DNA from: Phenylobacterium sp.
Lineage (GTDB): Bacteria > Pseudomonadota > Alphaproteobacteria > Caulobacterales > Caulobacteraceae
DNA length: 33,671 bases
Assembly: GCF_016793285.1 (NCBI RefSeq)
Contig: NZ_JAEUMO010000092.1
Location: forward strand, 1 to 33,671
Direction: 5' to 3'
Position 1 is the first letter of the stretch, and each line of letters starts with the position of its first letter. The position numbers were made by a program, and so were the translations under genes. This document shows, piece by piece, positions 1 to 33,671 of this stretch. Below the pieces are notes generated by a model, which worked only from the letters and a program-made list of their open reading frames with translations, did not search any database and was not told the origin of the DNA.

Positions 1-1578
1 CGACACGTTGATCGCCCCCACCGCGCCGGCGATGCGGCCGCGCAGGCCCGGCGACATTCGGCCGTTCAGCAGCAGGAGGTCCATCCGGTCGACCAGGGCG
101 TTGGCGTCGCTCGCCACCGCGATCTCGGCGGCATACGCCGAGCGCACGTCGCGCGACGTGCCGATGCCGCCGTCGATCGCCGACTGCATGGTGTTCAGGT
201 AGCCGGCGACGGTCACCTCGTCGACGATCTGGGCCTCCGGCGCCACCAGCCCGGCGTCGCCGACCCGCGTGTTGGGCGGCGAATAGCCCGGCCGGAAGAA
301 GTTGAACACCGACGGCGCCGTCAGCGCCGACTGGCCGAGCGAGGTGTTGCCGCTGGTGGACGTGATCGCCCAGTCGCCGCTGGCCGAGGCGGCGCCGAAC
401 GCCCGCGCCCAGTTGGCCAGGCGCACCACCGGCTCGCGCAGCTTGCCGTCGTTGACGCCGTTGCCCACGGCCCGCGCCTCGGGGTCGAGCAGGATCGCGC
501 GGACCACGGCCGCCATGTCGCCGCGCACGCCCTTGCCGTTGTTGTTGAACACCGCCGCCACCCGTCCGACGTACTGCGGACTCGGGTTGCTGGTGACCAG
601 CCGCTGGATCAGTTGCCGGCCGATGAACGGCCCGACGTTCGGGTGGTTGAACAGGGTGTCGAGCGCGATCTTCAGGTCGCCCTGCGGGTCCGGCGTCGTG
701 CTTTCCGGGATCGTCACCCCCAGGAAGCTCTTGGCGCTCGTCGAGTGGAACTGCGGATAGGGGATCATCGAGCGCACGGTGGCGTCGTTGGTCTGGCGGC
801 TGCCACCCCGGAAGGTCCCGGCGTTGGGCGTAGGCGCGTAGTAGCTGTAGCCGGTGAACACCTTGGCCAGCCCGCTGATGTCGGCGGCGGTATAGGTCGG
901 CAGCGGGCGCCCGGAGACGTCGGTCCGCACCGTGCCGTCCGGGTTCAGTTGGCTGACCCCGATCGTCATCAGTTGCATGACCTCGCGGGCGTAGTTCTCG
1001 TCCGGATTGCGGCCGGTCGCCGGATCTTCCTTCTGGTTGCCCAGCCAGGTCAGGTAGACGCCCATCATCGGATGCAGCGTCACCTGCTCCAGCAGCGTGC
1101 GGAAGTTGCCGAACGCGTTCTGGCCCAGCATGTCGTAGTACGAGCTGGCCCCGCGCAACTCGACGTTGGAATCCACCAGCGAGATCACGAAGATTTCCGA
1201 CAGCGCCAGCTTCATCCGCTGGCGAAGCTGGTCGGGGCCGGTCACCGCCTGGCGCCAGTACGAGGCGTAGAAGTCGGGCGGGTTCAGCGTCGCGCCGGGA
1301 TTGGTCAGCCGCAGTTCCGCGAGGGTCGTGTCCATGTCGCCCAGGTGCGATCGCGGCGCCGGCGTCACCATCTGCTGGTCGATCCACTGCGAATAGCCGG
1401 CGGCCCGCACCTGGCTGATGGCCGCGTCGGTGGGGCCATAGGTCGCCTGGGCGAGGAACCGCGACGCCTCCGCCGCCGTCGGCGGGCCGTCCGCGCCGCC
1501 CGTGCCGCGCGCGCCACTGCACGACGCCACGACCACGGCGGCCAGAACGCCCAGCCAGCGCACGCCCCTGCGCGGCAT
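1..1578 (-). CDS. DUF1800 domain lipoprotein, 3' end outside window
   Basis: The frame is open from an ATG at 1578 to the window edge, giving 526 codons without a stop, so the C-terminus is missing. A GGGAG stretch lies just upstream of the ATG. The N-terminus is a lipoprotein signal: basic residues, a hydrophobic stretch and a VASC lipobox with Cys20. The mature part starts with the typical DUF1800 signature (ASRFLAQATYGPTDAAI, about residues 38-54) and continues with YDMLGQNAF, HPMMGVYLTWLGN, DENYAREVMQL and FNHPNVGPFIGRQLIQRLV, which are family hallmarks. DUF1800 proteins are usually 450-600 residues long, so most of the protein is present. Their biochemical function is unknown; they are often encoded next to DUF1501 genes, which would lie off the left edge here. 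The gene is divergent from the RTX gene and probably not part of the polysaccharide locus. Confidence 0.9.
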   Translation of the reverse strand, partial: MPRRGVRWLGVLAAVVVASCSGARGTGGADGPPTAAEASRFLAQATYGPTDAAISQVRAAGYSQWIDQQMVTPAPRSHLGDMDTTLAELRLTNPGATLNPPDFYASYWRQAVTGPDQLRQRMKLALSEIFVISLVDSNVELRGASSYYDMLGQNAFGNFRTLLEQVTLHPMMGVYLTWLGNQKEDPATGRNPDENYAREVMQLMTIGVSQLNPDGTVRTDVSGRPLPTYTAADISGLAKVFTGYSYYAPTPNAGTFRGGSRQTNDATVRSMIPYPQFHSTSAKSFLGVTIPESTTPDPQGDLKIALDTLFNHPNVGPFIGRQLIQRLVTSNPSPQYVGRVAAVFNNNGKGVRGDMAAVVRAILLDPEARAVGNGVNDGKLREPVVRLANWARAFGAASASGDWAITSTSGNTSLGQSALTAPSVFNFFRPGYSPPNTRVGDAGLVAPEAQIVDEVTVAGYLNTMQSAIDGGIGTSRDVRSAYAAEIAVASDANALVDRMDLLLLNGRMSPGLRGRIAGAVGAINVS

Positions 1579-1763
1579 CTCGCTCCCCAGTCTCAACGCC
1601 CCTCAGCCCCGAGCTTCGCTGTTCGTGGACCCGACGTCCACATACAAGCTACTACGACTCCGTCGGTACGATGGCTTACACGTCTTGCGATTTCCGCTCC
1701 GTCGGACGGAAAATTCGCGTCTCCGCGTCGAAGGCCTGACATCGGCGCGATCAGGGGGTGGTC
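1579..1763. promoter_or_regulatory. Divergent intergenic region with repeated CTCCGTCGG
   Basis: This 185-bp gap separates the divergent DUF1800 and RTX genes and must hold promoters for both. It is visibly less GC-rich than the flanking genes. The 9-mer CTCCGTCGG occurs at 1658-1666 and again at 1697-1705, and the second copy forms part of an inverted repeat TCCGTC-G-GACGGA (1698-1710). This could be an operator, but a regulator cannot be named and chance is possible. I could not assign convincing -35/-10 boxes. Confidence 0.3.
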
Positions 1764-2783
1764 ATGGCCACGTTCACGGCCGGCGTCGTCGGCGTCGACT
1801 TCGACATCCTGGACCTGGGGCCCCTGGCGCTCGCGCCGGTCTCCGGCGCCACGCCCACCTCGATCGGCCTCACGCTCGGCGGCGTCTCGACCCAGATGTT
1901 CGGGTCCGGCTTCGCCTTTGCCGCCGCCGGCCCGCCCACGGCCGGGGTCATCAACCGCATCATCGTCGGCGCCGACGCCGGCACGGTCTACGACATCGCG
2001 GGCCTCGACCAGTCCGCGGCCCGGTTCCGCGACTGGGTGCTCGCGGGCGACAACGCGTCGGCCAAGGCCGGCCTGTTCGCCGGCAACGACAGCTTCGCCG
2101 GCTCGAACTTCGACGATCGCCTGCGCGCCTTCGCCGGGGCCGACACGATGACAGGCGGCGCGGGCGCCGATTTCCTCGACGGCGGCGACGGCGACGACGA
2201 CGTCTTCGGCGGTCTCGGCGCCGACACCCTGGTCGATCCCGGCGGCGCCAACTACCTGCGCGGCGACGAGGGCGACGACGTCATCGTCGGCGGCGCCGAC
2301 TTCGACGACATCAACGGCAACATGGGCGCCGACACCATCGACGGCGGCCCGTCGGACGACTGGGTGGTCGGCGGCAAGGACAACGACCTGGTGATCGGCG
2401 GCGACGGCGGCGATCTCGTCTACGGCAACCTCGGCGACGACACCTGCGACGGGGGATCCGGCGCCGACACCGTGCGCGGGGGCCAGGGGAACGACACGCT
2501 TGCGGGCGGCGCGGGCGCCGACTTCGTCTCGGGCGATCGCGGCGACGACACCATGACCGGCGGCGGCGGCGCCGACATCTTCCACTCCTCGTCCGACGCG
2601 GGCGTGGACCGCGTGCTCGACTTCAGCGTCGTCCAGGGCGACCGCGTGCAACTCGACCCCGGAACGACCTTCTCGGTGATCCAGGACGGCGCCGACACCG
2701 TAATCCAGATGTCGGCGGGCCAGGTGGTGCTGGTGGGCGTCTCCATGACGAGCCTGCTTGGAAGCAGCATCTTCGTGGGGTAA
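1764..2783 (+). CDS. RTX-type calcium-binding repeat protein, probably secreted by type I system
   Basis: A 339-residue acidic protein. Residues about 122-275 consist of back-to-back GGxGxDxhx nonapeptides (for example GGAGADFLDG, GGQGNDTLAG, GGAGADFVSG), the calcium-binding beta-roll of RTX proteins. The last ~60 residues (from about FSVVQGDRVQL) resemble the end of RTX proteins, where an uncleaved type I secretion signal lies. No Sec signal peptide is visible. The N-terminal ~110 residues match no domain I recognise. The ATG at 1764 is preferred because AGGGGG lies 5-10 bases upstream; a GTG two codons earlier is the alternative. The secreted beta-helix gene starts 36 bp downstream. Role is inferred only: surface or extracellular protein, possibly acting on the polymer made by this locus. 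No type I secretion ABC transporter genes are present in the window. Confidence 0.85.
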   Translation: MATFTAGVVGVDFDILDLGPLALAPVSGATPTSIGLTLGGVSTQMFGSGFAFAAAGPPTAGVINRIIVGADAGTVYDIAGLDQSAARFRDWVLAGDNASAKAGLFAGNDSFAGSNFDDRLRAFAGADTMTGGAGADFLDGGDGDDDVFGGLGADTLVDPGGANYLRGDEGDDVIVGGADFDDINGNMGADTIDGGPSDDWVVGGKDNDLVIGGDGGDLVYGNLGDDTCDGGSGADTVRGGQGNDTLAGGAGADFVSGDRGDDTMTGGGGADIFHSSSDAGVDRVLDFSVVQGDRVQLDPGTTFSVIQDGADTVIQMSAGQVVLVGVSMTSLLGSSIFVG

Positions 2784-2819
2784 GCCCCACGGGTCTGCCG
2801 CGTATGGTGAGGCCGCCGG

Positions 2820-3908
2820 ATGTCCGATACTGTCGATCGCAAGGGGGCGGATCGGGGCGCGCCCGGGTTCAACGCAAGTCGGTGGCGGCGAATGCAGGCT
2901 CTGGGCGGGAAGGTGCTGGGCGCGGCGTTTGCGGCCCTGGTGATCGCGGCGCCGACGACGCCTGCGCTGGCGGCCGTCCGCAACGCGACCCCCGCGACCT
3001 TCGCGAAGGTCGTGAGCGAGGCGAAGGGTGGCGATGTCATCGTGATGGGCCCCGGCACCTACGCCGACTTCCGGATCGCCGGCCGGGCGTTCGCCCCCGA
3101 ACTCACGCTCGACGCGCGGGCCGCGACGATCGTCGCCATGCAGGTCACCAAGAGCGAGGGAATCACGATCCGTGGCGGCGCCTTCCGCCTGGGCCAGCCG
3201 CGCCAGCGAAAGGACACCGGCCAGGAGGTGTTCGGCGCGGCGATCCGCTTCGACGACGCGAAGGACATCAAGGTGACCGGCGCCACGTTCGTCGGGCCTG
3301 GCCACGCCGAAGGGGCCTACGGCGAGGGCAACGGCCTGCATGTGGTGGTGGGCCAGGACATCTCGGTCGAGAAGAACCAGTTCACCGGCTTCAGGAGCGG
3401 CGTGGTGATCACCCGGGTGAAAGGCTTCCGCGTCGCGGACAACACCTCCAGCCTGATGCGCTCGGACGGCTTCCAGGTGTCGAAGAGTTGGGACGGCGTG
3501 ATCGAGAACAATAGCTGCAAATCGACGCGCGTGCGCAGCGACGAGCATCCCGATTGCATCCAGCTCTGGTCGCGCCCCGAATTCCCGCCCACGTCCGACG
3601 TCGTCATCCGTGGCAACCGGATGCAGGGCCCCACCCAGGGCATCGGAATGTTCAACCACGTCCGCAAGGGCGTCGACGACGGCGGCTTCGACCGGATCAC
3701 CATCGAGAACAACGAGGTGAACGTCTCGCGTCCCAACGGCATCAGCCTGGTCGACGCCCGGAAGTCCACAGTCCGGAACAACAGGATCACCACGATCGAC
3801 GGAGCCCGGTTCCAGGCCAAGCTCCGGACGCGCGGCGACGTTGCGCGATGCGGCAACTTTGTCGCCTCGTGGGGCGGGCGCGCCGGCATCGACGAACCCA
3901 AGTGCTGA
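2820..3908 (+). CDS. Secreted right-handed parallel beta-helix protein
   Basis: A 362-residue protein with a hydrophobic signal segment ending in PALA (about residues 48-51) and many short beta-helix rungs of the form hxhxxNxh: ISVEKNQFTG, FRVADNTSS, GVIENNSC, VVIRGNRMQG, ITIENNEV, STVRNNRIT. The fold is that of polysaccharide lyases, epimerases and hydrolases. A conserved-looking cluster DEHPDCIQLW (241-250) could hold active-site residues, but I cannot name the reaction. The ATG at 2820 has GTGAGG upstream; an ATG at 2892 would give a more conventional signal peptide of about 27 residues and is a real alternative. The gene lies between the RTX and flippase genes in one transcription unit, so a role in trimming, cleaving or epimerising the exopolysaccharide in the periplasm or outside is likely. 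Confidence 0.85.
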   Translation: MSDTVDRKGADRGAPGFNASRWRRMQALGGKVLGAAFAALVIAAPTTPALAAVRNATPATFAKVVSEAKGGDVIVMGPGTYADFRIAGRAFAPELTLDARAATIVAMQVTKSEGITIRGGAFRLGQPRQRKDTGQEVFGAAIRFDDAKDIKVTGATFVGPGHAEGAYGEGNGLHVVVGQDISVEKNQFTGFRSGVVITRVKGFRVADNTSSLMRSDGFQVSKSWDGVIENNSCKSTRVRSDEHPDCIQLWSRPEFPPTSDVVIRGNRMQGPTQGIGMFNHVRKGVDDGGFDRITIENNEVNVSRPNGISLVDARKSTVRNNRITTIDGARFQAKLRTRGDVARCGNFVASWGGRAGIDEPKC

Positions 3909-3914
3909 CCTGAC

Positions 3915-5336
3915 GTGAGACGGGGGGTCAAGGCTTACTTCGCGGCCAATATGGTCGCCCAGGGCGTCGCCCTGCTGCGCTTCATCATCCTGGCGCGCCT
4001 GCTCGGGGCCGAGGAACTCGGCCTGGCGGCCATGCTGATCCTGACGTCGCAGTTCTTCCAGGCCATCAGCGACACCGGCAGCGACCGCTTCCTCGTGCAG
4101 GACGACGGCGGCGATTCCCCGAGCATGCAGGGGTTCGTGCAGTTCGTCCTGTCGCTGCGGGGCCTGCTCATCGGACTGGCGCTGGTGCTGTTCTCCGGTC
4201 TCGCGGCCCAGCTCTACCGGGAACCGCAACTTGCGGGGTCGCTCATGGCCCTGGGCCTGGCCCCCCTGATCGGCGGCTTCATCCATCTGGATTTCCGGCG
4301 CGTTCAGCGCGACGGCGACTTCCGGCCCGAGAGCATCGGCATCATCGTCTCCGAAGTCCTCAGCCTGGTCGCGAACGTGGCGGCCGCCTACGTCACACGC
4401 GACCACACTTCGGTGGTCTACGGCCTCGTGGTGCGCTCGCTGCTGCTGGTCATCATCTCGCACATCACGGCGACCCGGCCCTACCGCTGGGCCTGGAACC
4501 GCGAGGAAGGCCTACGCTTCTCGCGCTTCGCGGCGCCCCTCTTCCTGAACGGTCTCCTGCTGTTTATCGGATCGCAGGGCGATCGGCTGCTGGTGGGCAC
4601 GAGCTTGGGCGCCACGGCCCTCGGCCACTACAGCGCGATCCTCCTGCTGATCTACTATCCCACCGGCGTGCTGATCCGGTTCCTGGCGGTGACCGCCTTG
4701 CCTCAACTCGCCGCGGCGCGCGGGGAGCCCGCGCGGTTCCAGCGCGAAGCCAGCCGGTTTGGAGGGCGCACGACACTGATGGCCCTGGGCGTCGCCGCGG
4801 GTTTCGCCCTCGTCGCGCCCATCTTCACGCCGATCTTCTACGGGAAGAGCTTCGCCCAACCCCTTGTGATCTTCGCCCTCATCGGCGCGCTGCAGTCGGC
4901 CCGCTTCCTGCGCGTGTGGCCGACCACGATCGCCAACGGCATCGGGCGCAGCATGGTGATCCTGCTCAACAACGTCGGGCGCATGGTGGCCGTACCGATC
5001 GCATTGCTGGCGAACGCGGAGTTCCACACGCTGGAGGCGATCGTGATCGGCTTCATCGGCGGCGAGATCGTTGCGATGCTGGTGGCGCTGTGGCTGCTCC
5101 AGCGGGCAGGCGCGCTGTCGCTGCGGCGCGAGTTGATCCGCATTGCCTTGTTCCTGGCCGGCTGCACCGCGATCTCGGGCGCGGCCTGGAGCCTGCAGGC
5201 AGGGAACTACGTCCTGTCTCTGGCCTTCGGCGCCGGCGGCCTCGTCGTCGCAGCGGTCGTGCTGCGGATGGAACGCGAGGTGCTGGGCGAGCTGATTACG
5301 ATGGCGCGACGCCGGTTGCTGCCCCGAAAGGCCTAA
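3915..5336 (+). CDS. Wzx-type polysaccharide flippase (oligosaccharide transporter family)
   Basis: A 473-residue polytopic membrane protein with about 12-14 hydrophobic segments, the size and layout of the MVF/MATE-like flippases that move undecaprenyl-linked repeat units across the inner membrane. The N-terminal pattern (AANMVAQGVALLRFIILARL followed by LGAEELGLAAMLIL) is typical of this family: an amphipathic start, then FxIxxRLLGxxxxG. The start is a GTG at 3915, six bases after the beta-helix stop, so translation is probably coupled. It ends tail-to-tail with the small membrane protein gene, overlapping by 4 bp. Together with the Wzy-like protein at 15635-17272 and two co-polymerases it makes a Wzx/Wzy-dependent pathway. 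Confidence 0.9.
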   Translation: MRRGVKAYFAANMVAQGVALLRFIILARLLGAEELGLAAMLILTSQFFQAISDTGSDRFLVQDDGGDSPSMQGFVQFVLSLRGLLIGLALVLFSGLAAQLYREPQLAGSLMALGLAPLIGGFIHLDFRRVQRDGDFRPESIGIIVSEVLSLVANVAAAYVTRDHTSVVYGLVVRSLLLVIISHITATRPYRWAWNREEGLRFSRFAAPLFLNGLLLFIGSQGDRLLVGTSLGATALGHYSAILLLIYYPTGVLIRFLAVTALPQLAAARGEPARFQREASRFGGRTTLMALGVAAGFALVAPIFTPIFYGKSFAQPLVIFALIGALQSARFLRVWPTTIANGIGRSMVILLNNVGRMVAVPIALLANAEFHTLEAIVIGFIGGEIVAMLVALWLLQRAGALSLRRELIRIALFLAGCTAISGAAWSLQAGNYVLSLAFGAGGLVVAAVVLRMEREVLGELITMARRRLLPRKA

Positions 5337-5527
5337 CGGCCCACCTCGATCCGGCGCGGAACGGGCCGGTAGGACATGGGTGTCGGCGGGGCCAGCGCCG
5401 CTTCGGCCTCGGCCTTCGCCTGGGCTTCGGCAGCCAGGCGGCGGTCGGAGGCGCGCTGGCTGATCAGGCCCCAGACGACCACCAGGACAATCGCGCCGGC
5501 GATCATCAGGAGAGAGTAGGCTTCCAT
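5333..5527 (-). CDS. Small single-pass membrane protein, unknown function
   Basis: A 64-residue protein with one transmembrane helix (about residues 4-23, SLLMIAGAIVLVVVWGLI), a short charged helix rich in Ala, Glu, Arg and Lys, and a Pro/Arg tail. The ATG at 5527 has a strong AGGAAGGATCGAGGG ribosome-binding region just upstream; extending the frame to 5638 would only add poor sequence that overlaps the glycosyltransferase gene. It starts 14 bp after the end of the upstream glycosyltransferase gene and is the last gene of the exosortase operon. The single-helix-plus-charged-tail layout suggests an accessory subunit of a membrane complex, but this is inference. I do not recognise a family. 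Confidence 0.7.
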   Translation of the reverse strand: MEAYSLLMIAGAIVLVVVWGLISQRASDRRLAAEAQAKAEAEAALAPPTPMSYRPVPRRIEVGR

Positions 5528-5541
5528 CCCTCGATCCTTCC

Positions 5542-6474
5542 TCAGGCGCCCGGCTGGGCGGGAATCCACGCCGGGGAGCCGCGACGATTGCGCAGTCCGG
5601 CCGCCCAGCCCGCCAGGGCGTAGCCGAGTTGCCGCCACGCGCCGCGCCGGCCGTACCGCGCCAGGAACACGCCCGCCGCACCGGCCGCCACCACCGGCGC
5701 GAGCGCCGGCGTCAGGTCGCGGGTCAGCAGGATCCGGTTGCGTTCGTTCAGGTAGATGGGCGTCTTCGGCATCTCACGGAAAGCCCGGTTCGAGCCGGTG
5801 GTCGAGCCCGCGTCATGGCGCACACGCGCGTCCGGCGCGAAGCCCAGGCGCATCCCGTGCGCGCCGCCGCGGAGGAACCACTCCACCTCTTCGCAGTAGA
5901 GGAAGTAATCCTCGCGCATCGGGCCCACGGCCTCGAAGAACCGACGGCCGATCAGGGCGGACGCGCCGCTGATGAAATTCTGCGCGCGCTCGACCTCGGC
6001 CGCGGCGACCGGATCGGACACGAGCCGCCCCCGGCCGATCGACACCGCCCGCCCCAGCAGGCGTTGCCAGCGCCCGCCGTAGGCCTGCACCCGACCGTCG
6101 GGGGTATAGAGCGTGCAGCCGACCGCCTCGCAGTCGCCCCGGGCCAGCCGGGCGGCGAGGGCCGCCAGCGCACCGGGCTCGGCCTCGGTGTCCGGGTTCA
6201 GCATCCACCAGGCGTCGGCGCCAGGCGCCTGCGCCATCGCGAGGTTGATGCCGCCCGCGTACCCCAGATTGTGCGACGCCTGCACGAGGCGCACGGGCTG
6301 GCCGCCCGCGAGCGTGTTCGGCGCCGCGGCCTGCAGCGCCTCGAACGCGGCCGGGCCGCCGTTCTCGCAGACCACGACCTCGAAGTCGGCGTAGGTCTGG
6401 GCGTCCAGCGCCTTCAGGCAGCCGGCGATGTCGCGCGCATTCCGGAAGCCCACGATGACGACGGCGACGTGCAT
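5542..6474 (-). CDS. Family 2 glycosyltransferase (rhamnosyltransferase-like)
   Basis: A 310-residue GT-A fold transferase. It begins MHVAVVIVGFRNARDIAGCL, with the usual nucleotide-binding start, then FEVVVCENGG, a GYAGGINLAM segment and the metal-binding acidic motif MLNPDTEAE (about residue 95). NPDxE with GYAxGxN is typical of the branch containing rhamnosyl- and galactofuranosyl-transferases. A hydrophobic stretch near the C-terminus (APVVAAGAAGVFLARYG) suggests membrane association. The ATG at 6474 is one base from the TGA of the upstream glycosyltransferase (TGAGATG), so the two are translationally coupled. It presumably adds a sugar to the lipid-linked repeat unit on the cytoplasmic face. 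Donor and acceptor cannot be read from sequence; dTDP-rhamnose would need rmlC and rmlD from elsewhere. Confidence 0.88.
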   Translation of the reverse strand: MHVAVVIVGFRNARDIAGCLKALDAQTYADFEVVVCENGGPAAFEALQAAAPNTLAGGQPVRLVQASHNLGYAGGINLAMAQAPGADAWWMLNPDTEAEPGALAALAARLARGDCEAVGCTLYTPDGRVQAYGGRWQRLLGRAVSIGRGRLVSDPVAAAEVERAQNFISGASALIGRRFFEAVGPMREDYFLYCEEVEWFLRGGAHGMRLGFAPDARVRHDAGSTTGSNRAFREMPKTPIYLNERNRILLTRDLTPALAPVVAAGAAGVFLARYGRRGAWRQLGYALAGWAAGLRNRRGSPAWIPAQPGA

Positions 6475-6475
6475 C

Positions 6476-7345
6476 TCAGGCGAGCCCGCGGAACGGCAAC
6501 TGCAAGCCATGCCCCAGCCGCCACAGACGCAGCCGGTAGAGAATTCCCAACGCCAGCGCCCGCTCGCGCAGCGACGACAACTGTCGCGCGGCCAGCACCT
6601 TCGGGGTATGCACGACGGCCGACGCCGGCAGGGCCGCGCAACGCGCGAGCCAGGCGAGCGTCGGCTTGCCCGACCGTCTGTGCAGCAGGAAGGACTCGAC
6701 GTTGACCCGCCGCCACTTGGCTTCGAGTTCGCTCCAGGTGCGCCGGGCGGGGTGGCCCACGACGGCGTCCGGCGCGTAGCCCAGCGTGAACCCGGCCGCG
6801 ACCGCGCGGCGCGACCATTCGACGTCCTCCGAGACGCCGTTCGAGAAGCCGCCGACGGCGTCGAAGAGCGTACGCGGGCACATCATGTTGCCGGCCCCGG
6901 TGAAGCCCTTCTTGTTGATGTAGGTATCGAAGTCGAAGGCGAAGACCGCCTCGAACGCCTCGGCCGCCGACTTGCGCTGCGGATCGTCGACCAGGACGGT
7001 CACCCGCCCGCCGATCAGGTCGAAGCGGTCCAGCGCCTCGAGCCCCTTCTCGAGCCATTGCGGCTCTGCCACGCAGTCGGAGTCGATGAAGGCCAGGATC
7101 CCGCCGCTCGTCGATGCGACGCCGGCGTTGCGGTTCGGACCCGCGCCCTTCTCGGCGCAACTGACCAGCCTGGCGCGACCGCGGATCACGGCCTCCACGG
7201 CGGCCAGTCCCACCGGCGAGTTGTTGTCGGATACGACGATCTCGAACTCGTCGCGTGGCAAGGTCTGGCGATCGAGCGACGCCAGGCACAGCTCCAGGCC
7301 TCCGAGGTCCTGGTAGTGTGGAATGACGACGCTCACCCGGGGCAC
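6476..7345 (-). CDS. Family 2 glycosyltransferase
   Basis: A 289-residue GT-A enzyme. It starts PRVSVVIPHYQDLGGLELCL, followed by FEIVVSDNNS, GAGPNRNAGVAS and the divalent-metal motif AFIDSDCVAEPQWLE. A second acidic motif, GVSEDVEWSRRAVAAG, corresponds to the ED-type catalytic base region of processive and related GT2 enzymes. The start is a GTG at 7345 with TGAGG seven bases upstream; that Shine-Dalgarno overlaps the epsI stop codon, so translation is likely coupled to epsI. It lies between epsI and a second GT2 gene. It likely transfers one sugar during repeat-unit assembly; substrate unknown. Confidence 0.88.
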   Translation of the reverse strand: MPRVSVVIPHYQDLGGLELCLASLDRQTLPRDEFEIVVSDNNSPVGLAAVEAVIRGRARLVSCAEKGAGPNRNAGVASTSGGILAFIDSDCVAEPQWLEKGLEALDRFDLIGGRVTVLVDDPQRKSAAEAFEAVFAFDFDTYINKKGFTGAGNMMCPRTLFDAVGGFSNGVSEDVEWSRRAVAAGFTLGYAPDAVVGHPARRTWSELEAKWRRVNVESFLLHRRSGKPTLAWLARCAALPASAVVHTPKVLAARQLSSLRERALALGILYRLRLWRLGHGLQLPFRGLA

Positions 7346-7354
7346 GGCGGCGCC

Positions 7355-8041
7355 TCAGGCGATCGCGCGGGCGATGCGCGTGCCCACGAACGCGGGACGG
7401 GCCTGCGGCGAGATCGCCCGCAGCATTTCCGGCACGAAGCCATCGAGGATCTTGAATGCCTGGTCCACATCTCCAAGCGTCGAGCAGCGCACCAGGACGC
7501 CGTCGGCGACGTAGCCCTCCATCGCGTTCTTCAGGCGCGCGGTCCGTTGGTCGCCGGCGCTCTGGGGCAACCGTTCGCCCAGTCGCGTCCAGTAGAGGAT
7601 GCTCTCGGTGCGGTCCTCGGTGGTCGCGACCACCCGCCGCGCCGGCAGCATCAGTCCCGACCCCACCGGCAGTTCGGCCGACCGCGTCATCTGCAGAGTA
7701 TAGCCCACGGCCGGATAGCAGCTCTCGGGTCGATGCAACTGGAGCAGATCGCTTTGCGTGTCGCCGTAGGCGATGAGCAGCATCACGCCGGCGCCGGTGG
7801 CGTCGTTGTAGTATGTCCGGCTGATCGTCTCGCTGTAGAGCGTCTTTGCGAGACGGCCCGCCATGTCGGGCGTTATCAGGGCCGCTTCTTCCGACGCCCA
7901 GCCACCGAACTGGCGTGGCAGCGCCTCATCCATCGTGCCCTTCTTGAGCAGCACCAGTCTGCGCCTCGGACGCAGCGCCTCGGCGGTCCCGAGCCCGGCA
8001 AGGGCCATGCCGCTCAGAATCAGGTCACGCCGACGCATCAT
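7355..8041 (-). CDS. epsI: EpsI family exosortase-associated protein
   Basis: A 228-residue protein of the EpsI/DUF3485 family, which is nearly always encoded beside or fused to an exosortase. It has an N-terminal signal/anchor segment (DLILSGMALAGLGTAEAL), then the family features: LPRQFGGWAS, YNDATGAGVMLLIAYGDTQS, and LLQLHRPESCYPAVGYTL, where the HRPExCYPA motif (His, Cys) is the hallmark. Its start (ATGATG at 8041/8038) lies inside the 3' end of the exosortase gene, a 17-bp overlap, so the two are co-translated. EpsI is thought to act with the exosortase in polysaccharide production or sorting in the periplasm; its exact activity is unknown. The HRPExCYPA motif makes the call firm. Confidence 0.93.
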   Translation of the reverse strand: MMRRRDLILSGMALAGLGTAEALRPRRRLVLLKKGTMDEALPRQFGGWASEEAALITPDMAGRLAKTLYSETISRTYYNDATGAGVMLLIAYGDTQSDLLQLHRPESCYPAVGYTLQMTRSAELPVGSGLMLPARRVVATTEDRTESILYWTRLGERLPQSAGDQRTARLKNAMEGYVADGVLVRCSTLGDVDQAFKILDGFVPEMLRAISPQARPAFVGTRIARAIA

Positions 8042-8915
8042 GGCTCCTGATCCCCAAGATCCTCGAAGCGACGCTGTCGATGAGGAACATCAGCAGCAGC
8101 GACAAAGCGAACAGGAAGAGCCCCGCCGTCACGTGCAGGAAGCCCTGTCCCACGGCGTCACCGAAGAAATAGGTGAGCAGGATCAGGAGGACGATGCGGA
8201 TCACGTTGGCGAACACCGCAATCGGAATGATCAGCAGCACCAGGAAGAGCGAGTAACGCCAGCCCGCATTGCGCAGCAGGTAGATGTAGAACGTGGTGAT
8301 CGCGATGAGGCCGATCAGCGAATTGAGGCCCGAGCACGCGTCTTCGACGAGGAGCTGATACGGCCCCACCGTCATCGTCACGCCCTCTCGCACAATCGGG
8401 ATTCCCATGGGCTCGACGATGCCGAACGACATCGCCGACACGATGAGCTTGAGAGGCGCGGTAAACTCGTCGAGCGCCCAGCCCGGCAGCGGCAGCAGGA
8501 GGCCCAGGTACAGGATCGGAAACCAGTTCTTGAGCATCGCGCCCAAGCCGAACCGATCGTAGAGGATGCACAGGCCGAACCCATAGAGACCAGCGGCCTC
8601 CAGGCTGATCAGGTCGTAGGCCCGCCCGAAGACGTAGATCGCCAGCGACGCCAGCGCCCCCAGCAGGGTGACCGGTGTCAGCCCCGGCTTGGCTTGGGCT
8701 TGCATCGCGGGAAGGTTGCGCCAGAGCAGCCATGCTCCGGTCGCCAGGACGATCGGACCGTGGGCGCCGACTTCCTTGCTCCAGACCTGGACGCCAAGCC
8801 GGTAGAGCGTGGGGCCGGCCAGGATCAGGCTGGCGATCAGCAGAGGCGCGTTCGCGGCCCAGCTTGCCCCGGAGGGCTTCGACGGTGTTGCCTCAGCCAC
8901 GGCTGCTTCGCTCAT
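8025..8915 (-). CDS. xrtV: Exosortase (probably XrtV type)
   Basis: A 296-residue integral membrane protein with about eight hydrophobic helices. The three exosortase catalytic positions are visible: Cys194 in VEDACSGLNSLIGL, Arg240 in VFANVIRIVLLILL, and His261 in GFLHVTAGLFLF. Exosortases are membrane transpeptidase-like proteases that cleave PEP-CTERM tags after the protein reaches the outer leaflet of the inner membrane. The assignment to the V type rests on context: EpsI next door and two substrates with PEPxxWA-type tags in the same window (19478-20176 and 29512-30183). The ATG at 8915 shares its first base with the last base of the upstream ATPase-like gene, and the gene overlaps epsI by 17 bp. 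The family call is firm; the subtype is less certain. Confidence 0.92.
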   Translation of the reverse strand: MSEAAVAEATPSKPSGASWAANAPLLIASLILAGPTLYRLGVQVWSKEVGAHGPIVLATGAWLLWRNLPAMQAQAKPGLTPVTLLGALASLAIYVFGRAYDLISLEAAGLYGFGLCILYDRFGLGAMLKNWFPILYLGLLLPLPGWALDEFTAPLKLIVSAMSFGIVEPMGIPIVREGVTMTVGPYQLLVEDACSGLNSLIGLIAITTFYIYLLRNAGWRYSLFLVLLIIPIAVFANVIRIVLLILLTYFFGDAVGQGFLHVTAGLFLFALSLLLMFLIDSVASRILGIRSHDASA

Positions 8916-9625
8916 CAGAGGTCGTTCAGGACCGAACCGATGACGCGGGCTCCGTCCTCCTGCAGCAGCGAGGCGAGTTCGGCGACATCGCTCATCCGCG
9001 AGGTGTGCGCCTTGGCCACGATCAGCGCGTAGCCCACGATGCGGGCGACGCGGATTTCGTCGGCGCCGACGTTCGCGGCGGTGGTGTCGATGATCGTGAA
9101 CTCGAAGTCGCGCAGACACCGCTCGATCAGCGTCTTGAACGACTCGCGCGACAGCAGCTCCTGCGGATTGCTCGCCGCGCCCCCCGAGTACATGACCGAC
9201 AGGTTCGGGATGACCTCGGCGTGGATGTAGTCGCTGAGCTGACGGTCGTCGGCGGCGATGCAATCCTTGAGGCCCGGCTTCACCGTTCCTGGTCGGATGA
9301 AATTCTCCACCTGCGGCGTGCGCAGGTCGGCGTCGATCAGCAACGTGGCGATGCCGGCCTGAGCCAGCGCCACCGCGAGGTTCACCGCCGTGAAGGTGCA
9401 GCCCACCCCGGGGGTGGCTCCGACGAACGCGAGGCCGCGGCGGCCGTCTTCCAGGTGGCGCGCCACCATGTGCGTGCGGATCGTCCGGATGGCTTCGGCC
9501 TCATGCGGCCGGCCTTCCGTAAGCGTCACCAGATCGGGCGACAGCTCGTACTGCTGCCCCTCCAGCCGGTCGGCTCCGTCCGCCCTCGACACCCTCGATT
9601 CCCCTGCTGAAACCGGCGCGTTCAT
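8915..9625 (-). CDS. CpsD/BY-kinase-like ATPase of EPS export, degenerate Walker A (copy 1)
   Basis: A 236-residue soluble protein of the CpsD/CapB/Wzc-cytoplasmic-domain family. The Walker A' motif is intact (TLLIDADLRTPQ, Asp98/Asp100/Arg102), as are the NPQELL segment and Walker B-like FTIIDTT (Asp180). The Walker A loop reads GATPGVGCTFTA: Cys76 stands where the invariant lysine of PGxGKS/T should be, and there is no deviant signature lysine either. The C-terminus has no tyrosine cluster. Normal bacterial tyrosine kinases hydrolyse ATP and autophosphorylate that cluster to cycle the co-polymerase. Here catalysis looks impaired, so a structural or nucleotide-sensing role is more likely. 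The start overlaps the co-polymerase stop (ATGA), as expected for a split Wzc-like pair. See 17259-18011 for a paralogue. Confidence 0.87.
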   Translation of the reverse strand: MNAPVSAGESRVSRADGADRLEGQQYELSPDLVTLTEGRPHEAEAIRTIRTHMVARHLEDGRRGLAFVGATPGVGCTFTAVNLAVALAQAGIATLLIDADLRTPQVENFIRPGTVKPGLKDCIAADDRQLSDYIHAEVIPNLSVMYSGGAASNPQELLSRESFKTLIERCLRDFEFTIIDTTAANVGADEIRVARIVGYALIVAKAHTSRMSDVAELASLLQEDGARVIGSVLNDL

Positions 9626-10968
9626 GCCCGCACCGGACGCCCGAGGAGACCTCGCCCGCGCGGCAGAAGCTGCGGAAGGGCGAACCGCCGGCGCTTGCGC
9701 GCGGGATTGTGGATGACCGCCAGCACCGGCGCGTTGACGACGGCCTGAAGGTCCTGCGCACTTCGCACGCGGCGGCCGATGAGCTCGATGAGCAGGGCCA
9801 TCACGACCCCGAGGCCGGCGCCGACGGGAATGGAGGCGCCGAGGGTCAGGCCCTTCTTCGGGAACACCGGCGACTGCGGCGTGATCGCGTTGGCGAGCGG
9901 CACGACGCCGGCTTCCAGGACTTCCGCCTCCTGCCGCAGTTGGGCTGCGCGAACGAGCGCCTTGTTGTACTGGTCGCGGCGCAGGTTGATCTCATCTTGC
10001 ATCAGGCGAAGGCGCTCGACCTTCTCGCGCTGCGCGAGGACCTTGCCCTTCTGCTCCTCGAGCATGCCGCTCGTCGCGCGCGCGGCGCTGATCGCCGCGC
10101 CGGCTGCCGCGTTAAGGCTGCTCTGCTCGCGAGCCACCGTCGCCGCCAGCACGGTGCGGCGGTTCTTGGCCGCCACCAGCGTCGGGTGGTTCGGTCCGAG
10201 TGACCGAGAGGCTTCCGCGATCTCGGCGTCGAGTTGGGCGAGCGCCGCGGCGCTTGGCGACGTCTGAGCCGGCGCAGCGACCACAGGGGCCCCCGCCTGC
10301 GACGCCAGGGCGGCCAGGCGCGCTCCGTCGACGTCGGTCTTGTCGTCCTGGAGCAGGATGCCGCTCGCGCGCTCGAAGCTGGCCTTGTCGGACTCGGCCT
10401 TGAACAACACGCCTTTCGCCTTGTTCGCCTGCTCCTCGTACCACTCGGCGTTCCGCCGCGCAGACGCGCGACGGGATTCGAGGGTCATCTCGACGTAAGC
10501 CTTTCGCAGCGCGTCGGCGACGTTCTTGGCCTGTTCGGGCGAGAAGGACGTGTACGTGATCTCCAGGATGTTGCTGCCCTGGATCAGTTGGGCGTCCGCG
10601 CCGGCCGCGACCTTCTGGGCCGCCCACTTCGTGAAATCGAGATCGAGGTTGGAGTTACGCTGCCTGTACTCCCTCATCAGGTTCGGGTTGTTGCGCCACT
10701 TCAGGTCCTCGACCACGCGCCGCGCCACCTGCTGATCCTTCACCAGCTCGATCTGGGTCTTTGTGTAGGCGCGCAAGAACGCGGTGGACATCACCTGCCC
10801 GGTCACGGGGTCCGGCTTGATGACGTCGAGCATCACCCGCGACTGGGCTTCATAGCGCGGCTGCACCAGCTCGACCGTCGCGAAGCCGATGACGAACACC
10901 GTCACCGTCGAAATGAGGATCATGAGCCGGTAGGCCCACACGATCCTCAGGAATTGGATGATGCTCAT
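9622..10968 (-). CDS. GumC/Wzz-family polysaccharide co-polymerase (copy 1)
   Basis: A 448-residue inner-membrane protein. It has an N-terminal membrane helix (about residues 15-33), a Wzz domain (RYEAQSRVMLDVIKPDPVTG), a long periplasmic coiled-coil (about 165-350, with RLRLMQDEINLRRDQYNKAL) and a Pro-rich region (TPQSPVFPKK) leading into the second membrane helix near 375-395. This is the layout of polysaccharide co-polymerases that set chain length and bridge to the outer-membrane OPX protein. It lacks a kinase domain; the partner is the following overlapping gene. The ATG at 10968 is preceded by GGAGAAG. It is clearly paralogous to the protein at 18011-19348: shared VKPDPVTG, LRLMQDEI and RRVRxAxDLQ segments. 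Confidence 0.92.
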   Translation of the reverse strand: MSIIQFLRIVWAYRLMILISTVTVFVIGFATVELVQPRYEAQSRVMLDVIKPDPVTGQVMSTAFLRAYTKTQIELVKDQQVARRVVEDLKWRNNPNLMREYRQRNSNLDLDFTKWAAQKVAAGADAQLIQGSNILEITYTSFSPEQAKNVADALRKAYVEMTLESRRASARRNAEWYEEQANKAKGVLFKAESDKASFERASGILLQDDKTDVDGARLAALASQAGAPVVAAPAQTSPSAAALAQLDAEIAEASRSLGPNHPTLVAAKNRRTVLAATVAREQSSLNAAAGAAISAARATSGMLEEQKGKVLAQREKVERLRLMQDEINLRRDQYNKALVRAAQLRQEAEVLEAGVVPLANAITPQSPVFPKKGLTLGASIPVGAGLGVVMALLIELIGRRVRSAQDLQAVVNAPVLAVIHNPARKRRRFALPQLLPRGRGLLGRPVRA

Positions 10969-10991
10969 GCAGCTTCTCCGCGATCCGGCTT

Positions 10992-11828
10992 CTAGAAGAG
11001 CCGCTCGCCGATTACGATCACGTCACCCGGTTGGATGACTTCATCGAGGCCGATCTTCACCTTTTTGCCCGCGCGGGTGATATCGGCCTTCTTGTCCGAG
11101 CCCGACTCGCCCAGGCCGCCGGCCCGCGCAATGGCCATGCGCAGCGTCATCCCAGACGCCATGGGGAACTGCCCCGGCGAGTTCACCTGACCATAGATGT
11201 AGAAGGTCTCGGCGGCGGGCACGTAGATCTTGTCGCCGGCCGCCACGTACGGGTCCTGCGAAAGGTCGCCCGTCGCGAGGTCCCGAATGAGGTAGCGCTT
11301 CTCCTCGCCGCGCTCGGGCCGGACCATGATGTAGTCGGCGCCGGTGTCGCGGGCCCCGCCGACGCGCGCCATGATCTCGGAGAGCCGATACGGCCGATTG
11401 ATCGGCACCAGGCCCGGCGAGCCGACCGCGCCCAGCACGGTGACGTAGCGGCTGGCGTATCCGACGACCTCGATCGTCACGACAGGATCGGAGAAGTATC
11501 CGCCGGCCTGCAGCGCCTTGCGCACGTTCTCGGCCAGTTCGGCCGTCGTGCGCTCCGCGGCAGGGATCTTGCCGACGAACTGCAGTTGGACGGTGCCGTC
11601 GGCCTGGACGCGCGCGCGCCCGCCGAAGTCGGTGCGGCCGAGCAGTCCGATCTGGACGACATCGTCGCGGCCGAGGACATAGGCCGACGAGCCGGTGTCG
11701 GCGACGCCGCTGGCGACCGGCGGCGCGCCGCTCGCTTCCGCTGTCGCCGGCTGGGCGTTGGCCGAAACCGACCCACCCATCGCGAGGCAGAGGGCGGTCA
11801 CCAGGACGGAAATGGTGCGGACGATCAT
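10992..11828 (-). CDS. OPX family polysaccharide export protein
   Basis: A 278-residue periplasmic/outer-membrane protein with a cleavable signal peptide (about residues 1-25, ending in ANA). The Poly_export domain spans about 47-120 (YVLGRDDVVQIGLLGR to YFSDPVVTIEV). Two SLBB-type domains follow: VTVLGAVGSPGLVPINRPY and FYIYGQVNSPGQFPMASG. It ends GDVIVIGERLF with no C-terminal membrane-spanning helix of the Wza kind, and no lipobox is seen. Such short OPX proteins are thought to use a separate beta-barrel to cross the outer membrane, and one is encoded immediately upstream (11843-13063). It would dock on the co-polymerase encoded next in the operon. Confidence 0.92.
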   Translation of the reverse strand: MIVRTISVLVTALCLAMGGSVSANAQPATAEASGAPPVASGVADTGSSAYVLGRDDVVQIGLLGRTDFGGRARVQADGTVQLQFVGKIPAAERTTAELAENVRKALQAGGYFSDPVVTIEVVGYASRYVTVLGAVGSPGLVPINRPYRLSEIMARVGGARDTGADYIMVRPERGEEKRYLIRDLATGDLSQDPYVAAGDKIYVPAAETFYIYGQVNSPGQFPMASGMTLRMAIARAGGLGESGSDKKADITRAGKKVKIGLDEVIQPGDVIVIGERLF

Positions 11829-11842
11829 GCGTTCATGAACCC

Positions 11843-13063
11843 CTAGAATCCGACGTTGGCGGTGATGCCGATACGGTTCGAAGAATAGTTGAAATCTGGA
11901 AGGTCGGTCTTCCTGCGTTCGTGTCGCACATCGAAGATGAACGACAGCCTATCGCTTTGCCGATAGGTCACGCCGCCGTAGGTCGTGTTGGTCCGCGACG
12001 CCGTCACGACCGGACGCGCGCTGGCCGACAGATCCGCGTTCGAATCCAGATCCTCGATGCGATGTCCCAAATTGATCTTGTACCGACTGCCCAGCCGATA
12101 GTTCGCAAGGACCTCGCCGCTGGTGACGACATCGTAGAGCTTTTCAGGGCGATTTGAGGGCTTCACCTGACGCAGCGCGTGCGCCTCGACTTCGATCCTC
12201 TGGCCGAACCTGTACTTGGCGTTGGCGCCGTAGGTCGTGCTCGTGAACTTGCGCGGGGTGCCCGGCGGCGCGAACTCGCGCTTGACCTGCGTGCGTTGCG
12301 CCAGACCGTCCACCGTGAGGCGCGGCCCGAAATTGCGGCTGTAGGAGACCCCGTACGACGAGGTGAAGAAGCCGTCGCCGACCGGGCGCCCCGGGATGAT
12401 GCGGTTGGGGAACTCGGTGCCCGAGTAGTTCCAGATCACCCCGGCCTGGCCCAGCGAGGGGTGGGTGTAGGTCAGCGAAACGCTCGCGGTCTCGGTATCG
12501 GCGTCGGACGTCTTGCGCAGGGCCGCGGAGTTCTTGACCTGTTGTCGGCCGACCATGGCCTGGAGTCCCGGCCCGATCGGACGCCCGCAGGTCAGCCCCG
12601 TCTGGACCGAGGTCGACTGTTGCAGATTGCGCACCGTCAGGTCGTCGGCGTCTGCCAGGTCGCTCTGCCCGGCGCGGTAGCCGGCCGTGATGAGCGGCTG
12701 ACAGGGACCGACCCGGCCTGTGGCTCCCCCCGTGACATCGGCGCGCCCACGATCGAGACGCGTGTTCTTCCGGTGAAAGTCGTAGCCCGCGGATCCCGTC
12801 AGGAACACCGCCTGCTGGCCGAGGGGCTGTACGATGTTCGCGCTCACGCTGGGGCGGAACGTCGTGTCGTCCTTTTCGAGGCCGCGCCGACGCGCGAGCG
12901 CGTCGCTGCCGCGCGCCACGTTGCTGTCGTAGAAGGCCTGGGCGCTCGCGCCGAACTCCAGCACACGCTGGCCCACGGTGATCGCCGGCATTTGCTGCGC
13001 AATCGATGCGCCGGCTGCAGCCGTACCTACCGCGGCCCCCAGCGCCAGCACCCTAAGTCGCAT
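11843..13063 (-). CDS. Outer-membrane beta-barrel protein of the EPS export system
   Basis: A 406-residue protein with a signal peptide (VLALGAAVGTAAAGASIAQQ, residues about 5-24) and an alternating polar/hydrophobic pattern throughout, with many strands such as FGASAQAFYDSNVA, GANAKYRFGQRIEVEAHAL and DRLSFIFDVRHERRKT. It ends in Phe (ITANVGF), the signal recognised by the BAM machinery. Barrel proteins of this type commonly sit next to OPX and co-polymerase genes in exosortase-linked and Wzx/Wzy loci and may provide the outer-membrane channel. The ATG at 13063 has GGAGCGGGG upstream, and the 101-bp gap before it probably contains the operon promoter. The barrel call is strong; the pore role is inferred. 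Confidence 0.85.
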   Translation of the reverse strand: MRLRVLALGAAVGTAAAGASIAQQMPAITVGQRVLEFGASAQAFYDSNVARGSDALARRRGLEKDDTTFRPSVSANIVQPLGQQAVFLTGSAGYDFHRKNTRLDRGRADVTGGATGRVGPCQPLITAGYRAGQSDLADADDLTVRNLQQSTSVQTGLTCGRPIGPGLQAMVGRQQVKNSAALRKTSDADTETASVSLTYTHPSLGQAGVIWNYSGTEFPNRIIPGRPVGDGFFTSSYGVSYSRNFGPRLTVDGLAQRTQVKREFAPPGTPRKFTSTTYGANAKYRFGQRIEVEAHALRQVKPSNRPEKLYDVVTSGEVLANYRLGSRYKINLGHRIEDLDSNADLSASARPVVTASRTNTTYGGVTYRQSDRLSFIFDVRHERRKTDLPDFNYSSNRIGITANVGF

Positions 13064-13105
13064 CGAACCCCGCTCCGGCCATTAGCCTTACTTGCGCTGC
13101 GTTTT

Positions 13106-13121
13106 GCTAACTAGCAGCTAA
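13106..13121 (-). promoter_or_regulatory. CtrA-like motif upstream of the export operon (weak)
   Basis: On the minus strand the sequence reads TTAG-CTGCTAG-TTAGC, two identical TTAG half-sites with exactly seven bases between them, 43 bp upstream of the beta-barrel start. The Caulobacter CtrA consensus is TTAA-N7-TTAAC, so each half-site has one mismatch. AT-rich words are rare in this DNA, which makes the spacing notable, but binding is inferred only. Confidence 0.25.
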
Positions 13122-13164
13122 GATCGTCCACTTGTAGCCCGCCGCCATTGGCCGAGGCGCCGCT

Positions 13165-14400
13165 CTAAAGCCGGCTCCTGCGCCCGAGCATCGTTCTGCG
13201 GAGGGTTCCCACGAAGTTGCGCAACGCCTCGACCAGGGGCGCCCGGCGCGCGGCCTCCAGAACCTTGAGGCCGGCCATCCGCGGCCGCGGCTGCAGCGCC
13301 AACGGCAGCGCCAGCGTGCGCGCGAGCACCAACCGCTTGCGGCGCGCCTGCGAGGGCTGCATCGCGTCGATCTCGTTCACCGGGACCGGCTCGGCGTCCA
13401 GGCGGCCAGCGCCCAGGGCGGCGCTCAGCAGCCGCTCACCGGCTTCGGTCCGGCTCACGATCAGGCTGCGGCCCTCCTGCTCGTCGAAGGCCGGATAGCC
13501 GTCGTCGTCGCCATACCAGGCGTCGGCGCAGGCGATGTCGGCGGCGCCGCCGACGGCATCGGGACAGATCTTGCAGCGGAACTGCACCTCTTTCGACAGG
13601 TGCCCACCCCAACTGTCGGGGTACGACATCCGCCCTTCGCCCGTGTCGGTCTCGGCCACGCAGTCCCCCGGCCAGCCGCGCCCCCGGAACCGGAAGGCCC
13701 GCACGTCCTCGAAGGCGACGCCCATGGTCTTCAGGATGCGCCGCACGCCGTCATGACTCGGGATGCCGCCGCAGAAGAACGACAGGACAACCTTGACGTG
13801 GCGTCCGACGCGAGGGTCCCTCAGCGCCAGTTGGCGCAGCGCAGAGACGTCGCACGGCTTGCCGACGACGGCGAACGCCCCGCCGGCGGCAAGTTCGGCT
13901 TCGAGGCCCGCGAGCGGCGAGGAGGCGGTGTAGCGCGAGCCCGCGCGGCGGACGATCTCGGCCGCCGTGCGCGAGACCACGGTCGCATTGCGGGTCGGGT
14001 CGCCCTCGGCGGCCGCCACATGCACGACACGGTCGATCAGTCCGGTCTCCAGCGCATGGATGAGCAGGCCCGAGATCGCGCCACCCGACGATCCTTCGAA
14101 ACGGACCGTCTCGTCGGTGGCGTGCCCGGTGAGCACTCTGCGCCAGGGCCCCCAGTAGGGATGAATCTCTGGCGCGACGCCGGTCCATGGCGCGACGACG
14201 GCGCCGGGGCACGAGGCGGCGATGATCCGTTCGGCCTCGGGCGTGACGCCGCCCGACTGCGCGGGTCGCGCATAGCCGGGCGCGGGCTGCTCCATCCGGA
14301 TGGCGGGCCCGGCCACGGAAGCGCACAGGCCGCACCCCGAGCAGAGTTCGCCCCGAAGCACGCGGGCGACGGTCGGTGAGGTCGCGCCGGACTGCCCCAT
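13165..14400 (-). CDS. FrhB/FdhB-family iron-sulfur flavoprotein-like protein in EPS locus
   Basis: A 411-residue protein of the coenzyme F420 hydrogenase/dehydrogenase beta-subunit family. The N-terminus carries a ferredoxin-like CSGCGLC (CxxCxxC), with a later SCPGA supplying a fourth Cys. Further on are FEGSSGGAISGLLIHAL, VVGKPCDVSALR, SFFCGGIPS and FRCKICPDAVGGAADIACAD, the second Cys cluster plus ADI-D segment typical of the family. Family members bind FeS clusters and flavin and move electrons in varied reductases; bacterial relatives occur in polysaccharide loci with no defined reaction. The ATG at 14400 (AGAG upstream) is preferred over a TTG at 14442. It lies upstream of the export operon in the same direction, 101 bp before it, and divergent from the Alg14-Alg13 gene. 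The substrate is unknown. Confidence 0.82.
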   Translation of the reverse strand: MGQSGATSPTVARVLRGELCSGCGLCASVAGPAIRMEQPAPGYARPAQSGGVTPEAERIIAASCPGAVVAPWTGVAPEIHPYWGPWRRVLTGHATDETVRFEGSSGGAISGLLIHALETGLIDRVVHVAAAEGDPTRNATVVSRTAAEIVRRAGSRYTASSPLAGLEAELAAGGAFAVVGKPCDVSALRQLALRDPRVGRHVKVVLSFFCGGIPSHDGVRRILKTMGVAFEDVRAFRFRGRGWPGDCVAETDTGEGRMSYPDSWGGHLSKEVQFRCKICPDAVGGAADIACADAWYGDDDGYPAFDEQEGRSLIVSRTEAGERLLSAALGAGRLDAEPVPVNEIDAMQPSQARRKRLVLARTLALPLALQPRPRMAGLKVLEAARRAPLVEALRNFVGTLRRTMLGRRSRL

Positions 14401-14530
14401 TCGCTCTACGCCAAAGCTCCCGAACGCCCGTCGCACCGGCAAGGCATCCTCGCCAGACGCCCCGGTCGCCGTGCATTAGGTCGCCAACCGTTCACCATTC
14501 CTTACGGCACTTACCGGGAAATACGCCCCG

Positions 14531-15574
14531 ATGGGAACCGCTGAACCGACCGCCGCGAAGTCCGGCCTCCGTATCTGCCTGGCGGCGTCGGGCGGAGGTC
14601 ATGTGCGCCAGCTCCTCGACCTGCAGCCGGTCTGGGGCGAGTACGACCATTTCTTCGTCACGGAGGACACCGCGCTCGGCGCAAGCCTCGCGCGCGACCA
14701 CCGCACCCACTTCGTACCTCACTTCGCCTGGGGCCAGGCCAAGCAGGGCTCGGTGTTCCGCATGCTGGGGCTGGCCTTCGCGAGCTTCTTCCGCTCGGCC
14801 GCAATCATGCTGCGCGAGCGGCCGGACCTGGTGATCAGCACCGGGGCCGGCGCGGTGATCTTCGCGGTGCTCTGGGGGCGACTGATCGGCGCCCGCGTCG
14901 TGGTGATCGAATCGTTCGCCCGCTTCGAGGCGCCGTCTCTGTTCGGACGGATGGCTGCGCCGCTGGCGCACGATCTCGTCGTGCAGTCTGCCAAGCTCGC
15001 GCCGTTCTACCCGCGCGCGAAGGTGTTCGATCCCTTCCGCATGCTCGACAAGGCGGCGCCGCCGAAGGACGCGTTCCTGTTCGCCACTGTGGGCGCCACC
15101 CTCCCCTTCGACCGGCTCGTGGACTCCGTGGCCGCGGTGGTGGCCGACGGCACGCTTTCGGACGAGGTCCTGATCCAGACGGGGGTCGGCGGCCGCAGGC
15201 CGGACGGCCTGCGCGTGGTCGAGACCCTGGGTTTCGACGAGGTTCAGGAACTCCTCAAGAAGGCCCGCGTCGTCGTGTGCCACGGCGGCACCGGCTCATT
15301 GATCACCGCGCTGCGCGAAGGCTGCCACGTGATCTCCATGCCGCGGCTTGCCGAGCTCGGGGAGCACTACGACGACCACCAGGCCGAGATCACCGACGCG
15401 TTCGTGCAGCGGGGCCTCGTGCTGCAGGCCCGTAACGTCGACGACCTGCGCGCCGCGCTCGCCGAGACCAAGACCCGGACGCCCGTGCTCGCCACCACCG
15501 ATCCGCGCGAACTGCGGGACTTCCTGGACGGCGTCATCGGCGGCCTGACGCGGCGGGCTGCGGCCGATGCGTAG
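14531..15574 (+). CDS. Alg14-Alg13-like fused glycosyltransferase (PssD/PssE type)
   Basis: A 347-residue GT-B protein. The N-terminal half (about 13-170) looks like Alg14/PssD/Cps14F: ICLAASGGGHVRQLLDL, then ERPDLVISTGAG, RVVVIESFARFEAPSLFGR and DLVVQS. The C-terminal half (about 182-347) looks like Alg13/PssE/Cps14G: FLFATVGATLPFDRLVDSV, then VVCHGGTGSLITALREG (250-266, the donor-binding loop) and GEHYDDHQAEI. In many bacteria and yeast these are two proteins; here they are one. The family transfers GlcNAc, glucose, galactose or GlcA from UDP-sugars onto a lipid-linked acceptor at the cytoplasmic membrane face. The Wzy-type gene follows 60 bp downstream on the same strand. The start ATG has only a weak Shine-Dalgarno. 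Confidence 0.87.
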   Translation: MGTAEPTAAKSGLRICLAASGGGHVRQLLDLQPVWGEYDHFFVTEDTALGASLARDHRTHFVPHFAWGQAKQGSVFRMLGLAFASFFRSAAIMLRERPDLVISTGAGAVIFAVLWGRLIGARVVVIESFARFEAPSLFGRMAAPLAHDLVVQSAKLAPFYPRAKVFDPFRMLDKAAPPKDAFLFATVGATLPFDRLVDSVAAVVADGTLSDEVLIQTGVGGRRPDGLRVVETLGFDEVQELLKKARVVVCHGGTGSLITALREGCHVISMPRLAELGEHYDDHQAEITDAFVQRGLVLQARNVDDLRAALAETKTRTPVLATTDPRELRDFLDGVIGGLTRRAAADA

Positions 15575-15634
15575 CTCCCCGGGTCCGGCGCTTGTCCTGC
15601 CGCCGACGCCGGACTATCGCTGGCCCACCGCCAG

Positions 15635-17272
15635 ATGATCCGGGCCCTCACAGCACCGTTCCGCCGGCTTGGCCGCCCTTCCGCCGACACGGACAAGGGC
15701 GCGATCGATGACGGCCCCCTGCTCGCCGGCTACAAGCGCGCGCCGAGGCGATCGCTGGTCCTCCTGCTGCTCGCGGCGCTCGCGCTCGCTTGTTTCGCCT
15801 ATGGCTTCATGTTCGGGGTGTCCGCTCCGGCGCGCATGATGCCGTTCACGGTCCCGATCGTGGTGTTGGCAGGTCTCACGATCTGGGCGCTGCCCCCCGG
15901 GGACTACGCGCCGACCAAGCTGATCGAGCCGCTGTTCATCGCCTTCTTCGCCGCGATGGTGCTCTGGCCGAACTACCTGGCGATCGCGCTCCCGAGCCTC
16001 CCGTGGCTGACGCTGCTGCGGATCATCGGTGTCCCGCTGGTGCTGGTGATGCTGATCTGCGTATCCGTGTCGAAGCGCTTCCGAACCGAGATGAAGGATA
16101 TCGTCAGCACCGACAAACTCCTGTGGCAACTTCTTGCTCTGTTGGTCCTCATTCAGGCTCTGACGATCGCGCTGTCTTCGGACCCCGGTCAGAGCCTCAA
16201 TCGCTTCATAATCGCGCAGGTGAACCAGACGGCGATCTTCTTCGCCGCCTGCTATGTCTTCACCCGCGAGCGTCTACTCGAGCAGTGGGTGCGCATGCTG
16301 CTCATCATGCTCGTGATCCTCTCCCTCTTCGGACTCTGGGAGTGGCGGCTGCAGCTCCTGCCGTGGGCGGGCCACATCCCCTCCTATCTCAAGGTCGAGG
16401 ACGAGGCGGTGCAGCGGATCCTGTCGCCGCGGGCGCGGGCGTCGACGGGCATCTATCGCGTGCATAGCACGGCGACCACGCCGCTCGGCCTCGCCGAGAT
16501 CCTCGGCATGTCGATGCCCTTTGCCATGCACTTCCTGTTCGACCGCTACCCGCTCTGGATGCGCGTGGCGGCGGCGGCCTACATACCCTTCACGGTCAAC
16601 GTGATCCTCCTGACCGACTCGCGTCTCGGCGTGGTCGCCTCGCTGGCCTCGGTGATCTTCTACCTGCTGATCTGGGCGCTCCTGCGCTGGCGCCAGAACC
16701 GCGACAGCGTCTTCGGTCCGGCGATCTCGCTGGCCTATCCGGCCATCTTCACGGGCTTTGTCGCCGCGACGTTCTTCATCGGCCGCCTGCGCGCCCAGGT
16801 GTGGGGCGACGGCTCGCAGCGGGCGAGCACCGAGAGCCGCATCGACCAGTGGATCATGGGCATCCCCAAGATCATCCGGAACCCCCTGGGCTACGGCCTC
16901 GGGCGGGGCGCCGACGAACTCGGCTTCGCCAACGGCGCAGGGGTGATCACGATCGACTCCTACTTCCTCAGCGTGCTCCTGGAACTCGGCGTGCTGGGCT
17001 TCATCGTCTATTTCGGCTTGCTGGCGCGCGGAGCGTTCGTCGGCGCGCGAACGGTGATCTCGTCACGGCTCGACCAGGAGCTTCGGCTCCTCGTGCCGCT
17101 GTCGGTGACGATCATCAACTTCATCATCGTGAAGTCGGTTTTCAGCCAGGACGCCAACCACCCGCTGATCTTCATGATGCTGGGGGCCATCGTGGCCGCG
17201 TCGTACCGGGCCAGGAAGGCCGAGCAGGCCTCAGCCTCCCAGGTTGCGAGCGACGCCCCTACGCCCCGTTGA
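15635..17272 (+). CDS. O-antigen polymerase/ligase-like membrane protein (Wzy-type)
   Basis: A 545-residue polytopic protein with about 11-13 transmembrane helices and a large periplasmic loop (about residues 245-295, SYLKVEDEAVQRIL to YRVHSTATTPLG). A second loop includes STESRIDQWIMGIPKIIRNP followed by LGYGLG. The R-h-x-x-W...G-x-G arrangement is the Wzy_C/O-antigen ligase signature. It should polymerise repeat units in the periplasm (Wzy) or, less likely, ligate chains to an acceptor. It starts at ATG 15635, 60 bp after the Alg14-Alg13 gene. Its 3' end overlaps the stop of the minus-strand ATPase-like gene by 14 bp (tail-to-tail), so the two transcripts are antisense to each other at their ends. 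Confidence 0.9.
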   Translation: MIRALTAPFRRLGRPSADTDKGAIDDGPLLAGYKRAPRRSLVLLLLAALALACFAYGFMFGVSAPARMMPFTVPIVVLAGLTIWALPPGDYAPTKLIEPLFIAFFAAMVLWPNYLAIALPSLPWLTLLRIIGVPLVLVMLICVSVSKRFRTEMKDIVSTDKLLWQLLALLVLIQALTIALSSDPGQSLNRFIIAQVNQTAIFFAACYVFTRERLLEQWVRMLLIMLVILSLFGLWEWRLQLLPWAGHIPSYLKVEDEAVQRILSPRARASTGIYRVHSTATTPLGLAEILGMSMPFAMHFLFDRYPLWMRVAAAAYIPFTVNVILLTDSRLGVVASLASVIFYLLIWALLRWRQNRDSVFGPAISLAYPAIFTGFVAATFFIGRLRAQVWGDGSQRASTESRIDQWIMGIPKIIRNPLGYGLGRGADELGFANGAGVITIDSYFLSVLLELGVLGFIVYFGLLARGAFVGARTVISSRLDQELRLLVPLSVTIINFIIVKSVFSQDANHPLIFMMLGAIVAASYRARKAEQASASQVASDAPTPR

Positions 17273-18011
17273 GGATCGTTCCGACCACGACCGCGCCGTC
17301 CTGAACAAGTTCCTGCCGTAGCTTCGCGACGTCGTCGACGTAGCTGGTGCTGCGACGCGCCACGATCATCGCGTAACCCACGGCCGCCGCGATCACGCGG
17401 GCATCCGCCGAGCGGTTCGACGGGGGCGTATCGACCACGAGGCAGGTAAACTCCCGCATCGCGCGTCGGACGAACGCGTGGAAGCGCTCGCCTGTGAGCA
17501 ATTCCTGGGAGTCGGCAACGGCGGCGCCGGCATAGGTCAGGGAGAGACCCGGAAGGACGTCTTCGTGAATCAGGTCGATGAACTCGCCTTCGCCCGATCG
17601 CAGGTGCGCCTCCAGACTGACCGGCACGGCGGACGGCCGGATGTAGTCCGACAGGGAGGGTTGCCTGAGGTTCGCGTCGACGAGCAGCGTCGATACGCCC
17701 CTGTCGGCCATGGCGACGGCCAGATTCGCCGCCACGAAGCTGACTCCCGCGCCACGCGCCGCGCCGCACATCACAAGGCCGCGGCGCCCCGCCTCGACAT
17801 GCCGGCTGACCACGGCGTCGGCGCACTCGCGCAACGCGTCATCCTGCCTGGAGTGCGGCGCAGACAGGACGACGAGATTGGGCGAGAATTCGTACTCGCC
17901 GTCGGACAGGCGAGCGTTGGGCGCGACCTGGGCGACCGGGCGCGCGCGATCCTTCCGCAGTTTGCGCGCCTTCTCGGGCCTCGCATCCCTCTTGCTCCCG
18001 GGGCGGAGCAT
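17259..18011 (-). CDS. CpsD/BY-kinase-like ATPase, degenerate Walker A (copy 2)
   Basis: A 250-residue paralogue of the protein at 8915-9625. A basic N-terminal tail (RPEKARKLRKDRARP) precedes the ATPase fold. Walker A' is TLLVDANLRQPS (Asp112, Arg116; the second Asp is Asn114) and Walker B is CLVVDTPPS (Asp194). The Walker A loop is GAARGAGVSF, with Val90 at the catalytic lysine position, so it departs from the consensus even more than copy 1. There is no C-terminal tyrosine cluster. The ATG at 18011 shares one base with the stop of the upstream co-polymerase (TGATG); a start at 18041 would overlap that gene by 31 bp and is less likely. It probably partners the co-polymerase at 18011-19348. 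Confidence 0.85.
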   Translation of the reverse strand: MLRPGSKRDARPEKARKLRKDRARPVAQVAPNARLSDGEYEFSPNLVVLSAPHSRQDDALRECADAVVSRHVEAGRRGLVMCGAARGAGVSFVAANLAVAMADRGVSTLLVDANLRQPSLSDYIRPSAVPVSLEAHLRSGEGEFIDLIHEDVLPGLSLTYAGAAVADSQELLTGERFHAFVRRAMREFTCLVVDTPPSNRSADARVIAAAVGYAMIVARRSTSYVDDVAKLRQELVQDGAVVVGTILNGA

Positions 18012-19348
18012 CAAGCCGCGACGGCTCGGCGGTGACGCCAAGGCCGTCGCCGCATCCAGGCCGCAGCCCTGCGGCGGACCTGGGGCGCCGTCGGGATCTG
18101 GCCGAACAACGGCGCCTCGGCCGCGACCTGAAGGTCTTCCGCCCTGCGGACCCTGCGCGCCATCAGCTCGGTCATCCCGGCGATGAGAACGCCCAGCACC
18201 AGGCCCAGCGCGCCCGATCCGCCGAGGATGAGCAGCGGGTTGGGGAACACCGGTTTCGGCTTGGCGCTCGCCGGCCCGAGCGGCGTGATGCTCGTTTCCT
18301 TGGCCGTGGACATCTGGCGCAGTTCGGCGGCCTGCTTCAGCATCTCATTGATCTGGAACGTGTAGCCGTCGATCTCATCCTGCATCAGCCGCAGCTTCAT
18401 CACGTCGACACGCTGGCTCAGCACCTTGGACTTCTGCGCGTCGGCGAGCTGGGCGGCCAGCCGGTCACGTGTCGCCACCATTGCCGCCATCTGCTGATCG
18501 CCTGAGCCGATCCTGTCGACGTTCAGCTTGAGCTGGTCGCGCTGGGCTTCCAGCGTCTTCAGCGCCGGGTTGTTGGGCCCCAGCACACGCCTCGCTTCCG
18601 TGAGCGCCGACTCGGCCTCCGCCAGGCGCACCGAAGCCGCGGTATAGTAGGGTTGGCTCACGTAGCTTCGACCGTCGAGCCGCAGCATCTGCTTGAGGCG
18701 CGCGCTGTCGACGTCGAACTTCTTGCCTTCCTGCATCACGATGCCCGTGGACTTCTCGAGAGCCGTCTGCCGGTCCTGCGCCTGCTTGAGTTCGGCCGAG
18801 ACCTTTTCCGCACGGGCCATGAGGTTGTCGGCGCCAGCCTGCGACGAGATCGCTCGCTGTGCGATCGTCCCCTGGACATAGGCCTCCCGGACGGCCTCTA
18901 CGACGACCTTCGCGGCCTGTGGATCCGGCGCGCGGTAGCGGATCTCAAGGATGCTGCTGTCTTCGACCGGCACGGCGTTCAACGCACCCATGATCCGTTG
19001 CGCCACCCACATCGGGTACTCCGGCTTCCCGTCGGGGAGCGCGTTGTAGGCGTCGAGGAGGTCCGGGTTGTCCATCATGCCCAGGGACTCAACTGCGGGT
19101 ATCGCCACCTGGTAGTCGCGGATGAAGCTGAGTTGGGAATTGACGTAGGCGTTGAGCATCTTGTTCGGCACCTGCGCCCCGGTCACCGGGTCGGGCTTCA
19201 CGTAGTCGAGGATGACCCGGGCGGAAGCTTCATAGCGTGGCACCGAGGTGATCTGGACCGTAAGGCCGCCGGCAAGGCAGGCCAGCGTCGAGGCCAGGAT
19301 GACCACGCGACGCCCCCACAGCACGTCGAAGATGTGCCCGAGCTTCAT
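18011..19348 (-). CDS. GumC/Wzz-family polysaccharide co-polymerase (copy 2)
   Basis: A 445-residue inner-membrane protein with the same architecture as the one at 9622-10968: a first membrane helix at about 16-33, a Wzz domain with RYEASARVILDYVKPDPVTG, coiled-coils at about 165-345 (VMKLRLMQDEIDGYTFQ), a Pro-rich KPKPVFPNP and a second helix at about 372-392. It ends with a basic tail (RRRAAAWMRRRPWRHRR). It has no fused kinase; the ATPase-like gene follows with a one-base overlap. Upstream a terminator separates it from the PEP-CTERM gene, so this pair forms its own unit. A second co-polymerase could serve a different polymer or chain-length mode. Confidence 0.9.
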   Translation of the reverse strand: MKLGHIFDVLWGRRVVILASTLACLAGGLTVQITSVPRYEASARVILDYVKPDPVTGAQVPNKMLNAYVNSQLSFIRDYQVAIPAVESLGMMDNPDLLDAYNALPDGKPEYPMWVAQRIMGALNAVPVEDSSILEIRYRAPDPQAAKVVVEAVREAYVQGTIAQRAISSQAGADNLMARAEKVSAELKQAQDRQTALEKSTGIVMQEGKKFDVDSARLKQMLRLDGRSYVSQPYYTAASVRLAEAESALTEARRVLGPNNPALKTLEAQRDQLKLNVDRIGSGDQQMAAMVATRDRLAAQLADAQKSKVLSQRVDVMKLRLMQDEIDGYTFQINEMLKQAAELRQMSTAKETSITPLGPASAKPKPVFPNPLLILGGSGALGLVLGVLIAGMTELMARRVRRAEDLQVAAEAPLFGQIPTAPQVRRRAAAWMRRRPWRHRRAVAA

Positions 19349-19427
19349 CTGCGCAAAGAACTCCTGGCCGCGACGTTCGGCTCTGGACCGCAGGATGTAC
19401 GCAAACCGTTGAGAACGCCCAAACGAA

Positions 19428-19453
19428 AACCGCCGCCCTGGGGGGCGGCGGTT
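19428..19453 (-). terminator. Rho-independent terminator after PEP-CTERM gene 1
   Basis: A perfect 11-bp stem (AACCGCCGCCC at 19428-19438, pairing with 19443-19453) with a 4-base loop. On the minus strand it is followed by TTTTCGTTT. It lies 25 bp beyond the stop of the PEP-CTERM gene at 19478 and insulates it from the co-polymerase gene starting at 19348. Confidence 0.88.
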
Positions 19454-19477
19454 CGTAATCCGTACTGGATGTCGCGA

Positions 19478-20176
19478 TCAGGCCGTGGCCAGCTTGCGAC
19501 GCTGGGTGCGGAGCACCGCACCGGCGCCGCCGAAGCCCAGGATCATGAGCGCCCAGGTGCCCGGTTCCGGGACGGCCGTGCCGATGGTCGGCGACGCGCT
19601 GCGCTGCGAGTTCGGCGAGTTCGGCGCGGTGATGATGTACTTGTGCGTGACCGAGTAGGTGCCCGGCGCGCTGAAGTCGAAGAACGTCGTCAGGTTCAGG
19701 TTGGCCGAACCGTTCGTGTTGTTGTTGAAGCCACCGATCTGGGTGCCGGCGAACAGTTGGTTGCTCGCGGAGACCAGGGTCGACAGGTCCGAACTGACCG
19801 GGCCACCGACGTTGTTCGTGGTGTACGACTGGTACTGCTTCGCGCTCAGCGGAGTCAGGTCGGTACGGGTCACGAACACGACGATCGAGGCGCCGCCGGT
19901 GTTACGGGCGTTCACATCGACCGCGTCGCTGTGCAGGATGCCCGGGCGCGGCGGAGCGTCGCCACGGACAGTGACGGTTTCGAAGCCACCGCAGTCGGCG
20001 ACGTTCGTGCAGTCACGGGCGTAGTTGAACGTGCCGTCGTCGAGATCCGAGAAGACGTTCGAGATCGTCGCGCCGCCATCGAGCGAAATGCCGATGAACA
20101 CGGCCGCTTGAGCCGAAGCCGCGCTCATCGAGAGAGCGGCGGCGGCGCCAGCGAGAAGCTTCGTAAGAGTTTTCAT
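19478..20176 (-). CDS. PEP-CTERM (PEPxxWA-type) sorting-tag protein 1
   Basis: A 232-residue exported protein. It has a Sec signal peptide (about residues 1-24, LLAGAAAALSMSAASAQA), a Gly/Asn/Thr-rich body of unknown fold with one CTNVADC pair, and the tripartite C-terminal tag: VPEPGTWALMILGFGG (202-217), a short hydrophobic helix, then the basic end RTQRRK. The PEPxxWA form is the variety processed by exosortases of alphaproteobacteria, and an exosortase is encoded at 8025-8915. The tag would be cut at the membrane and the body sent to the surface or matrix. The ATG at 20176 has GGGGTG upstream. It is a single-gene unit with its own terminator. Function of the body is unknown. Confidence 0.93.
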   Translation of the reverse strand: MKTLTKLLAGAAAALSMSAASAQAAVFIGISLDGGATISNVFSDLDDGTFNYARDCTNVADCGGFETVTVRGDAPPRPGILHSDAVDVNARNTGGASIVVFVTRTDLTPLSAKQYQSYTTNNVGGPVSSDLSTLVSASNQLFAGTQIGGFNNNTNGSANLNLTTFFDFSAPGTYSVTHKYIITAPNSPNSQRSASPTIGTAVPEPGTWALMILGFGGAGAVLRTQRRKLATA

Positions 20177-20189
20177 TTCAGCACCCCAT

Positions 20190-20205
20190 TTAACTTGTCG
20201 TTCAC
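20190..20205 (+). promoter_or_regulatory. CtrA-like motif before PEP-CTERM gene 1
   Basis: The sequence is TTAA-CTTGTCG-TTCAC, one mismatch from the Caulobacter CtrA consensus TTAA-N7-TTAAC with exact spacing. It lies 14 bp upstream of the start codon of the PEP-CTERM gene at 20176, so if bound it would more likely repress than activate. Binding is inferred, not shown. Confidence 0.3.
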
Positions 20206-20395
20206 CCTAGAGGCGGCGGAAATCCCTGTCATCCACCTTCCCCTGGCAGGCGAGTTGAAGGACCCTATTGCCAGAAAACGCCACAAATTTTGCAGGCCCT
20301 TCAGGCCGCGGAGAGACCCGAAATGGGCCAACCCGCCACGAAAACCGCAAAATTCGTGCCGTACCTACCACGTCCCGGCCCCCGTGGCGAGAAGC

Positions 20396-20410
20396 TTAAC
20401 CAACCATTAG
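20396..20410 (+). promoter_or_regulatory. CtrA-like motif in the divergent gap
   Basis: The sequence is TTAA-CCAACCA-TTAG, which matches TTAA-N7-TTAA at seven of eight positions. It lies 169 bp before the ATPase start at 20579 and 220 bp before the PEP-CTERM start. It also contains TTAACCA, close to the alternative 8-mer TTAACCAT reported for CtrA. Regulation is inferred. Confidence 0.3.
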
Positions 20411-20578
20411 ACGGATGCGGCCGCCTCCTGGATGCAATCCGGATGCAACTCGGCGATTCCGCCCCGGCGTGGCATTAAGCAAACAGAAGGCAGCACCGGG
20501 GCACTAAGGCGTCCGTGTGCTGATCGCGTGCGTAGGGCGTCTGTAGGCGAACGCGCGCGCGGACATTGGAGAGCGATC

Positions 20579-21958
20579 TTGGCAGGCTGGAATCCCTTCA
20601 GGCGGAAGACCCCCGCGAAAGCCGCGCGCGCCGAGGCGCTGCCGACGGCGGTCGTGAAGCCGCTGATCCGCGAGGCGCACCGCCGCGGCAACGAGGGCGG
20701 CGGCCTGCCGCGCTTCAACACCACCGCCAGCGACCAGATGAGCGGCCGCGGCGGCGACCGCTTCGCCCTGGTCCGCGCCAAGCTGCGCCATGCCTTCACG
20801 CCGTCGCAGCCTGTGGCGGATCGTCGCCTGTTCGCCGGCCGCGACGACACGCTGAAGACCATCATCCGCGCGATCGAGGACCAGCGGCTGCACGTCGTGC
20901 TGTACGGCGAACGCGGGATCGGCAAGACCTCGCTGCTCCACGTCCTCAGCCAGGCCGCCAGCGAGGCGCGTTACATCGTCGTCTACACGTCCTGCGGCGC
21001 GAACTCGAACTTCGACGAGACGTTCCGCGCGGCCGCCGCCGAGATCCCGCTTCTGTTCCACTCGGGCTTCTCGCCCACCGCCGAGGTCACCGAGAAGGGC
21101 TCGACCCTCGCCGACCTGCTGCCGAGCGAGCCGCTCTCGCCGCGCAAGTTCGGCGATCTGTGCGCCAAGCTCACCGGCACGCGGGTGCTGATCATCCTCG
21201 ACGAATTCGACCGCGCCGAGTCGGGCTCGTTCCGCCGCGACGTCGCCGAGCTGATCAAGAACCTGTCGGACCGCCTGGGCCGGGTGCAGCTCGTGCTGGC
21301 CGGCGTGGCCGCCGACCTGACCGAGCTGGTCGAGCACATCCCGTCGATCCGCCGCAACATCTTCGCGCTGCGCGTGCCGAAGATGTCGGAAGGCGAGGTC
21401 ATGCAGATCGTCGCCAACGGCGAGCGCGAGGCCGACCTGAAGTTCGACACGCCCGCAGGGGCCTTCGTCGTCGAGGTGGCCCGGGGATCGCCCTATATCG
21501 CCAACCTCATCTGCCACCACGCCGGCCACGCGGCCCTGGACCAGGGCCGCGCGACGGTCTCGCCGGCCGACGTCGCCAACGCCGTGGACCGCGCGATCCT
21601 GGAGTTCCAGGGCCGCATCCCGACGCCGGCGCAGGCGCGCGTGCGCCGCCTGTTCGAGCAGGGCCGCCAGGACGCCCTGGCCATGACCGCGCGCGCGGCG
21701 CTGGCCGCCGACGGCGTCTTCGACAGCGCCGACCTCGAGAGCAGCAACGAGATCACCGCCCGCAAGGCCCAGGAGGCTGTCGAGGTGCTGGTCGCCGAGG
21801 GACTCGTGAAGCCGTCGCCGGGCGACGGGCCCTCGCAGCGCTACGCGTTCGTCGAGGAAGGCCTTCCGACGCTCATCTGGATGATCTGGGCCCAGCGCAA
21901 CCTGAACCGCGAGCCGCAGGCGCAATCCCAGCCGACCCGGGCCGCCACCGCCTCCTGA
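20579..21958 (+). CDS. AAA-family ATPase (Orc1/Cdc6- or STAND-like)
   Basis: A 459-residue protein. A basic N-terminal tail (WNPFRRKTPAKAARAEALP) is followed by a P-loop ATPase domain: LFAGRDDTLKTIIRAI, Walker A YGERGIGKTSLL (109-120), Walker B VLIILDEFD (203-211), then LVLAGVAADLTELVEH and IPSIRRNIFALRVPKMS, which resemble the sensor regions. The C-terminal part looks like a winged helix (AQEAVEVLVAEGLVKPSPGD). This is the layout of Orc1/Cdc6- and STAND-like ATPases, whose roles range from DNA binding to signalling; the target is unknown. The TTG at 20579 has GGAGAG six bases upstream and is preferred over an ATG at 20432 that adds 49 unlikely residues. It ends at a bidirectional terminator. 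Confidence 0.8.
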   Translation: MAGWNPFRRKTPAKAARAEALPTAVVKPLIREAHRRGNEGGGLPRFNTTASDQMSGRGGDRFALVRAKLRHAFTPSQPVADRRLFAGRDDTLKTIIRAIEDQRLHVVLYGERGIGKTSLLHVLSQAASEARYIVVYTSCGANSNFDETFRAAAAEIPLLFHSGFSPTAEVTEKGSTLADLLPSEPLSPRKFGDLCAKLTGTRVLIILDEFDRAESGSFRRDVAELIKNLSDRLGRVQLVLAGVAADLTELVEHIPSIRRNIFALRVPKMSEGEVMQIVANGEREADLKFDTPAGAFVVEVARGSPYIANLICHHAGHAALDQGRATVSPADVANAVDRAILEFQGRIPTPAQARVRRLFEQGRQDALAMTARAALAADGVFDSADLESSNEITARKAQEAVEVLVAEGLVKPSPGDGPSQRYAFVEEGLPTLIWMIWAQRNLNREPQAQSQPTRAATAS

Positions 21959-21983
21959 TCGGACCGTTCACGGCACAAAGAAC

Positions 21984-22012
21984 AAGGCCGGCCCCGCGGG
22001 GCCGGCCTTTTT
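21984..22012. terminator. Bidirectional terminator between convergent genes
   Basis: A perfect 26-bp palindrome, 21984-22009 (AAGGCCGGCCCCG and its complement), followed on the plus strand by TTTTT and on the minus strand by TTGTTCTTTG. It lies between the ends of the plus-strand ATPase (21958) and the minus-strand EpsD-like gene (22045) and can serve both. Confidence 0.9.
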
Positions 22013-22044
22013 CGTCTGCGATCCTTCGCGGGACTGCGAGCCGG

Positions 22045-22983
22045 CTACTTGGCCTCGGGCGTCGCCGGGGCCGCGGCCGCCGGGGCCGCGGCAGGCGCGG
22101 CGGCGGCCGGAGCCTTCGCGGCCGGGGCGGCCTTCTTCTCCGGCGGCGGCTTGAAGGCCGGGTTGTAGGTGATCTTCGGCTCGGCCGCCTTGCGCAGGTC
22201 GGCGAGCTGCTTGCCGACGCTCTGCTGCGCCTTCTGGCCGCGGAGCGCGTTCATGGCGTAGGCGTTGGCCACCGTGCCGGTGAGCGGCGCCGAGCGGCTG
22301 GACGAGACCTGGTTGAAGAGCAGCGCGCCGCCCTGCGGGATCACGAAGATCTCGCCCGGAGGCAGGTTGTTGATCCCGGCGACGAGGCGCGGATCGGCCG
22401 ACAGCGTATCGAGCACCGCGGCGTTCTCCTGGTACTGCACGCCCTCGCTGTCGAGCAGCGCCTTGACCTCGCCCAGCGTCTTGAGCGGGCGCAGCCGGTC
22501 CGGCGTGATCTTGCTGGGCGCGGCGATGACCTGGTCGACGAACAGCACCCGGCGGTTCGCGAACATCTCGGGGTGAGACGACACGAAGGCCTCGGCCTCG
22601 GTGCGGCTGGGCTGGGCCAGCTTGGCCGCCAGCTTGCGCTGGTAGAGCTGGGCCAGCAGCGTCTCCTCGCCGCGCTTCATCTGCAGCGTGAAGTCGGTGG
22701 TCTTGTCGAGCTTCTCGTCCTTGGCCTTCTGGGCCAGCAGGCGGCGCATGATGATCCGCTGCAGCGCCTGCTGCTGGGCGGCCTTCATCACGGCCGGATC
22801 GCGCGATCCGAAGTTCCCGAGCTCGGCGCGAAGCTCGAGGTTCGTGATCTCCTCGCCGTCGACGGTCGCCACGACCTGGCCCTTGGCCTTGCCGCCCCCA
22901 GCCAGCTTCTTGATCTGGTCGCAGCCCGTGAGCCCCATCGCCGCCACCACGGCCACCGCCGCAAACAGCTTCGTCGCTTTCAA
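22045..22983 (-). CDS. EpsD-family peptidyl-prolyl isomerase-like lipoprotein
   Basis: A 312-residue lipoprotein: the signal ends in a GLTGC lipobox with Cys21, followed by a SurA/PpiC-type chaperone region (VVATVDGEEITNLELRAEL, then QQQALQRIIMRRLLAQKAK) and a degenerate parvulin-like part (VLFVDQVIA to GGALLFNQV). This matches EpsD-family proteins of exopolysaccharide loci, which are thought to help fold or stabilise export components in the periplasm. The last ~45 residues are Lys/Pro/Ala-rich and probably disordered. The start codon is TTG at 22983 with GGAGGG four bases upstream, the best-placed Shine-Dalgarno here. A promoter-like sequence lies just upstream and a terminator follows, so it is probably a single-gene unit. 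Confidence 0.85.
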   Translation of the reverse strand: MKATKLFAAVAVVAAMGLTGCDQIKKLAGGGKAKGQVVATVDGEEITNLELRAELGNFGSRDPAVMKAAQQQALQRIIMRRLLAQKAKDEKLDKTTDFTLQMKRGEETLLAQLYQRKLAAKLAQPSRTEAEAFVSSHPEMFANRRVLFVDQVIAAPSKITPDRLRPLKTLGEVKALLDSEGVQYQENAAVLDTLSADPRLVAGINNLPPGEIFVIPQGGALLFNQVSSSRSAPLTGTVANAYAMNALRGQKAQQSVGKQLADLRKAAEPKITYNPAFKPPPEKKAAPAAKAPAAAAPAAAPAAAAPATPEAK

Positions 22984-23028
22984 GTGTCCCTCCGTCCCCT
23001 CCCCGAGGGGTCAATCATGAGATGCTAC

Positions 23029-23058
23029 AGTATAGGAACTCGCCCGGAAATCTGTTCA
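23029..23058 (-). promoter_or_regulatory. Probable sigma-70-type promoter for the EpsD-like gene
   Basis: On the minus strand TGAACA (23058-23053) is followed after 18 bp by TATACT (23034-23029). These match TTGACA at four of six and TATAAT at five of six positions. The predicted transcription start is about 40 bp before the TTG start codon. A small hairpin, CCCCTC-CCC-GAGGGG (22996-23010), lies in the leader. Confidence 0.5.
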
Positions 23059-23077
23059 GGCGTCGCACCAACTGCGA

Positions 23078-23638
23078 TCAGCCTTCCGGCCCGGCAGACG
23101 GGGGCGTCGGCGCCTTCTGAGCCGCCTTCGCACCCGGTGCGCCGAGCGGTCGAACCTTGCGCGCGAATTCCTTTACTCCAAGAAAACCCATGGGAACCTC
23201 GGTCCGGGCGATCGCCACGGCCGGATTGCCCTGCACGATGGTCAGCGGCGGCACCGAGCGCGTCACCACGCTCCCGGCCGTCACCACCGCCCCACGCCCG
23301 ATAACCACGTTGGGCATGATGATCGCGCCGACCCCGATGTAGGCGCCTGCCTCGATCTTCACCCCCGCCGACTCGCGGAAGTGCGCGATGATCGTCGACC
23401 GGATGCCGATCAGCACGTCGTCGCCGATCTCGACGAGCCACGGCTTGTTCGTCTCGATGATGGCGTCGTAGCCGATCCACACGTTGTCGCCGATCGTGAC
23501 GCCGCGTGCGCGGTGCAGCTTGACCCGCATGCCGCTGCCGCCCGGCAGGAACCTGGCCATCAGTTGATAGACGCGGTTCCAGAATCCGCGCCAGCGGTTC
23601 GCCTCGCGAAAGCCGTATCGCAGCTTCTCCTCGGTCAT
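23078..23638 (-). CDS. Left-handed beta-helix acyltransferase (WcaF/WbbJ-like)
   Basis: A 186-residue protein with hexapeptide repeats forming a left-handed beta-helix: VTIGDNVWIGYDAIIETNKP, VEIGDDVLIGIRSTIIAHF, VKIEAGAYIGVGAIIMPNVV, IGRGAVVTAGSVVTRSVPPL, ending with VQGNPAVAI. The HF in IIAHF holds the likely catalytic His. The family uses acetyl-CoA to O-acetylate sugars, as in capsule and lipopolysaccharide assembly. The ATG at 23638 has GAGGGG upstream. It begins 14 bp after the end of the GNAT gene and ends the operon. It most likely acetylates a repeat-unit sugar; the C-terminal Ala/Pro tail is unusual but short. Confidence 0.88.
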   Translation of the reverse strand: MTEEKLRYGFREANRWRGFWNRVYQLMARFLPGGSGMRVKLHRARGVTIGDNVWIGYDAIIETNKPWLVEIGDDVLIGIRSTIIAHFRESAGVKIEAGAYIGVGAIIMPNVVIGRGAVVTAGSVVTRSVPPLTIVQGNPAVAIARTEVPMGFLGVKEFARKVRPLGAPGAKAAQKAPTPPSAGPEG

Positions 23639-23651
23639 CCGCCGCAGCCCC

Positions 23652-24632
23652 TCAGAACACGTCCATGTACATCGAGCCCAGATTCGACTCAGGACGAACG
23701 TCACTGTTCCAGCTCGACAGATACGCATGCAGCACACGCGCGGACGGCTTGAAGTGCGCTTCCGCGAAAGGCGTGAGGTCGGCCCAGCCGGTCTGCGGCG
23801 CCACCGCCAGACGCGCGCCACGCAGGCGCGCCTTGGCGATGAATGCGGCCACCAGCTCCTTGCGCTCCCCGGCCTCCAGGTCGCCCCAGAGGATGTCGTC
23901 GATGAAGAGGCACAGTGGACGATCACCTTCGGCGACCTGTTGAACGTAGCCGGCGAGCACGCCCTGACGTGGACCGCGCGCCAGACGCACGGCCAGAGCG
24001 CCCTCGCGCCGGTTGACCTGCCAGTCGGCCTCCTCGACCGTCCAGCGGCGCCGCAAGTCGGCCTTCGGCGCGCGAGCCGCCAGATCGGCCAGCGCCGGCG
24101 CGAGCATCGGATCGTCGGCCTCGCCGCCGTCCTCGCCCTTTCTCGGCAACAGGATGCGCGAGATGAAGCGCACGCTTTGCACGCGGGCCGTCGGCACGGC
24201 CATCGCGTCTGTGCAACGCTGGACGACGCCGTTCATCGCGCCGCCGTCCGCGCAGTAGAGAAGCGTGGCGTCGTGACCCTCTGCGCGGGCGCGCTCGATC
24301 AGCGCCGCCATCAGATCGAAGGCGATGCCCTCTCCTCGGCGCGTCGGGCTTACGCTGAAGAACGACCCCACGACCACGCTGAGCGGCCGCCCGCCGCATT
24401 CCGCGGGCCGCGGTAGCCCCGCCGCGAAGCCGACCGGAGTCTCGCCGTCATAGAGGGTCGGCGCGAGCCTGGGCCCGGCCCCCGGGTAGGCCAACATCGA
24501 GCGAAGGAAATCAGGCGTGTAGAGCAGCGCCTGGTCGACATCGGCCCAGGCCGCCTGCACGGCCTCGGCGAGACCTTCGTATCCGCCTCGGAAGTCCTCC
24601 ATCACGTGTGGAGGCGCCGACGGTCGGCTCAT
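23652..24632 (-). CDS. GNAT-fold acyltransferase linked to the ACP gene
   Basis: A 326-residue protein with an N-terminal GNAT domain: VVVGSFFSVSPTRRGEGIAF (about 86-105), carrying the RRGEGI acyl-donor loop, and the helix DLMAALIERARAEGHD. The C-terminal half (about 180-326) has weaker features (LCLFIDDILWGDLEAGERK, LRGARLAVAPQTGWADL) and may be a second, degenerate GNAT domain, which would fit tandem-GNAT enzymes. The ATG at 24632 shares one base with the ACP stop codon, so it is translationally coupled to ACP. This placement implies that it takes its acyl or aminoacyl group from the carrier protein rather than from free CoA. The acceptor, probably an amino or hydroxyl group on a sugar, is not known. 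Confidence 0.8.
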   Translation of the reverse strand: MSRPSAPPHVMEDFRGGYEGLAEAVQAAWADVDQALLYTPDFLRSMLAYPGAGPRLAPTLYDGETPVGFAAGLPRPAECGGRPLSVVVGSFFSVSPTRRGEGIAFDLMAALIERARAEGHDATLLYCADGGAMNGVVQRCTDAMAVPTARVQSVRFISRILLPRKGEDGGEADDPMLAPALADLAARAPKADLRRRWTVEEADWQVNRREGALAVRLARGPRQGVLAGYVQQVAEGDRPLCLFIDDILWGDLEAGERKELVAAFIAKARLRGARLAVAPQTGWADLTPFAEAHFKPSARVLHAYLSSWNSDVRPESNLGSMYMDVF

Positions 24633-24901
24633 CAACCCGCGACCCGCTCGACAACGAAGCTCGCCAGCGGGCCGACGACGGTCATGTCCTCAGGATCGAG
24701 CTCCTCGAAGTCCAACTCCTCCCCGAACCGCTGCTGCAGCGTTTCCACAAGCGAGAGCATGCCCAGCGAGTCGATCATGCCGGACAGCAGGAGGTCGCAG
24801 TCGTCCGCCAGATCGGCGGGCGAGTAGGCGCCGTCGCCATGCGTGGCGTTCAGAAACTCAGCCAGGACGGCCCGCACATCGTCTGCGGTCACAGCGCTCA
24901 T
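24632..24901 (-). CDS. Stand-alone acyl/peptidyl carrier protein
   Basis: An 89-residue acidic protein with the carrier-protein signature GMIDSLGMLSLVETLQQRFG; Ser45 in DSL is the phosphopantetheine attachment site. The region before (DCDLLLSGMI) and after (ELDFEELDPEDMTVV) fits the four-helix ACP/DltC fold. It starts within an ATGA overlap with the adenylation enzyme gene and ends within a one-base overlap with the GNAT gene, so the three are made together. It should be loaded by the upstream adenylation enzyme and unloaded by the GNAT protein. A phosphopantetheinyl transferase must be supplied from elsewhere. Confidence 0.93.
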   Translation of the reverse strand: MSAVTADDVRAVLAEFLNATHGDGAYSPADLADDCDLLLSGMIDSLGMLSLVETLQQRFGEELDFEELDPEDMTVVGPLASFVVERVAG

Positions 24902-26505
24902 AGTCCCTCCTCGAGCATCTTGGTCAGTGCGCCCCGATCGAACTTGTCGTTGGCGTTCCTAGGAATCCTGTCGAGGAAGTGGATGCGGCGCGGCGTCATG
25001 TAGTCCGGCAGGCGCTTGGAAACCACATCGCGGATCACGCCGCCCTCGCCGCCGCCCTCGACAAAAGCCTCGACGCCGCCGTAGCCGCTCGGCGTCGCGG
25101 GCCACCCCAGCGCGACGGCGCCGTCGAGGCCGGTGGCGTCGCGGATCGCTTGCTCGATCTCACCGAGCTCGACGCGGTAGCCCATCACCTTGACTTGAAA
25201 GTCCACCCGCCCGAGGTGGGTCATGGGGCGGCCGCCGGCCGTCCGGCGCACCCGGTCTCCGGTGCGGTAGAACACCTGGTCGCGGCCCGGTGGCGTGACG
25301 AAGGCCGCGGCCGTCTTGTCCGGATCGTTCCAGTAGCCGAGCGACATCTGCGGGCCGGCCATCAACAGTTCGCCGGTCTCGCCGGGCTGGACCTCGTTCA
25401 GCGCCTCGTCGACCACCAGCACCTGCATGCCCGGATAGGGGTCGCCGATCGGGACGATGCCCATCTCGCAATCAGCCGGCGAGCGCTCGCGGTCCCAGCG
25501 GTAGCGGGTGCAGGCGATGGTGAGCTCGGTCGGGCCGTAGAGGTTTTCGATGACGCCGTTGGGCGCGGCCTCGCTCCAGGCGACCACGGAAGCCGCCGGC
25601 AGCGGCTCACCGCAGAACAGGCAGAGGCGCAGCGATGGGTAACGGTCCGGCTTCAGCATGCCGAGCTGCTTCATGAAGATTGCGGTCGAGGGGACCGAGA
25701 ACCAGATGGTCAGCTCCATCTCGCGGATGAACTGGCCCGGCTTGATCAGTGTCTTCTGCGAGGGGCAGCACAGCATCGCGCCGCGCTCCCAGCAGACGAA
25801 CATGTCGAAGACCGACAGATCGAAGGTCATGTCGAACATCTGCGAGAAACGATCGGTCTCGCGAGGGTCGTAGAGGTCGACCATGTAGTCGATGAAGGCG
25901 ACGACGTTGCGGTGGGCGACCATCACGCCCTTGGGGATGCCCGTGCTGCCCGAGGTGAAGAGCAAGTAGGCGATCGCGTTCGGATCGGTGACCGGCGCGC
26001 GCCAAGCCTCTGCGCTCTTCAGCTCCGCGGCGCTCAGGAAGACGTGGGCCGGCCAGCGAGTCCTCAGCTCCGCTACGTCGTCAGCGTCGAGGGCCATGAC
26101 CACAACGCCCGGCTCGGCCTCGTCCAGGAGGCCGGAGAGTTGCGCCTGACAGGCGGCGTCCACGATGAGCGTCCGGCAACCGGAGCGCCGGAACATGGCC
26201 CGCGTGCGCTCGATCGGAAAGCTGGGATTCAACGGCACATAGCCGTGACCCGCGAGCAGCGCACCCAGCACGCCCACGAAGGCCGTGCGCGAACGATATG
26301 CGAAGACGGCCGTCAGCTCGACGCCGCCCGGATCGAACTCGGCCAGCGTGGCGGCCACAGCCTTGGCCCGGGTTTCGAGTTCGCGATAACTTAGAGTTTC
26401 GCCCTGGACAGCAAGGGCTGGGCGGTCCGGAAAACGAGCCGCCGAGGCGGCAAACCCCTCCCATAGGGCTTCCTTCGTCACGCGGCCCACCTCAGACAAC
26501 TGCAT
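24898..26505 (-). CDS. Amino-acid-type adenylation enzyme (DltA/NRPS A-domain family)
   Basis: A 535-residue ANL-superfamily ligase with the full set of core motifs: LLFTSGSTGIPKGVMVAHRN (A3, about 181-200), DMTFDLSVFDMFV (A4), NLYGPTE (A5), GETGELLMAG plus GYWNDPDKT (A6), FYRTGDRV (A7), GRVDFQVKVMGYRVELGEIE (A8) and PRNANDKFDR with Lys521 (A10). Asp229 in FDLS corresponds to the Asp that binds the substrate alpha-amino group in A-domains and DltA, which points to an amino acid rather than a fatty acid. It would adenylate the substrate and load it on the overlapping ACP. The ATG at 26505 has GGAGGG upstream, partly inside a small hairpin. Exosortase A loci carry analogous ligase/ACP pairs. 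Substrate not assigned. Confidence 0.87.
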   Translation of the reverse strand: MQLSEVGRVTKEALWEGFAASAARFPDRPALAVQGETLSYRELETRAKAVAATLAEFDPGGVELTAVFAYRSRTAFVGVLGALLAGHGYVPLNPSFPIERTRAMFRRSGCRTLIVDAACQAQLSGLLDEAEPGVVVMALDADDVAELRTRWPAHVFLSAAELKSAEAWRAPVTDPNAIAYLLFTSGSTGIPKGVMVAHRNVVAFIDYMVDLYDPRETDRFSQMFDMTFDLSVFDMFVCWERGAMLCCPSQKTLIKPGQFIREMELTIWFSVPSTAIFMKQLGMLKPDRYPSLRLCLFCGEPLPAASVVAWSEAAPNGVIENLYGPTELTIACTRYRWDRERSPADCEMGIVPIGDPYPGMQVLVVDEALNEVQPGETGELLMAGPQMSLGYWNDPDKTAAAFVTPPGRDQVFYRTGDRVRRTAGGRPMTHLGRVDFQVKVMGYRVELGEIEQAIRDATGLDGAVALGWPATPSGYGGVEAFVEGGGEGGVIRDVVSKRLPDYMTPRRIHFLDRIPRNANDKFDRGALTKMLEEGL

Positions 26506-26589
26506 CCGCCCTCCGATTAGTCGGAATCTTGGGACACGCCAATCGGCGCGAGGCAAAACCTGCAAACAACGGGCCAGGCCGCGCCACGG

Positions 26590-27528
26590 TCAGACAGGGG
26601 CCAGAGTGACCAAGACGGGGTAGTGATCCGAGCCCAGCCGCGGGCCGCGTGCGACCTCGACGAGGCGCCAGCCCGAGCCCGCGTAGACATGGTCGATCGG
26701 CAGGAACGGCGCGAGGGCGGGAAGCCGATTATGGCTCACCCGCTCAGCCGGCCAACTGAACACACCGCGCGTTCGGCGCTCCAGCCCGAGTTGGCGGTCG
26801 TAGCGGCGCTGTACGAACGACCAAGGCGTCGAATTGAAGTCGCCAGCCAGGATCATGCGGTCACGCGGCAGGCCGTCGAGGCGGCTCAGCACGCGAGCGA
26901 ACTCTTCCCGGTTGACCCGCGGCCGTACAGGCCAGGCCAGATGCATGCCGGCCACCGTGTAGGGCCCGCGCGCGTCCGCAAACGACGCCACCGAGACTGA
27001 CGGCGACCACCCGACGCGCGGCTCGGCAGCGTTGTCGCTCAACGGCTTACGGCGCGAGAGGATCGAGGCCAGGCAGTCGCGGCAGGCTACGTAGTAGTCG
27101 CCTGTCGCAAGCAGCTTGCGGCGCACGACGCCTCCTTCCTCAAGAACTATGACGTCAGGACGCTGCGACCGGATCCAGGTCACCGCCTCGTCGGCGCGGC
27201 GATTGTCGGCGAGCGCATTGAACTGGATGATGCGGAAGCGTTCGCCTCCGGATGGCCCGGTCTGCGGGGCCGCAGCGTACTCGGGCGCCAGCAGCCCGAC
27301 GCCGAGCAGCAAGGCTACGATCCCACAAGCGGCAGCGAACGGGCGGCTTCGGCGACGCCCAAGCGCCCAGCCTGCCGCGCCTCCCAATCCGCCCATCGCG
27401 GTCGTCAGCGGCGCGAAATGGTTCGGCAGGTCGAGGAAGTCGTTGAACCGGCCGCCCTGCCCCACGACCAGGGCAAGTGCCGAGAGCGCGGCGAGTCCCG
27501 TCGCGATCGAGGCCATCGCGCCGCGCAT
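26590..27528 (-). CDS. Membrane-anchored endonuclease/exonuclease/phosphatase-fold protein
   Basis: A 312-residue protein with two or three N-terminal membrane helices (about 5-23, 40-58 and 66-84) and an EEP-fold catalytic domain from about residue 98: RIIQFNALADNR, DVIVLEEGG (metal-binding Glu), MILAGDFNSTPW, PIDHVY and the C-terminal GSDHYPV with catalytic His302. The fold covers DNases, phosphodiesterases and lipid phosphatases; with a membrane anchor a phospholipid or polyprenyl-phosphate substrate is possible but unproven. It starts 15 bp after rmlA, so it belongs to the rml operon, and the adenylation gene follows 84 bp downstream. Relatives occur in other polysaccharide loci without a defined role. 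Confidence 0.85.
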   Translation of the reverse strand: MRGAMASIATGLAALSALALVVGQGGRFNDFLDLPNHFAPLTTAMGGLGGAAGWALGRRRSRPFAAACGIVALLLGVGLLAPEYAAAPQTGPSGGERFRIIQFNALADNRRADEAVTWIRSQRPDVIVLEEGGVVRRKLLATGDYYVACRDCLASILSRRKPLSDNAAEPRVGWSPSVSVASFADARGPYTVAGMHLAWPVRPRVNREEFARVLSRLDGLPRDRMILAGDFNSTPWSFVQRRYDRQLGLERRTRGVFSWPAERVSHNRLPALAPFLPIDHVYAGSGWRLVEVARGPRLGSDHYPVLVTLAPV

Positions 27529-27543
27529 CTCGTGGCGACCTGA

Positions 27544-28419
27544 TCAGTCGCCGCGGGTGGCGAGTTCGCGGAGGTAGCGGCCGTATTCGCTCTTGCCCTG
27601 CACCTCGGCCGACTTCAGCAGCTCGTCCCGGTCGATCCAGCCGTTCTCGAAGGCGATCTCCTCGAGGCAGCCGATGCGCAGGCCCTGGCGCTGTTCGAAG
27701 ACGCGGATCAGCTCGCCGGCGCCGATGAGGCTGTCGTGGGTGCCGGCGTCCTCCCAGGCGAAGCCGCGGCCCAGAAGCTCGACGTGCAGCCCGCCTTCCT
27801 GAAGGTAGACGTCGTTCAGCGCGGTGATCTCCAGCTCGCCGCGGGCCGAGCGCGCGAGCGTCTTGGCGATCTCGCTGGCGCGGCCGTCGTAGAAGTAGAG
27901 GCCGGTCACCGCGTAGTTCGACTTCGGGTTCGCCGGCTTCTCCTCGATGGAGACGGCGCGGCCGTCGGCGGTCAGCTCCACCACGCCGTAGCGCTCGGGA
28001 TCATGCACGGGATAGCCGAACACCGTGGCCCCGTCCGCGCGCGCGTCGGCGTTCTTCAGCATCTGCACGAAGTTCTGCCCGAAGAAGATGTTGTCGCCGA
28101 GGATCAGCGTCGAGGGCTGGCCGCCGACGAAGTCCTCGCCCAGCAGATAGGCCTCGGCCAGGCCGCCCGGATGGGGCTGGACCACGTACTCGAACCGCAC
28201 GCCGAACCGCGAGCCGTCGCCCAGCAGGCGCATGAAGCCCGCCTGGTCCTCTGCGGTGGTGATGAGCAGGATCTCCCGGATGCCGGCCAGGAACAGCACC
28301 GACAGCGGGTAGTAGATCATCGGCTTGTCGTAGACGGGCAGCAACTGCTTCGACGTCGCCATGGTCAGCGGGTGCAGCCGGGTGCCGGCGCCGCCGGCGA
28401 GAACGAGACCCTTCCTCAT
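27544..28419 (-). CDS. rmlA: Glucose-1-phosphate thymidylyltransferase
   Basis: A 291-residue enzyme of standard RmlA length that joins dTTP and glucose-1-phosphate to give dTDP-glucose in the cytoplasm. The nucleotide-binding start [16 protein letters not shown] and the following [20 protein letters not shown] are hallmarks. Further conserved segments are [10 protein letters not shown] (metal-binding Asp), [18 protein letters not shown] and [17 protein letters not shown]. It starts 10 bp after rmlB and precedes the EEP-fold gene by 15 bp. It supplies the first step of deoxy-sugar synthesis for the repeat unit. No rmlC or rmlD follows. Confidence 0.97.
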
Positions 28420-28429
28420 CGCCCTGCCC

Positions 28430-29479
28430 CTACGCCTTCACCAGACCGAGGCGGTCGGAATGGAACCCGCGCTCGCGGATCCGCTCGACCCAGCCGTAGT
28501 TGTCGACGTACCACTGCACGGTGTCTTCGAGCCCCTGCTCCAGCGGCATGCGGGCCTTCCAGCCCAGCTCGCGCTCCAGCTTGGCGGAGTCGATCGAGTA
28601 GCGGAAATCGTGGCCCGGCCGGTCGGTGACGAACGCGATCTTGTCGGCGTGCGACGTGTTGGCCGGCGCCATCCTGTCGAGGTGGGCGCAGATGGCCCTC
28701 ACGATCTCGATGTTGCGCTTCGTGGCGTCGCCGCCGATGCAGTAGGTCTCGTTCAGCAGGCCCTTCTGCAGCACCAGCAGCAGCGCCTCGGCGTGATCGT
28801 CGACGTGCAGCCAGTCGCGCACCTGGCGGCCGTCGCCGTAGACCGGGATCGACTTGCCCTCGAGCGCGCGGGTGATCACCGTCGGGATCAGCTTCTCGGG
28901 GAACTGGTGCGGACCGTAGTTGTTCGAGCAGTTGGTGATCACCACCGGCAGCTTGAAGGTATGGCCCCAGGCGCGGACCAGGTGGTCGGCGGCGGCCTTC
29001 GAGGCCGAGTACGGCGACTTCGGATCGTAGGGCGTCTCCTCGGTGAAGTCGCCGGTTTCGCCCAGGGCGCCGAACACCTCGTCGGTGGAGACGTGATGGA
29101 AGCGGAAGGCGTCCTTCGCCGGCCCCTCCAGCCTGTTCCACCAGGCGCGGGCGACTTCCAGCAGCACCGCCGTCCCGGTGATGTTCGACTTCACGAAGTC
29201 GAGCGGGCCTTCGATGGCGCGGTCGTTGTGGCTTTCCGCCGCCAGGTGCATCACCGCGTCGGGCCGGTGCCTGGCGAAGACGGCTTCGAGCCTGGGCCGG
29301 TCACAGACGTCGACGTGCTCGAAGGCATAGCCGGGATCGTTCGCGACGCCCTCGACGTTCTCGAGGTTCGCCGAATAGGTCAGGGCGTCCAGGTTCACCA
29401 CCTGGTGGCCGTCGGCGATGGCGCGCCGAACGACGGCCGAGCCGATGAATCCGGCTCCGCCGGTAATCAGGATCTTCAT
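28430..29479 (-). CDS. rmlB: dTDP-glucose 4,6-dehydratase
   Basis: A 349-residue extended short-chain dehydrogenase. It starts [18 protein letters not shown] (NAD-binding GGxGFIG), with [25 protein letters not shown] (with TDE, the RmlB active-site triad residues Thr-Asp-Glu), [15 protein letters not shown] (Tyr/Lys of YxxxK) and [17 protein letters not shown], all diagnostic. It converts dTDP-glucose to dTDP-4-keto-6-deoxyglucose, the branch point to rhamnose, fucosamine-like and other amino deoxy-sugars. The ATG at 29479 has AGGAAGG upstream; a start at 29515 would add 12 residues and lacks support. It starts 32 bp after the second PEP-CTERM gene and is probably cotranscribed with it. Confidence 0.97.
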
Positions 29480-29493
29480 GCGCGCCTTCCTGT

Positions 29494-29509
29494 GCGGGCG
29501 GCCGCCCGC
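29494..29509. repeat. 16-bp perfect GC palindrome between PEP-CTERM gene 2 and rmlB
   Basis: GCGGGCGG followed by its complement, ending 2 bp before the PEP-CTERM stop codon at 29512 and 15 bp upstream of the rmlB start. It has no loop bases in DNA, and no U-tract follows on the minus strand, so it is not a standard terminator. It could stabilise or partly terminate the transcript so that the sorting-tag protein and rmlB are made in different amounts. Confidence 0.5.
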
Positions 29510-29511
29510 CG

Positions 29512-30183
29512 TCAACTCCCGGCGCGCACTGTGCCCCGGCGCAGGTTTACGGGCCCTTGCACTCGCCGCCGCAGCGCCGCGCCGGTGAGGCCGAAGCCGA
29601 CGATCAGCAGCGCCCAGGCCGCCGGCTCGGGGACGCCGGCGATCGTGACGGTCTGGGTGAGCGTGCCTTCGAGGCTGGTTCCGACCCCCGCGAGCTCCAC
29701 CGAGATCAGGAATTCGTTCAGGCCCGAGCCGGCGTAGCGGCCGAAGGTCCCGTCCGACCCAAGGATCGTGAAGTCGACGAGCGGGGTGACCACCGTCACG
29801 AGGTCGCTGGGGTCGCCGCCGGGCAGCGAGGTCTCAGGATACCGCGTGTCGATCGCCGCCGTGCCGATGAGGTCGAAGCTCGTGCCCCCGCCGCCATCGT
29901 CCACGCCGGGCCCGGTCAGGAACACGGTCCAGCTCACGTCCTCGGCCGGACGGACCGACGGATCGTCGCCCGCGGACACGTCCTTGAACTGAGACGTCCT
30001 GCCGACGAACGAGAAGCTGACGCCGGTGATCGTGCCGGGGCCGGAGTACTGCGGAAGGAACAGCGACTCCACGAGCGCGTAGGTGAAGTCGACCGTCGCC
30101 GTCGAAACCACTGTGGCGGCCGCCGCGGGACCGGCCAAGAACAGCGACGCGACGCAGGCAAGCTTCACGATGAGACGCGACAT
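29512..30183 (-). CDS. PEP-CTERM (PEPxxWA-type) sorting-tag protein 2
   Basis: A 223-residue exported protein. It has a signal peptide ([20 protein letters not shown]), a body of beta-type segments without recognisable domain ([34 protein letters not shown]), and the tag [18 protein letters not shown] (184-201) with a hydrophobic helix and RRR. Unusually, 16 more residues ([16 protein letters not shown]) follow the basic patch, which normally ends the protein. The ATG at 30183 has GGAGGGTG upstream. It should be processed by the exosortase at 8025-8915, over 20 kb away in the same locus. Position directly before rmlB suggests the protein belongs to the polymer. Function unknown. Confidence 0.9.
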
Positions 30184-30234
30184 CACACCCTCCACTCCAG
30201 GGACGGCATGGTAAATCCTGTGGGACGCCGAAAG

Positions 30235-30654
30235 CTACTGTCGCGTGCTCGCCACGCGCTCCGCCGCGGGAACAGGCTCGCGGTCCGCGTCGTGCGCGGG
30301 GCGGCCATGGCGGCTCTCGACGTCCCGCTGCAGGGCGCGCGCGGCGAAGGCGTGGCCGGTGAAGAGCGTGTCGAAGGCCCAGCCCACGATCGGGACGCCG
30401 GACGCGAGGCTGTCGAGGCCCAGATACGCACCCATCCGCAGCAGCGTGCCCCGCGAGACGCCGGCCTGGATGGCCTCGGACAGCAGGAGGGCCGCCGCGC
30501 CGACGGAGTAGACCGTGCCGGCCACCGGCGCCCAGGCCAGGACGCCGTCGATGCCGAGGCCCCAGGGGCCGACGCCGATCACGCGGTCCGAGAGCTGCCT
30601 GATGCGCTCGGCCCGCCGCCAGGCCTTGTGCGCGCGGTCGCGGTCGTGGGTCAT
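30235..30654 (-). CDS. DUF4112 domain membrane protein
   Basis: A 139-residue protein that fits the DUF4112 family: RIRQLSDRVIGVGPWGLGID followed by GVLAWAPVAGTVYSVGAAAL, then SRGTLLRMGAYLGLDSL, ASGVPIVGWAFDTLFTGH. There are about two weak membrane segments (near 42-60 and 70-95), and the C-terminal tail is polar. Function is unknown; the family is widespread in alphaproteobacteria. The ATG at 30654 lies 40 bp after the stop of the tipN-like gene and 51 bp before the PEP-CTERM gene, so it may be cotranscribed with either. I see no link to polysaccharide. Confidence 0.85.
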   Translation of the reverse strand: MTHDRDRAHKAWRRAERIRQLSDRVIGVGPWGLGIDGVLAWAPVAGTVYSVGAAALLLSEAIQAGVSRGTLLRMGAYLGLDSLASGVPIVGWAFDTLFTGHAFAARALQRDVESRHGRPAHDADREPVPAAERVASTRQ

Positions 30655-30694
30655 GCCTCGCTGAACGCCCGGGCCGGTGGGGCGGGTTCCCCGC

Positions 30695-33262
30695 TCAGAT
30701 CATGTCCCCGCCCGCCGCATCGAGCAGCAGGAACAGGCGCCCCGCCTCGGCGGCCAGCATGTTGGCGAGCACGAAGCCCGCGGGGTCGCGCGCGACCGCA
30801 TCGTCCGCCAGGGTCTTGTAGCGGCGCACGTAGACCTCGGTCTTGCGCTTGATGTCCTCGTCGGTGAACAGGCGGCGCGCGATGCGGCGCGTGGCGGCCG
30901 GCGCCAGCTTCTTCACCACTTCGCGGGCGCCCTCGACGTCGCCGGTCTGGACGGCCGCGGCGATCTCCTCGATGCGGGCCAGCGGCAGGAGTTTCTCGGG
31001 ATCGACGCCCATGCGGGCCAGCTCCGCCGCCAGGGTCTCTTCCAGCCGCTCGCCCTCGCCGTCGGCGCCATCGAGGGAGGCCAGCAGGTCCTTCCAGGTC
31101 CAGGTGTCGTCGCCGGAGCTGTCCTCGCCGTCGTCGGCGTCCGCATCTGTCTGCGTGGCGGGCAGGCCCGCGGCGGCCTGGAAGACGGCCGAGAACTCGC
31201 GGTCGGTGGCCGTGGGCGTGAAGCGCAGGCGGCTCTTCAGGCCCAGACGGTCGGCGAGCGCGCCGGGCGGCTCGGTCGGGTCCGCAGGCTCCGACAGCTC
31301 CAGCGGTTCCTCCTCGGGCGGCGGGGCCGTGACCGCCCTGGCCTTCCGCGCGGGCGGCGGCGGGGCGGCGGCGGGAGCGGGAGCGGGCGCTGAGGCAAGG
31401 GCGGCCGGTGGCGGCGGAGAGACCGCCGCGACGCCCATCAGGCGCACGGCCTCGCTCAGCATCTCGAAATTGCGGCGAACCCGCTCCTGGAAGGCCGCGT
31501 CGATGGCCTGGGCCTCCTCCGCCGTGCGTCGCGCCTGGGCCATCAGTTCGTCCATCCCGTCGGCGACGGCGGCGCGGACCTGCCGGGCCTGGCCCGCCGC
31601 CGCGACGGGAAGCTGCGACGCCCGCGCCTCGAGCTCGGCCAGCATGGCGGCGAGTTCGTCCAGCGTTTCGCGGGCCGCCGCGGCGCCGTCGGCGAGACGC
31701 TTCGCCGTTGTGGCGCCGGCGTCCTCCACCATCTTCGACGACTGTTCGATGAGGGCTTTCGCCTCCTCCAGGCGCGCCTCGAACGCCTGGTTGGCCTTCT
31801 GGCCCGCGGCGAAGGCGGCCTCCGACAGGTGGTCGACCTGCTCGCGCGCGGCGGCGGCGTGGCGGGCGGCGGCCTCGCGGGTCTCCTCGGCGGCGGTGGC
31901 GAGGCCGTCGATGGCGGTGCGCGTCATCGCCTCCAGGTGGGCGCGCTGCTCGGCGGCGGCAGCGGAGACCGCCTCCAGGCTCTGCAGCGTCGACTGGCCG
32001 AACTCCTCGCGCTCGGCCTTCGCCGTCTCGGCGAGGTCGCGGAACTGCAGCGCCGCATCGCCCATCAGCCGGCGCAGGTGTTCGCCGCCCGCGGTGGCGC
32101 GCTCGGCCATCTCGCCGGCCGAGATGCGGGTGGTTTCGATGAACTCGCCCAGTTTCGCGGCATGGGCCTCGGCCTCGGCGGCGAAGGCCTGGTGGTCGCC
32201 TTTCAGGGCCTGGCTGAGGCCCACCAGCGCCGCGCGCTGCTCGGAAAGGCCGGTCTCGACCGCCTTCACCTGGTCGGCCACGCCGGTTCCGGCGGTCTCG
32301 AGGCGCGCGATGTGGCGGGTCAGGTCCTCGCCGGCGACGCGCGCGGCGCTGCTGGCGTCGCCGGCGGCGGCCGCCAGGTCGGCGGCGCGGGCGGCCAGCG
32401 CGGTCTCGGCCTCGCGGATCTGCGCGTCGGCGACGCCGGCCGCCTCGCCCACCATCTTCGCCTGCTCGACGATCGCGTCGGTGATCCTGGTCGACTGGGC
32501 GTCGAGGGTCTGGGCGAGCTGGCCCATCTCGGAGCGCTCGCGACCCAGCGTCGCGGCCAGCTCCTGCGCGGTGCGGACCGACTGGGCGGTGACGCCGGTC
32601 AGCTTGTCGGTCTCGAAGGCCAGCGCGTCGCGCATCGCCAGCATGGTTTCGCGGGCCTCCTCCGCGGCCTGCCCGGCGCGGGCGATCTCGTCGCGCACGG
32701 CCTGGGCCACGTCGCCGGCGCGAGCGGCGGAGACCAGGGCCGGGGCCAGCATGTCCTCCGCTGCGGCCTTGGCGCGGCGGGCCTCCCACGAGAGCTTCTG
32801 ACCCTGGCGGATCATGTAGGCGGCGCCGAAGACGAAGGCCGCCGGGCCGATCGCCAGGAGCGCGAAGACCGCGAGCGCGAAGGCGTCGTTCTGCAGCGGG
32901 GCGACATTGCTGCGGTAGCCGACCGCAAACGCGATCGGGGCCAGCGCCCACAGCCCAGCGACCGCCACGGCGGTGAGCCAGATGGGCCAGCCAGCCGGCG
33001 CCGGCGCAGCCGCCTCCAGGCGGGCGACATAGCCCTGCGCCGCCGCCTCGGACTCGCGGCGCAGCGCCGCGGCGCGCGCGCTGGGCGCCGTCACCGCCTG
33101 CTCGCTCTCACGGTCGATGGGACGGAAGCCGACCGCCTCCGTCAGCGGCAGGTCGACGCCGTCGTCCGGGGCGGCCGGGCCGGCTGCGTCCAGCGCCTGG
33201 GAGGATCCGAAATCCGCCGGCTTTTGCCGCTTCGAGAACAACGCCCTGGACCTTCCGCTCAC
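30695..33262 (-). CDS. tipN: TipN-like polarity protein (large coiled-coil, two membrane helices)
   Basis: An 855-residue protein with a cytoplasmic N-terminal tail, two adjacent membrane helices (about 92-116 and 126-151), a very long Ala/Glu/Arg-rich coiled-coil (about 155-570), a Pro-rich linker (about 580-615) and a conserved-looking C-terminal region (LFTDEDIKRKTEVYVRRYKT to AGRLFLLLDAA). Caulobacter crescentus TipN, which marks the new pole and orients the polarity axis, has the same two-helix plus coiled-coil layout and a similar size (888 residues by my recollection). The assignment is by architecture and context, not by alignment. The start is GTG at 33262 with a poor Shine-Dalgarno; no Met is available nearby. 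Another large coiled-coil membrane protein would be the alternative. Next to the EPS/exosortase locus it hints at polar placement of the polymer. Confidence 0.72.
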   Translation of the reverse strand: MSGRSRALFSKRQKPADFGSSQALDAAGPAAPDDGVDLPLTEAVGFRPIDRESEQAVTAPSARAAALRRESEAAAQGYVARLEAAAPAPAGWPIWLTAVAVAGLWALAPIAFAVGYRSNVAPLQNDAFALAVFALLAIGPAAFVFGAAYMIRQGQKLSWEARRAKAAAEDMLAPALVSAARAGDVAQAVRDEIARAGQAAEEARETMLAMRDALAFETDKLTGVTAQSVRTAQELAATLGRERSEMGQLAQTLDAQSTRITDAIVEQAKMVGEAAGVADAQIREAETALAARAADLAAAAGDASSAARVAGEDLTRHIARLETAGTGVADQVKAVETGLSEQRAALVGLSQALKGDHQAFAAEAEAHAAKLGEFIETTRISAGEMAERATAGGEHLRRLMGDAALQFRDLAETAKAEREEFGQSTLQSLEAVSAAAAEQRAHLEAMTRTAIDGLATAAEETREAAARHAAAAREQVDHLSEAAFAAGQKANQAFEARLEEAKALIEQSSKMVEDAGATTAKRLADGAAAARETLDELAAMLAELEARASQLPVAAAGQARQVRAAVADGMDELMAQARRTAEEAQAIDAAFQERVRRNFEMLSEAVRLMGVAAVSPPPPAALASAPAPAPAAAPPPPARKARAVTAPPPEEEPLELSEPADPTEPPGALADRLGLKSRLRFTPTATDREFSAVFQAAAGLPATQTDADADDGEDSSGDDTWTWKDLLASLDGADGEGERLEETLAAELARMGVDPEKLLPLARIEEIAAAVQTGDVEGAREVVKKLAPAATRRIARRLFTDEDIKRKTEVYVRRYKTLADDAVARDPAGFVLANMLAAEAGRLFLLLDAAGGDMI

Positions 33263-33406
33263 GAGACCCGACGGCTCGCGCTCCGTCCAGGTCCGACTGC
33301 CCCCGACAGCCGCAACTTCACGCCCGCAGGATTACCTGCGGCGCGGACCGACGCAAACAGCCGAGGCCCGGATTCGGGCGCGAAACGGCGGAATGTCGCG
33401 GAGATG
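33263..33406. promoter_or_regulatory. Intergenic region upstream of tipN-like gene with inverted repeat
   Basis: A 144-bp gap. It contains CCGCAGG-ATTA-CCTGCGG (33324-33341), a perfect 7-bp inverted repeat with a 4-base centre, 62 bp before the GTG start and 65 bp beyond the end of the 77-residue gene. No U-tract follows on the minus strand, so an operator is as likely as a weak terminator. No promoter boxes are clear. Confidence 0.35.
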
Positions 33407-33640
33407 TCAGGCCTTGATGAGGCGGGTGCGCTGGGCGTCGGGGCAGACCGCCGCCTTTTCGACCCGCGCCGGCTCGCGCCGCGCGTTCGCGGCCTGCCGC
33501 GGCGTGCGCGCCACCACCCGCTGCTCGGCGGGCGGGCGCTGTTCCAGCACGGGATGGTCGAGGGTCACGCCGAAGTGCGAGAACGCGGCGGCGGAGGAAT
33601 GCACGACCACCGCGGCCACCATTTCCGTCAATGTCGCCAT
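33407..33640 (-). CDS. Small hypothetical protein
   Basis: A 77-residue protein, starting at ATG 33640 with GGGGGTG upstream, which supports translation. The N-terminal 25 residues (MATLTEMVAAVVVHSSAAAF) are mildly hydrophobic, and the rest is basic (PRQAANARREPARVEKAAV). It has no recognisable domain, and a single Cys near the end. It lies upstream of the tipN-like gene in the same direction, separated by 144 bp. I do not recognise it; a false frame in GC-rich DNA is possible but the ribosome-binding site and ATG argue for a real gene. Confidence 0.5.
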   Translation of the reverse strand: MATLTEMVAAVVVHSSAAAFSHFGVTLDHPVLEQRPPAEQRVVARTPRQAANARREPARVEKAAVCPDAQRTRLIKA

Positions 33641-33671
33641 GGGAGCACCCCCGACGATTCCACCCGATCCG

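Follow-up and report, generated by a model that had tools for sequence, protein, structure and literature searches.

Three overlapping genes on the minus strand, located at positions 23652 to 26505 of the window (the whole 33,671-nucleotide stretch of Phenylobacterium sp. DNA analysed), encode an adenylation enzyme, a carrier protein (ACP) and a GNAT protein, and the chances are evenly balanced, in our judgement, that they constitute an aminoacylation cassette of an exosortase V exopolysaccharide (EPS) locus, with the GNAT protein as transferase. The adenylation enzyme would activate a small amino acid (glycine being the likeliest) as aminoacyl-AMP and attach it by a thioester bond to the phosphopantetheine arm at Ser45 of the carrier protein, both steps being suggested by protein family, pocket residues and gene overlap. 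From there the GNAT protein would move the aminoacyl residue onto a hydroxyl or amine of a cytoplasmic acceptor, putatively a sugar nucleotide or lipid-linked repeat unit, before export. Each step has a known counterpart; as to the combination, the literature matches listed, in the parts of the sources available, hold no description of an A-domain/ACP/GNAT set for a polysaccharide.

Gene order and exopolysaccharide setting

The adenylation enzyme gene (535 aa; 24898..26505) has an ATG start preceded by GGAGGG, and its stop overlaps the start of the ACP gene (89 aa; 24632..24901) as ATGA, with GAGGAGGG immediately before the ACP start. The ACP stop overlaps the ATG (24632) of the GNAT gene (~326 aa from ATG; 23652..24632) as TGATG, so that GNAT and ACP are linked by translational overlap and both junctions of the preliminary description are directly seen in the sequence. 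The GNAT start is taken at this ATG; the mechanical ORF list begins one codon earlier, at TTG. Only 13 bp past the GNAT stop begins the gene of a hexapeptide-repeat (left-handed beta-helix) acyltransferase (~186 aa; 23078..23640, ATG at 23638-23640; PF00132, 43.3 bits vs cut-off 27), the beta-helix acetyltransferase that had been noted beside the cassette.

On the other side, an endonuclease/exonuclease/phosphatase (EEP)-family gene (26590..27528; PF03372, 67.5 bits) is the one gene that intervenes between the A-domain gene and rmlB-rmlA, downstream of which the cassette had rightly been placed. The rmlA-type nucleotidyltransferase (27544..28419; PF00483, 234.5 bits) is named by context, and rmlB, a dTDP-glucose 4,6-dehydratase, spans 28430..29515 by ORF limits, with the domain match from ~29479 (TIGR01181, 448.7 bits vs cut-off 365.1). 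The minus-strand run continues without interruption from rmlB to the gene of an EpsD-family peptidyl-prolyl isomerase (22045..22983; TIGR02925, 113.5 bits vs cut-off 108.9), and profile search identifies the hexapeptide, EpsD and EEP-family proteins as neighbours of the cassette. Exosortase V (8025..8916, start approximate, inside ORF 8025-9263; NF035943, 317 bits vs cut-off 313) and a PEPxxWA-CTERM protein (29512..30195; NF035944, 47.4 bits vs cut-off 35), both also on the minus strand, belong to the same EPS locus. The earlier comparison with exosortase A loci holds insofar as an AMP-forming ligase and an ACP are paired in an exosortase EPS locus, but it fails in the specifics: the exosortase is XrtV, the ligase lies far below the cut-off of the exosortase-A ligase family (TIGR03098, 208.4 vs 592.35 bits), and the decarboxylase of the exosortase-A set is not adjacent here.

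Substrate pocket of the adenylation enzyme

The enzyme is a member of the amino acid adenylation family TIGR01733 (340.5 bits vs cut-off 317.4, NCBIfam), and PF00501 is matched at 246.1 bits (cut-off 29.9, Pfam). The pocket is formed by D229, L230, F233, S270, L296, C298, L322, I330 and A331, together with K521, as located with tblastn and by HMMER alignment against proteins of solved structure, with the AlmE and DltA residue pairs counted by hand. Both hallmarks of an amino-acid A-domain are present, the Asp for the alpha-amine being D229 and the A10 Lys being K521, and the assignment made previously from Asp229 is upheld; four acyl-CoA-ligase-like controls from the same genome have T, A, G and a gap at the equivalent position, and no Asp. 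D229, L230, C298 and K521 align with D247, L248, C316 and K452 of AlmE, the Leu and Cys of the AlmE-type glycine ligase thus being retained, and the first three align with D197, L198 and C269 of DltA. These Asp/Leu/Cys residues are described, in the portions of the published accounts available, as setting the choice of glycine by AlmE and of D-Ala by DltA.

The specificity code at nine positions is identical to AlmE in 7/9, to IdnL7 in 6/9 and to Staphylococcus aureus DltA in 5/9. By score over the pocket region, IdnL7 (121.9 bits) and 8k4r (117.6 bits) precede AlmE, which is third at 92.9 bits. IdnL7, for which the available part of the literature gives Gly, L-Ala and L-Ser as substrates, has three reported determinants that are absent from the pocket here despite the 6/9 code identity. 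On these residues, glycine is the likeliest substrate of this amino-acid-type enzyme, its predicted activity is that of a glycine (or D-Ala):carrier protein ligase, and a fatty or aryl acid appears unlikely.

Carrier protein, GNAT protein and related systems

The carrier protein (PF00550, 24.4 bits vs cut-off 20.8, Pfam) has its phosphopantetheine site where it had been proposed, at Ser45, a DSL-type Ser within GMIDSLGML. Pairing of adenylation enzyme and ACP appears to be a lasting unit: of the 29 loci that encode a related A-domain, 25 give a carrier-protein HMM match, a count that includes the 11 loci from which the HMM was built (14/18 among the remaining loci). A GNAT partner is rare, consistent with the GNAT link having been called distinctive: in just one other locus (L058) is a GNAT plausibly encoded next door, at a weak score, giving a second, weaker A/ACP/GNAT set that is accompanied by genes for a formyltransferase and a polysaccharide deacetylase. 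Among 25 A-domains placed in a tree, the window's enzyme falls in no well-supported small clade and does not group with L058; a common inherited cassette is therefore neither supported nor ruled out by these 25 sequences. Other A + ACP pairs are partnered by an MBOAT protein (L104) or a 478-aa membrane protein (family f197), and roseobacter A-ACP fusions carry a fused C-terminal domain; a GNAT in that position would have been strong support, but Pfam and blastp detect none. Solidesulfovibrio loci combine A and ACP, and blastp of two flanking hypotheticals revealed no GNAT there.

The activate-load-transfer layout that had been likened to D-alanylation is borne out, alongside the AlmE/DltA-like pocket and the carrier protein. 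The DltA-DltC-DltB-DltD system of teichoic acid D-alanylation shares A-domain, carrier protein and the Leu/Cys pair, but uses a membrane MBOAT transferase in place of a GNAT. AlmE/AlmF/AlmG, which glycylates lipid A of lipopolysaccharide in Vibrio cholerae according to the part of PMC12930378 available, likewise combines a stand-alone A-domain with a carrier protein for an envelope glycoconjugate, and has the D/L/C/K pocket; AlmG, however, is a lipid A acyltransferase rather than a GNAT, and its acceptor is lipid A whereas the present genes lie in an EPS locus. A proven precedent is SB-203208 biosynthesis, in which, as far as the accessible text of PMC6331615 relates, adenylation enzyme SbzB and carrier proteins SbzG/SbzK work with the GNAT SbzC, so that the carrier-bound amino acid ends up on a hydroxyl, or with SbzI on an amine; it differs in being actinobacterial and in using beta-methylphenylalanine and a secondary-metabolite acceptor. 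The ACP and AMP-dependent synthetase of Aeromonas flagellar glycosylation are of fatty-acid type in the available part of PMC7874193 and were not counted as a match.

The GNAT protein itself is without close sequence relatives. PF00583 (34 bits vs cut-off 20.7) confirms the third gene as a GNAT but covers residues 55-125 only, in the N-terminal domain. Three weak matches were found in 198 other genomes of the family set and two in 384 others of the class set; a search of genome contigs gave seven short and weak matches, with no A-domain or ACP nearby in the stretches examined, by a test insensitive for ACPs. No match was obtained in plasmids, in PHROGs or NCBIfam, or by blastp to the L058 GNAT. 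The C-terminal half is possibly a second GNAT-like domain: when its profile was compared with those of two tandem GNAT-like proteins, the probability was 50% over 96 columns (E 1.6e-4), and Foldseek aligned Eis and NMT over ~266-308 columns at TM <=0.26. The tandem idea is weakly based because both fold models are poor (mean pLDDT 30.4 and 45.7).

Alternative readings and the acceptor

That the line ends in the GNAT protein as transferase, as previously claimed, is weakened by its intact Q/R-x-x-G-x-G/A loop (RGEGIA at residue 100), which is of CoA type and fits plain acetyl-CoA use, and by a second acyltransferase being next in the operon. It is conceivable, if unlikely, that the hexapeptide protein takes the aminoacyl group off the ACP and that the GNAT has a different substrate to acetylate, such as the amine of the amino acid once attached, or another sugar. 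ACP thioesters are substrates of LpxA/LpxD-type hexapeptide enzymes, which together with the close gene spacing and the CoA-type loop favours this exchange of roles; yet the NCBIfam families that the hexapeptide protein matches best, none of them above cut-off, are acetyl-CoA-dependent O- and N-acetyltransferases of sugars, and the ACP gene overlaps with the GNAT gene, not with the hexapeptide gene. We assign a similarly low probability to the adenylation enzyme and carrier protein together making a small soluble product that has nothing to do with the polysaccharide, such as an N-acyl/aminoacyl metabolite, a signal or a lipid, with the EPS placement incidental. Related A-domains do occur in many settings, beside a hydrolase (L102), GcvT and a beta-lactamase-like protein (L059) or sulfotransferases (L057, L105 region). 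Among the exosortase papers listed, stieleriacine N-acyl tyrosines also appear (PMC7293339). FeeM-type GNATs build N-acyl amino acids from acyl-ACP (PMC6331615, in part), but with E values up to 1 allowed, NCBIfam models for FeeM and for exosortase N-acyl amino acid synthases give no match to the GNAT here, several relatives reside in polysaccharide loci (L016, L017, L058, L106), and the unbroken run from rmlB to EpsD speaks against incidental placement.

Function of the enzyme as a D-alanine ligase, yielding a D-alanyl polysaccharide, seems improbable to us. L230 and C298 are common to DltA, DltA family models (256-262 bits) come next in NCBIfam behind TIGR01733, and AlmE itself mis-activates D-Ala according to the portion of PMC12930378 available; against this, TIGR01734 is matched at 256.4 bits where the equivalog cut-off is 559.85, Leu322 agrees with AlmE where DltA has Thr, and DltB and DltD partners were not seen in the locus. 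A TIGR01734 search of the organism's own genome gave 249.8 bits at best, with nothing above cut-off.

Returning to the GNAT-dependent cassette, its fullest form is offered tentatively, the balance of probability leaning somewhat against it. It would be a dedicated cytoplasmic glycylation of EPS, in which the GNAT moves glycine from carrier protein to precursor before export and the exosortase V polymer gains a positive, zwitterion-forming substituent, with A + ACP as a portable donor module joined to varied transferases (GNAT here and at L058, MBOAT at L104, the f197 membrane protein, the fused roseobacter domain). If true, the repertoire of exosortase EPS loci would extend to a soluble transferase that decorates with amino acids, and the cassette would offer a directly testable substrate. 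The comparison suggests reuse of DltA/AlmE-like A + ACP pairs as donor module in envelope polymer loci, a view that would alter the annotation of such 'NRPS-like' genes.

An amino sugar as acceptor, raised earlier as a possibility, finds no support, because none of the genome's 10 PF01041 aminotransferase matches (2 strong, one a PseC and the other unassigned) is assigned as a dTDP-amino-sugar aminotransferase and the rhamnose route is gene-complete. RmlC and RmlD are encoded elsewhere in the genome, and rmlBA may therefore simply supply rhamnose.

Donor side of the cassette and proposed transfer

As judged from sequence, the minus-strand cassette at 23652-26505 would work like a combination of AlmEF with SbzC, its A-domain enzyme (24898-26505), carrier protein (ACP, 24632-24901) and GNAT protein (23652-24632) serving activation, loading and transfer, respectively. 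This step logic is proven elsewhere: in PMC6331615, SbzB loads beta-methylphenylalanine onto SbzG or SbzK and the GNAT SbzC moves it to a hydroxyl, with CoA unable to substitute for the carrier protein; passages of PMC12930378 describe glycine loading by AlmE onto AlmF and transfer to lipid A by AlmG. In the window, an AlmE-like donor side is joined by a GNAT as the putative acceptor enzyme, in an exopolysaccharide (EPS) locus. The GNAT would pass the aminoacyl group to an EPS precursor, a role for which we consider the chances evenly balanced.

The A-domain enzyme exceeds the cut-off of the amino acid adenylation model TIGR01733 (340.5 against 317.4 bits). Identity as DltA, exosortase-A ligase or acyl-CoA ligase was considered and dismissed, the scores lying far below the model cut-offs, and the enzyme thus falls outside the DltA and exosortase-A ligase families. 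The preliminary description had proposed specificity prediction from the pocket code; carried out here, it returns an AlmE-like code that points to a small amino acid, glycine foremost. The code read from alignments (D229 L230 F233 S270 L296 C298 L322 I330 A331, plus K521) is identical at 7/9 positions to AlmE (DLHSFCLIA), at 6/9 to IdnL7 (DCFSLALIT) and at 5/9 to S. aureus DltA (DLMSFCTVA). According to a review (PMC11253843), L248 and C316 of AlmE exclude D- and larger L-amino acids, DltA relies on L198 and C269, and IdnL7 (Gly, L-Ala, L-Ser) on C217, A285 and T318. Since the window enzyme has the AlmE/DltA Leu/Cys pair, none of the three IdnL7 determinants and Leu322 as in AlmE, glycine is the somewhat favoured predicted substrate and D-Ala the second choice; that the substrate is some small amino acid we estimate to be highly probable. 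Scores over the whole pocket region count against the glycine preference, however, with IdnL7 (121.9 bits) and 8k4r (117.6) both ranking above AlmE (92.9). Among 32 related A-domains read likewise, the Asp is invariant, the Leu/Cys pair occurs in 15 and the code DLHSLCLIA in three; the window's exact code occurs in none. Four acyl-CoA-ligase-like paralogues in the window's own genome lack the Asp.

The GNAT protein

The GNAT exceeds the PF00583 cut-off and contains the loop RGEGIA. Counting its own genome, single-protein matches were found in 4/199 family and 3/385 class genomes, the rest being weak; the genome_contigs scan gave seven weak loci, six of them encoding single-domain proteins of 182-203 aa and the seventh yielding no ORF. 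Plasmids, NCBIfam and PHROGs gave no match, and PDB sequence matches were weak (E 0.08). In the better of two predicted folds, confidence reaches 70-90 for 51 of 327 residues, in the N-terminal GNAT core. In the C-terminal half, the strand-strand-helix order hints at a possible second GNAT unit; Eis and NMT, each with two GNAT units, were listed by Foldseek with alignments of about 266-308 columns (TM ≤ 0.26).

Distribution and partners in related loci

In evenly drawn genome samples that include the window's own, A-domain relatives occur in 3/199 genomes of the family and 4/385 of the class (both E ≤ 1e-70), and in 18/398 of the phylum (E ≤ 1e-80), where the single family f197 supplies 14 of the 18 (14/17 without the window's genome). 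The A-domain was recovered in all 29 stretches of a locus set (20 fetched around A-domain matches, eight others and the window). An ACP HMM matched 25 of the 29 stretches, 11 of which had supplied it, matches being counted per stretch at any distance from the A-domain; it had no match in L018, L091, L094 and L095, L018 nonetheless having an annotated ACP.

A GNAT HMM made from distant matches of the window protein, run on these 29 stretches, matched the window (E 1.8e-18), L098 (E 0.002; opposite strand, beside an ACP), which we read as chance, and L058 (E 0.025). The latter encodes a polysaccharide deacetylase, ACP, formyltransferase, methyltransferase, GNAT-like protein (PF00583 17.1 bits, below the cut-off of 20.7) and A-domain with code DLHSLCLIA. 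Other loci pair A-domain and ACP with other partners. L104 has an MBOAT (52 bits) and an unassigned 364-aa protein, a Dlt-like layout in another setting; f197 loci (L089-L099; A-domain code DAYSVGSIC or near) have a 478-520-aa protein without Pfam match, the 478-aa form seemingly a membrane protein. In Leisingera, an A-domain-ACP protein with a fused C-terminal stretch of ~350 aa, matching neither Pfam nor NCBIfam, is encoded on an EPS plasmid next to sulfotransferase and rml genes. In L016, L017, L057, L100 and L105, the A-ACP proteins measure about 910-1210 aa, include an additional stretch without assignment and lie beside or fused near sulfotransferase genes; some are on EPS plasmids. Another polysaccharide locus (L114), with neither A-domain nor ACP match, encodes a 368-aa protein that possibly comprises two GNAT units.

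EPS locus and candidate acceptor

The window is the entire contig C157 of a draft genome (4,487,260 bases, 271 contigs). Its minus-strand run comprises rmlB, rmlA, an endonuclease/exonuclease/phosphatase-family gene and the A-domain, ACP, GNAT, hexapeptide acyltransferase (23078-23640) and EpsD genes. The overlaps claimed for the three cassette genes were both read at the junctions, ATGA for A-domain/ACP and TGATG for ACP/GNAT; 13 bp separate the GNAT stop from the hexapeptide gene. Because an 84-bp gap follows the phosphatase-family gene, a separate promoter for the A-domain gene is possible. Further genes of the locus encode polysaccharide proteins of the Wzx, Wzy, Wzz and SLBB types, glycosyltransferases, PEP-CTERM proteins, an exosortase above the XrtV cut-off (317 against 313 bits) and an EpsI above that of the V-type model (242.2 against 228).

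RmlB exceeds its model's cut-off and, given RmlC-type genes (contigs C190, C148) and a strong RmlD match (C240, 323.6 bits) elsewhere in the genome, rhamnose can predictably be made. An amino sugar had been considered as acceptor. Of 10 PF01041 aminotransferase matches two are strong: that on C113 exceeds the PseC cut-off (483.1 against 423.5) and that on C45 is under every cut-off of the seven families listed, so that these assignments do not support an rml-derived amino sugar, C45 remaining a candidate. By analogy, an ester on a hydroxyl would be an equally possible product, because SbzC forms one.

On its minus strand the locus also encodes two chain length proteins resembling EpsF/Wzz, at 9622-10968 and at 18011-19348, which with 226.9 and 184.9 bits stay below the EpsF cut-off of 422.75, and on the plus strand an AAA_16/STAND-like ATPase (20432-21958). 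RTX-type calcium-binding repeats (PF00353; 1758-3908, plus strand) are followed by a NosD/right-handed beta-helix protein. Amid the glycan genes lies an FrhB_FdhB-type protein (PF04432/PF04422; 13165-14442, minus strand), possibly a polysaccharide-modifying enzyme.
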